Virus record (IMG/VR): IMGVR_UViG_3300045051_001524
Location: 1-43,156 of that record
Strand: one strand, 5' to 3'
Length of the DNA: 43,156 nucleotides
Source of the DNA: a virus
In this document: positions 1 to 43,156 of the stretch, one piece after another
Position numbering within the stretch: position 1 is the stretch's first letter
Layout: each line of letters opens with the position of its first letter
Position numbers and translations under genes: made by a program
Notes under the pieces: model-generated
The model's database searches: none
What the model was told of the DNA's origin: nothing
The model's input: only the letters and a program-made list of their open reading frames with translations

Positions 1-2112
1 ATGGCAGACGCCGACCTACTACTCGAGGAAGTCTCCGCCTACCTTAAGCCGCAGGACGTCGACCACGTCCGTGAGGCGATCGAATTCAGCCGGGCCGCGC
101 ACCAGGGGCAGCTGCGCAAGTCCGGCGACCCGTACGTCACCCACCCCATCGCCGTCGCACGCATCCTGACGCTGTTGCACATCGATGTGCAGGCGATCGT
201 CGCCGCACTGCTGCACGATGTGGTGGAGGACACCGAAATCACCCTCGACCAGCTTGCCGAAAAATTCGGCAAGCCGGTCGCGGAACTGGTCGACGGACTC
301 TCCAAGCTGGACCGTCTCCAGTTCGAAACGCGCGAGGACGCGCAGGCGGAGAACTTCCGCAAGATGCTGATGGCGATGGCGCGCGACGTGCGCGTCATCC
401 TCATCAAGCTGGCGGACCGGCTGCACAACATGCGCACGCTGGAATCCATGTCGCGCGAGAAATGCGAACGCATCGCGCGCGAGACCATGGAGATCTACGC
501 GCCCATCGCCAACCGTCTCGGCCTGAACGACATCTACCACGAGCTTGAGGACCTGAGCTTCAAGCACCTGCACCCGAACCGCTATGCGGTGCTGGCCAAG
601 GCGCTCAAGGTCGCGCGCGGCAACCGCCGCGAAGTGGTCGGCAAGATCCTCGACGCGATCCGCCACCGCCTCGACGAACAGCATATCCACGCCGACGTCT
701 CCGGCCGCGAAAAAGACATCTACAGCATCTACAAGAAGATGCAGAGCAAGTCACTGGCGTTCGCCGAGGTGCTCGACATCTACGGTTTTCGCGTGCTGGT
801 GGACGATGTCCCATCCTGCTACGTGGCGCTGGGTGCCCTCCACGGCCTGTACAAACCCATCCCGGGCAAATTCAAGGACTACATCGCTATCCCCAAGGTG
901 AACGGCTACCAGTCGCTGCACACCACGCTGTTCGGCCCGTTCGGCACCCCCATCGAGATCCAGATCCGGACCCACGAGATGCACCGCATCGCCGATGCGG
1001 GCGTGGCCTCGCACTGGCTGTACAAGAGCGGCTACACCAAGATCAACGACCTGCACAAGAAGACTCACCAGTGGCTGCAGGAGCTGCTGGAAAGCCTCAG
1101 CCAGAGCAGCGATTCCGCCGAATTCCTGGAACATCTCAAGGTCGACCTGTTCCCCGACGAGGTGTACGTGTTCACGCCCAAGGGCAAGATCATGTCGCTG
1201 CCGCGCGGCGCGACCGCCGTGGACTTTGCCTACAACGTGCACACCGACATCGGCAACCGCTGCATTGCAGTCAAGGTCAACCATGAATTGGTGCCGCTGC
1301 GCACCGAGCTGCGCAACGGCGACCGTGTGGAGGTCATCACCGCGCCGCACGCCAAGCCCAACCCGGCATGGCTCACCTACGTCACCACCAGCAAGGCGCG
1401 CAGCCACATCCGCCACTTCCTCAAGACCATGCAGTCCGGCGAATCCGCCCAGCTCGGCGAACGCCTGCTCAACCAGGCGCTGCACACGCTCGGCGTCAAA
1501 CCGCAGGATATGGACGAGGCGCACTGGAACAAGCTGCTGAAAGAGACCGGCGTCAAGACCAGACAGGACATCCTTGCCGACATCGGCCTCGGTCGCCGTC
1601 TCAACATGGTGGTCGCGCGGCAACTGGCCAACCTCGGCGAAACCGTGCCGAGCGAGACGAACCATCACGCCGTCATCACCATCCACGGCACCGAAGGCAT
1701 GGCAGTGCAATTCGCCAAGTGCTGCCGCCCCATCCCCGGCGACCCGATCATCGGCATCATCAAGAGCGGCCAGGGGCTGGTGGTCCACACCCACGACTGC
1801 CCCACCCTGCGGGGCCGCAGCGGCAGCGAGCAATGGCTCGACGTGGCATGGGCCAAAAACATCAACCGCACCTTCGAGATCAGTATCAAACTCATGGTCG
1901 CCAACCAGCGCGGCGTGCTGGCCAAGGTCGCCGCCGCCATCGCCGACGCCGAATCCAACATCAGCAATGTCAATTTCGTCAGCGAGGGCGAATACACCGC
2001 GCTGTACTTCACCCTGGAAGTGAACAACCGCATTCACCTCGCCAACGTCATGCGCAGCCTGCGCAAGATTCCGGAAGTGGTGAGGATCATCCGCGTGAAG
2101 AATACGGGGTAG
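1..2112 (+). CDS. spoT: Bifunctional (p)ppGpp synthetase/hydrolase (RelA/SpoT family)
   Basis: A 703-residue, full-length long RSH enzyme that makes and degrades the stringent-response alarmone (p)ppGpp in the cytoplasm. An N-terminal HD hydrolase domain has an intact HDxxED motif (H72-D73, E76-D77), so hydrolysis should be active. The synthetase domain follows and has the RxKD signature REKD at residues 236-239, typical of bifunctional enzymes rather than RelA, plus the GYQSLHTT stretch. A TGS domain lies at about 385-445, a Cys/His-rich region (FAKCCRPIPGD) at about 570-600 and a C-terminal ACT domain at about 627-700. The ATG is the first base of the window, so its promoter and any upstream partner (often rpoZ) are not visible. 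It is convergent with the aroC operon, across the prophage. Confidence 0.95.
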   Translation: MADADLLLEEVSAYLKPQDVDHVREAIEFSRAAHQGQLRKSGDPYVTHPIAVARILTLLHIDVQAIVAALLHDVVEDTEITLDQLAEKFGKPVAELVDGLSKLDRLQFETREDAQAENFRKMLMAMARDVRVILIKLADRLHNMRTLESMSREKCERIARETMEIYAPIANRLGLNDIYHELEDLSFKHLHPNRYAVLAKALKVARGNRREVVGKILDAIRHRLDEQHIHADVSGREKDIYSIYKKMQSKSLAFAEVLDIYGFRVLVDDVPSCYVALGALHGLYKPIPGKFKDYIAIPKVNGYQSLHTTLFGPFGTPIEIQIRTHEMHRIADAGVASHWLYKSGYTKINDLHKKTHQWLQELLESLSQSSDSAEFLEHLKVDLFPDEVYVFTPKGKIMSLPRGATAVDFAYNVHTDIGNRCIAVKVNHELVPLRTELRNGDRVEVITAPHAKPNPAWLTYVTTSKARSHIRHFLKTMQSGESAQLGERLLNQALHTLGVKPQDMDEAHWNKLLKETGVKTRQDILADIGLGRRLNMVVARQLANLGETVPSETNHHAVITIHGTEGMAVQFAKCCRPIPGDPIIGIIKSGQGLVVHTHDCPTLRGRSGSEQWLDVAWAKNINRTFEISIKLMVANQRGVLAKVAAAIADAESNISNVNFVSEGEYTALYFTLEVNNRIHLANVMRSLRKIPEVVRIIRVKNTG

Positions 2113-2337
2113 CCCAATGCGCTGCTGTAGGGTGGGTTGAGCGCAGCGATACCCGACAAAGACAAAATCAAGGCCGTTCGTGCTGAGCCTGTCGAAGCAT
2201 GAACGACAAAACCAACCGCCGGGGGTTGTCCAGCAGCAAGTTAGCTTTCTTGTCTTGCCAAGAAAGGTGTAACCGAAAGAAGTTTTGTAGGTCGGATTAG
2301 CGCGCAGCGCGTAACCCAACATTAAAACCAAAACCGC
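2113..2337. repeat. Host intergenic short repeats
   Basis: No gene is seen here. Three short elements resemble dispersed intergenic repeats of proteobacteria. At 2127-2155 a stretch contains GGTGGGTTGAGCGCAGCGAT; a similar inverted copy lies beyond the right phage end at about 41367-41400. At 2176-2204 is an imperfect palindrome beginning GTTCGTGCTGAGCC. At 2287-2322 is an element with CGCGCAGCGCGTAACCC. They follow the spoT stop and could act as transcript-end structures. Their family assignment is recognition only. Confidence 0.6.
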
Positions 2338-2545
2338 GGCGTGCGGCCCCGCACGCCAATTACTTTCTTTGTGTGGCCAAAGAAAGTAATCAAAGAAACG
2401 CCACCCCGGTTTGCCGCCGCTTCGCGGTTCCCTGCGTTGCTCGACTGGTCAGGCGGCTGCGGAACTCGCGCTACGCGTTCAGACAGTCCTCGCCGACTTC
2501 CCCTGACCAGCCTGCGCTACTCGGCGGCGCACAGGGGATAAAAAT
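2338..2545. repeat. Host long intergenic repeat, complete copy
   Basis: A roughly 200-bp element. It opens with a GC hairpin (GGCGTGCG at 2338-2345, CGCACGCC at 2350-2357). A 12-bp stem-loop follows (TTACTTTCTTTG at 2360-2371, CAAAGAAAGTAA at 2378-2389), then a conserved body containing GGTTTGCCGCCGCTTCGCGG and ending near CGGCGGCGCACAGGGG. A second, inverted copy begins about 100 bp further on and is the copy the prophage interrupts. A short ORF can be read through it but looks incidental. Confidence 0.75.
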
Positions 2546-2567
2546 CAAAAACCGAACCCCAAAACCA

Positions 2568-2593
2568 GCGAGGCGGGCCAACGCCCGCCTCGC
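2568..2593. terminator. Strong GC stem-loop downstream of spoT
   Basis: GCGAGGCGGGC (2568-2578) pairs perfectly with GCCCGCCTCGC (2583-2593) around a CAAC loop. No good U-run follows on either strand, so intrinsic termination is uncertain. It lies between the two inverted copies of the host repeat. Confidence 0.4.
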
Positions 2594-2640
2594 TCAATTC
2601 AAAATAAATCGTGCGCGCAGCGCACAACAAAACCGCCTTT

Positions 2641-2801
2641 GACTTACGTCCCCTGAGCGCCGCCGAGTAGCGCAGACCAGACAGGTGAAGTCCGACGAAT
2701 ATGTTTGAGCACGTGGCCGCGTAGCGGATCGTGCGAGTTTATGAGGAGGCCTGGCTGGTTGAGCAACGGAGGGAACCGCGCAGCGGCGGCAAACCGGGGT
2801 C
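2641..2801. repeat. Host long intergenic repeat, second inverted copy, interrupted by the prophage
   Basis: Read left to right, this is a diverged inverted copy of the repeat at 2338-2545: it starts CCCCTGAGCGCCGCCGAGTA and reaches GCGGCGGCAAACCGGGGTC at 2801. There it stops at the phage terminus. The missing part (CGCCTTTTCTTTGG, then the long stem-loop) resumes at 41293 beyond the right terminus. This shows where the phage inserted and what the empty site looked like. Confidence 0.85.
2796..2801. repeat. Target-site duplication, left copy
   Basis: GGGGTC lies directly outside the TG that starts the prophage and matches 41287-41292. With TG/CA as termini the duplication is exactly 6 bp; a 5-bp reading does not match on both sides. 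Confidence 0.85.
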
Positions 2802-2892
2802 TGAAGCGGCGCGCGATAAATTAGCGCCGTTTGCGCGATAAATGAAGTAGTGCAGTATTTTTAAACAGCGAAACAAAATTGCGCAATATAAA
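2802..2892 (+). repeat. Left phage terminus with transposase-binding-type repeats
   Basis: The terminus starts TGAAGCGGCGCGCGATAAAT. GCGATAAAT occurs at 2813-2821 and again at 2835-2843, 22 bp (two helical turns) apart. A weaker relative (TTGCGCAATATAAA) lies at 2879-2892. The right end carries GAGATAAAT, inverted, with its outermost copy starting at the same 12th base. By analogy with Mu L1-L3/R1-R3 these are the likely transposase binding sites; binding itself is inference. Confidence 0.75.
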
Positions 2893-2912
2893 AACACCGC
2901 ACCAGGATTCAC

Positions 2913-2996
2913 CTACCAGTTCCTAATAATCAGTTCAGCAGTCTTATCGGACCAACCGGCACCACCTACCGTGTAGGTGATGCCGCCGCTCTCCAT
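2913..2996 (-). pseudogene. Possible tail-fibre remnant (27 codons)
   Basis: A short reading frame beginning MESGGITYTVGGAGW ends 19 bases upstream of the next phage gene's stop and has no convincing ribosome binding site. GITYTVGG resembles VTYTVGD in the tail fibre encoded at 3977-4720, which suggests a leftover fibre C-terminus at the phage end. It could equally be a tiny ORF or chance. Confidence 0.25.
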
Positions 2997-3025
2997 GTTC
3001 AGCCCGGAGAACGCTTGGCGTTTTT

Positions 3026-3652
3026 TTACCAGGTTATCGCTCCCAGCCCCGCCTCGTTGGCGTTCTGAACCTGCGCGGCCAGGGTGGCGTTCTTCTGCAG
3101 GGCGGTCTCGATCGCCGCCTTTCCGTCCAGACCAGCCCGCTGGATTTGAGCGGCAGTATGCGGGCGGAATGCCCAAGCGCCAGCGTAATCCTTGCACCAG
3201 AAGCGGGTTGTCCAGTCTGCCGGAAGGCCGGGAACCAGGCTGGAAAGCACCGAGGCAGCCAGGTTGGCCTGGTCCTTATCCAGCGCCGGGTAGATGTGTT
3301 CCGTTCCCAGCGCCGAACTGGCGAAGCCGGCATAAATCTGGTTGGCACAGGCCGCGCTCAACTCGGCGAGCTTGTCCGCCTTCAGCTCGTCCAACGTCTT
3401 GACTCGGACCGTCGGCGCAGCGGCCGACCAGCGCGCGACGTATTTCTGGAACAGCGCGTCGAACTGCGCCTGGCCGATGGAGACGTTGCCACGGCGCGGC
3501 ACCAGGTTCTGGTCGTATTCGACGTGCCCGGCGCCGCTCAAAGTGTTGAACTGCACCGCGTGTATTTTCGGATCGAGGTCGGACAGATCCGCCGCCCTGA
3601 ACACTCCGTTCACCCCAACTACGCCGTCTGCCTGAATGATCGTGATCTGCAT
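3026..3652 (-). CDS. DUF4376-type tail fibre assembly-like protein
   Basis: 208 residues. The N-terminal half is beta-rich and fibre-associated. The C-terminal part (about 90-208; AELSAACANQIYAGF, Trp-rich FWCKDYAGAWAF) has the layout of the DUF4376 domain found in phage tail-fibre or fibre-assembly proteins. It is the last full gene before the left terminus, in the position where Mu-like phages carry fibre and fibre-assembly genes. The domain name rests on recognition of the Trp/Tyr pattern, so fibre subunit versus chaperone is open. Confidence 0.6.
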   Translation of the reverse strand: MQITIIQADGVVGVNGVFRAADLSDLDPKIHAVQFNTLSGAGHVEYDQNLVPRRGNVSIGQAQFDALFQKYVARWSAAAPTVRVKTLDELKADKLAELSAACANQIYAGFASSALGTEHIYPALDKDQANLAASVLSSLVPGLPADWTTRFWCKDYAGAWAFRPHTAAQIQRAGLDGKAAIETALQKNATLAAQVQNANEAGLGAITW

Positions 3653-3655
3653 TTC

Positions 3656-3973
3656 CTAGCCCTCCTGTTTACCCGTTATAAGCAATGCCTGCTGGTTGCT
3701 CGCGGCCACCTGCATCAGCGCCCCGGCGATCTGCTGGCCGGTAGTCACGTTCTCATTGCGCAGGCTCTCCACCGCGGCGGCGGCCTGGCGCGTTTCCTTG
3801 CTGGTCTCGATCAGCAGCGTCGGTAGCCACTTCACCGCGCAGTCCTCGAGGTCAAGGTCGGATCCGCTCTGCGGATGCTTGCCCAGCACATGAGTGTGCC
3901 AAGCGCACTCGCGCCCGATGCAGGGCTTTTTGAGCAGAGGGCAGATCGGCTTGTCTGATTTAGCTCCAAACAT
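3656..3973 (-). CDS. Cys-rich phage protein of unknown function
   Basis: 105 residues. The N-terminus carries a Cys/His cluster (CPLLKKPCIGRECAWH, about residues 11-26) that could bind a metal; the rest is predicted helical and Ala/Gln-rich. It sits between the fibre gene (3 bp upstream) and the DUF4376 gene (3 bp downstream), so it is almost certainly co-translated with tail fibre genes. I do not recognise a function; a fibre accessory role is inferred from position only. Confidence 0.55.
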   Translation of the reverse strand: MFGAKSDKPICPLLKKPCIGRECAWHTHVLGKHPQSGSDLDLEDCAVKWLPTLLIETSKETRQAAAAVESLRNENVTTGQQIAGALMQVAASNQQALLITGKQEG

Positions 3974-3976
3974 GGC

Positions 3977-4720
3977 TTAATCCTTCGTGGCGATGATGAC
4001 GTCGTAATACTTCAGATCCATCGACGGCATGGTGTGGCTGTGCGAACCGCCTCCGCCAGTTCCTCCAGTCACATACCCCCCCCCGCCACTTTGATGGACG
4101 GACGGCGCGCCAGTCGCAGAATTATTAACCTTATTCAGTCCTATCATTCCGTGCGTGTGGCTCGGAATATGAGCCTCGGTCAGCGTGAATGCGCCAGAAC
4201 TCCTCGACGCCGCGAAAACGGTAGTGAAGGCATCCGTACCGCCGCTGCCCACCGCGCCGGTGACGATGCGCAGCGCGCTGTTGTTCAGCGCGGAGGTGAG
4301 GTCTTTAGTCCATCCGGTGGGTGCAGCGGTTTGCTGAAACGCCATACGCGTACCGGATGGCATCCCACCCCCTTCCTGCTGCCAACTAGGCACCATGCCT
4401 GGTCCGTTGGATTTCAGCACGTAACCATTGGCGCCGGCGCTTAGCTTGGAGAGCACCCCGGCTGCCGATGCATAAAGGATGTCACCAACCGTGTAGGTCA
4501 CCTGCCCGGTGCCGCCCTGGTTGGCGGGCTGAGTCGGCAATTGCCCGACAGGTATCTTGCCGCCGGCATCAAGCGACGGGATTCCGTTCGCCGCGCCGCG
4601 CGAATCCTTCATGGCGTTGACGTTGTCCGCCATTTTCTTGATTTCCGGACGTGCCAGGTCGGGCGAGTCCAGATCATTGTCCATATTGGTGGTATCAACC
4701 GCATCTACTGGCCATGCCAT
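3977..4720 (-). CDS. Short tail fibre / collar-like protein
   Basis: 247 residues. The start has AGGAGACGAGC before ATG. The N-terminal 50 residues are acidic and helical, followed by a Gly-rich repeat section (NQGGTGQVTYTVGDILYAS) and a C-terminal half with GTRMAFQQTAAPTGWTKDL and a His/Gly-rich tip (HIPSHTHGM, GSHSHTMPSMDLKYYDVI). This is the pattern of phage tail-collar and fibre-tip proteins. It probably attaches to the J-like tip encoded just upstream and contributes to receptor binding. It is short for a fibre, which is common in B3-type siphophages. Confidence 0.75.
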   Translation of the reverse strand: MAWPVDAVDTTNMDNDLDSPDLARPEIKKMADNVNAMKDSRGAANGIPSLDAGGKIPVGQLPTQPANQGGTGQVTYTVGDILYASAAGVLSKLSAGANGYVLKSNGPGMVPSWQQEGGGMPSGTRMAFQQTAAPTGWTKDLTSALNNSALRIVTGAVGSGGTDAFTTVFAASRSSGAFTLTEAHIPSHTHGMIGLNKVNNSATGAPSVHQSGGGGYVTGGTGGGGSHSHTMPSMDLKYYDVIIATKD

Positions 4721-4729
4721 GCTCGTCTC

Positions 4730-7700
4730 CTATGCCCCTCGAATTAAGGCGTCTATCGTTGCGTCCGCCAGCACGTTGCTGGCGTTGTATATCTTGATGC
4801 GCGGCCCAACGGACGAGTCCTTATCCACCAGCTCCCAGCTCCAGCCCGCGCCGACATTCTGCAACGCGATCTGCACCTGGGTGACCAGCGAATAGCTCTT
4901 CACGATAGGCAGTCGGATGTCACCCACAGCGATCCGGTAGGCACCAGTCAGGGCGCTAGTGGCGCAGTCATTGATCTCCTCGCTGACCGCAGCGGCCGAG
5001 AGCTTGATGTCCAGGGCGAGCACCTGCGCCAGCGTGCCGGCGACCGTGATGCGAACCTTGATGTAGCGCGCGGTGACCCGCGCTCCCGGAGCACCCCAAG
5101 CGCTCCAGGTCACGCCATCGACGCTGTGGCATTCCTCCAGCGTCATCGTTCCGTTTACGATGGCGCTAACCAGCGGGGTGAACGGTACCGGTGCACCGAG
5201 GTCGATCACCGAGTGCTCGTAGCGGATCGGGCTGAGCGTGGTGCCCAGCCAGCGCCCCCAGCCCGTCCAAGTGGTGCGATCCGCCCAAGTCTCAATCTCG
5301 TTCGCAGAAAGGACATTCTCTTCCGGGTCGATGTGGCAGTCGGTAAGCGTTCCAGACCACCCCTGCAGGTGCGGCAGCGCGCTGATCAGCACGCCCGCGA
5401 GGCGCGGATCACCCAGATCAGCCGTGATGTAAGTCGCGTTCGACGACTCGATGCCGTCGTCGTCGAACGCCTTGATCGCGAATGTGTATGTGCCGGCGGC
5501 AAGCTGGTTGGTCTCGAACGGGCTGGCGGTGATCAGGCCCTTGGCCATGTCCGTCATGTTCTCCCACAGGTGCCCGGTGCCGAGCTTGTAACGAATCCTG
5601 ACGCCGGCGAGATCGGGCGGTGGGTTGGTGATCGACCAGGTGAATTCGCGCGTACCGTCCGGCTGACGGCCGACGAGGAACACGGTCACATTCGGCGGCG
5701 GCTGCTTGTACGGATCTCCGATGTATACCACCCATTCTCCGATCGAAACCCCGACTGCTGCCACACGCAGCATGACTGTACCGCGTACTGCTGGGAAGGA
5801 GATCTGCGCGCCGCGCGGCTCCCCGACACTCGCCCATGACTGCCCTCCATCGAACGACCGCTCCACTAGATAATAATCCGCGCCTGCGCCCGCCTGCCAT
5901 GAAGCAATCAGCAGCGGGTTGCCGCGGTTTCCGCCCAGCGTCACGTTGAGGCCGGACACTTCCGGTTTGGTGATGACCGACGGCAGGTTCCACTGCACGC
6001 TGACGGGCGGGGTGGTACCGGTGTCGGCCGTGTGCACCGCGTCGTCCTCGTTCACCGCGCTGATCTCCACCTTCTCCATGCCGCGCGGGCGGATTCCAGT
6101 GACGCGCGCCTTCTGGTAGAACAGTGTGCCGGCGCCGAAGGCGTAGAAGGTCTTTTCCATCGCGGTGCCGGTGTACGGAGTGAAATCCGGCGGCGCGTCG
6201 ATCACCGCATGGTATTCGTCCGCGCCCACGGTGGCCGCGTAGGGTCCGGAGAAGCTGCCGTCCGTCTTGCGCAGACCGATATAGTGCGTCTCGCCCGGGG
6301 TGAACACTAGCGGCTCCGAGGTTTTCAGCGTCAGCGTGCCGGCATCCCAGCCGAGCAACTCGCCGCTCTGACCCCACTGCGGGCGGTCGTGCGCGATGGC
6401 GATCAGGTCGCCGAAGGTCGGGATGAAGCCCTCCATCTCGGTGGTAAAGGTGATCAGCTTGCGGCGGTAACGATTGGCCGCAGCATGGTACATCCCCTCG
6501 CGCCACGCCCGCGCGCGGCTGGTACAGCCGAACAATTTGACCTTAGCCCGTTTGTCTCGTGAACTCCCCGGAAGCTGTGCCAGCACGGTATCAGGCTTCC
6601 ATTTATCACCGTTGAAATACTCAACCTCGACCGAATCCGCCGTCGCATCTGTCGGAGTGAGGTAATCCACTTTCAGGCTACCGCGCACGATATTTCGAGT
6701 ATTGAACAGCGCCGCTGGCAACGTCACCGATCCGTCGCGCACTACGCGCACGATGCCGCTCTGCATATAGGGCTTTGCGCGGCCGCACCCTGCAGCGGAA
6801 CTGACCGCGTCCCACCAGCCCATGCGCTGGTCGACCACGGCGTCGAAGGTATCTCCGCGAGCGGCATGCACCTGATCGAGCGCATACATACCGGCGAGAT
6901 CAATTCGGCTGTCCGCCATCCCGGCTCCGTAGCTCGCCCTGGCCATATCGGCGATGGCCCATGCAATGGAGCGTGTGGGTACGGCGGAGATGGACCATCC
7001 ATTTACCGGGTCCCAGATGCGCAGCTTTCGCGTAGCGATCAAATTGACGCGGCGGCTCGCCGATTGCGACAGGGCGTTAGACGCCTTCATGCGCATGGCC
7101 AGCATAGTGACCTCGCCGTATTGCTGCGTTCCTGGCAGGTAGGAGCGCAGCGCGCTCCATACCAGATCATGCCCAGCCTGGTTGGAGTTGGACTTAATAT
7201 CTGTGCGCGTGACCTTGACCTCATAACGTCCCGGCGTGACCGTGTATCGGTAGCTCTTGCGCGGCGGCGTCTGCGTCGCGCCGGTGATAGTCTCTGTGCC
7301 AAGCACCGCCCAGGTACCTGGCGCGATGGGCGCGCCGAGGTCATCGATGCGCCGCGCCTCGACCTTGAAGGTGACGGACATCTGGTTCAGCCCGCCGGCA
7401 TCGTTGGCGTAGAACAGCCCCTTGGGGCACACCACGTCCACCGCGAGATGGTGCGCGAGTGTGCCTGGCGGTGCGGCGACGAAGGGGCCGGATACGGTTC
7501 CAGTCAGCAACTCCTGTCCGCTCACCTCTGCGGCGGTAAGCACATTGGTCGGGAACATCGTGATAAATCCACCCGGAGGCACCACCTCATAGGTGATCTC
7601 CGGAAAACTGGCGATCGGCGTGTCCTCGATACGGATCTGCTCGATGTCGATCTCGCCCTGGCTGACACAAAACAACTGATAGAGGTACTGGTCTCCGCCG

Positions 7701-8263
7701 GCGAATTCGGTGTACGGTTCAGCGGCGAAATCCGGGTAGATGAGATGGCGTCCGTACAGAACCGGAATGGGCTGACTAATCCGCGCCGAATTACCCTGTG
7801 CGCCAATTGAGTAGGTCGGCGATGGCGCCGCCTGTGCGACGGATTGATATGGCGCCGGTGGCTTGGGAGGCGGAATCAGAGCGTTGACGATCATTGAGCC
7901 GGCCATCTGCACTCCCGCGGTATAGGCTGCTACAGTTCCGGCAGTCGCGCCTGCTCCGGCCAATTGCGCGCCAAGCACCGGCGCGTAGATCATCACGATT
8001 ACCATCAATACAACCTTGAGTACATTGCTCGCGCCGCCGCCACCACCTTGCGGCAACACCACAAAAGCAACCATGTCCCCGTGCTTTACCGGGACGTGCC
8101 ACTCGGTGCGTAATACCGGCTGACCGTTAATTATGCAGATGTATGGCTGCTGAGTGACAGGTGCCAGATCGAGGATAGATAGCGGCTCAACTACCTCGCG
8201 CAGCTCACGGTTAAGCGAAGGGTTGAACGGGTTATGCAGGTAAACAACGCGCGCCAGCATCAT
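4730..8263 (-). CDS. Tail tip / host specificity protein (lambda J-like)
   Basis: 1177 residues. The N-terminus (IINGQPV, then a Gly-rich turn and the hydrophobic NVLKVVLMVIVMIYAPVL segment at about 83-100) followed by the PIPVLYGRHLIYP region is characteristic of lambda gpJ-type central tail proteins. Fibronectin-III-like and beta-sandwich repeats follow (for example about 760-960), then a discoidin-like C-terminus (WTGWGRWLGTTLSP). It starts with ATG preceded by AGGGGAGC and overlaps the NlpC/P60 gene stop. Gene order K-J with fibre downstream matches siphophage tail tips. It would form the tail spike that recognises the host and aids DNA entry. Confidence 0.88.
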   Translation of the reverse strand: MMLARVVYLHNPFNPSLNRELREVVEPLSILDLAPVTQQPYICIINGQPVLRTEWHVPVKHGDMVAFVVLPQGGGGGASNVLKVVLMVIVMIYAPVLGAQLAGAGATAGTVAAYTAGVQMAGSMIVNALIPPPKPPAPYQSVAQAAPSPTYSIGAQGNSARISQPIPVLYGRHLIYPDFAAEPYTEFAGGDQYLYQLFCVSQGEIDIEQIRIEDTPIASFPEITYEVVPPGGFITMFPTNVLTAAEVSGQELLTGTVSGPFVAAPPGTLAHHLAVDVVCPKGLFYANDAGGLNQMSVTFKVEARRIDDLGAPIAPGTWAVLGTETITGATQTPPRKSYRYTVTPGRYEVKVTRTDIKSNSNQAGHDLVWSALRSYLPGTQQYGEVTMLAMRMKASNALSQSASRRVNLIATRKLRIWDPVNGWSISAVPTRSIAWAIADMARASYGAGMADSRIDLAGMYALDQVHAARGDTFDAVVDQRMGWWDAVSSAAGCGRAKPYMQSGIVRVVRDGSVTLPAALFNTRNIVRGSLKVDYLTPTDATADSVEVEYFNGDKWKPDTVLAQLPGSSRDKRAKVKLFGCTSRARAWREGMYHAAANRYRRKLITFTTEMEGFIPTFGDLIAIAHDRPQWGQSGELLGWDAGTLTLKTSEPLVFTPGETHYIGLRKTDGSFSGPYAATVGADEYHAVIDAPPDFTPYTGTAMEKTFYAFGAGTLFYQKARVTGIRPRGMEKVEISAVNEDDAVHTADTGTTPPVSVQWNLPSVITKPEVSGLNVTLGGNRGNPLLIASWQAGAGADYYLVERSFDGGQSWASVGEPRGAQISFPAVRGTVMLRVAAVGVSIGEWVVYIGDPYKQPPPNVTVFLVGRQPDGTREFTWSITNPPPDLAGVRIRYKLGTGHLWENMTDMAKGLITASPFETNQLAAGTYTFAIKAFDDDGIESSNATYITADLGDPRLAGVLISALPHLQGWSGTLTDCHIDPEENVLSANEIETWADRTTWTGWGRWLGTTLSPIRYEHSVIDLGAPVPFTPLVSAIVNGTMTLEECHSVDGVTWSAWGAPGARVTARYIKVRITVAGTLAQVLALDIKLSAAAVSEEINDCATSALTGAYRIAVGDIRLPIVKSYSLVTQVQIALQNVGAGWSWELVDKDSSVGPRIKIYNASNVLADATIDALIRGA

Positions 8264-8661
8264 GCTCCCCTGCGGTAAATGTCGATGCGTCCCCAGCCGA
8301 AGTGCCGAAGCGCGGAAAGCGAATTAAAAACCACACCAGGGCCTCGAATGCAATGCAGCACGCCGCCGCCATCGACTTCCACCCACAAGCCGACGTGCGA
8401 TGGATACTTTGCGTGCGCCATCAGCACGCAGTCTCCCTCGATGGGACGCTCGACTTGCATCCAGCTGGCGCGCTCGTCGTGGCTGCCGAATGCGCGTGCG
8501 ACGTCGCGTATGCTGTCTGCATCAACTTTGATCGGAGGTAGCTCGCGCCCGAATCGTTCGCGCTGCACATGGCGCACGAAGCCCCAGCAATCGAATTCAT
8601 CCGGTCCTGTGGCACCGTTTACCCAGGGGATGCCGATGTAGCGCTCCGCCCAGTGGGTCAT
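8260..8661 (-). CDS. NlpC/P60 tail assembly peptidase (lambda K-like)
   Basis: 133 residues. The compact NlpC/P60 cysteine-peptidase fold is indicated by FDCWGFV (Cys25), SHVGLWV (His89) and a third polar site near His103, the expected C-H-H triad order. Tail-associated members are thought to cleave peptidoglycan or help tip maturation. It overlaps the J-like gene by 4 bp and the upstream DUF1833 gene by 4 bp, implying translational coupling. Confidence 0.85.
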   Translation of the reverse strand: MTHWAERYIGIPWVNGATGPDEFDCWGFVRHVQRERFGRELPPIKVDADSIRDVARAFGSHDERASWMQVERPIEGDCVLMAHAKYPSHVGLWVEVDGGGVLHCIRGPGVVFNSLSALRHFGWGRIDIYRRGA

Positions 8662-9200
8662 CTGTTCAGCCCTGGGAAGCGCTCAACCGTGTAGTCCTCG
8701 TTGGGGAACTGGCGGTTGGCCAGATCGCCGAATGAGGCGCGGCAGGTAATGCGGAAATCGGTTGCCTCGACCTGAGTGACGGTAAGCGTCATGGGCGGGT
8801 CATTCTGCGGCGTGCTGGTGTCGCTAGCGAGATAAGCGCGATACGTGACCTCGACCAGGTACGGGCTGGACACCGCGATCGACAGATTGCGCTCGATCTC
8901 GGCCGAGACATTGTCTACCGTAATCACCACCTCGGGCGACGCGCCTTGCTCGACAGACGGCGGGATTAAATCGAACGGGTATGCCAAAAATAACACGGGG
9001 TAACCGGGATCAATCGGCGCGCTCACTTCCAGGCTGGCTATCAAATTAGCGTGATCTCGCACCACGCGCAGCGCGGTAGGCTGTCCAAGCTCATCCACGA
9101 AGGCGGGATGCCTGAATTCGAGCGTGTGCAGAATTACCTCTGCGCTCGGCGCGCTGGCGTAGGCTTCCTTAATTGCGGCTGACAGGGTCGTATCAGGCAT
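8658..9200 (-). CDS. DUF1833 minor tail protein (lambda L-like position)
   Basis: 180 residues. LHTLEFRHPAF followed by an all-beta domain with PYLVEVTYRAYLASD and TVERFPGLNR matches the DUF1833 minor tail family. It sits where lambda gpL would, between the M-like and K-like genes, so a role in tail tip assembly is likely. No Cys cluster for an iron-sulphur site, as found in lambda gpL, is evident. Confidence 0.72.
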   Translation of the reverse strand: MPDTTLSAAIKEAYASAPSAEVILHTLEFRHPAFVDELGQPTALRVVRDHANLIASLEVSAPIDPGYPVLFLAYPFDLIPPSVEQGASPEVVITVDNVSAEIERNLSIAVSSPYLVEVTYRAYLASDTSTPQNDPPMTLTVTQVEATDFRITCRASFGDLANRQFPNEDYTVERFPGLNR

Positions 9201-9206
9201 GGGGCA

Positions 9207-9611
9207 TCACAAGTAAGGCGCCAATTCGGCCGGCGTCATGACGGGCAGATCGTCGATCTCGAACTCGGCGCTGACGTGGAATTTCGTGCCACGCACGCCA
9301 TCGACCTTGTAAGCCCCCTGGCTACCAGCTATAAAGCGCGCATTGACCTGCGTGAAACCTGCGCCGGTGTACAGATTGAACGTGAACCAGGCAGCTCCGC
9401 TTGCGATCTCGAGCTTGAACCAGCTCTCGAACACATACATCTCCAGTTGAGTAAACGAGAAGCGCACCGGTACTTTGGTCGGCGTTCTGCTGAAGCGGCG
9501 ACGTACCCGTGCGGGGCCAGAGTCCATGTCGGTACGAACGACAGCTGAATCCGGATTGATTCCGTAACCCTCGGTTAGCGCACCGGGAAGAGTTGATGGC
9601 CAGGCTGGCAT
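9207..9611 (-). CDS. Minor tail protein (lambda M-like position)
   Basis: 134 residues. It starts MPAWPSTLPG and contains FSRTPTKVPVRFSFTQLEMY with Trp/Phe-rich strands, a pattern seen in small minor tail proteins of siphophages directly after the tape measure. Its start overlaps the tape measure stop by one base. It probably builds the tail tip around the tape measure C-terminus. Family membership is by position and pattern only. Confidence 0.65.
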   Translation of the reverse strand: MPAWPSTLPGALTEGYGINPDSAVVRTDMDSGPARVRRRFSRTPTKVPVRFSFTQLEMYVFESWFKLEIASGAAWFTFNLYTGAGFTQVNARFIAGSQGAYKVDGVRGTKFHVSAEFEIDDLPVMTPAELAPYL

Positions 9612-12001
9612 TATCGATAGCTCCCGGCAGCTCGATTAAGACCGAAGGTATGCTCCATCACGGAATTTAGCGGACCGGCGCCGCGCTGCACGTTGCGCGC
9701 AATGCCGCTCTCGATCTGCTCGATAATGACGTCCATCGTCATGCCACCGTTGCCGTCCTGCCGCTCCTGTGTGCGCACCTGGGCGTTGGAGTTGTTGATG
9801 ACGTTGACCTGCAGATTCACGCCGGCAACACCAGAACCAATGGCCGGCGCCTGCCCTGACAATGGCTTCACATAGCCGCCGCGCCCGCCCATCATCAGAT
9901 AGTCGTTGCCGCCGTAATTGAGCAGTTCAGGGCCGTTCTCGTTCACCTGGTACAAAGTATTCGGGGAGACGGAGCCGCCGGACGCACGTCCGCCGCCCAG
10001 GAAGCTGTTGACCAGAGTGTCCGTCATGCTCTGGTATCCGCCGCTCGGAATGGAGCTGGTACTCGATGTACCGTAGGTAGTCGTGCCACCACCTCCGAAC
10101 AATCCGCCAATCAGGTCGTTTAAAAATCCGCTCCCTGCGCTGACCATCGGCCGCGCCACATTGATGCGCATGAACTCCTCGATCACGGAGTTGGCGAAAC
10201 TGCGGATGTCCGCTTTCCCGGTCATCATGAACTGCGTGATCGCATCCTCCGCGCCCTTGAATCCCTTGGCGAACAGCGATTCGGTCTGCGCGGCCGCATT
10301 GTCCACCTGCTCGATGTACTTGCGGATCGCCTCTTTCGAGCCGAACTCCCAGGAACGCGTCACCTTATCGCGCGCATCGATCTCTGCAACTGCTCCAGCC
10401 TTGGCCGCTTCGGCGGCGTCTTTCGCGCCATTTACCGCGGCCTTATAGGCGGCGTTCACCTCCGGATTGGTGTCGCGCGCCTTGAATTTGTCGCTGGTGC
10501 GCAACGACAGCAACTCTTTTTCAAGGGCGAGATCGATGCGGCGCGCTTCCGTGCGCTTCTGCACTTCAATGGTGCTCAGGCCGAGCAGCGAGTTCTCAAA
10601 CTCGAGCTGGTTGACGTATTCCGCCGAAACGGTGCGCGCCTTCTCGATCACCTTGGCCGACTCGTCCCAGGCCGCGGCAGATTCCTTCGATGCCTTGACC
10701 TCGGCATCGGCGGCCATCTTGAGTTCGGCCGCGGCCTGTGCCGCCTCGATCTGCGCACGTGTCGCGCCGCGACGCGCCAGCTCGTACACCTTGGCCTGCT
10801 CGGCTGCAACACCCATCGCTTCCATCTGCGCCCTGAAGGATTCCGCCTCGATGCGGGAAACCTCGGTGGCGTTGGGATCGGTATGCTGCTTCTTCGGCGC
10901 ATCCATGTCGGCGATCTGCTTTCTCAGCTCGCGAATCTTGTTCAGACTATCAATCTCGGCGTTGGAACCGGTTTTCTGCTTGTCGTGATAGGTCTGCAGC
11001 ACCGTGGCTTGGCGCTCCAGCTCTCGGCGACGCGCGGACGAAGATTCGCCGGCCAATTTAGATGCCTCCCCGCCGACATTGCCGAGCCGCTCCTCAAGGG
11101 CGCGGTTCGCGTCTACCTGGCGACCGACTCTACGCAACTCTTCCTCGTATACCTTGGCCTCCTCGGCATCCTTCAGCCACCCCCAGCCTCCTGCCGACGC
11201 GTCCGCACGCTTCTGAGCCGTGGAACGTCGCAATTCATCGATGCGCTTGTTCAACTGCTCTGTCGTCATCAGGCTAAGATCACCGCTCAGCTTGCGCAGC
11301 TCTTCGCGCACCTGGTTGATGTTGCCGCGGTAGCTTTCCCACGCAACTACGCCTACCGCGGTCACTGCCGCCGCGGTGAGCGTGAGCGGATTGATCAGCC
11401 CCATGATGTAACCGCCCATCGACTTCGCCGCATTTCCCACGCCGCCGAACGAATCCTTCAGCTGCCCGCCCTGTTGCAACATCACCATCATCGGGTTCTG
11501 CCCGGCCGCGAGGCTGGTGGCAATGTCGGTGAACTGCATCGGCAGCTGTTGCGTGGCCATGCGCAATTGCCCGGCGGACAGCGCCGCGCTCTTCGAGGTG
11601 CCGTCGAATGCCGCCGTCGCCGCGCTGGCCGCCGCGATCTCCTTCTGCAGCCGCGCGTACACCGCATCCACCCGCGCATCGTCGCGGACTGCGATCTTGC
11701 CCGATGCGGCAGCGGCATCCAGCGATTTGAAGTCGGCCTGCAGCTGGCGCAGCTTGGCACCCAGCGGGTCGTAACGGTCGATCAGCCTGGTGACCTTGGC
11801 GTCGGTATCGGTGACGGCGACAGTGTGTTCCTTGACGGCGGCATTCAGCCCGGAATACTGGCTTGCCACCTTGCTGGAGGCAGCATTGAGTGCGTCGGTC
11901 TCTCTCCTGAGCGCGACGAATTCCTCACGCGCCGAGCGTGTCTCGGAAACCAGGCTGCTGCTGTTGGCGGTCAGCCGAACGCCGAAAACCATGTCATTCA
12001 T
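9611..12001 (-). CDS. Tail tape measure protein
   Basis: 796 residues, long-helical and Ala/Glu-rich. The N-terminus MNDMVFGVRLTANSSSL plus the TQQLPMQFTDIATSLAAGQN stretch (about 150-170) are hallmarks of lambda gpH-like tape measures. A hydrophobic segment (PLTLTAAAVTAVGVVAW, about 206-222) precedes long coiled coils. The C-terminal region is Gly/Ser-rich (GRASGGSVSPNTLYQVNENG), also typical. It sets tail length and is ejected with the DNA. Unlike a standard run-on tail operon, the gene has its own upstream late-promoter-like element at 12045-12090. Confidence 0.9.
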   Translation of the reverse strand: MNDMVFGVRLTANSSSLVSETRSAREEFVALRRETDALNAASSKVASQYSGLNAAVKEHTVAVTDTDAKVTRLIDRYDPLGAKLRQLQADFKSLDAAAASGKIAVRDDARVDAVYARLQKEIAAASAATAAFDGTSKSAALSAGQLRMATQQLPMQFTDIATSLAAGQNPMMVMLQQGGQLKDSFGGVGNAAKSMGGYIMGLINPLTLTAAAVTAVGVVAWESYRGNINQVREELRKLSGDLSLMTTEQLNKRIDELRRSTAQKRADASAGGWGWLKDAEEAKVYEEELRRVGRQVDANRALEERLGNVGGEASKLAGESSSARRRELERQATVLQTYHDKQKTGSNAEIDSLNKIRELRKQIADMDAPKKQHTDPNATEVSRIEAESFRAQMEAMGVAAEQAKVYELARRGATRAQIEAAQAAAELKMAADAEVKASKESAAAWDESAKVIEKARTVSAEYVNQLEFENSLLGLSTIEVQKRTEARRIDLALEKELLSLRTSDKFKARDTNPEVNAAYKAAVNGAKDAAEAAKAGAVAEIDARDKVTRSWEFGSKEAIRKYIEQVDNAAAQTESLFAKGFKGAEDAITQFMMTGKADIRSFANSVIEEFMRINVARPMVSAGSGFLNDLIGGLFGGGGTTTYGTSSTSSIPSGGYQSMTDTLVNSFLGGGRASGGSVSPNTLYQVNENGPELLNYGGNDYLMMGGRGGYVKPLSGQAPAIGSGVAGVNLQVNVINNSNAQVRTQERQDGNGGMTMDVIIEQIESGIARNVQRGAGPLNSVMEHTFGLNRAAGSYR

Positions 12002-12044
12002 GGTTCACCGTCCGGCATGAGTGTGGGATTGCGCGCATGCCGCA

Positions 12045-12090
12045 AATCTACGCGCGCGCGTGGGGGCGGTTAAGGCGGAACCCGTTCCGG
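12045..12090 (-). promoter_or_regulatory. Candidate activator-dependent late promoter for tape measure/tail tip operon
   Basis: Read on -, a dyad CCGGAACGGGTTCCG (12090-12076, centre 12082.5) is followed by CTTAA (12074-12070), a 19-bp spacer ending in GCGCGCG, and TAGATT (12050-12045) as a -10-like hexamer. The expected start near 12039 leaves about 38 nt before the tape measure ATG. The same layout with identical spacing occurs before the capsid operon and before the lysis operon. Confidence 0.6.
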
Positions 12091-12113
12091 GGTTTCGACA
12101 GATGGAGATTTAA

Positions 12114-12457
12114 TTACTGGGAGAAAAGTGCTTCCAGAGCCTCCTGCTCCATGATTTTCAATCCGTCAAAAACACTTTGCCAATCGCGGCGTTTAACGGA
12201 CAGCAGCTCCAGCATGTTTTTGATCTGACCCGGGTCGAGCATCATGTGGGCAGTCCCGTCCGCCGTCCGGCCTTGCACCCAGCAAAACTCCAACTCCATG
12301 AATGCCCGTACGGTGACGACATTCTCCGGCCAGATGCCGAATTGCCCGTCGTCGCGCGCGCTGATCTGATCGTCCAGGCCGAACGCCTTCAGGTCATCGT
12401 CCAGCTCGTCGCGGCCGCCCAGGCGCGATGCCGCCCAGCGGCGGGCGGCCGCTTTCA
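12114..12457 (-). CDS. Tail assembly chaperone extension (lambda T-like), made by -1 frameshift
   Basis: This frame has no good start of its own and extends the upstream chaperone. After slippage at 12458-12464, reading continues LKAAARRWAASRLGGRDELD for 114 residues to TAA at 12114, giving a fusion of about 262 residues. The sequence (FGLDDQ, VTVRAFMELEFCW) resembles the DUF1799 family that follows tail chaperones. By analogy with lambda gpGT it would bind the tape measure and recruit tail tube subunits. Confidence 0.75.
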
Positions 12458-12901
12458 GTTTCCCAGGCGAGCCCCGATGCGGATCTCGGAGACAGCCTTC
12501 CACAGTCCGAAGGAAAGGAACCTGCCGTTCGGACCAACCACCTGAGCTTGCAGGGCTTCGACACTGAACGACACATCGTCTCCGGCGGCATTCCTGACTT
12601 GTTCCCAACCAATCAGGATCTGGGGGAACAGTTCTGCGTTTTCGCGCAGTACCTCCCGCATGCGCGGACTGGATACCATGCCGGTGACCAATTCGCCGCC
12701 GTCTCCCGGCTCGATCTTCGGGGACTCTTTGACGCCGAGCAGCTTGTCCAACTCCTCGTCCGATAGCCTCTTGAAGATTCCGGTGAACTGGAAGGCGGCG
12801 GTCACGCCGCCATCAACGGGAAGGTGAACCGTGACCGGCCACTTGATGGTGGGGGCCGAGTCGACCACGAACAGGGGCACTACTTGTTGTTTTTCACTCA
12901 T
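12455..12901 (-). CDS. Tail assembly chaperone (lambda G-like)
   Basis: 148 residues. It is acidic and starts MSEKQQVVPLFVV; FKRLSDEELDKLLG and the central region fit the small tail chaperones encoded between tube and tape measure. It ends GARLGN-stop, with the slippery heptamer G-GGA-AAC immediately before TGA. A fraction of ribosomes would therefore make the G-T fusion. It is needed for tail assembly but is normally absent from the virion. Confidence 0.8.
   Translation of the reverse strand: MSEKQQVVPLFVVDSAPTIKWPVTVHLPVDGGVTAAFQFTGIFKRLSDEELDKLLGVKESPKIEPGDGGELVTGMVSSPRMREVLRENAELFPQILIGWEQVRNAAGDDVSFSVEALQAQVVGPNGRFLSFGLWKAVSEIRIGARLGN
12458..12464 (-). promoter_or_regulatory. Programmed -1 ribosomal frameshift site (GGGAAAC)
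   Basis: On - the zero frame reads CTG-GGA-AAC-TGA. The heptamer G-GGA-AAC obeys X-XXY-YYZ and differs only in the last base from lambda's G-GGA-AAG. A -1 slip enters the open frame CTG-AAA-GCG that encodes the DUF1799-like extension. Position at the very end of the chaperone gene and before the tape measure is diagnostic of G/GT frameshifting. Confidence 0.82.
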
Positions 12902-12908
12902 ATCACGC

Positions 12909-14072
12909 TCACAGGAAAGTCAGTTTGATCTCGTCGTTGCCGGTGACCGGCTCCGGAGACAGCGTCAGGTTGTAGCCGACGCTGCCGTTGATGTCCTCAT
13001 TGGTCACGCCGGTGATCTTGGTCTTCAGGTCCACCTGCACCTTGCTGCCGGCGGTCGTGCCGTGCACTACCTGTACGGCAACCGAGGTTGAATTGCTCGC
13101 CAGGGTGAACGGGTCGAACGTGGCCAGCAGTTCGGCCAGTATGCTGATGTTCGCGGTCGGCTGACGATCGCCGATCTTGATGGCATCGTAGCCGCCGGCC
13201 AGGATGTCGTGCGACACCTGGTTGACCAGGTTGAAGCCGAATTTCGAATAAAAACTATTGACGCCGTTGACCGTGCACACCTGCGTGTTGCCGGCATTGA
13301 CCGGCAGCTCGATCGGCCAGCCGCCGCGGTCTACTACTGGCGGTGCGGCATCCACCGGTGCGGTGTAGAGCGCGGTCAGCTCGACGCGCAGGATGGGGAT
13401 TCCCTTGGCATCGAGCGTAGCCTGAGCATTGCCGCGCACCCCCATGCCCTTGTGCAGCACGCCGTCGATGTTGACGTAGAACGCGGCCGACTCGAATGCC
13501 TCCGAGATCAGGCTGTAGGTCACCTTGTCGCGGATCGAGTAGACCGAGGTCGCGTCCGGCGGCGTGACCCACGCCAGGCTGACAGTCGCCACCTTGGTGG
13601 TGCCGTTGTAGGCCGAGATCACGCGCGTCTGCGCGGCCCCGGTACCCCCGGTGATGGTGATCGACTTATCCTTGTAGAAATCGTCGACGGCGGACGCCCC
13701 TGCCGCCAGCGTGATGTTCGCCGCGCCGCCCGCGGTCGCCGTGTCGCCGTGTACCTCATTGATCGTTTCGGCGAAACCGACTGCACGCAGCAGCTTGCCG
13801 ATCTTCGGGACGACCCCTGCCATTCCGGAGTTGGCCAGCGCCACGTCGAAGGTCAGCTTCTGGCGGTTCGCCACGATCAGCTTGCCGCCGTTACCCATCC
13901 AGGGCATCACGACGGCACGGTCCTGGACGTCTGCCTCGTAGGGAGACAGCGTCACGTTGCGTGCCTCGAACCAATCGGCCGCGACCAGCGCCGGATCGAC
14001 GCCGTAGTTCGCCTCCATGCCGAACAGGACGGCCTTCTTCTTCCAGAAACGGATATTGGTCGGACTAGGCAT
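12909..14072 (-). CDS. Major tail tube protein
   Basis: 387 residues, beta-rich. FWKKKAVLFGMEANYGVDP and GGKLIVANRQKLTFDVALANSG at the N-terminus, with TLDAKGIPILRVELTALY centrally and a Gly/Thr-rich insert at about 115-165 that looks like an added Ig-like or repeat domain. It lies just upstream of the G/GT chaperones, the canonical position of the tail tube gene. The length, above the roughly 250 of lambda gpV, is explained by the insert. Confidence 0.82.
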   Translation of the reverse strand: MPSPTNIRFWKKKAVLFGMEANYGVDPALVAADWFEARNVTLSPYEADVQDRAVVMPWMGNGGKLIVANRQKLTFDVALANSGMAGVVPKIGKLLRAVGFAETINEVHGDTATAGGAANITLAAGASAVDDFYKDKSITITGGTGAAQTRVISAYNGTTKVATVSLAWVTPPDATSVYSIRDKVTYSLISEAFESAAFYVNIDGVLHKGMGVRGNAQATLDAKGIPILRVELTALYTAPVDAAPPVVDRGGWPIELPVNAGNTQVCTVNGVNSFYSKFGFNLVNQVSHDILAGGYDAIKIGDRQPTANISILAELLATFDPFTLASNSTSVAVQVVHGTTAGSKVQVDLKTKITGVTNEDINGSVGYNLTLSPEPVTGNDEIKLTFL

Positions 14073-14304
14073 TTCTTGCTCCCCTCACTTTGGATTGATT
14101 GATTGTCTTGGCCGGGGCCGGATTGAGCTGCTGCCCTGCGGGCGCGGCGTGGTCGTGACCAGCCACTTGGCCGCCGTCTGCTGGCGGCTTAGTGGATTGG
14201 CCAGTAGTTCCATCAGTGCGCTCGTTCAGCACACGCTTGCCGTCTGCACCGGCCATATACGATCCGCCGCGGCCGCTGTGTTCGTCGTTGAAGTCGTCAC
14301 TCAT
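14065..14304 (-). CDS. Small acidic phage protein, unknown
   Basis: 79 residues, low complexity and polar (Gly, Asp, Gln, Pro), probably disordered, beginning MSDDFNDEHSGRGGSYMAG. It overlaps the start of the tube gene by 8 bp and lies 4 bp after the putative terminator gene, so it is in the same operon. I do not recognise it; position suggests a tail assembly accessory. Confidence 0.5.
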   Translation of the reverse strand: MSDDFNDEHSGRGGSYMAGADGKRVLNERTDGTTGQSTKPPADGGQVAGHDHAAPAGQQLNPAPAKTINQSKVRGARNA

Positions 14305-14308
14305 ATCT

Positions 14309-14776
14309 TTACCCTTTACGAATATGCCAGGTGTACAAAACCAGCCGGGCAGAATGGCACAGCACTCCGGCGAACATCACCGGGCCGGAATCCTCCACCT
14401 GGATGCCGGCGACGTTTGGGTTGTCCATCACCGTCCCGGCAATCAGCCCGCCCAACGTCTCGTCCGCTCGGAACGCATCGCATACCGCCTCGACCAGGTT
14501 GTCGAAAACGATCTCGCTCTGGTTCGCATCGTCCAGGCTCAGGAACCCGCTGATGCGCCACTTGTTCAGCACGTTGTAGCAACCCTGCGCCGGAGCGTTC
14601 TCGGCCTTGGTGAGCCGCCGTACATTCCACCCGCGAATCTGCCCGTTGTGCTCGTACAGCGTGCGAAAATCCTTTTCACCCTTCGCAAAGCGCTCGTATT
14701 CATGCACCTTGCCGATATCCGGTACCGCAGCGATCTTCGCAGCGATCGCATTGCGTATCTGATCCAGCGTCGGCAT
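14309..14776 (-). CDS. Probable tail terminator / tail completion protein
   Basis: 155 residues from MPTLDQIRNAIAAKI; this ATG, not the further upstream codons, overlaps the preceding gene stop and fits the operon. An alpha/beta pattern with GFLSLDDANQSEIVFDNLVEAV and a C-terminal FAGVLCHSARLVLYTW resembles tail-terminator (gpU-like) or Mu gp37-type proteins encoded between the head-tail joining genes and the tube. Exact family not settled. Confidence 0.6.
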   Translation of the reverse strand: MPTLDQIRNAIAAKIAAVPDIGKVHEYERFAKGEKDFRTLYEHNGQIRGWNVRRLTKAENAPAQGCYNVLNKWRISGFLSLDDANQSEIVFDNLVEAVCDAFRADETLGGLIAGTVMDNPNVAGIQVEDSGPVMFAGVLCHSARLVLYTWHIRKG

Positions 14777-15288
14777 CACACTTCTCCCAGACGCAGGACG
14801 ATGCGTCCCACAGCCGCTGCGTAAATCTGTTCGAGCTGATCCTTGTTCCAGGACAGCGCGCGGTGGAACATTCCCACCGCGGGCGTGCCGCGCATCCTGA
14901 TCTTCCACGCCACGGCATCGGCCACGCGCTGCGCTTCCTTGTCGGAAATGCCCAGCTTGTGGCGCACCCAGTCCTCGATCGCCTGCACGCCTGCCTCGCT
15001 CACCGCATGGGGCTGCGTGCCCAGCTCGACCGCTTCGGCGTAGTTCAGCGTCGAACCCATCACCCCGATCACCGTATCGCCCAGCACCTCAGGCACCTGC
15101 GAATGGATGTTGCCGCGCAGCCCGCCAGATCCGCCGACCCCTACCGGAGTCAGGTCCTTGGTCTCGCGTTCCAGCAGCATCTCGGCTTCGTACACCGCCG
15201 CCGTCAGCTCCTCGATCACCATCTCCGGTGCGCGATTCCAGGCATCGCCCAGTGCGTCCACCTGCCCGATATCGACATGGAAGTCCAT
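14776..15288 (-). CDS. HK97 gp10-like head-tail joining / tail completion protein
   Basis: 170 residues. The pattern ERETKDLTPVGVGGSGGLRGNI, then NYAEAVELGTQPH (about 105-118), is the signature of HK97-gp10/gpZ-like tail completion proteins, which sit at the neck between connector and tail terminator. The C-terminal PAVGMFHRAL is also typical. It overlaps the upstream connector stop and the downstream gene start by a base each. Confidence 0.75.
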   Translation of the reverse strand: MDFHVDIGQVDALGDAWNRAPEMVIEELTAAVYEAEMLLERETKDLTPVGVGGSGGLRGNIHSQVPEVLGDTVIGVMGSTLNYAEAVELGTQPHAVSEAGVQAIEDWVRHKLGISDKEAQRVADAVAWKIRMRGTPAVGMFHRALSWNKDQLEQIYAAAVGRIVLRLGEV

Positions 15289-15962
15289 CAGCGGTACCTG
15301 CGCGGATGCGTCAGCCGGTCCCGCCCGACACTGCTGGCCATGTCCAGGTTCACCACCACGCCGGCTGCCACGTTGCGCTTGGTATCGATGCCGAGGTCAT
15401 CGAAGTAGCGCTTGCGCAGCACGTTCGCACGCTTTGCGAACTCCGCAGCCTTGCTGGTGTGCTGCACGCTGTCCGCCTTGATCGTGCTGTCCTGGTCGTG
15501 GCTGTACAGGCTGGCCAGTTGGTCCAGCAGGATTGCCGCCGCGTAGCTCGATACCGATTCCCGGTCGGCGACCGGGATCGTGTCCACCGTCGTGCTCAGC
15601 ACATGCGCGATGGTGTAGCTGGCCCGCACCTGATCCGCCGCAACGATCCCCGCCTCCACCTGGATATTCAGGCCGGTCGGCGTGGCATACATTGCCCAGC
15701 CGCCTGCCTCGATGATGTAAGGCGGTACATTGCCGATCGGATATTCCAGGCTGTTGAGCTGCGAGAAGTCGGCCTCCCACGCGGCGGGCAAGGGCAGCAG
15801 GTTGCCGCCCGGCGCCGTCAGGTCTTCCACCTTCTGGCGCGGCCGGTCCTTGCTGTAGCGCGCCACCGCCTGGGCGATCGCGCTGCTGATCTCGCCGACC
15901 GCCAGCTTCTGCGCATCGTCGCGTACCGCCGCCGCAACCAGAGTCGTGTAATCAGCCAGCAC
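15288..15962 (-). CDS. Head-tail connector / adaptor protein
   Basis: 224 residues, starting with GTG preceded by GGGAGGGCTGATC. It is helical, with ISSAIAQAVARYSKDRP and a C-terminal helical pair around EFAKRANVLRKRYFDDLG, the layout of gp6-like adaptor proteins that attach below the portal. Its position between the capsid genes and gp10-like gene agrees. It would bridge portal and tail during neck assembly. Confidence 0.6.
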   Translation of the reverse strand: MLADYTTLVAAAVRDDAQKLAVGEISSAIAQAVARYSKDRPRQKVEDLTAPGGNLLPLPAAWEADFSQLNSLEYPIGNVPPYIIEAGGWAMYATPTGLNIQVEAGIVAADQVRASYTIAHVLSTTVDTIPVADRESVSSYAAAILLDQLASLYSHDQDSTIKADSVQHTSKAAEFAKRANVLRKRYFDDLGIDTKRNVAAGVVVNLDMASSVGRDRLTHPRRYR

Positions 15963-15987
15963 GATCAGCCCTCCCGGCCTTCCCGAA

Positions 15988-16449
15988 TCACAACGGAATG
16001 AGCGTCAGCAATATGCTGATGTCGTACCACGCCGCATCCGCGCTGAGCGCTGTATCGAGATGGATCACCGTCTCGTCCGCGATCGTGGACGTGGAAATCG
16101 TGGCCTCGGAAACGGACACGGACGAGACCGCCAACGGCGCGGCAATCACCGGCGAATCCCCCGCCCGCAAGTTAACCGTCAGCGTATCCGACACCCCACT
16201 CGCCGCCCGCGCCGTGGCCGACATCCCGATAAGCTTCATTTTCGCCGGGACTTTAATGCTGGCCACCGAACTCGCGCTGGCCGTGGCCTGATCGATATGC
16301 ACCGGCAGCGTCACCAGCGGTACACCGGCATAGTTCTGCGTCGCCGCGAGCGCATCGTGCGGCGCCATCGACACGGAAATCGAGGCAAAAATCAGCCCGA
16401 CGAACAACAGCATCACACCACCCTGAAACCAATTTTTCATCGTTTTCAT
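15988..16449 (-). CDS. Signal-peptide-bearing protein in the capsid operon, unknown
   Basis: About 153 residues. The second ATG (16449) is best spaced from AGGAGATAG. The N-terminus looks like a Sec signal peptide: basic MKTMKNW, hydrophobic VMLLFVGLIFASISVSM, then HDALA before ATQNYAG. The remainder is beta-rich and Thr/Ser/Val/Ala-rich with SVSEATISTSTIADETVI. A gene here, right after the major capsid gene, would usually encode a head decoration protein, which should not need export. It could be a surface or secreted protein, or a decoration protein whose N-terminus only mimics a leader. Confidence 0.6.
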   Translation of the reverse strand: MKTMKNWFQGGVMLLFVGLIFASISVSMAPHDALAATQNYAGVPLVTLPVHIDQATASASSVASIKVPAKMKLIGMSATARAASGVSDTLTVNLRAGDSPVIAAPLAVSSVSVSEATISTSTIADETVIHLDTALSADAAWYDISILLTLIPL

Positions 16450-16479
16450 CATCTATCTCCTATTCGTTGTTTTTGCCCA

Positions 16480-16537
16480 CCCCGCACCATGCTAATGACG
16501 GTGCGGGGGCGACCTTCTCAGCGGGGCACAATGCCCC
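16480..16537 (-). other. Twin stem-loops between capsid gene and signal-peptide gene
   Basis: CCCCGCACC (16480-16488) pairs with GGTGCGGGG (16500-16508) over an 11-nt loop, and GGGGCA (16523-16528) pairs with TGCCCC (16532-16537) over 3 nt. No U-run follows on -, so they look like mRNA-stabilising or attenuating structures that tune the capsid : downstream ratio rather than full terminators. Confidence 0.45.
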
Positions 16538-16555
16538 TTCTCACGGGTATTTCGC

Positions 16556-18871
16556 TTAAGCCACCACCGCCTTGGTCGTGCCCTTGTGCGCGTCGACCAT
16601 CAGATCGCCGCCGTACACGTGGCGGATCTTGTAGGTCAGCTTGTCGTTGGTGAACATGCTGCCCACGCTCGGGTTGTCCTGGACGAACAGCTCCGGCTCT
16701 TCGCGGCCGTCGAGGAAGTCGATACCCAGCACCGGTATCTTGTCTTGCGGCGCGACAGTCACCCAGTCGGTCGCATCGGTCCAGTAATCCACCGTGATGA
16801 TTTCCGGATTGAGCGTCTGCTGGAACGTCTTGTCGTTGTTGGTGCCGCGCACGAACAAGTCGAAGGCCGTATCCTGCAAATCGAACGGCACCAGAATCTG
16901 GCCGGGCGAAGTCGCCAACCGTTTTCCGCTGCCGGAACGCGTCATCTTCTGCATCGCCAGGCGGTGAGCCTTGAACGCTGCGGCATCCAGTGCGCCGGTG
17001 AACAGGTTGCCGTGGTCGGCGTGATACAGCGCTACTCCATCGGCAGAGACCGGGTTGGTGCGATAGAAGTCGAACACGAACTCGTACAGCGTGTTGCCGG
17101 CCGCCAGCGCCAGCTCGCGCGGGATGTTGGCGATCGCGCGCACGTCGTCGTTCTTGATCGCTTCCAGCGTCACATCCTCGGTGCCGCCGCGCTTCTTTAC
17201 CGCCCAGGTCGCCTCGTCATCGCCCGGCGTCGCCATTGCGGGATACGGATCGCCCTGACCGACGATGGACAGATTGCCGTAGCCGCCGATACGGCCGACG
17301 TGCTGCGTGCGGAAATCGCTGACGCGACCCACCTGTGCGACCTTGCGCCACGATTGCAGATCCGTCATGCCGGTATAGATCGCCAGCATGCGGCGGGTGA
17401 CCGCATCGCCCAGCACCTGCGAGAAGCTGGTTGAATCCACCGCCTCGCGGAAGTTGGCGCCGGCCGCCTCGCGCAAGCGGGAGCGATCGCAGTCGCTCAG
17501 TCGACCGGTCACCAGTCGGTCGCCGGTCACCTGGATGTAACACTCCTTGAACGAGCTCGCCGCGCGGTGATCCTTGTGCGCCGGGTCGAAGAACGCATCC
17601 AGCATGTCGGCGATCTTGACCGAGCGGTCTTCCACTTGCGCACCGCTGCCAAACGGCAGCGCCACATGCCCCGACTCGGTGAAGCGCGCCAGATAGCCGC
17701 GCTCCGCCTCGATGGCCGCAGTCACATCCGCCTCGACGAAGCGCTCGCGGCCATTGAAGTCGGCCAGCAGCTTATCCTTCGCCGGCTGCGGCAGGTTGCA
17801 GGTCGCGATGGTGGTGCGCATGTTCGCGCGCGCCTCGACCATGCGGATACGCTCATCTACATCATCGCGCCCAGCGATTCGCTCCGTGCTGCCGGCAGGC
17901 TTGCCTGCCACCGCCTCGCGGTACGCCGTCTCGATCTCGGCGTCTGTAGCATCCGCCCCCAGTTTTGCGTGCAGCGCCGGACTGGCCTGCTTGATTTTTT
18001 CCAACAGCATTTGCCGCATGTGATCCTCCTCGTTTGAATTGACTGCCTCGACCATCCGGATCAGCCGTCCGCCCGCACCGGGCTCGACGATCAGATCCAC
18101 CGAACTTACCTTGGTGATGCGGGTTGCCACCTTGACCTTGCGGCCCTCGCGCATCTGCGTTTTCGACACGCCGTCCGCATCGATGGAGAAGCCGAACAGG
18201 TCGCTCATTCCGCGCGCGGCCGCCTCACGGATCTTCACGGCCACCGAACCATCCGGCTCGATCAGCGACAGCACCGCCTGGACCTCTCCGGTATCGGTCG
18301 TAGCGCCGGCCACGAACTTCGCCTCGGCCAGGCGCCCGATCAGGTTGTCCACCGCCTTGCCGTCGCCCTTGATGTGCTCCTCGTCCGACTTGATGAACAC
18401 GCGAGCGCCGTTGAACATCGGCGTCGACTCGCGCAGCAGCGTGTCCGAATAGAACACACCATTCAGCGAAGTTCCGGCCTGGATCACACGGATCAGCCAC
18501 TTGCCGCTCTCCGGTCCGCCGACCGCCTCGACAAATACGGCGGCAGCACCCCCGGCATCTCCGTCTCCGGCTGCGGGCGCGGCGGCGGCTCCTTTGCCGA
18601 CCGCCGCGAACGTCTCGACCACCTCGATGGGTGCGCCGAACGTCACCTGGTTCTGCTCGTTGATGGTGTAGGGATAGGAGAAGTAACGGCCGTCGCGGCA
18701 GACCACGACGCGATCTGGGAACATCGCCTCGATGTCGAGATAGCAGTTAGGCTCATTCGGGCAGATGACCGGCCTCAGCGCATTGCGCACCAGCTTGGCG
18801 ACATCAGAAAACTCCGAAGCCACGGCCTCACGCAGGTTGATACCGGCTACAGGGATGACGGCGCGGCTCAT
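16556..18871 (-). CDS. Prohead protease-scaffold-major capsid fusion protein
   Basis: 771 residues. An N-terminal extra domain (about 1-85) contains PVICPNEPNCYLDIEAMFPD. A protease-like part (about 120-270) has NGARVFIKSDEEHIKGD (His166), MSDLFGFSIDADG (Ser229) and SVDLIVEPGAGG (Asp259), consistent with HK97-type U35 prohead proteases. A helical scaffold-like delta segment (about 280-420) follows, then a capsid domain (about 430-771) related to Mu-like gpT/HK97-fold subunits (NIPRELALAAGNTLYEFVFDFY, GVALYHADHGNLFTG). Self-cleavage would release the capsid subunit. It follows a one-base stop/start overlap with the 83-residue gene. Confidence 0.8.
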   Translation of the reverse strand: MSRAVIPVAGINLREAVASEFSDVAKLVRNALRPVICPNEPNCYLDIEAMFPDRVVVCRDGRYFSYPYTINEQNQVTFGAPIEVVETFAAVGKGAAAAPAAGDGDAGGAAAVFVEAVGGPESGKWLIRVIQAGTSLNGVFYSDTLLRESTPMFNGARVFIKSDEEHIKGDGKAVDNLIGRLAEAKFVAGATTDTGEVQAVLSLIEPDGSVAVKIREAAARGMSDLFGFSIDADGVSKTQMREGRKVKVATRITKVSSVDLIVEPGAGGRLIRMVEAVNSNEEDHMRQMLLEKIKQASPALHAKLGADATDAEIETAYREAVAGKPAGSTERIAGRDDVDERIRMVEARANMRTTIATCNLPQPAKDKLLADFNGRERFVEADVTAAIEAERGYLARFTESGHVALPFGSGAQVEDRSVKIADMLDAFFDPAHKDHRAASSFKECYIQVTGDRLVTGRLSDCDRSRLREAAGANFREAVDSTSFSQVLGDAVTRRMLAIYTGMTDLQSWRKVAQVGRVSDFRTQHVGRIGGYGNLSIVGQGDPYPAMATPGDDEATWAVKKRGGTEDVTLEAIKNDDVRAIANIPRELALAAGNTLYEFVFDFYRTNPVSADGVALYHADHGNLFTGALDAAAFKAHRLAMQKMTRSGSGKRLATSPGQILVPFDLQDTAFDLFVRGTNNDKTFQQTLNPEIITVDYWTDATDWVTVAPQDKIPVLGIDFLDGREEPELFVQDNPSVGSMFTNDKLTYKIRHVYGGDLMVDAHKGTTKAVVA

Positions 18872-19122
18872 TACTTCGCAGCCTTGTCGCCGGTCAGCTT
18901 CTGGCCGTCGGTAGTGACGACCACCACGCTATCGCCGCAATCGCGGAACGACAGCACTTCGCTGGCCTTTACGGGAGCCCGCTTGACCTCGCCAGTCGGC
19001 TTGCGGTCCTTGCCGATGACGGGAATTCCGCGGACGACCAGATTTGCCGCATCGGCAGCGGTCATTTCCTTGACCGCTTCGGCGCCGCCGACTTCATTGG
19101 TTGCGGTTTTTTCTTTTGCCAT
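18871..19122 (-). CDS. Small phage protein, first gene of capsid operon
   Basis: 83 residues: a Lys/Glu/Ala-rich N-terminus and a short beta C-terminus (VLSFRDCGDSVVVVTTDGQ). GGAGAGGATC precedes the ATG, and the stop overlaps the capsid fusion start by one base. It is the first gene behind the promoter-like element at 19173-19218. Function unknown; a head assembly or decoration role is possible by position. Confidence 0.6.
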   Translation of the reverse strand: MAKEKTATNEVGGAEAVKEMTAADAANLVVRGIPVIGKDRKPTGEVKRAPVKASEVLSFRDCGDSVVVVTTDGQKLTGDKAAK

Positions 19123-19172
19123 GATCCTCTCCAGAGTGGTTGAACATCGACGAAATGAACTTCGAGGTCGTC

Positions 19173-19218
19173 ATTCTGAAGAGCGGAAAGCGATGATTTA
19201 AGCCGGAACGGGTTCCGG
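19173..19218 (-). promoter_or_regulatory. Candidate activator-dependent late promoter for the capsid operon
   Basis: Read on -, a perfect 16-base dyad CCGGAACCCGTTCCGG (19218-19203, centre 19210.5) is followed by CTTAA (19202-19198), 19 bp, and CAGAAT (19178-19173). The start would fall near 19167, about 45 nt before the first gene. Spacing is identical to the elements at 12045-12090 and 33085-33130. Confidence 0.65.
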
Positions 19219-19221
19219 AAG

Positions 19222-19246
19222 TAAAAAGCCCCGCGAGTGCGGGGCT
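19222..19246 (-). terminator. Rho-independent terminator of the middle operon
   Basis: On -, AGCCCCGC-ACTC-GCGGGGCT is followed directly by TTTTAC: an 8-bp GC stem and U-run. It separates the early/middle genes from the capsid operon, whose promoter-like element begins 4 bp further on. Confidence 0.8.
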
Positions 19247-19279
19247 GGGTGGGGATAGATCAGTAACACACGTTGGGCG

Positions 19280-19501
19280 TCAATACCGAGGCGGCTGCGT
19301 AATCGCCACTTCCGCCCCTTCGGTGTCAATTTCTGCGCCGCAGTCGTTAGCCTGTCTGAGCAGGTATTCGAGAGCTTCCTCCAGTTGTACAATTCGGTCC
19401 GCAGCTTCGGCTAGCAGCACGCTATGGCCGCCGCCTTGTGCTTTAGCTTCGTCAACAGCAGACCAGTGTCTGAGGTCTTCCACGAGTGTTCTTTCGGTCA
19501 T
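19280..19501 (-). CDS. Small coiled-coil protein, unknown
   Basis: 73 residues from MTERTLVEDLRHW; this ATG is spaced 9 bases from GGAG, while the upstream ATG abuts it. A helix with a leucine-rich run (AADRIVQLEEALEYLLRQA) suggests a coiled coil, resembling small phage proteins of unknown role. The gene is bracketed by two copies of a 22-bp hairpin-bearing repeat (19230-19251 and 19534-19555). Confidence 0.5.
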   Translation of the reverse strand: MTERTLVEDLRHWSAVDEAKAQGGGHSVLLAEAADRIVQLEEALEYLLRQANDCGAEIDTEGAEVAITQPPRY

Positions 19502-19533
19502 TCTTCCCATCTCCGTAATTGGCCTCCTACAAT

Positions 19534-19555
19534 CCCCGCGAGTGCGGGGCTGGGT
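19534..19555. repeat. Direct repeat flanking the small gene (second copy)
   Basis: CCCCGCGAGTGCGGGGCTGG, followed by GT, occurs here and at 19230-19251. Each carries a 6-8 bp stem with a GAGT loop. The copy here lacks a U-run, so only the first acts as a terminator. Confidence 0.6.
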
Positions 19556-19579
19556 TGGGTTGGGTATAACTTTCTCGCG

Positions 19580-19816
19580 TTAACTTTCTATCAGATCGGC
19601 CGTAGCGCTGAGCATCTTTGCGAGCGCCCGCAATTCGGACGGATAAAGATCAACCCCCTGGGCATTCTCGTAATCGTCGCTATACAGTTTCTTGTGAGCC
19701 ACGTTTAACCGGGCGAACCCTCCAACACCGCTTTCCACGGTAACTACATAGGAGTGAATCTTTTCTTCATTTCTCGATACCAGCAATTCACATGCTCCGA
19801 TTCCCATCTCATTCAA
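19580..19816 (-). CDS. Small phage protein, unknown
   Basis: 78 residues; GAGGAGTTGA precedes the ATG. An alpha/beta protein with SYVVTVESGVGGFARLNVAH and a C-terminal helix ELRALAKMLSATADLIES. It lies between the Mor-like gene and the terminator at 19222. I do not recognise a family; no cysteine cluster or membrane segment is present beyond a single Cys. Confidence 0.5.
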   Translation of the reverse strand: MNEMGIGACELLVSRNEEKIHSYVVTVESGVGGFARLNVAHKKLYSDDYENAQGVDLYPSELRALAKMLSATADLIES

Positions 19817-19985
19817 CTCCTCAATGTTCTTTTTTCAGGCTACCAGAGCCCGCACGTATTGCAAACTACAAAAAAACCCACCCGACGAACTAGATTGAAA
19901 CCACCATAAAACGCTTTATAAAACTTTATAAGGCGCGTTCCGGGTGCTGAGCGCACATCCGCAGCCACTCGGGTGGCGTTAGGGG

Positions 19986-20381
19986 CTAGAACAGCCGCAA
20001 ATTCTTTTCCTGCTCCGGCTCCCTGGATTCCAGTTCGCGCACCCATCTCGGGGTGACCCCGTGCAGCAGAGCAGCCTCGGTCTGCGAATAGCCTTTGCCG
20101 CGGCTCTGCACGATGTGGCGCTGGCGTATCTTGGTCATCGCCAGCTTGCAGTTCGGCGGCGTGATCGTCAGCCCGTTGAAGTTCTTCACCAGCGCCTCGG
20201 CCGCTTTCATACCCAGCTCGACGGCCAGCCAATGATCCTGGTGCATCGTGTCCGGCACATAGAACGGGATGCCGGGGCGCAGCTCGACCAGGCGGATCGT
20301 CGGGACGAAGCCGATCAGGCCGACCAGCTCCTGCGCGAACGGCGGCAGGTCTTTCACATCCACGTCTTCCAGTAAGGTCAT
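19986..20381 (-). CDS. Mor/C-family late transcription activator
   Basis: 131 residues from MTLLEDVD (GAGGTGACGCG before ATG); length matches Mu Mor (129) and C (140). An N-terminal dimerisation half (LPPFAQELVGLIGFV) is followed by a C-terminal helix-turn-helix (GYSQTEAALLHGVTPRWVRELE). Mor/C proteins bind dyads upstream of the -35 position and recruit RNA polymerase. It overlaps gemA by 4 bp (ATGA), as expected for the Mu-like gemA-mor pair. It is the obvious candidate to bind the three late dyads. Confidence 0.85.
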   Translation of the reverse strand: MTLLEDVDVKDLPPFAQELVGLIGFVPTIRLVELRPGIPFYVPDTMHQDHWLAVELGMKAAEALVKNFNGLTITPPNCKLAMTKIRQRHIVQSRGKGYSQTEAALLHGVTPRWVRELESREPEQEKNLRLF

Positions 20382-21037
20382 CGCGTCACCTCTTTCATGG
20401 CTTTCGTCAGCGCCTCGTACGCCCACTGCATCGGATCGAACGTGCCGCGCGACTGTGCCGTGCCGACCTTGATCTGCAGCGCCTCAATCTCCTCATCCGG
20501 CAGCTTCAATGCACCTGACTTGATCGCCTCGGCGCATTCCCTGGCCAGCGCTTCCACCTTGGTCGGCAGGAATCGCATCGCCCACTTCTTCAGGCTCTCG
20601 ATCACCGTCTCGGCCTGATGGCCGTCGATCCAGTGCAGATCGTCCACCTTGGTCATACGCTTCACATACGCGGCCAACGCCGCTTCGGACGGGTTCTTCA
20701 CCGCCCCCAGCTCGTGCAGCATGATCCATAGGGCGCGGATCTTCTTCGACTCAGGATACTCAGCCAGCACGCGTGAAGGCTTGGCCTTTTCCTTTCCGGT
20801 GGCGCGCACCTTGAAGCCGCAGGCTTTCAAGTGATCCAAAACCTTTTTACGCCCTGCAAAGTCGAGATCGGCCGACGAATGCACCCGCGCGATCGACCAC
20901 AGCATGCTGCGGTATTCGCTGCTATCGGATTTGTCTTGAGTATCCATACCGAGCTGCTCCGCGCCGATGTGGATCAGCTGGATGTCTTTATTCTTCTCGG
21001 CGTAGCGGACGGGGTATTTGTTGGGACGCTTTGCCAT
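20378..21037 (-). CDS. gemA: GemA-like regulatory protein (DUF1018)
   Basis: 219 residues. SMLWSIARVHSSADLDFAGR and the following helical region match the Mu GemA/gp16 family, with a C-terminal LHWIDGHQAETVIESLKKW typical of the DUF1018 domain. In Mu, gemA lies just upstream of mor and influences host gene expression; here the order and overlap are conserved. GGAG precedes the ATG. Confidence 0.85.
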   Translation of the reverse strand: MAKRPNKYPVRYAEKNKDIQLIHIGAEQLGMDTQDKSDSSEYRSMLWSIARVHSSADLDFAGRKKVLDHLKACGFKVRATGKEKAKPSRVLAEYPESKKIRALWIMLHELGAVKNPSEAALAAYVKRMTKVDDLHWIDGHQAETVIESLKKWAMRFLPTKVEALARECAEAIKSGALKLPDEEIEALQIKVGTAQSRGTFDPMQWAYEALTKAMKEVTR

Positions 21038-21039
21038 GA

Positions 21040-21738
21040 TTACTCCAGCGCCAGTGTGGCATCAGCACCACCAACGCCGCGGTTCAACACCGCGTTCTTG
21101 CCGGCATGCCCACCCTTGGCGAAGTCATCGTATTCATGGTCGCGCAGGTTGCGGCCGTCGTTGCGATCACGCGAGGTCAGGCTCTTCAGCGCCGGGTAGT
21201 GCTTGGCGACATAGGCGTCGATCGCGGCGGTCTTCCGCTCGTTTCCGGCCAGCGCGGAGATTTTTCCGGACACGGCATACAGCCATCCCTCACAGAACAG
21301 ATCTGCGCGGCGTGTCTTGATCGCAGGCTTGCAGCGCTTCAGCCTGGACTTGATATGCTCTGCCCGTGCGCGCTTGCATTGGCGCAGCAGTACATGGAAC
21401 GCATAGGTGGCGATCTCAGGTGTGACGCCGCAGCCGATGAATGCCCATTGTCCAGGCTTGGAGAAGTATCCAGGATTGAACAGGACCCGGCATCCGAAGG
21501 TGTCTGCGATACGGCACGCGAGCTCGCTTTCGTAGCTCACCGGATTACGTTGCGCACCGGACTTAGCGAACTGCTCGCTGGCCTCGTAGGCGAGCATATC
21601 CTCGTCGTCGATGCCATACTTCTCCATCAGTGCGCGCGCCTGGCGCAGTGCGGCCTCGGCCTCGTGCTCGTTGCTGCTGGCGGACAGCGCTAGGCATTTC
21701 TTGATCTTGTCGAAAATCTTCTTGCGTTCGTCGTTCAT
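21040..21738 (-). CDS. DUF2786 domain protein
   Basis: 232 residues from MNDERKKIFDKIKKCL (GGAGAAAGCC before ATG; an in-frame GTG four codons upstream is less well placed). The N-terminus ALSASSNEHEAEAALRQARALMEKYGI (read as about 15-40) is the DUF2786 motif, common in phages and plasmids. The C-terminal half has a mixed Cys/His/Arg pattern and GNERKTAAIDAYVAKHYP. Molecular function is unknown. It sits between phage HU and gemA in the middle region. Confidence 0.75.
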   Translation of the reverse strand: MNDERKKIFDKIKKCLALSASSNEHEAEAALRQARALMEKYGIDDEDMLAYEASEQFAKSGAQRNPVSYESELACRIADTFGCRVLFNPGYFSKPGQWAFIGCGVTPEIATYAFHVLLRQCKRARAEHIKSRLKRCKPAIKTRRADLFCEGWLYAVSGKISALAGNERKTAAIDAYVAKHYPALKSLTSRDRNDGRNLRDHEYDDFAKGGHAGKNAVLNRGVGGADATLALE

Positions 21739-21766
21739 GGCTTTCTCCACCGTTAAACCCTCTCCC

Positions 21767-21792
21767 GCAGCCCGCTGTTTCTAACGGGCTGC
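21767..21792 (-). other. Stem-loop between HU and DUF2786 genes
   Basis: GCAGCCCG (21767-21774) pairs with CGGGCTGC (21785-21792), 10-nt loop. No U-run on -, so partial attenuation or 3'-end protection of the HU message is more likely than full termination. Confidence 0.45.
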
Positions 21793-21802
21793 AGGCGATG
21801 GT

Positions 21803-22078
21803 TTAGCCGTTCACCGCATCCTTCAGCGCCTTAGCCGAGCTGAACTTGGGCACGTTCTTGGCCGGGATGTCGATCTCAGCGCCGGTGCTGGGGTTGCGGC
21901 CTTTGCGCGCTTCCTTGTGCTCGACGGTCAGCTTGCCGAGGCCGGGCAGGGTCACTTCTTCGCCCTGCTGCAATGCAGCCTGGACCACGTCGCCCAGGGT
22001 CTTGATGGTGTGCTCGACGTGTTTCTTGCTCTGGCCGGATACTTCGGCGACTTGGTTGATCAGATCAGCTTGGTTCAT
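21803..22078 (-). CDS. HU-family DNA-binding protein (phage-encoded)
   Basis: 91 residues from MNQADLINQVAEVSG (the longer frame upstream is not needed; AGGAGAG-type site precedes). Full HU/IHF fold: N-terminal helices, VTLPGLGKLTVEHKEARKGR saddle, and GRNPSTGAEIDIPAKNVPKF containing the DNA-intercalating Pro arm. HU or IHF bends DNA in the Mu transpososome; a phage copy in the transposition operon could free the phage from the host pool. It is flanked downstream by a stem-loop. Confidence 0.93.
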   Translation of the reverse strand: MNQADLINQVAEVSGQSKKHVEHTIKTLGDVVQAALQQGEEVTLPGLGKLTVEHKEARKGRNPSTGAEIDIPAKNVPKFSSAKALKDAVNG

Positions 22079-22144
22079 TGCTACTCTCCTTGGATAGATG
22101 GTTAATTCAACAAATGGGCGGGTGATGCGAACCACGGCGCGCCC

Positions 22145-22510
22145 TTATTCACCGTGGTAATCAATCAGGCTGTGGCCGCAGTCAGGGCATTGGCTGCCTG
22201 CCGGCATCGTGCAGGGGATGCCGTTGTTCTTCTTTCCGCAGGTCAGCGCGCCGCCCACGTCGGAAATGAACATGCAGTAGTTGGCGAGATCGACGGCGAT
22301 CATGGCGGCGGCCCGGTGCGCGCCTACGTGGATCGCGTTCTCGATCTGGTAAACCTTCGCAGTAGCGCATACCCTCAGGTTGTCGATGTCTTCGTCCTTC
22401 CATCTTTGCCCGTGGGCGGCATCCTTCTCGCGCAGGCGCTGTTCCATCATCTGCGCGAAGGCGAGCACCTCGGGGCGGAGGTTGATATTGCTGTCAAATA
22501 GCATGCTCAT
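22145..22510 (-). CDS. Early phage protein with C-terminal Zn-ribbon-like motif
   Basis: 121 residues from MSMLFDSNINLRPE. A helical N-terminal half (VLAFAQMMEQRLREKDAAHG) is followed by a Cys-rich end: CGKKNNGIPC, CPDCGHSLIDYHGE. The ATG overlaps the upstream gene stop by 4 bp. I do not recognise the family; the C-terminus could hold a zinc ion. Confidence 0.55.
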   Translation of the reverse strand: MSMLFDSNINLRPEVLAFAQMMEQRLREKDAAHGQRWKDEDIDNLRVCATAKVYQIENAIHVGAHRAAAMIAVDLANYCMFISDVGGALTCGKKNNGIPCTMPAGSQCPDCGHSLIDYHGE

Positions 22511-22770
22511 GCTGTCGCCTCTATTCCGTAGTACGCTCGATCGAAGTTCACCATTGCATCGCACGGTGTTTTTCCGAAACCGACGACACCGACCTGTATG
22601 TTTTCGCCATAGAGCGCACACCAACGATCTCCGTCGCGAGTCAGCGCTGGCTTAAACAACACACACGGCCGCATATGCTCGTAGGCGGTGTCTTGCCAGG
22701 CTTGGCCAGCAGCAGTTGCTGCGTTAACTATTCCGTTGGCGGCCATCGATTGATATTCGTCATTCAGCAT
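22507..22770 (-). CDS. Small early phage protein, unknown
   Basis: 87 residues starting MLNDEYQSMAANGIVNAA; an alpha/beta C-terminal half with RWCALYGENIQVGVVGFGKTPCDAMVNFDRAY resembles small phage proteins that present a short beta-hairpin and helix. It overlaps the Gam-like gene upstream (7 bp) and the next gene downstream (4 bp). Function not assignable. Confidence 0.5.
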   Translation of the reverse strand: MLNDEYQSMAANGIVNAATAAGQAWQDTAYEHMRPCVLFKPALTRDGDRWCALYGENIQVGVVGFGKTPCDAMVNFDRAYYGIEATA

Positions 22771-23288
22771 GCCGCCACCTCCTCGGTCATACCCTTGAGC
22801 AAGGCAGCAACGATCTCGTCAATATCGCTGGACGGATCGCTGATGAAAGCCACGTCGCTGTCGCTGGTGACGGTTGCGCCGATCTTCTTGAGCTGGGCGA
22901 CGTCCAGGTTGTTCATCGCTTCCTTGGATGGCTTCTCAGTGGTGATGATCAGCACGTCGACGAGTTCAGGTAGATGCTTGCGGATCAGCTTGATCACCTG
23001 GGCTTCATCCTCGAAGCTGATCTTTCCCTTTTGCTTCTTGTAGCCCAGCTTGATGCCGTGCAGGATTGCGGACTTCGGCTTCTTGAACAGCTCAGACGAT
23101 TCCGCCACCAGATCGAGCAGCTCCTTTCCCGTTTCGGTTGCTTCTGACACGGCCTTTTTCAGCCTGTCCATGCGCTTCTTCTTGACGGCCTCGATCTCGA
23201 TATTGAGCAGCGTCACGATCTGCGTCAGCCTGGTGCGGGCCTCAGCGTGCTTCTTGGCCTTTTCTTCGATTTCTTGCATTGTTGGCAC
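22764..23288 (-). CDS. Gam-like host-nuclease inhibitor
   Basis: 174 residues from GTG (GAAGGAGGAACCACC before it), the same length as Mu Gam. Two long antiparallel helices (about 5-70: EIEEKAKKHAEARTRLTQIV) precede a small domain with LHGIKLGYKKQKGKISF and VIKLIRKHLPELV, the Mu Gam layout. Mu Gam binds DNA ends as a Ku-like dimer and blocks RecBCD. Position in the early operon fits. Confidence 0.75.
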   Translation of the reverse strand: MPTMQEIEEKAKKHAEARTRLTQIVTLLNIEIEAVKKKRMDRLKKAVSEATETGKELLDLVAESSELFKKPKSAILHGIKLGYKKQKGKISFEDEAQVIKLIRKHLPELVDVLIITTEKPSKEAMNNLDVAQLKKIGATVTSDSDVAFISDPSSDIDEIVAALLKGMTEEVAAC

Positions 23289-23301
23289 GGTGGTTCCTCC
23301 T

Positions 23302-23556
23302 TCAGTTGTTTTGTTCAATCTTCGTTCCACAGAATGGGCAGTAGCTGTGGAACATGTTCATGGTCACTGGCTTTTTCTGGCCATCGAGTTCGATTTCCAT
23401 CGTATTCAGTGTTCTTGTCTTGAGATTCATCTCCTTGGTTACTTGAATGGCCACCCCCCTCATGGATACGCGCTTGATAGGCTTCTTGAACTTCTTATCC
23501 TTCGTCAGTTTTTCTGCCACTTCTCGTTCTAAACGGCTAATGCATTCGCATTCCAT
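23302..23556 (-). CDS. Small protein with CPFC zinc-ribbon end
   Basis: 84 residues; AGGAGAGCGAG precedes the ATG. Basic, beta-rich body (KKPIKRVSMRGVAIQVT) and a C-terminal SYCPFCGTKIEQ. With only one CxxC plus the N-terminal MECEC cysteines, a zinc site may be completed by residues 3 and 5 or by dimerisation. Unknown role in the early operon. Confidence 0.5.
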   Translation of the reverse strand: MECECISRLEREVAEKLTKDKKFKKPIKRVSMRGVAIQVTKEMNLKTRTLNTMEIELDGQKKPVTMNMFHSYCPFCGTKIEQNN

Positions 23557-23565
23557 CTCGCTCTC

Positions 23566-23889
23566 CTAGGTCGGTACATGAAGCTGCCCGAGCAGATCGG
23601 GCAGCGGGATACGGCGCAGCTTGGATTCCAGCGTCAGGCTGTGCATCGCTCGGTTGTGGAGGAAGGTGCAGGTCTGCTCCAGCTCTTCCGGAGTGGCGGC
23701 GATGTAGTAACCGTCCTTCGGCATGCCGCACACGGCGTGGCCGTCCTCGCGCAGGTCGCTGATGCGGCTGCGGATACAGCGCGGAAGCAGGTCGAGCTGC
23801 TGCTCCAGCTCGCGCATGGAGATGCCGTTGCCCTTGCCGATGTGGCGTGAGAGCAGGTTCAACACGTTGGTTTTGTCTTTATTCGGCAC
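23566..23889 (-). CDS. Small winged-helix-like phage protein
   Basis: 107 residues from GTG preceded by AAAGGAGGAAGCC. NVLNLLSRHIGKGNGISMRELEQQLDLLPRCIRSRISDLR (read in parts, about 8-47) is a helix-turn-helix layout followed by a wing (EDGHAVCGMPKDGYYIA). Such proteins occur in early regions of Mu/B3-like phages. DNA binding is inferred from pattern. Confidence 0.6.
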   Translation of the reverse strand: MPNKDKTNVLNLLSRHIGKGNGISMRELEQQLDLLPRCIRSRISDLREDGHAVCGMPKDGYYIAATPEELEQTCTFLHNRAMHSLTLESKLRRIPLPDLLGQLHVPT

Positions 23890-24088
23890 GGCTTCCTCCT
23901 TTGTAAAATCGGGCATAGCGCTTATTGCGGTACTCCAGAAATGCGGCATACCCAGGCGTGATTTTCTCCGCGGGCATCAGTGCGATCCGCGCCTGTGACT
24001 CGGCCTGCGCCCGCGTCATCCCGCCGTCGAACTCCATGATCGCGGCACGCTCCTCGAAGGCATCCTGTTGTGCCGTTTTCTCGCTCAC
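23879..24088 (-). CDS. Small early phage protein, unknown
   Basis: 69 residues, GTG start directly after the stop of the upstream gene. AAIMEFDGGMTRAQAESQAR is a recurrent motif of short phage/plasmid proteins. The C-terminus is basic and Tyr-rich (YRNKRYARFYKGG). Role unknown. Confidence 0.5.
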   Translation of the reverse strand: MSEKTAQQDAFEERAAIMEFDGGMTRAQAESQARIALMPAEKITPGYAAFLEYRNKRYARFYKGGSRAE

Positions 24089-24343
24089 TCACGCGGCCCC
24101 CTTTGGCGTACGGTGGGTGATTGGTGCGATAACACCAGCCCCGCTTATCCACCACACGACCCGCTCTTCGCTGCCCTTGAATAACTTGCAGCAGCACACT
24201 TCGTTCGCCTGGTACATCTCCATCAGCGCGGCCTCGACACGCTTGCGGCGGCGGCCTTTCGCAAGCACGGTGGTATCTACTGGCGCACGGCTGCTGGATC
24301 CTTGCAGGGCGGTACGAATCCATTCTTTCAGGTCTTTAGCCAT
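24089..24343 (-). CDS. Small basic early phage protein, unknown
   Basis: 84 residues. An N-terminal helix (KDLKEWIRTALQ), a basic KGRRRKRVEAALMEMY segment and EVCCCKLFKGSEERVVWWI; the fold may be a small winged helix with the Trp pair in the wing. Overlaps the upstream gene by 8 bp. No family recognised. Confidence 0.45.
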   Translation of the reverse strand: MAKDLKEWIRTALQGSSSRAPVDTTVLAKGRRRKRVEAALMEMYQANEVCCCKLFKGSEERVVWWISGAGVIAPITHRTPKGAA

Positions 24344-24578
24344 TGCAGACCTTCCGTGCGTTGAGCATGAAGTTGACGTTGGCCAGCGTCTCGTCTTCCA
24401 GAGATTTCACGTCGTTGGCATCGATCTCGCCCGCCGTGAACAGGCCGATCAGGTAGCCCTGCACCATGCCGATCGTGCGGTGGGTCTCTTCTGTGTTGTT
24501 GGCCTGGATGGCGGCGGCGACCTTGGTGCGCAGCGAGGTCAGCGTGTCGTACTGCTGCAGGTTGATGACGAGGCTCAC
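24336..24578 (-). CDS. Small helical early phage protein, unknown
   Basis: 80 residues from GTG (GGGAGGTCGC before). All-helical: YDTLTSLRTKVAAAIQANNT, then RTIGMVQGYLIGLFTAGEID. The start overlaps the upstream gene's stop by 4 bp. Unknown function. Confidence 0.5.
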   Translation of the reverse strand: MSLVINLQQYDTLTSLRTKVAAAIQANNTEETHRTIGMVQGYLIGLFTAGEIDANDVKSLEDETLANVNFMLNARKVCNG

Positions 24579-24874
24579 GCGACCTCCCACTCGACCATTA
24601 CGTCGAAGCGCAGCACGTAGCGATAACGGCGTTCTCCGTGCGCGGTGCGCTCGTAGCCGTCCACCGCACCTTCCAGTCGGTCGCACAACGGCTCGGCCTC
24701 GATGACGATGCGCGGCTGGCGCAAGCCGCCGGACACGGCGATCACCTTGTAGCCGCTGATGCGCAGCCACTTGGCGCACTGGTGCGCCTTGCTGGCCAGC
24801 TCGCGGCGCAGCTCGGCGTTGTGGATGCGGCGCGGGGCCGGCTCGATAAGCTGGAATTTCATGGCGGCGATCAT
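24575..24874 (-). CDS. Small early phage protein, unknown
   Basis: 99 residues from MIAAMKFQLIEPAPRRI. A helix (AELRRELASKAHQCAKWLRI) then beta strands (YKVIAVSGGLRQPRIVIEA; RRYRYVLRFDVMVEWEVA). ATGA overlaps with the genes on both sides, showing tight translational coupling. The helix-then-strands pattern is seen in small phage proteins, but no function can be named. Confidence 0.5.
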   Translation of the reverse strand: MIAAMKFQLIEPAPRRIHNAELRRELASKAHQCAKWLRISGYKVIAVSGGLRQPRIVIEAEPLCDRLEGAVDGYERTAHGERRYRYVLRFDVMVEWEVA

Positions 24875-25251
24875 TTGCTCACCTCGGCCAGCCTGGTGTT
24901 GAGCTCGTACACATGGCAACGCAGCACGGAATCGCCCATCCCGATGGTCTTTCCGTTGATGCACTGGACCATTGCTTCCTGGTCGGCGGCGAGCTGGACG
25001 TACTTCTCGACGGAGCCGCTCATGGCGTCCCATACCTGGCACAAAAACACCGCGAGCACGGTGGCCTTGATCGCCAGCATCAGTGGCGCGGCCATACCTT
25101 CCAGTTCGTCGATTACCGCTTGGTCGGAGGCCTGTTGCTGCTGCGCACGCAAGCGTGGTGCGTAGTCGTTCACGTAGGCCATTTCTGATCGGCCCTTGAT
25201 GCGTGGGTTACCGGGTGAGGAGTCGTGTTTGCGATTTTGTGCAAGTTCCAT
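24871..25251 (-). CDS. Early phage protein with hydrophobic helix, unknown
   Basis: 126 residues from MELAQNRKHDSS, chosen because AGGAGGCGGAC precedes it. A central hydrophobic stretch (PLMLAIKATVLAVFLCQVW, about 70-88) could be a membrane segment or an amphipathic helix. Gln-rich N-terminal region. It follows the MuB-like ATPase gene by 10 bp. Confidence 0.5.
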   Translation of the reverse strand: MELAQNRKHDSSPGNPRIKGRSEMAYVNDYAPRLRAQQQQASDQAVIDELEGMAAPLMLAIKATVLAVFLCQVWDAMSGSVEKYVQLAADQEAMVQCINGKTIGMGDSVLRCHVYELNTRLAEVSK

Positions 25252-25261
25252 GTCCGCCTCC

Positions 25262-26500
25262 TCACAGTTCCTTGATGACGTCCGCGCCGACCTTGTCCGC
25301 GCCGATCTCGGCGGCAAGATTCAGGGCGTTGGTCACCAGGTTGTTCACCACCAGCGGGTACACCATCGAGATGCTCTTTCCGCCCGCCTTCTGGCGGGTC
25401 AGGCGGGCGCGCATGGCGTCGTAGACGTCCTTTTCGAACAGCTCGTCGAGCCGCTTGCCGACGCGCTTGAACTTGAGCGTGAGGTATTCCTCCATGTTGC
25501 GGTCCAGCGGCACCAGTTCGGCCACTTCGCAGCGGCGGATCACTTCGCGTGCCTCGTAGTTGGTGCGCTCGTCCAGCTTGGTCTTCAGCTCGGGCTGGCC
25601 GATGAGGATGATGGAGAGCAGCTTTTTGTAACCGTCTTCCAGCTCCCAGAATCGCTTGAGGAACTTGAGTGTCGAGATGGAAAGATCGTGTGCCTCCTCG
25701 ATCATCAGCGCATGGACGTTGCCGGCGCGGCTGGAATCCTTGAGCAGCCTCTCGACCTGGCGCGCCTTGCCTTCCAGGCTACGCTTGATCTTCTCGCCGG
25801 GGCGTAGGTCGTCGATGATGGCCTCGCAGATCGCGCCTGCCGTCATAGTGCCCTTGTCGATCAGGCGCGGCTGGATCAGCACGATCAGCTGCGAATCGCG
25901 CTGCACGCGGTCGACCAGGTCGCGGCGCAGCGTGGTCTTACCCGCGCCGGATTCGCCCACCACGGCAAGGAATCCGCCGTGCTTGGCCGTGCTGAACATG
26001 GCTTCGCGGATGTAGCGCTGATCGGCGGCGAGGAAGACATCCTCAGGGCCTTCTACATCTCCGACGAACGGGTCGCGGAAAATTCCAAAGTGTTTCTTTG
26101 CGTTGGGGCTGAGCATTTCGATCTCCAGTGGTTCGATTACAGGTTGCAGGCGGGCGGGCTTCTGGCCGAGGTGGATGCCGGCTGGCTGGGCGCAGCGGGC
26201 GGGGTCGATCTCGTCGACTTCCCACAGCGTTGCGATTTCCAGCTCGTCCACGTCATGGCGGCGCAGCAGTTCCGCCGTCTGGCGCTTGATGCTTTCCATG
26301 CTGGTCAGCTTGGGCCAGGTGCCCCAGTTCATGATCTGCGTGGCGGCGGAAAGCGACAGCGGCTTACCTTCCACGCCGCGCCCCTCCTGCTTGATGGCGC
26401 CGGCCCATTCGTTCTGGCGGATGCCGCAGCGCGCGAGCACTGCCTTGAGTTTGAGCGGCATGTAGTGGGCCTCCTGTTTAAGTGCGGTCGCGGCGCTCAT
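25262..26500 (-). CDS. Transposition AAA+ ATPase (MuB/B3 B-like)
   Basis: 412 residues from ATG 26500 (GGAGGTCGCC before it; an ATG five codons upstream is possible). N-terminal HTH region (KAVLARCGIRQNEWAGAI, about 18-36). Walker A GESGAGKT at 182-189 and Walker B LMIEEAHD at 265-272, then a sensor/arginine region (IILIGQPELKTKL). MuB-type ATPases bind target DNA, recruit the transposase and confer target immunity. It is encoded downstream of the transposase, separated by two small genes. Confidence 0.9.
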   Translation of the reverse strand: MSAATALKQEAHYMPLKLKAVLARCGIRQNEWAGAIKQEGRGVEGKPLSLSAATQIMNWGTWPKLTSMESIKRQTAELLRRHDVDELEIATLWEVDEIDPARCAQPAGIHLGQKPARLQPVIEPLEIEMLSPNAKKHFGIFRDPFVGDVEGPEDVFLAADQRYIREAMFSTAKHGGFLAVVGESGAGKTTLRRDLVDRVQRDSQLIVLIQPRLIDKGTMTAGAICEAIIDDLRPGEKIKRSLEGKARQVERLLKDSSRAGNVHALMIEEAHDLSISTLKFLKRFWELEDGYKKLLSIILIGQPELKTKLDERTNYEAREVIRRCEVAELVPLDRNMEEYLTLKFKRVGKRLDELFEKDVYDAMRARLTRQKAGGKSISMVYPLVVNNLVTNALNLAAEIGADKVGADVIKEL

Positions 26501-26747
26501 GGCGACCTCCGACAATTCGGTTGAGATAATCGGGACGAATCAGATCGTGAAAATTGAATCTGACGAGGCCGAGCGTCCCCCTGACAAATCGCGGCGCGAC
26601 AACCGAAACGGTTTTTCTTGCGTTCCGGTACCAATTCTTTGCGCGCGGCATCTTCTCCGCTCGATATAGCTCGAACAGGCGGTATTTCCTCTTCAGCTCC
26701 ACCATGTCTCTAAGTCGACATCCTTTTTGCATTTCCAGCCTTATCAT
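26478..26747 (-). CDS. Small basic phage protein between transposase and ATPase
   Basis: 89 residues from MIRLEMQKGCRLRD (GGGAGGATTGTAGCA before ATG). Strongly basic, with several Arg/Tyr residues (ELKRKYRLFELYRAEKMPRA); overlaps the ATPase start by 23 bp. The basic character suggests nucleic-acid binding. No family recognised. Confidence 0.5.
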   Translation of the reverse strand: MIRLEMQKGCRLRDMVELKRKYRLFELYRAEKMPRAKNWYRNARKTVSVVAPRFVRGTLGLVRFNFHDLIRPDYLNRIVGGRHERRDRT

Positions 26748-26799
26748 TGCTACAATCCTCCCTGTTGTTGCTACACAAGCCGCCCTCGCGGCACCCATC

Positions 26800-26825
26800 A
26801 AGGCCGGGCTCCTAACCCCGGCCTT
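26800..26825 (-). other. Perfect 9-bp stem-loop in transposition operon
   Basis: AAGGCCGGG (26800-26808) and CCCGGCCTT (26817-26825) with an 8-nt loop, in the 86-bp gap between the Lar-like gene and the next gene. No U-run on -, so it is probably an attenuator or RNA-processing structure that lowers expression downstream of the transposase. Confidence 0.45.
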
Positions 26826-26833
26826 GAGTCTTT

Positions 26834-27025
26834 CTAAATCGTGGAACGATTGTTCCAAATACCTATCGCCTCAGCCTTATCGAATCTGCGCTGTGTCTTT
26901 GCTTCGCAAAGCTTTGAACTACACTCAACGCCGATTGGAATCTGCCCTGTTCTACATTTCCCGCCTCCGACCAGCATTGCTTTACCGCCACAAAATGGGC
27001 ACGGCTTCAAAGATTCGTTTTCCAT
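26834..27025 (-). CDS. Lar-like restriction alleviation protein
   Basis: 63 residues from MENESLKPCPFCGGKAML; GGAGATAACGAT precedes the ATG. Two cysteine pairs (CPFCGG; later C and C in GVECSSKLCEA) and the closing AIGIWNNRS match the Lar family of small zinc-ribbon proteins, named from the Rac-prophage protein that alleviates type I restriction. Position early in the lytic operon fits an anti-restriction role on DNA entry. Confidence 0.7.
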   Translation of the reverse strand: MENESLKPCPFCGGKAMLVGGGKCRTGQIPIGVECSSKLCEAKTQRRFDKAEAIGIWNNRSTI

Positions 27026-27038
27026 ATCGTTATCTCCT

Positions 27039-28814
27039 TCAGCCCACCAATCGCAGCACCGGCGCATCGAACTTTCCCTCCAACCGATCCACAACCTCCT
27101 GCAGCTGCTCTTCCATCACGCCGCCCGGGTACCAGTCGGCCAGCTTGGCGCGGTCTTCTGCCGCCACCGGCCTGCCCAGCATGGTGCGCAGGCGCATCGC
27201 GGCCTGTGTGTGGGTGAGCGGCTTGATCTCGACGTGGATGGGGCTGGGGACGTTCAGGCGTTCGCCTGGTCGATCCATGAACGCGGGCGCGGCGACGTCC
27301 TTCAGATGCGAGTGAGCATCCAGCCCACCAAATGGGACGGCGTTCTTGTTCTTGGCCTTTTCGATTTCTTCGATTGATAGCCCTGCATAGGCGGCCTGAT
27401 CGGCGGCCTTGCCCGCCGTCTCGATGACGGTATCGGGGCGGGATTTGTATTCCTCTCCGTATACCGCACCGTCGGCACGGAAGCCGCCAGCATCAGCAGC
27501 AACAGGAGAAACGATGTGTGTGGTTTCCTCATTCTTGTAGTCCGTGACGGTGACCAGCACTTGGTTGTCGCCGTACACCAGGGGAGAGACCTTGACCATA
27601 TCCCCGACATATACGCCGGGGATATGGCCTACGTCGTAGTGCAGGCGCAGCTTGATTGCCGGATGCTTGAAGCTGATGACCAGTTCGCCATCCACCTTGC
27701 GCTCGATGGGATCGGCGGAGAGCAGCAGGCGGCACAGCTCGACCGGCGGCAGGATGCGCAGCTGCTCGCGGCGGATCATCTGCCACAGTGCGTAGCGGGC
27801 CTGCGGCTCCGCCATGTACTTGCGGTGCAGGCGCGCGTCGTAGTTGGGGATGGCGTCCGCGTTGTAGGCGTTGTACCAAGCCTCGGCGGCTGCGTTGAGC
27901 TGGTCGACGTTCTCCACTGGCTCGTACATCAGGCGGCTCTCAAACAGGCATTCAACGCGGTTGTTGCCGTTCTCGACGCTGCCCTTGGCGCGCGGATTCT
28001 TGGCCTTGTGTTCGATGGCCTCGACGCCCAGGGCACGCAGCGCGTTCTTGATCGCGCCTGCGGTGTTGGCGCTGCCCTTGTCCCAATAGAGCATCTTGGG
28101 CACGCCGTGCGCCACTCGGCCTTCGAGCTTGTTCCAGCAATAGAGCAGGAAGTCGAACAGGTTGGCCTGCGTCTCGCCCTTGGCCTGGTAGTAGCGGACG
28201 ATGGTGGTGTTGCTGAAGTGATCGGTGAGGACGTAGCGCCACACCTTGAGTTTCAGCTTGGCGACGTTCTCCAGCTTGTTCTTGTAGAACTCGTCTTCCT
28301 GGATGATGCGTTGCTTGCCGTCCGGCATGTAGTAGATCAGGCACAGCGACGGGTCTACCTGATGCACATGATTGGGGTACAGCGAGCGGCAGGCTTGCGC
28401 AGCGCGGTCCTGCCGCTGCGCGGCGAGATTCATCTGGTTGACCTTGAGCAGCGCATTCACGCGGCTGTTGGAGACGACGATCTCGCGGCCATTCTGCGAC
28501 AGCAGCGAGACAGCGGTCGGCGTATGCATGGTGGGCTTGCCGTTCTTGCGCTGGCCGATGCGCAGCGTGGCGCAGACGTCGGTGAGCACGCCCATATCCT
28601 GCGAGGTGGTTCCGCAATCGGAGCGCGTCTTGCGCCCGCTTGACCAACCTACCTTGCCCAGGGCGCGATACACGCGGCTGTAGCTCCAGTCGTACAGTTC
28701 GCCGAAGGCGTGGATCATGGCCGTGCATTCACCGTGCGCGGCAGCGTCGAGCCGCTGGGCGAGATCACGCACGGCGTCCTGGACTGTAAGGGCGGAAGGC
28801 TCGTTTATCGCCAT
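27039..28814 (-). CDS. Phage DDE transposase (MuA/B3 A-like)
   Basis: 591 residues from MAINEPSALT (AAGGGG before ATG). N-terminal helix-turn-helix domains for end binding (about 1-130). An rve catalytic core has Asp154 (VHQVDPSLCLI), Asp245 (MLYWDKGSAN) and Glu281 (GSVENGNN), 35 residues between the last two, more like IstA/Tn552-type spacing than MuA. C-terminal beta-barrel (VYVGDMVKVSPLVYG) and a tail likely to contact the ATPase. It catalyses integration and replicative transposition, presumably acting on the GATAAAT-type sites at both termini. Confidence 0.92.
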   Translation of the reverse strand: MAINEPSALTVQDAVRDLAQRLDAAAHGECTAMIHAFGELYDWSYSRVYRALGKVGWSSGRKTRSDCGTTSQDMGVLTDVCATLRIGQRKNGKPTMHTPTAVSLLSQNGREIVVSNSRVNALLKVNQMNLAAQRQDRAAQACRSLYPNHVHQVDPSLCLIYYMPDGKQRIIQEDEFYKNKLENVAKLKLKVWRYVLTDHFSNTTIVRYYQAKGETQANLFDFLLYCWNKLEGRVAHGVPKMLYWDKGSANTAGAIKNALRALGVEAIEHKAKNPRAKGSVENGNNRVECLFESRLMYEPVENVDQLNAAAEAWYNAYNADAIPNYDARLHRKYMAEPQARYALWQMIRREQLRILPPVELCRLLLSADPIERKVDGELVISFKHPAIKLRLHYDVGHIPGVYVGDMVKVSPLVYGDNQVLVTVTDYKNEETTHIVSPVAADAGGFRADGAVYGEEYKSRPDTVIETAGKAADQAAYAGLSIEEIEKAKNKNAVPFGGLDAHSHLKDVAAPAFMDRPGERLNVPSPIHVEIKPLTHTQAAMRLRTMLGRPVAAEDRAKLADWYPGGVMEEQLQEVVDRLEGKFDAPVLRLVG

Positions 28815-28824
28815 GATCGGCCCC

Positions 28825-29799
28825 TTACTTTGCAGCCTTTGCGGGCTTCGGCATGAAGGCTTCCACATCCAGCATGGGGCGGGCCTTTTCCTTGTAGCCG
28901 ATGAAGACTTCCTCGCAGGCGTGCATCAGCTCGGCAACCCGGCCCACGACCTGATTGAGCGCGTCGTAGTACACCATCGCCATCGCCTCGATCGCAGCCT
29001 CGCGGTCTTCATCGCCGAACTCTTCGGTCAGGATCGCATCGCGCATCGTGTCCAGCTTGTCCAGCGCCTCAAGTCCGGAAGCGGCGTGGCGCGTGGTTTC
29101 GATGGCGATTTCGGTTGCGCGCGGGTGCCAGTCACCGGCGCGGTTCTGCAGCTTGTGCAGCTGCTTGTCCAGGCTGTTGAGCTTCTCGTCTTTTTTCCTG
29201 ATGACGGCATGCAGCGCATCAGTCTCCGCTTTGGATTCCTCCCGCGCCTCGCGCAGCGCGGTGCGCAGCTCCTTCACCGACATGGTGGCGATCTCGTCCA
29301 GGTGCAGGTCGCCGGTCTGGCCGGTCAACTCCAGTTCCTCGATCTGCTCGTCATCCAGCACCAGCATTTCGAACAGCTTGGTTTGGTTGCCGATGGCTCT
29401 GGTCAAAGTTGCGTTTGACGGCAACTTTGAAAACTTGGCAGCGGATTGCATAAAGCGGCTTGCCACGTATTTGTCGATACCCAGCACATCCAGCCTTGCC
29501 ACAAAGTTTCCATGCCCGCAGGCCGCCTTCAGCACTGCCAGCCCGCGCCCGACCTCGAGGCAGGCCTCGACGCTGCGGCGCATGTTGGCGCTGATGTCGC
29601 GCTGAATCAGGTCCGGATCGGTGCAGTCGGCGGGCAACTGGTAGCCGACCTGCGCGGCCACGGCGCGGACGTTCGCCTCCAGCTGAGACTCCAGCGCGGG
29701 CAACTGGCTGATGGCCTCTGCTGCCCGCGTCAGGCCTGGCGTTTGTTCACCGGATAGTTCGTGCGATTCGACTACAGCTTTTGATTTTTGGCGACCCAT
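28825..29799 (-). CDS. DUF3102-like coiled-coil early protein
   Basis: 324 residues; GGGAGTAGCAAC precedes the ATG. A central region with CLEVGRGLAVLKAACGHGNF and GIDKYVASRFMQSAAKF resembles the DUF3102/KilA-type helical domain seen in phage early genes. A long coiled coil (about 175-225: ELRTALREAREESKAETDAL) follows, then a helical C-terminus. Ten bp before the transposase gene; possible regulator or transpososome accessory, not proven. Confidence 0.6.
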   Translation of the reverse strand: MGRQKSKAVVESHELSGEQTPGLTRAAEAISQLPALESQLEANVRAVAAQVGYQLPADCTDPDLIQRDISANMRRSVEACLEVGRGLAVLKAACGHGNFVARLDVLGIDKYVASRFMQSAAKFSKLPSNATLTRAIGNQTKLFEMLVLDDEQIEELELTGQTGDLHLDEIATMSVKELRTALREAREESKAETDALHAVIRKKDEKLNSLDKQLHKLQNRAGDWHPRATEIAIETTRHAASGLEALDKLDTMRDAILTEEFGDEDREAAIEAMAMVYYDALNQVVGRVAELMHACEEVFIGYKEKARPMLDVEAFMPKPAKAAK

Positions 29800-29811
29800 G
29801 TTGCTACTCCC

Positions 29812-30117
29812 TTACGCTGTGGTGGTTAAAAGTCGGCTACGGATTTCGGTGATGCGGCGCTCTTCTGAGTCCACGCTTTGCAACACCTGCAGGGCGAGGC
29901 GCGAGACACGCACCGAGACGCGGATGCGTTCCGTCTCGGGGATACGCTCGGCATACCCGGCTTCGATCAGCGTGTTCACATACACAGTGATGCTGCTGGC
30001 CGACAGGCCGGTGGCCTTGACCAAGTCGCCCGGCGTGTAACCGGTGGCGAAGTTGCGCCACAGCACGTCCAGCACGGTGAACAGCTTGATCGCGGATTGA
30101 TTCGATTTGGTCGCCAC
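29812..30117 (-). CDS. Winged-helix DNA-binding protein (IclR-like N-domain)
   Basis: 101 residues from GTG; GGAGGAGTAAGC overlaps the upstream stop. LFTVLDVLWRNFATGYTPGD and LVKATGLSASSITVYVNTLI are a clear IclR-type winged helix-turn-helix, with wing ERIPETERIRVSVRV. No effector domain. Likely controls the early/transposition operon or acts as a transposition accessory. Confidence 0.75.
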   Translation of the reverse strand: MATKSNQSAIKLFTVLDVLWRNFATGYTPGDLVKATGLSASSITVYVNTLIEAGYAERIPETERIRVSVRVSRLALQVLQSVDSEERRITEIRSRLLTTTA

Positions 30118-30119
30118 GC

Positions 30120-30596
30120 TTACTCCTCCTGGGTGAATTCAAACTCTGGCTGCAGGTGCTTCTCGACGTTGCCCTTATGCCAGGCCAGACTCCCCATGCC
30201 TTGCTGGATCAAGGACAGGACATCCTCAGCTTTGGCGCTGCCCTTGTAGAACTTGATCAGCCCGCCCACGGTGGCGTTGAGCACCTCCTGCAGGTCGTGC
30301 AGATCGGTTGCTGTGGCGTTTCTGCCGGTTGGCACCTCGATCATCAGTTTTCCTGTGCTGGCAGCAAACCAGCGGGTAACCAGGTTGATTCCGCAGATGT
30401 ACTCATAGAGCAGGATAAATTTGGCGGGCATGCGGCCATTGGCGAGCCACTTGTAAAGCAGGTCTAAAGAGACCCCCATCAGCTGGGCGATACGCTCAAC
30501 CTTGTAGCGTTTTTTTTCCAACGCATAGTCTTTGCACAGGTGTAGTGCATCGACCAAACTAGACGGTTGAATGCGTTTCCAATTGCGTCGGCTCAT
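30120..30596 (-). CDS. Early HTH regulator, unknown family
   Basis: 158 residues from MSRRNWKRIQPSSL (CAGGAGGGTATTTCCG before ATG). KKRYKVERIAQLMGVSLDLLYKWLANGRMP (read in parts, about 28-57) is a helix-turn-helix; the rest is a helical domain with a conserved-looking YICGINLVTRWFAASTG. Such proteins occur near the transposase in B3-like phages. It is the first gene after a 110-bp AT-rich gap that may hold a promoter. Confidence 0.6.
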   Translation of the reverse strand: MSRRNWKRIQPSSLVDALHLCKDYALEKKRYKVERIAQLMGVSLDLLYKWLANGRMPAKFILLYEYICGINLVTRWFAASTGKLMIEVPTGRNATATDLHDLQEVLNATVGGLIKFYKGSAKAEDVLSLIQQGMGSLAWHKGNVEKHLQPEFEFTQEE

Positions 30597-30707
30597 CGGA
30601 AATACCCTCCTGAAACCATGTTCCGAATAAATAATATTTTGGAATGGGTAAAAGCGTTTTTTATTGCGTAAAATGCGCAGCAAGTGCCACGGACAAAGGA
30701 GCCCGCC

Positions 30708-30962
30708 ATGAGAATCGCCCAGGTAAAGGAGCAATTGCTCTCGATGCATTTGGTGCACCAGGAAATCTTGATCGAGATCATTTCTCAGCTCCACGAGCGT
30801 GGCCTGGTTGATGCCCCGAAGATTTTTGATCACGTGGAAAATCTTGGACGGGCACCAGATATGGGCAAGTACTCCCGCGATGTTGCTGAAGTATTTGCGG
30901 GGCGGATGCTGCAGGAGATCCCAGCATGCCGCGCAAGCGCAGGGCTGCATCCGATACGGTAA
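30708..30962 (+). CDS. Small protein opposite in direction within the early region
   Basis: 84 residues; AAAGGAGCCCGCC precedes the ATG. A helical sequence (VKEQLLSMHLVHQEILIEII; KYSRDVAEVFAGRMLQEI) that looks protein-like until the last about 15 residues. It is the only + gene inside the leftward early block and overlaps a weaker leftward frame. It could be an anti-repressor or antitoxin-like moron; unrecognised. Confidence 0.5.
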   Translation: MRIAQVKEQLLSMHLVHQEILIEIISQLHERGLVDAPKIFDHVENLGRAPDMGKYSRDVAEVFAGRMLQEIPACRASAGLHPIR

Positions 30963-30992
30963 GGGGTGTTATGTGGCGCAACATGTCGGCTC

Positions 30993-31118
30993 CTAGTTAG
31001 AAAGGGCGTAACGGCTGCGCTGCAGCACCGGGCCGCAAATACAGAACGGATGCTCGCGCAGGGAATCGGCGACGATCCCGAGGGCAAGCTGGACTCGGTA
31101 TAGCGGGATGGTTTTCAT
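30993..31118 (-). CDS. Very small early ORF (41 codons)
   Basis: Starts MKTIPLYRVQLALGIVADSL, with AGGAACTAGCC before ATG, 9 bp after the stop of the Cro/Ner-like gene, and has sensible composition (then REHPFCICGPVLQRSRYALS). Short, with no family, but the ribosome binding site and spacing support a real gene, possibly a leader peptide. Confidence 0.4.
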   Translation of the reverse strand: MKTIPLYRVQLALGIVADSLREHPFCICGPVLQRSRYALSN

Positions 31119-31127
31119 GGCTAGTTC

Positions 31128-31331
31128 CTAGGCGGCGATCTGTTCGGCTTCTGGATCGAGGCCGAGCTTTAGGTAGATGTCGCGGCCTTCTCCGTAGTTG
31201 CCGCGCCGCACGCCGCGAAACACGTCAGAGACGGCGCGGTAGCTGAACTGGTTGGCTGCGGCAAATGATTTGAGGGTGAACCCCTGCTTGCGCAGGGAGT
31301 GTTTCAGGTCGTTCGATTTGATGATGCGCAT
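31128..31331 (-). CDS. Cro/Ner-like small HTH regulator (BcepMu gp16-like)
   Basis: 67 residues: DLKHSLRKQGFTLKSFAAAN, then FSYRAVSDVFRGVRRGNYGE. This is a compact helix-turn-helix like Ner/Nlp and the BcepMu gp16 family. It is the first gene of the left arm, divergent from the repressor across the operator cluster, the place for a Cro/Ner-type switch that represses the repressor promoter and tunes early transcription. Confidence 0.75.
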   Translation of the reverse strand: MRIIKSNDLKHSLRKQGFTLKSFAAANQFSYRAVSDVFRGVRRGNYGEGRDIYLKLGLDPEAEQIAA

Positions 31332-31396
31332 GGCGGCCTCCGGCTAAGTTGTCGCTGTGTTGCGTGCTGTTGTTTGGTGATGTGGTGCGATTTGTA

Positions 31397-31436
31397 GTAA
31401 CTGTAACGGTTACTGTAACCAGCGTCAAGCGGTTAC
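31397..31436. promoter_or_regulatory. Repressor operator cluster O1/O2
   Basis: GTAAC half-sites recur: GTAAC (31397-31401), the 11-bp palindrome GTAACGGTTAC (31403-31413), GTAAC (31415-31419), and GGTTAC (31431-31436). They lie between the divergent repressor and Cro/Ner-like genes. Binding by the Mu-type repressor domain is inferred from position and symmetry. Confidence 0.7.
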
Positions 31437-31493
31437 AGAGGGAAAATATTGCCAACACGAGCGAATGCAAACTATCTTATTGATATTTAAAGA

Positions 31494-32225
31494 ATGATTG
31501 ACGATGCGAAATCAGTTACCGATGGTAACGGTTACAGTGCAGAGGAGCTGGCCCAGCTCAAACTGCCCGGATACCCTGTTTCAAGGAAAGGGTGGTACGA
31601 CCGCGTACGCCGTGACGGATGGGAGATTCGCGAGGAGCCTGGAAAGGGACCGGGCGGGATTCGACAGGTATTCGTGCCGCCGCCAAATGTCAGGAAGCTG
31701 ATCGAAGATATTGAGCGCGCGAATATGTATTTCTTCGGAGATAGCAAGCCGCAGAAGCCGCATGCTGTACAAGAGCCGTCCGCGCCTGCCTATATGCCAG
31801 CTCCGGAAGGTTTCATCCTAGTGCCGCGTTACGACGTGACCGGCAGCATGGGAAACGGCCACGTGATCCACAGCGAGCAGATCGTCGATCATCTCGCCTT
31901 CCGTGCAGAATGGGTGCGCACTGAGTTGGGTACCAGCCCGAGCAGCCTGGTGCTGATCAGCGCAGTCGGCGATTCGATGGAGCCGACGCTACGCGCGCAC
32001 GATCTGCTGCTGATTGATCGCAGCGTGTTGAGCGTGAAGCAGGACGCGATCTATGCTTTTGCCGTCGACGGCGAACTGCGCGTGAAGCGCATCCAGCGCC
32101 TGTTCGACGGCAGCCTGATCATCAAGAGCGACAACCAGGAATACGCTACGGAGACTCTAACTCCGCAGCAAGCCGAGACGATCAACATCATCGGGCGCGT
32201 GGTGTGGTCAGGGCGGAGGATGTAG
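31494..32225 (+). CDS. Phage repressor: Mu-type DNA-binding domain fused to S24 peptidase
   Basis: 243 residues. N-terminal Mu-transposase/repressor-type domain (about 13-65: GYSAEELAQLKLPGYPVSRK; RKGWYDRVRRDGWEIREE), a linker, and a LexA/CI-like S24 domain (about 110-243) with catalytic Ser161 (VGDSMEPTL) and Lys198 (ELRVKRIQR). RecA-stimulated self-cleavage would link induction to DNA damage; no Ala-Gly or Cys-Gly cleavage pair is evident at the hinge (GSMGNGHVI), so the cut site is uncertain. Only a weak AAAGA ribosome site precedes the ATG. O3 lies within its 5' coding end, suggesting autoregulation. Confidence 0.88.
   Translation: MIDDAKSVTDGNGYSAEELAQLKLPGYPVSRKGWYDRVRRDGWEIREEPGKGPGGIRQVFVPPPNVRKLIEDIERANMYFFGDSKPQKPHAVQEPSAPAYMPAPEGFILVPRYDVTGSMGNGHVIHSEQIVDHLAFRAEWVRTELGTSPSSLVLISAVGDSMEPTLRAHDLLLIDRSVLSVKQDAIYAFAVDGELRVKRIQRLFDGSLIIKSDNQEYATETLTPQQAETINIIGRVVWSGRRM
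31515..31535. promoter_or_regulatory. Operator O3 inside the repressor 5' coding end
   Basis: GTTACCGATGGTAACGGTTAC combines GTTACC-GAT-GGTAAC and GTAACGGTTAC overlapping palindromes, the latter identical to that in O1. Placed 21-41 bases into the repressor gene, it could block repressor transcription. Confidence 0.65.
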
Positions 32226-32230
32226 CTTCC

Positions 32231-32653
32231 GTGGAGATCGAGATTTCAGACTACGAAGGCCGCACATACAGCTCAATTAGAATCCCATCTCTTCGTTTTG
32301 TCGGCCTGTTGAATCACTCCGAGGACAAACGATTCGGCATTGCTGCCGGGGTTATCGTTCAGACTCAAGAGCGGGTTGTTCTGTATTTATGCGACGGCGC
32401 GATTACCTGGAGGGCTGATGATTGCGCCCCAATGGACATTCGCTTTTCAGTCAATGGGTGGGGAGGATTTGTAACATCGACCAGCATTTGCGCGTTCAAT
32501 CCAGATGGCATTGTGTTCGATGTTGGCTGTCCTTTTGGCATTGGTAAGGTTTGCACTGTTCGGCATGATGACAACCAGGTGATTTTTCTTAGTGATCGGT
32601 ATGAAATTGTTTATGATTTGACCGGACACTTACTCCGAAAAGAGAGGTTATGA
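32231..32653 (+). CDS. Probable cargo (moron) protein 1, unknown
   Basis: 140 residues if it starts at GTG 32231 (GGAGGATGTAGCTTCC before it); an in-frame GTG at 32204 inside the repressor is an alternative. Mainly beta strands with Gly turns (VGLLNHSEDKRFGIAAGVIV; VFDVGCPFGIGKVCTVR). The DNA looks AT-richer than surrounding late genes. It follows the repressor immediately, so it may be expressed in the lysogen. No family recognised. Confidence 0.55.
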   Translation: MEIEISDYEGRTYSSIRIPSLRFVGLLNHSEDKRFGIAAGVIVQTQERVVLYLCDGAITWRADDCAPMDIRFSVNGWGGFVTSTSICAFNPDGIVFDVGCPFGIGKVCTVRHDDNQVIFLSDRYEIVYDLTGHLLRKERL

Positions 32654-32654
32654 G

Positions 32655-33041
32655 ATGAACAAGATTATTTTCATTGCAGCGTTGCTACTGGCAACAGTGA
32701 ATGCAACCGCTTCCGATCTATTCCCTCAAGAGAAGACCGCCATCATGGCCGCGGTCAAACATGACTTGAAAGACCCGGACACGGCAAAGTTCAAATGGCC
32801 GAAGCTGGCTGACAAGATCAACCCGAAGCACTTCGTCGATTCGTATTGCGGATTGGTGAACGCCAAAAACAGCTATGGCGCGTACACTGGATTCGAGCCG
32901 TTCGAGGCGCAGGTTGCGCGCACAGATGATGGTAAATTCGAGGTGATATCTGTCACCGTGAGCAATGAGAATTTAACAGCATCGGATCTTGCCAAGATGT
33001 GCAGTTCCGCCGGATACGCCGATCTCGTGTCGACCAAATAG
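32655..33041 (+). CDS. Probable cargo (moron) protein 2, exported, unknown
   Basis: 128 residues. Clear signal peptide: MNKIIFIAALLLATVNATAS then DLFPQ. The mature part (DLKDPDTAKFKWPKLADK; SYCGLVNAKNSYGAYTGFEP) resembles small periplasmic proteins of Proteobacteria that share the DPD(S/T)AKF and CGxVNAKNSYG pattern. Two conserved cysteines may form a disulphide. One base after the previous gene stop, ending in a terminator. Probably a lysogenic conversion gene. Confidence 0.65.
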   Translation: MNKIIFIAALLLATVNATASDLFPQEKTAIMAAVKHDLKDPDTAKFKWPKLADKINPKHFVDSYCGLVNAKNSYGAYTGFEPFEAQVARTDDGKFEVISVTVSNENLTASDLAKMCSSAGYADLVSTK

Positions 33042-33052
33042 CCTTCCAACTA

Positions 33053-33076
33053 AGCCCCGCCCCATGCGGGGCTTTG
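33053..33076 (+). terminator. Rho-independent terminator of repressor-moron operon
   Basis: AGCCCCGC (33053-33060), loop CCCAT, GCGGGGCT (33066-33073), then TTG. An 8-bp GC stem with a short U-run, directly before the late promoter-like element at 33085. Confidence 0.75.
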
Positions 33077-33084
33077 TCATTCCG

Positions 33085-33130
33085 CCGGAACCCCTTCCGC
33101 CTTAATCCACCCCGCGCGCGCGCGTAATCT
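33085..33130 (+). promoter_or_regulatory. Candidate activator-dependent late promoter for lysis/terminase operon
   Basis: CCGGAACCCCTTCCG (33085-33099, centre 33092.5), CTTAA-type motif at 33101-33105, 19-bp GC spacer ending GCGCGCGCG, then TAATCT (33125-33130). The expected start near 33136 leaves about 24 nt to the amidase ATG. Same geometry as the elements at 12045-12090 and 19173-19218. Confidence 0.65.
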
Positions 33131-33159
33131 CCCGTCACCAACTGATAGGGGGCGCGGGC

Positions 33160-33630
33160 ATGCGCAAAATCGAAACCATCATCATCCACTGTTCGGATTC
33201 GCCGAACGGCAGGACGCTATTCACCGGCAAGCTCGGCGACAAGAACTTCACCACACCGGTGCAGGAGATCGACCGCTGGCACCGCGAACGCGACTTCAAA
33301 CGGCTGCCGCTGTGGCGCGCAAAGCAGAATCCAGAACTCTCCAGCATCGGCTACCACTTCGTGATCTATACACGCGGCGCTGTTGCCTCCGGACGTCATG
33401 TCGATGAGATCGGCGCGCATTGCCAGGGATACAACGCCACCAGCATCGGAATCTGCCTGATTGGGAGGGATGCCTTCACCAGCGCGCAATGGCTGGCGCT
33501 GGCGAAGCTGGTCGAGTCGCTGAAGAAGTCCAATCCCACCGCGCGCGTGGTCGCTCACCACGATCTCAATGCAGCGAAGACCTGCCCGAATTTCAACGTC
33601 GCGGCCTGGCTGGAAGGAGAGTCGGTATGA
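33160..33630 (+). CDS. N-acetylmuramoyl-L-alanine amidase endolysin (amidase_2)
   Basis: 156 residues, single domain. Zinc ligands His10 (IIIHCSDSP), His134 (VVAHHDL) and Cys142 (KTCPNF), with catalytic Tyr65 and Lys140, reproduce the T7 lysozyme pattern including the H-6-K-2-C spacing. It cleaves peptidoglycan for lysis. No signal peptide, so a holin is needed. GGGGGCGCGGGC precedes the ATG. First gene of the right-arm late operon. Confidence 0.92.
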   Translation: MRKIETIIIHCSDSPNGRTLFTGKLGDKNFTTPVQEIDRWHRERDFKRLPLWRAKQNPELSSIGYHFVIYTRGAVASGRHVDEIGAHCQGYNATSIGICLIGRDAFTSAQWLALAKLVESLKKSNPTARVVAHHDLNAAKTCPNFNVAAWLEGESV

Positions 33631-34130
33631 AGTGGTTCTTTGTTTCAGTATTGGTCCTGATCGCCGCTGTGCTTGCATTCTTTGGAAATCGTGCCTCCGC
33701 CGATCCGCAGGGGCGCGGCGGAAAGTTCGCGACCATTTTTTGGTGCGCTTCAAGTGTGGCGCTAGGTCTAGCGGTGGCGCTGGCGATAGTTTTTTTTAAA
33801 ACTGTTATTGCCTGGCTGATGTTTGCGTCATTCATCTGCATTTGCATCTGCGTGTTGTATAGGCGGTCTCCAGGCGGAATACGCATTTCCGATGTCGCGC
33901 TGAAAATTGCAGTAGCGCTTCTTTCCTGCGCGATTTTGTTGGCGCTGGATATGTGGATCATCGCTTCTATAGTCGGGATTTTCATCGTCGGGATTATTTT
34001 GGGGATATCGGGGCTGATTGATGACTGCGATCGTCAGAACCGTTCGCAAAAGCACGGCATCGCAAAATTGTTTGGCGGGTTGCTGTGTGTGATGGGCGCC
34101 GTGTACCTGTGTTATCAGGCCCTTATTTAG
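33627..34130 (+). CDS. Polytopic membrane protein in lysis cassette, unknown
   Basis: 167 residues with about 5-6 hydrophobic segments (FFVSVLVLIAAVLAFFG; SVALGLAVALAIVFF; WLMFASFICICICVLY; LLSCAILLALDMWIIASIVG; GGLLCVMGAVYLCYQALI). ATGA overlap with the amidase. Larger and with more membrane spans than usual holins; it might be a holin partner, antiholin or superinfection-exclusion protein. Confidence 0.6.
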   Translation: MKWFFVSVLVLIAAVLAFFGNRASADPQGRGGKFATIFWCASSVALGLAVALAIVFFKTVIAWLMFASFICICICVLYRRSPGGIRISDVALKIAVALLSCAILLALDMWIIASIVGIFIVGIILGISGLIDDCDRQNRSQKHGIAKLFGGLLCVMGAVYLCYQALI

Positions 34131-34139
34131 GAGCATCGA

Positions 34140-34703
34140 ATGGATCCAATCAGCATTGCATTAGGACTTGCCCAATTCGCACCGTCGCTGCTGCGCTTCT
34201 TCGGTGCAGGTGAAAAGTCCACAACCATCGCCGAAAAGGTGATCGGTATCGCGCAGACCGTCACCGGCGCACCGACCGGAGAGGCCGCGCTGGTCACCCT
34301 GCAGCAGAACGCGCAGGTGGCGCATGAATTCAGCCTCGCAGCGTTGCGCGCCGATACCGAGCTGGAGCAAGCCTACCTCTCCGACCGCAAGGATGCCCGG
34401 GCCCGCGACGTGGCGCTGGCACAGGCCGGGCGTATCAACAAGCGCGCCGACCTGATGGTGCTGATGGATGTGATCGGCCTCGCGCTTGGTTTCATCGCCA
34501 TGCTGGCGCTCGGTTACGTCAAGGCGAGGTATCCATCCGCCATCAGCGAGGGCGTGTTCGGCGCGTTGCTGGCCCAGCTCTCGACCATCACCAGCTATTT
34601 CGGCCTGTGTCTGCGCGACGCACACCAGTTCGAGTTCGGCAGCTCGCGCGGCAGCCGCGACAAAGACGAGCTACTGGCCAAGGCTCCACCGATCAAGGGG
34701 TAG
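34140..34703 (+). CDS. Holin-like protein (3TM GTA-holin type)
   Basis: 187 residues; AGGAGCATCGA before ATG. N-terminal hydrophobic IALGLAQFAPSLLRFFGAGE, a central soluble helical region (SLAALRADTELEQAYLSDRKDAR) and two C-terminal membrane helices (MVLMDVIGLALGFIAMLALG; FGALLAQLSTITSYFGLCL). This is the layout of the GTA_holin_3TM family. It would form the pore that releases the amidase. Confidence 0.75.
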   Translation: MDPISIALGLAQFAPSLLRFFGAGEKSTTIAEKVIGIAQTVTGAPTGEAALVTLQQNAQVAHEFSLAALRADTELEQAYLSDRKDARARDVALAQAGRINKRADLMVLMDVIGLALGFIAMLALGYVKARYPSAISEGVFGALLAQLSTITSYFGLCLRDAHQFEFGSSRGSRDKDELLAKAPPIKG

Positions 34704-34705
34704 CC

Positions 34706-34915
34706 GTGACGGACCAGGTAGACAAGGCACAAGAGTTCGAGGCCATGCATCGCGATATCGCGCAGCACAACAGGCGCGCAACGCTTCCCTACACAGGGAG
34801 TTGCCATAACTGCGGAGACATCACAGGCGGCGGACGCAGATTCTGCGATGCGGATTGCCGCGACGACTACGAGAAGCGCGAGAAACAGAAAGGCCGATAT
34901 GCAGCTTCAAATTGA
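34706..34915 (+). CDS. Small C4 zinc-finger protein
   Basis: 69 residues from GTG (AAGGGGTAGCC before it). DKAQEFEAMHRDIAQHNRR then CHNC-(about 12)-CDADC: four cysteines in two pairs. Similar proteins (TraR/DksA-like or DUF2116) occur in this position of Mu/B3-like late operons. RNA polymerase binding is possible but unproven. Confidence 0.6.
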   Translation: MTDQVDKAQEFEAMHRDIAQHNRRATLPYTGSCHNCGDITGGGRRFCDADCRDDYEKREKQKGRYAASN

Positions 34916-35333
34916 GTTCTGGCAGCTATTGGGCAGTCTGGTCGCAATCATCGTGGCGTTTGCATCGGTTACATGGGCCTTTGGAAACGTGCTGGCAAAG
35001 CAGTTCAAGTCATGGCTGGTAGAGCGATTTGAAGCGCAGGATGAAATGCGCCTGCAGCGCGAGAAGGCATTGGACGAGCGATTTAAGTCGCAGGATGAAT
35101 TGCGCCAGCAACGCGAGAAGGCGCTGGACGAGCGATTTGCTGGATTGCAAAAGCTGATACGCCAAGAGGGGGACGGCTGGCGTGAAGTTGAGCGGCAGTT
35201 GTACGAACTCAAAGCCAGCTTGCCGCTGAATTACGTGCTGCGCGAGGACGACATCCGAAAAGAAGTCGTCCTCAATCACAAACTGGATGCATTGGCACAA
35301 AAGATTGATGCACTCACTGCCGGGAGGAAATGA
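34899..35333 (+). CDS. Membrane-anchored coiled-coil protein (DUF2730-like)
   Basis: 144 residues from MQLQIEFWQLLGSL. One N-terminal membrane helix (LLGSLVAIIVAFASVTWAF) and a cytoplasmic or periplasmic coiled coil. The coil has an internal duplication: REKALDERF recurs twice about 45 bp apart. Resembles DUF2730 proteins of Mu-like phages encoded between lysis genes and small terminase; a spanin-like role is also possible. Confidence 0.6.
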   Translation: MQLQIEFWQLLGSLVAIIVAFASVTWAFGNVLAKQFKSWLVERFEAQDEMRLQREKALDERFKSQDELRQQREKALDERFAGLQKLIRQEGDGWREVERQLYELKASLPLNYVLREDDIRKEVVLNHKLDALAQKIDALTAGRK

Positions 35334-35641
35334 TGGCAATTGATTTGGAAAAACAGAAACGCGAGCAGCTGCGCTGGCTGATCCTGGAAACGCTCAATGC
35401 GGCACGTCCTGTCGGAGCGAATGAAGGGCTGATCCTGAATACGGTCAGCGCGGTGCAATGCGATGTCACCGCGCTGGAGTTGCGGCGCGAGCTGGATTAT
35501 CTGGAGTCGCGCGAACTGGTCGAGATCACAGGCAAAAAGACCCCCATGTGGCACGCGGAGCTGACGCGCATCGGTGTGGACGTGGTCGAGTACACCGTCG
35601 ATTGCGATGCAGGTATCGCTCGCCCGAACAAGTACTGGTAA
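35333..35641 (+). CDS. Winged-helix protein preceding the terminase (Mu gp26-like position)
   Basis: 102 residues using the second ATG (35333), better spaced from GGAGG than the first (35330). LRWLILETLNAARPVGANEG and LELRRELDYLESRELVEITG form a winged-helix pattern. The same small gene precedes DUF3486/gp27 in Mu-like phages. Possibly helps packaging-site recognition. Confidence 0.65.
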   Translation: MAIDLEKQKREQLRWLILETLNAARPVGANEGLILNTVSAVQCDVTALELRRELDYLESRELVEITGKKTPMWHAELTRIGVDVVEYTVDCDAGIARPNKYW

Positions 35642-35643
35642 TC

Positions 35644-36171
35644 ATGGCTCCGCGCTCAAAAATAGCAAAACTCCCGCCTGGAATTAAAGCCTGGCTGCAT
35701 GCTGCGCTGGCAGATAACGCCTGCTCTGATTACCAGTGGCTATCCGACGAGCTGAAGGCCAAGGGATTCGATATCAGCCGCTCGGCTGTTCATCGCTACG
35801 GTCAGGAGTTCGAAGACAAACTGATGGCGATCAAGATCGCCACCGAGCAGGCCAAGGCGATCACCGAGGCAGCGCCGGATGATGCCGGCGCGATGAACAG
35901 CGCGCTGATCAGCCTGGTGCAACAGAAGGCATTCAAGGTGCTGGTCGATATGCAGGAAGGCGCATCAATCAAGGATATCGGGCTGATGGTCGCGCGCCTT
36001 TCCAACGCCACGGTGAAGCAAAAGCAGTTTGCCGCCGAGGTGCACGAGAAGTTAGAGCGGGCAAAGCTGGCTGCAGCCAACGAGGCCGAGGCGATCGCCA
36101 TCAAGTCGGGTATGAGTGACGATGACTGGGCGTTGATTCGCGCCAAGTTCCTCGGCATTGAGGTGGCTTGA
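35644..36171 (+). CDS. Small terminase subunit (DUF3486, Mu gp27-like)
   Basis: 175 residues from MAPRSKIAKLPPGIKAWL. N-terminal helix-turn-helix (YQWLSDELKAKGFDISRSAVHR) followed by coiled coil, matching DUF3486 proteins that act as small terminase in Mu-like phages. Stop overlaps the large terminase ATG by one base. It would recognise the packaging site in this headful-packaging lineage. Confidence 0.85.
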   Translation: MAPRSKIAKLPPGIKAWLHAALADNACSDYQWLSDELKAKGFDISRSAVHRYGQEFEDKLMAIKIATEQAKAITEAAPDDAGAMNSALISLVQQKAFKVLVDMQEGASIKDIGLMVARLSNATVKQKQFAAEVHEKLERAKLAAANEAEAIAIKSGMSDDDWALIRAKFLGIEVA

Positions 36172-37814
36172 TGGCGGATATCAGCGTCGAGTCGATCAGT
36201 ATCCCGGATGGCGAAAAGCGCGATCTGCTCGACTTGGTCAAAGAGATGCAACAGGACCGCGGCAAACTACCGCCGTCGCTTGCCGTCCCGAAGATACTGC
36301 TACCGTACCAGGCTAAATGGCATCTGGACGAGTCGACTGTACGAATCGCGGTAAAGAGCCGCCGTATCGGGTTTTCATGGGGAAGCATTGCAGCCGAGGG
36401 CGCGCTCGAAGCGGCCAAACAGAACGGCGGAATGTCCCAGTACTACATGGGCTACAACCTCGGCATGGCTGCCGAAAATATCGGGGATGCAATCAAGTTC
36501 GCCGAGATATACGGTTTTGCCGCCAGCCAGATTTCAGTGGCCCGCGAACGCGAGACCATGCAGGTCGAACAGGGCGGCGTGGTTGGAGAACGCAAGCAGG
36601 ACATCACTCGCTTCAAAATCACGTTCAAATCCGGCCATGTTTATGAGGCGCTGAGCTCGGCGCCGTGGAACTGGCGCGGACGGCAAGGCCATGCGCGCAT
36701 CGACGAAGCGGCATTCCACCGTAACCTGGGCGAGGTGATCAAGGGCGCACTGGCCTTCAGGCTGTGGGGCGGCCGCATCGATATCATCAGCACGCACAAC
36801 GGTGACGACAACGATTTCAATCTGCTGGTGCGCGATATCGAGGCGGGAAAGCTGAACTGGAGTTTGCACAAGATCGACTTCGATCAGGCGCTGGCACAAG
36901 GGCTTTACCAGCGCATCTGCCTGGTCAAAGGTAAGCCGTGGTCGCCGGAGGCAGAGCGCGAATTCCGCGACCAGGCATTCGCCGACTACCCGGATCAGGC
37001 CGACGCGAATGAGGAGCTGCTCTGCCTTCCGAAAAAAGGCAGCGGCGTCTACATGCCACGCGTGCTGATCGAGAATTGCCAGGACAACCGGATCCCGACG
37101 TTGAGGCTGCAAAAGCCGGTCGAGTACGTGACCAACCCAGACCGTATCGATGAAACCGATGCCTGGATCAGGGACAACCTGAAACCGATCATCGACTCGA
37201 TGCCGAAGACGCAGCGCAGCGTCTATGGGCAGGACTTCGGGCGCAGCGGCGACCTCTCGGTAACGTGGGTAATGCAGGAGGATTCGCCGAAACACTGGCG
37301 GCAGGCATTCGCCTTTGAAGGTCGCAATCTGCCGTTCGACGTGCAGGCGCGGATCCGCGATTACATCCTGGACAACATTCCACATTTCTACCACGCCTCA
37401 TTCGACGCGCGCGGCAACGGCCATTCTCACGCCGAGGCTGCACTACAGAAACATGGGAAATTCAGGGTTAGCTGCATCATGGCCACGCAGCAGTGGTATG
37501 CCGAATGGTTCCCTAAATACAAGTCTATGTACGAGGGGAAGTACCTCACCGTGGTGGGCGGAGAGGATGTCATCACCGACCATCGACGAGTGATCCTGTC
37601 CAAAGGCAATCCATCAATGGATGAGGGGCGCGACAAAGGTTCGGATGGCGGGTATCGGCACGGCGATTCGGCGGTGGCCGGAGTGATGTGCAGCCATTCG
37701 GCTAACCGTGAGGGGCAGCCCGCCGCAGGCGCATCCGTCGAAACCAACAACGACACCTACACGCCCGCTGCAATGAACAATCGGCGGCGCGTTTCGATGT
37801 ACCGCAAGCATTAA
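36171..37814 (+). CDS. Large terminase subunit (Mu gp28-like)
   Basis: 547 residues. N-terminal ATPase: Walker-A-like KSRRIGFSWG at 62-71 (an atypical form seen in Mu gp28), Walker B HARIDEAAF with Asp177-Glu178. C-terminal RNase-H-like nuclease with Asp354 (YGQDFGRSGD), Asp411 (SFDARGNG) and a third Asp near 500 (GGYRHGDSAVA). It packages and cuts DNA into heads. Confidence 0.92.
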   Translation: MADISVESISIPDGEKRDLLDLVKEMQQDRGKLPPSLAVPKILLPYQAKWHLDESTVRIAVKSRRIGFSWGSIAAEGALEAAKQNGGMSQYYMGYNLGMAAENIGDAIKFAEIYGFAASQISVARERETMQVEQGGVVGERKQDITRFKITFKSGHVYEALSSAPWNWRGRQGHARIDEAAFHRNLGEVIKGALAFRLWGGRIDIISTHNGDDNDFNLLVRDIEAGKLNWSLHKIDFDQALAQGLYQRICLVKGKPWSPEAEREFRDQAFADYPDQADANEELLCLPKKGSGVYMPRVLIENCQDNRIPTLRLQKPVEYVTNPDRIDETDAWIRDNLKPIIDSMPKTQRSVYGQDFGRSGDLSVTWVMQEDSPKHWRQAFAFEGRNLPFDVQARIRDYILDNIPHFYHASFDARGNGHSHAEAALQKHGKFRVSCIMATQQWYAEWFPKYKSMYEGKYLTVVGGEDVITDHRRVILSKGNPSMDEGRDKGSDGGYRHGDSAVAGVMCSHSANREGQPAAGASVETNNDTYTPAAMNNRRRVSMYRKH

Positions 37815-37825
37815 CAGGAGCAGCG

Positions 37826-39295
37826 ATGAAAGCACCAAAATGGTTAAAAAGCCTGTTTCGTGAGGCAGTGCAAGAAGAAGTGCGCGAAGTTGTGCAGGAA
37901 GAAAAAAAGCTGCGCGAGGCTGCGCCGACCATCGGCGTCACTATCGACGCCGACGAAGACAACTGGCGGCCGCTGACTGGCGACACCAAGCGCGACTTGT
38001 CGCCGGTATCGCATCAGCGTATGCGCGATATGGCGCTGTATCTGTGGGAATCGAACCTACTGGCCAACCGGCTGATCGAGCTGCCGCTGGCCTATATTCT
38101 GGCCGAGGGCGTGTCGTTGCGCTGCAAGAACGAGGACAACCAGAAGACGCTCACGCGATTCTGGAAGGATCCGATCAACCAGATGGATATCAAGCTCGTC
38201 AAGAAAGTGCGCGAGCTGGCTATCTACGGCGAGCAGTGCTATCCGACCTTTATCAACGAACACTCCGGCCATGTGCGCCTGGGCTATCTCGACCCAGCGC
38301 TGATCGAGACGGTGGTGATCGATCCGGACAACCCGGAGCAGCCGATCGGCATCGTGACCACGAAAGACCGCAAGGGCGTGGCGCGGCGCTATCGGGTGAT
38401 CGTCAACGGGCCTGATGACGAGTTGTTTACCAAGCGCACGCAGGAAATCCGCGCTACGTTCGATGACGGCGAGGCGTTCTATTTCACCATCAACGACCTG
38501 TCCAACGGCCGCCGCGGCCGCTCAGACCTGCTGGCGCAGATCGACTGGCTGGACGGCTACGACCAGTTCCTGTTCGGCGAGCTTGACCGCAGCAGCTTCC
38601 TGCGCGCCTTCCTGTGGGATGTAACGCTTAAGGGCGCAACGCCAGAGGAAGTTAAAAAACGCGCGAGCGAAATCACCGCGCCAAACCCCGCTAGCGTGCG
38701 GGTGCACAACGAAGGTGAGGAGTGGAACGCGGTTTCACCCAATCTTGGAGCTGCAGATTCTGAGGGGTCAGCCCGCCTGTTCCGCAACCATGTGCTGGGC
38801 GGTAGCACCGTGCCTGAGCACTGGTTCGGCGGCGGCGGCAATGTGAACCGCGCCACCGCGGGAGAGATGGGAGACCCAACCTTCAAGATGTTCAGCATGC
38901 GTCAGAAGTTCCTGAAGTACGTGCTGGAGACCATCGGTTTCTATGTGCTGCGCCAGAACGAACTGGCAGCCAACCGTGGCGAGCCTGATGCGGAAGACAC
39001 GGATTTCGCGGTCGAAGCCGAATTCCCTGAGTTAACCTCGCGGGATACGGCCAAGTATGCCCAAGCGCTGCAGCAAGTGATCGCCGCCGCAGCCCTTGCC
39101 GTGACCAACAAGTTCATTTCCATCAAGACCGCGATCCGCCTCATCAACTCGATTTCCGAGCGCCTCGGCGTCGAGATCGACGCAGAGACAGAATTGAATT
39201 CCGCGCTGGATGAAGCCGGAAAAAAGTCTGAGAAGGATGCTTTCACCGCAGCAGGTGCGGCAGCAGGGGATACAGCCAGCGGCGAGGTGAAGTAA
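37826..39295 (+). CDS. Portal protein (Mu gp29/DUF935-type)
   Basis: 489 residues; AGGAGCAGCG before ATG. An acidic coiled start (REAVQEEVREVVQEEKKLRE), then SHQRMRDMALYLWESNLLANR and the portal core with GYLDPALIETVVIDPDNPEQ and a C-terminal clip/crown region. Ring-forming portal for DNA entry and connector attachment. Placed between terminase and MuF as in Mu and B3. Its capsid partners are encoded on the opposite arm. Confidence 0.88.
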   Translation: MKAPKWLKSLFREAVQEEVREVVQEEKKLREAAPTIGVTIDADEDNWRPLTGDTKRDLSPVSHQRMRDMALYLWESNLLANRLIELPLAYILAEGVSLRCKNEDNQKTLTRFWKDPINQMDIKLVKKVRELAIYGEQCYPTFINEHSGHVRLGYLDPALIETVVIDPDNPEQPIGIVTTKDRKGVARRYRVIVNGPDDELFTKRTQEIRATFDDGEAFYFTINDLSNGRRGRSDLLAQIDWLDGYDQFLFGELDRSSFLRAFLWDVTLKGATPEEVKKRASEITAPNPASVRVHNEGEEWNAVSPNLGAADSEGSARLFRNHVLGGSTVPEHWFGGGGNVNRATAGEMGDPTFKMFSMRQKFLKYVLETIGFYVLRQNELAANRGEPDAEDTDFAVEAEFPELTSRDTAKYAQALQQVIAAAALAVTNKFISIKTAIRLINSISERLGVEIDAETELNSALDEAGKKSEKDAFTAAGAAAGDTASGEVK

Positions 39296-39477
39296 TGACC
39301 GACTTAGAACACAACGCCTATGAAGCGGAAATAAAGAAATTACGGGACGCGCTGGAATTCTATGCTCTCGCCAAAAACTGGGAAAGCCCAAGTACCGGGT
39401 TCGCCTTGCAATATGATCCAGAGCCGAGCGCAATAAGTAAAGACCGCGGCGAGCGCGCACTGGATGCACTTAAGTGA
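39295..39477 (+). CDS. Small protein between portal and MuF
   Basis: 60 residues, helical N-terminus (YEAEIKKLRDALEFYALAKN), starting at a one-base overlap with the portal stop and overlapping the MuF GTG by 4 bp. Resembles the short leucine/heptad proteins common among phages. Unknown role; an insertion between two genes normally adjacent. Confidence 0.5.
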   Translation: MTDLEHNAYEAEIKKLRDALEFYALAKNWESPSTGFALQYDPEPSAISKDRGERALDALK

Positions 39478-40964
39478 CAGACGCAGAGCGCCAGAAAGCC
39501 TTTGAACTCGCCCGGGCGGCGGAGCTTAAGGCGCGCGCGGCGCTGCTGGCCACGACCCGCGACGATGTGATCAAGCTGCTCAACGAGGCGCTGGACGAGA
39601 TCAAGGTATTGCTGACCGACTTTCCCACCGAATACGAGAGTTATCGCTTTTCTCAGCTGCAGCTGCAAATCGAACAGACGCTGGAGATATTCAGCAAATC
39701 ATCGGCCGAGGTGCTGGCCAACGGCGCCACCCAGGCATGGACCGGCGGTCAGGCATTGGTGACCGCACCGCTTGAGGCTGGCGGTATCCGTATTGCCTCC
39801 GTGTTGCCTGCGCTGGACACCCGGATGCTGATGTCCATCAACCACTTCATGGTCGACCGCATGCAGGATGTCACCAAGGTCGCCGCAGACAAGATCAGGT
39901 CCCAGCTCGGTCTGGCGCTCGTCGGTGCGCAATCACCCGGCGAAGCGGTCGGCACCATCACCGCGATATTGGGAGAGGAGTCGCGCGAGCGCGCAATCAC
40001 CATCACACGCACGGGACTTGGCAGCGTCCATGCGGTTGCTGCGCAACAGCGAATGGAACAGGCCGCGAAGCGTGTTCCGGGCCTCGGAAAGCAATGGCGC
40101 CGCAGCGGCAAGATCCACAGCCGCGAGAACCACGATGCCATCGACGGCCAGGTGCAGCCGGTAAACAAGCCATTCGCGCTGGTGGCAAAGAAAGACGGTT
40201 TGGCGCTATTCATGATGCACCCGCACGATCCAGCGGCTCCGGCCGGCGAAGTGATCAACTGCGGATGCATATCGATACCGCACATGACTAGCTGGAAGAT
40301 GCTCAATCCAGGCAAGGTTCCATTCTCGGCGCAAGAGCTCCAGAACAATCCGCTGAAGCGTGAAAAGGCTGTGGCAATGGGGCAGTCGGTCAATTTCAGG
40401 CAGCCTACGACTGGCGGAGGATCTGTCTATGACCCGAATGCAGTAAAGGTTGCTGCTGACGTATCCTCAGCAGCACGGCGAGCGGCGGTTGAAATCGAAA
40501 ACGAGATCCGCAAAGACTTGCTGGAAACGGGGGTTTTTATCGGCAAGAATGGGGTTGCTCTACTAAGGCGAACCGGCCTCGCGGATTCTGTCGGTTTTAC
40601 TGTGAAAGAGCTTTTCCGTATGTCCGGAGCGACTTTCACGCACAATCACCCTGGCGGCGGCTCGCTGTCTTACCAAGGGATGGACAGCGATCTTGGGCGT
40701 GCTTTCGTCTGGGGACTTGGTGAGGTTCGCGCTGTTTCCGGACAGTTCAGGTATATCGCTTATCCTCTAAAAGGTGCGTGGCCAGATGTCGCGCAGCTTG
40801 AGTTGTTATACCCTGATGCAGAGAAACATGCTCACGCGGTCGTTGCGGATATGGTCAAGTCCGACCAATTGGATTACTCTTACGCACGCCTTGAGGTATT
40901 GCACCAAGTGGTTCTGTTCCTGTCAAAGCGGCTTAGGTTCGGTTATATAAGAGAGGCATCGTGA
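39474..40964 (+). CDS. MuF head protein with extra C-terminal HxHP domain
   Basis: 496 residues from GTG. A helical N-part (about 1-165) and a MuF core (about 165-270) with ITRTGLGSVHAVAAQQRMEQ, RENHDAIDGQ and the closing NCGC. MuF proteins sit inside the head. A C-terminal extension (about 320-496) carries FTHNHPGGGSLSYQGMDSD (His390, His392, Pro393, Ser397/399, Asp404/406), close to JAMM/RadC-type HxHP...S..D metal motifs, then EVRAVSGQFRYIA. MuF proteins are known carriers of polymorphic toxin domains, so this extension may be an effector. The DNA of this part looks less GC-rich than the core. Confidence 0.8.
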   Translation: MTDAERQKAFELARAAELKARAALLATTRDDVIKLLNEALDEIKVLLTDFPTEYESYRFSQLQLQIEQTLEIFSKSSAEVLANGATQAWTGGQALVTAPLEAGGIRIASVLPALDTRMLMSINHFMVDRMQDVTKVAADKIRSQLGLALVGAQSPGEAVGTITAILGEESRERAITITRTGLGSVHAVAAQQRMEQAAKRVPGLGKQWRRSGKIHSRENHDAIDGQVQPVNKPFALVAKKDGLALFMMHPHDPAAPAGEVINCGCISIPHMTSWKMLNPGKVPFSAQELQNNPLKREKAVAMGQSVNFRQPTTGGGSVYDPNAVKVAADVSSAARRAAVEIENEIRKDLLETGVFIGKNGVALLRRTGLADSVGFTVKELFRMSGATFTHNHPGGGSLSYQGMDSDLGRAFVWGLGEVRAVSGQFRYIAYPLKGAWPDVAQLELLYPDAEKHAHAVVADMVKSDQLDYSYARLEVLHQVVLFLSKRLRFGYIREAS

Positions 40965-41149
40965 AACGACAATTGCCACCAGGCTTCGATCTAAAGAAAG
41001 ACGGCGATACTGTGCTTCAATTTAATGACGCCCCTTCCAATAGGGCTGCTGATGATTTCCAGCACAAGCTGGATGCTGAGATCGCTGCGGCCGGTGGCAT
41101 AGATGCATGGCGTGCAATCCAGAGCAAGGATCAGAAACAGGCCGCTTGA
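40961..41149 (+). CDS. Small protein coupled to MuF C-terminal domain
   Basis: 62 residues from GTG, overlapping the MuF stop by 4 bp. Acidic, mixed: LPPGFDLKKDGDTVLQFNDA and AEIAAAGGIDAWRAIQ. Last gene before the right terminus; it ends in a terminator. Its tight coupling to the MuF extension suggests they were acquired together; an immunity or chaperone role is conjecture. Confidence 0.55.
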   Translation: MKRQLPPGFDLKKDGDTVLQFNDAPSNRAADDFQHKLDAEIAAAGGIDAWRAIQSKDQKQAA

Positions 41150-41177
41150 TTTCGATTTTCCTCGGCCTTTTTATTTT
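41139..41177 (+). terminator. Rho-independent terminator at the right phage end
   Basis: AGGCCG (41139-41144) pairs with CGGCCT (41163-41168) across an 18-nt loop and is followed by TTTTATTTTTT. It overlaps the last codons and stop of the last right-arm gene and should stop late transcription before the terminus. Confidence 0.6.
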
Positions 41178-41243
41178 TTACATGCTTAAATTGTTTTTTA
41201 TCTCCTATCCCGTTTAGTCCCACCTGATCCAAGTTCTTCCCGC

Positions 41244-41286
41244 ATTTATCTCAGATAAAGATATTTATTTATCTCACTCCGGTTCA
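41244..41286 (-). repeat. Right phage terminus with transposase-binding-type repeats
   Basis: Read inward on -, the end is TGAACCGGAGTGAGATAAAT. GAGATAAAT occurs at 41275-41267 and 41252-41244, 23 bp apart, with the outer copy beginning at base 12 from the terminus exactly as at the left end. Between gene end and terminus (41178-41243) only AT-rich sequence is seen. Confidence 0.75.
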
Positions 41287-41292
41287 GGGGTC
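41287..41292. repeat. Target-site duplication, right copy
   Basis: GGGGTC directly follows the CA of the right terminus and matches 2796-2801. Sequence from 41293 continues the host repeat broken off at 2801. Confidence 0.85.
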
Positions 41293-41304
41293 GCCTTTTC
41301 TTTG

Positions 41305-41338
41305 GTTACTTTCTTTTGGCGAAGCAAAAGAAAGTAAC
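41305..41338. terminator. Long stem-loop of the interrupted host repeat
   Basis: GTTACTTTCTTTTG (41305-41318) pairs perfectly with CAAAAGAAAGTAAC (41325-41338) around GCGAAG. The equivalent stem in the intact copy is at 2360-2389. Lying between convergent host genes, it could act as a two-way transcript end. A short inverted copy of the 2127-2155 repeat follows at about 41367-41400. Confidence 0.55.
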
Positions 41339-41402
41339 TTGCGCCGGGCAACCCCTGGCGGTTTTCGATGGGTATCGCTACGCTCAACCCATCCTACGCA
41401 CG

Positions 41403-42053
41403 CTATTCAACTGGGTTGAACTTCTGAAAATATCTTTGTATTTCGAGGCGAACATCGTGAACTGCATCTTCGACTTGCGAGATGCCTACTCCAGCTGTGC
41501 GCAAACGATCATTGATTTGGTTGTGAAGCCACTTGTGATTAGTGTCTAGAGTATCCCAATGTTTTCCTTGAGCCAACTCAGATTGGTATGTCCACAGAAC
41601 CTCCATGTAGGCGTTGAGCATTTCATCAGAACGTTTCTTGAGCAAGGCGACCAGCTTATCTCGAATTGGAGCTGGTAGAAATGGATCGGATTTGTACTTC
41701 TTGGACAAGTTAAGTAGATGCAACAGTTTAGGGCTAGCCGGAACCGCTCCCCAAAATTCACTTCTGGCAAGTACTGCCTCCTTGTGCTTTATTAAGCCCT
41801 CGTTAATTTGCTTGACCACTTCTTCTACATCGTCACACTTATGCCAGGCTTCATCAGAAGAGAAATCAAACTCTCGATAGAGTTCTTCGCTCATGGTGGC
41901 AACACGTTCTATTACCTTTTTGTGATACTCGGTGTTGACCGTATTGAGAATTGTGCTTCTAGCTCGTATGTATGTCAGAACAGCGACAAGCAGCCCTCCG
42001 CCGTAAAAAATAATTTGTGCAGTTTTGACACTTGTATCCAGGTCGAAATACAT
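41403..42053 (-). CDS. Host membrane-anchored hypothetical protein
   Basis: 216 residues from MYFDLDTSVKTAQ. The frame is open much further upstream through aroC, but that part is antisense-frame noise; this ATG lies 8 bp after the aroC stop. One N-terminal membrane helix (IIFYGGGLLVAVLTYIRA), then a helical cytoplasmic domain (VIERVATMSEELYREFDF; RDKLVALLKKRSDEMLNAY). The DNA is AT-richer than aroC, suggesting later acquisition. No function recognised. Confidence 0.7.
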   Translation of the reverse strand: MYFDLDTSVKTAQIIFYGGGLLVAVLTYIRARSTILNTVNTEYHKKVIERVATMSEELYREFDFSSDEAWHKCDDVEEVVKQINEGLIKHKEAVLARSEFWGAVPASPKLLHLLNLSKKYKSDPFLPAPIRDKLVALLKKRSDEMLNAYMEVLWTYQSELAQGKHWDTLDTNHKWLHNQINDRLRTAGVGISQVEDAVHDVRLEIQRYFQKFNPVE

Positions 42054-42061
42054 AGGGAGGC

Positions 42062-43156
42062 CTACCGCAACTTCGGTGTTTCGCAAACCACATCCCCATT
42101 CTGCGCCCGATTCCGCAGTGCATGGTCGATCAGCACCAGCGCCACCATCGCCTCGGCGATGGGCGTGGCACGGATGCCGACGCAGGGGTCGTGGCGGCCT
42201 TCGGTGGAGACCTTCACTGGATTGCCGGCCTTGTCGATGGAGTCGCGTTCGATGCGGATGCTGGAGGTCGGTTTGATCGCGTAGTGCGCAACGATGTCCT
42301 GACCGGTGGAGATGCCGCCGAGGACGCCGCCGGCGTTGTTCGAGCGGAAGCCCTGCGGCGTGAGTTCGTCGCCGTGTTCGCTGCCGCGCTGGGTGACGCA
42401 GGCGAAGCCCGCGCCGATCTCGACGCCCTTCACCGCGTTGATGCCCATCAGCGCATGGGCGATGTCGGCGTCGAGGCGATCGAACACCGGCTCGCCCCAG
42501 CCCACGGGCACGTTGTTTGCGGCCACGGCGAGCTTCGCGCCGATAGAGTCGCCGGATTTGCGCAGCTCGTCCATGTAGTCTTCGAGCTGTCCGACGTAGC
42601 TCGCATCGGCGACGAAGAAACTGTTGCCCTCTTCGTTCAACTCGGCCCAGCTCTTGAACGGGATCTCGATCTCGCCGAGCTGTGCGAGGTAGCCGCGCAC
42701 CTCCACGCCGTAGCGTTCGTTCAGCCACTTCTTCGCGATCGCACCGGCCGCGACGCGCGCTGCGGTCTCGCGCGCAGACGAGCGGCCGCCGCCGCGGTAG
42801 TCGCGAATGCCATATTTCTGCCAGTAGGTGTAGTCGGCGTGGCCGGGGCGGAAGGTCTCGGCGATGCTGCCGTAGTCCTTGCTGCGCTGGTCTTCGTTGC
42901 GGATCAGCAGCGCGATGGGCGTGCCGGTGGTCTTGCCTTCGAACACGCCGGAGAGAATCTCCACGGTGTCGGATTCGCGGCGCTGCGTGACGTGACGCGA
43001 GGTGCCGGGCTTGCGGCGATCGAGGTCGCGCTGGATGCAGGCTGCACTCAGTTCCATTCCCGGCGGGCAGCCGTCGACGATGCAGCCGATGGCCGCGCCG
43101 TGCGATTCGCCGAAAGTAGTGACCGTGAACAGGGTGCCGAATGTGTTTCCAGACAT
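42062..43156 (-). CDS. aroC: Chorismate synthase
   Basis: 364 residues, complete with ATG at the window's last base. Signatures: [60 protein letters not shown], and the C-terminal [14 protein letters not shown]. It converts 5-enolpyruvylshikimate-3-phosphate to chorismate with reduced FMN, the last step of the shikimate pathway. Its promoter lies outside the window. It is followed by a membrane protein gene, 8 bp away. Confidence 0.97.

Follow-up and report, generated by a model that had tools for sequence, protein, structure and literature searches.

The last operon before host DNA in the virus record IMGVR_UViG_3300045051_001524 probably encodes, at odds that we would put at about 70%, a polymorphic MuF effector that belongs to an uncatalogued JAB clade and is carried by a temperate Mu-like phage together with a probable immunity gene. 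This reading rests on the predicted fold of the C-terminal domain, its conserved set of active-site residues, the swapping of MuF tails, and the presence of the domain on several delivery platforms. It also rests on the coupling of a small gene to the MuF gene and on an atypical base composition common to tail and small gene.

The window (the whole stretch of DNA analyzed, 43,156 nt) reads as a Mu-like transposable prophage with a lambda-type tail. Its landmarks are as follows.

4730-8263, minus strand: central tail fiber J
9611-12001, minus strand: tape measure
16556-18871, minus strand: head maturation protease/major head fusion
27039-28868, minus strand: transposase, Mu-type
35458-36171, plus strand: small terminase
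36168-37814, plus strand: large terminase (phrog_2 terminase, E 1e-27)
37826-39295, plus strand: gene in portal position (named for its place between terminase and MuF genes, not for a profile match)
39474-40964, plus strand: MuF gene (GTG start, 496 aa), after the gene in portal position
42062-43156, right end of the window: host aroC (read from the translation)

The Mu-type transposase and the host aroC gene at the window end indicate a temperate phage. The lysis-terminase-portal-MuF block (31494-41149) and the regulator-transposase-major head-tail block (3977-30950) have opposite orientations, and the MuF gene is thus set apart from the major head gene, which in the related locus L084 follows MuF. 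The MuF gene and its small companion lie at the very edge of the prophage. Prophage end repeats were sought in the window and not found, and nothing pointed to an inversion of the Mu type at the MuF tail. The gene pair was divided as follows.

39474-40375, plus strand: MuF core, the delivery part, residues 1-301 (PHROG_2468 head morphogenesis, E 1.1e-25)
40376-40427, plus strand: junction or linker, where similarity to L084, the closest core relative, ends
40428-40961, plus strand: JAB/RadC-like C-terminal domain, residues 319-496, about 178 residues (alignment A2 of 66 sequences, AlphaFold2, Foldseek/VIA, hhalign)
40524-40526, plus strand: E351, invariant, in register with RadC's conserved Glu
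40638-40652, plus strand: T389-H-N-H-P393, metal-ligand motif, 100% conserved in 56 representatives
40668-40691, plus strand: S399 to D406 (third ligand candidate), with a 4-residue insertion between them in the window copy only
40961-41149, plus strand: P0002, 62 aa, candidate cognate partner or immunity protein (GTG start, GTGA overlap with the MuF stop)

The Pfam family Phage_Mu_F matched the core at E 1.4e-4 and 23 bits, under its cut-off of 29.6. NCGC ends the core at residues 262-265, close to the 263-265 or so of the initial annotation. Relatives were collected with an alignment of three cores as query, and the best 80 of 216 viral relatives were kept. Most of these 80 end about 40 residues past NCGC, so that the basic MuF protein measures about 300 residues; only a minority have long tails, which are of several kinds. 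MuF proteins are thought to be present in a few copies in the head and to bind DNA (PMC12226406).

Among the core relatives listed, the closest, L084, is 76.5% identical to the window at the DNA level, over window positions 39475-40375 only (blastn). Its tail is DUF6883 (E 2e-21) instead of the JAB domain, and a search of the L084 record for the window's JAB domain found none. Since most core relatives have no tail at all, the same tail is clearly not a fixture of close MuF homologues. Tails about 38-45% identical to that of the window were mostly found on MuF cores without detectable similarity to the window core; L070 is the only carrier of such a tail whose MuF core detectably resembles it. 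Judged from these alignments, the MuF tail is an interchangeable module. The initial annotation had placed the tail and small gene at 40430-41149, which agrees with the start of the domain (about 40428-40440), but the boundary of the module lies earlier, at about 40375. Its interpretation of the gene in terms of MuF polymorphic toxins is supported, as the tail varies and other carriers share the domain.

The base composition of this region had been said to shift, and third codon positions bear this out. GC3 falls from 0.747 in the core to 0.528 in the JAB part and 0.484 in the 62-aa gene, compared with 0.63-0.85 in 25 other ORFs of the phage. Over all codon positions, the GC of the tail by itself stands out less, with 6% of phage windows equally low. 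The atypical GC3 common to both suggests that tail and small gene arrived together. Within the core family of the window, three further proteins (L113, L122, L125) have C-terminal tails with metallopeptidase-like motifs and close downstream small genes of their own; these tails matched no Pfam family at the usual cut-offs.

The C-terminal domain contains FTHNHPGGGSLSYQGMDSDL at residues 388-407, earlier compared with the JAMM/RadC HxHP motif. Its conservation rules out a chance resemblance. Alignment-based scans identified 79 further loci with the domain (61 viral, 15 genome and 3 phage records; 56 representatives at 70% identity). In the representatives, E351, T389, H390, N391, H392, P393 and D406 are conserved to 100%, R419 to 98%, S399 to 96%, and E417 and Y491 to 89% each. 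In all 66 rows of the alignment, E351, T389-H392 and D406 are invariant, and P393 and S399 are at least 90% conserved. The Ser-Asp spacing, rightly described as non-canonical, is S399-x6-D406 in the window compared with S-x2-D in nearly all relatives, and the extra four residues before D406 are present in the window copy alone within the aligned set.

Single-protein searches of viral contigs with the MuF protein (P0001), its tail or P0002 gave no match; relatives emerged only with alignments as queries. The tail likewise had no match in Pfam, PHROG or NCBIfam and no relative among PDB sequences. The domain was found in proteobacterial, Firmicutes, Bacteroidales, cyanophage and methanogen sequences, and it is rare in chromosomes: of 299 genomes sampled from the phylum of the seed genome, only the seed genome itself has it. 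Tail matches in Microbacterium and Streptomyces (H25-H31) were dropped as unconvincing (E 0.04-0.4). Methanogen contigs (L071-L074, from Methanolobus and Methanomethylovorans) also carry the domain, in L071 together with a Cys-rich partner of the kind described below, suggesting that the pair extends to (pro)viruses or chromosomes of archaea.

AlphaFold2 modeled the domain with a mean pLDDT of 95.5 and a pTM of 0.90, and confidence stayed high through the S399-D406 loop (block mean 91). The result is a confident JAB/MPN fold, not the plain structural extension that the initial annotation had allowed for. The best PDB matches in Foldseek were RadC chains, with 2QLC at probability 0.99 and E 6e-3, short of the strict level of 1e-3. 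In VIA-align, rows 1-26 were all JAB/JAMM proteins, including Pfu JAMM1 (best, Z 6.7), archaeal Rpn11, AMSH, BubCD, Cap3, the Csn5-containing signalosome and RadC, with purine-biosynthesis and deaminase-like proteins intermixed below; a Z under 8 may reflect a common arrangement only and is no proof by itself. An independent profile comparison with RadC (hhalign probability 91.9%, E 7e-7; unrelated control 0.1%) provides the stronger evidence. It placed E351, HNHP, the Ser and D406 on the E, HNHP, S and D of RadC. In the model (own numbering), E33 precedes strand 34-38, H72 and H74 lie at strand 69-73, and D88 lies at helix 88-95. The order of elements is identical in AfJAMM, where strands carry the two His and the Glu and a helix carries the Asp (PMC300881).

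The tail did not match the Pfam families RadC (PF04002) or DUF4329 (Tox-JAB-2), and hhalign gave DUF4329 only 3%, although the motif columns align. The literal JAMM motif E-xn-H[ST]H-x7-S-x2-D (PMC300881) is absent as well, since the family has HNH-x6-S-x2-D and the window HNH-x6-S-x6-D. In the same six genomes, RadC and A2 searches found different places. Structure and profile results together suggest a JAB-fold domain that is a sister to RadC, and not a member of RadC, of DUF4329 or of the literal JAMM-motif group. On the model, then, the C-terminal domain belongs to the JAB/MPN fold, with RadC nearest.

The search for the domain on other carriers, which the initial annotation had proposed, was productive. 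Among 65 full-length carriers, 28 matched Phage_Mu_F and 2 matched Phage_min_cap2. Further carriers include unrelated head proteins and other fusions, namely portal-MuF fusions (L060, L025), a 2H phosphoesterase fusion (L044) and a baseplate-hub fusion (L068), as well as one WXG100 member, which by its N-terminal sequence is L079. Stand-alone copies of about 225 aa occur in cyanophage virion gene clusters, mostly without a small coupled partner. Some cyanophage stand-alone genes (L002, 5500-6861; L031, L042, L050) are followed by an overlapping or abutting gene whose product starts with a common sequence (DEFDAPVSQVLTANI or similar), and these downstream genes are possibly a further partner family.

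The reported overlap of the 62-residue gene with the MuF stop by 4 bp was confirmed, and AGAGAGG, a few bases upstream of its GTG, is a likely ribosome-binding site. A strong RNA hairpin terminator after P0002 was not supported by folding (z -0.85). Even at E 10, P0002 matched nothing in phages, nor did it match any model in Pfam, PHROG or NCBIfam. Its only relative is the partner of the JAB-tailed protein of L016, a weak similarity over 27 aligned residues with E 1e-4 as a single comparison.

By one mechanical rule, a coupled ORF of 40-150 aa followed 30 of 38 long proteins with a JAB tail but only 4 of 52 short MuF genes from the core family of the window (Fisher p 2e-12; both sets were de-replicated, and the p value ignores phylogeny). 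In statistical terms, the coupled small gene is a companion specific to tailed MuF genes. These fractions are in line with a previous report of a small downstream gene behind 89.4% of MuF toxins and 25.5% of short MuF genes (Jamet 2017, PMC5576092). In 6 of the remaining tailed cases the next ORF exceeded 150 aa, and several of these ORFs encode related proteins of 157-168 aa in Firmicutes loci. The partners fall into a Cys-rich family, a Firmicutes family of 160 aa, acidic proteins of 46-56 aa, and small proteobacterial proteins, with which P0002 is loosely placed. In a broad alignment of the proteobacterial partners (A6), only a Gly and a Trp are kept besides the start, and an F[D/Y]-[D/G]-G-like motif is common to them by eye only.

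The Cys-rich proteins (about 70 aa, CxxC...CxAFPxxIP...H...PGDxGI) belong to no Pfam family and were found at no fewer than 273 viral loci (examples are L164-L243, L028:3486-3713 and L071:3468-3698). The search was blind to the upstream gene; it used the closer set A7, as alignment A5 was too diverse as a query. Among 80 viral loci (of at least 273), 32 were behind a JAB tail (by motif), 25 behind a tail with HExxH, and others behind ADP-ribosyltransferase or zeta-toxin tails, fractions that lean towards JAB because the query was built from JAB-tail partners. Phage_Mu_F was matched by 40 of 56 proteins upstream of a Cys-rich partner, and the partner was absent from all 52 of the 52 short MuF genes. 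The AlphaFold2 model of the family is of moderate confidence only (pLDDT 72.9). Its position alongside unrelated enzymes suggests a rather general accessory, packaging factor or broad guard rather than a specific inhibitor, and the family gives the impression of accompanying head-borne effectors in general. Since P0002 is outside this family, the pattern is only a warning for the window. In L004 a Cys-rich partner (5504-5686, minus strand) is found behind a JAB-tailed protein but is encoded convergently on the other strand, indicating that the pairing can be kept without a single operon.

In the effector reading, the MuF core would place the protein in the phage head near the portal, as expected from its family. 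The C-terminal domain, a putative metal-dependent JAB-fold hydrolase closest to RadC, would be packaged, injected with the DNA and act in the recipient cell, by analogy with Apk2 and Bxa. Its most likely target would be nucleic acid or nucleotides, as proposed for the RadC and Tox-JAB clades, and the 62-aa protein would most likely bind the domain and keep it harmless in the producing lysogen. Against this reading, the Ser-Asp spacing of the window, unique in the set, could mark a weakened or inactive copy. Cys-rich partners also follow other enzymes, so that a small downstream gene need not be a specific inhibitor, and P0002 itself has essentially one weak relative and no known fold.

An unlikely alternative is that the injected enzyme serves counter-defence or host takeover and is not a toxin, with the small gene encoding a chaperone or regulator. 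At an early stage of infection, the JAB domain would then strip a ubiquitin-like modifier or process a nucleotide or nucleic acid of a defence system. The delivery logic is identical, and JAB enzymes of bacterial ubiquitin-like systems (BubCD, 9EA4; Cap3, 9ILD) are among the structural neighbors. RadC domains in polyvalent phage proteins (PMC5512222), the mostly partnerless cyanophage copies, and Cys-rich partners behind many different enzymes, as expected of an accessory factor, point the same way. However, carriage on WXG100 and baseplate-hub proteins and the frequency of coupled small genes are typical of polymorphic toxins, and the nearest profile match is RadC, not a ubiquitin-processing JAMM protein.

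We give little credence to an assembly or maturation protease that cuts head or tail proteins in morphogenesis. Fusion to a head protein and the JAMM motif noted in the phage lambda tail protein K (PMC300881) fit such a role, but the domain is dispensable (absent from most relatives with the same core, and an unrelated domain in the closest), it also occurs on non-head carriers, and the window already has its own head maturation protease fusion. A decayed or inert tail, to which the insertion between S399 and D406, without equal among aligned members, and the operon's position at the prophage edge might point, is just as improbable given the open frame, the retention of all five active-site residues, the confidently modeled loop, and an intact coupled gene with a likely ribosome-binding site.

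The effector reading fits known systems in part. As in MuF polymorphic toxins (PMC5576092; Apk2; Bxa), a MuF core encoded next to the portal gene is joined to a variable C-terminal domain and followed by a small gene in a temperate phage; unlike in those described by Jamet 2017 or in Apk2 and Bxa, the C-terminal domain of the window has a JAB fold, and its toxicity is a prediction. Apk2 (PMC12226406) and Bxa (PMC11699363) are MuF proteins that are toxic in bacteria and neutralized by small proteins encoded by neighboring genes. Jamet 2017 (PMC5576092) also tied Ct_MAD to the C-terminal region of COG2369. The domain resembles RadC (PF04002, PDB 2QLC) in its JAB fold and in E...HNHP...S..D in register, but the window family has x6 and not x7 between His and Ser, a long C-terminal helical hairpin, a conserved Tyr near the C-terminus, and links mainly to phage head proteins. 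Like Tox-JAB-2/DUF4329 (PMC3482391), it is a C-terminal JAB-fold domain on toxin-type proteins with a partner gene and a predicted nuclease role; the Tox-JAB rows in Zhang et al. (PMC3482391) name T2SS, T6SS, T7SS and TcdB/TcaC carriers, and MuF is not named there. Toxin JAB domains, like RadC, were argued to be likelier nucleases than peptidases (Zhang et al., 2012, PMC3482391). Polyvalent proteins with RadC domains (Iyer et al., 2017, PMC5512222) also place a JAB domain in phage-packaged multidomain proteins, whereas here a distinct clade provides a single C-terminal domain, mainly on MuF and portal proteins.

"JAB" is absent from the texts of Jamet 2017 (PMC5576092) and of the papers on Apk2 (PMC12226406) and Bxa (PMC11699363). 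MuF toxins and JAB toxins are each known, and their combination in this clade is not named in the texts covered; earlier unlabelled sightings are possible. More tentatively, we suggest that this unnamed RadC-sister clade might be an antibacterial effector, widespread among temperate phages of bacteria and archaea and delivered by the capsid, common to T7SS-type and contractile-tail carriers and with small partner families of its own.

MuF toxins with tested activity have so far been alarmone synthetases (Apk2) and an ADP-ribosyltransferase (Bxa), and many proteobacterial MuF proteins have C-terminal extensions without an assigned domain (PMC5576092). The JAB domain accounts for one group of such extensions and offers a testable active site. 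It could supply a tractable enzyme of the JAB/RadC type whose substrate and inhibitor are both natural ones.

Beyond the gene pair, we note a perfect palindrome (GTTACTTTCTTTTG/CAAAAGAAAGTAAC) at window positions 41305-41338, as well as short repeats related to it in the left flank (about 2133-2390). Together they resemble host intergenic repeats and flank the prophage on both sides. A low-GC gene (about 0.44) lies between the prophage edge and aroC (41403 to about 42053, minus strand) and encodes an uncharacterized protein with a hydrophobic segment at its N-terminus.
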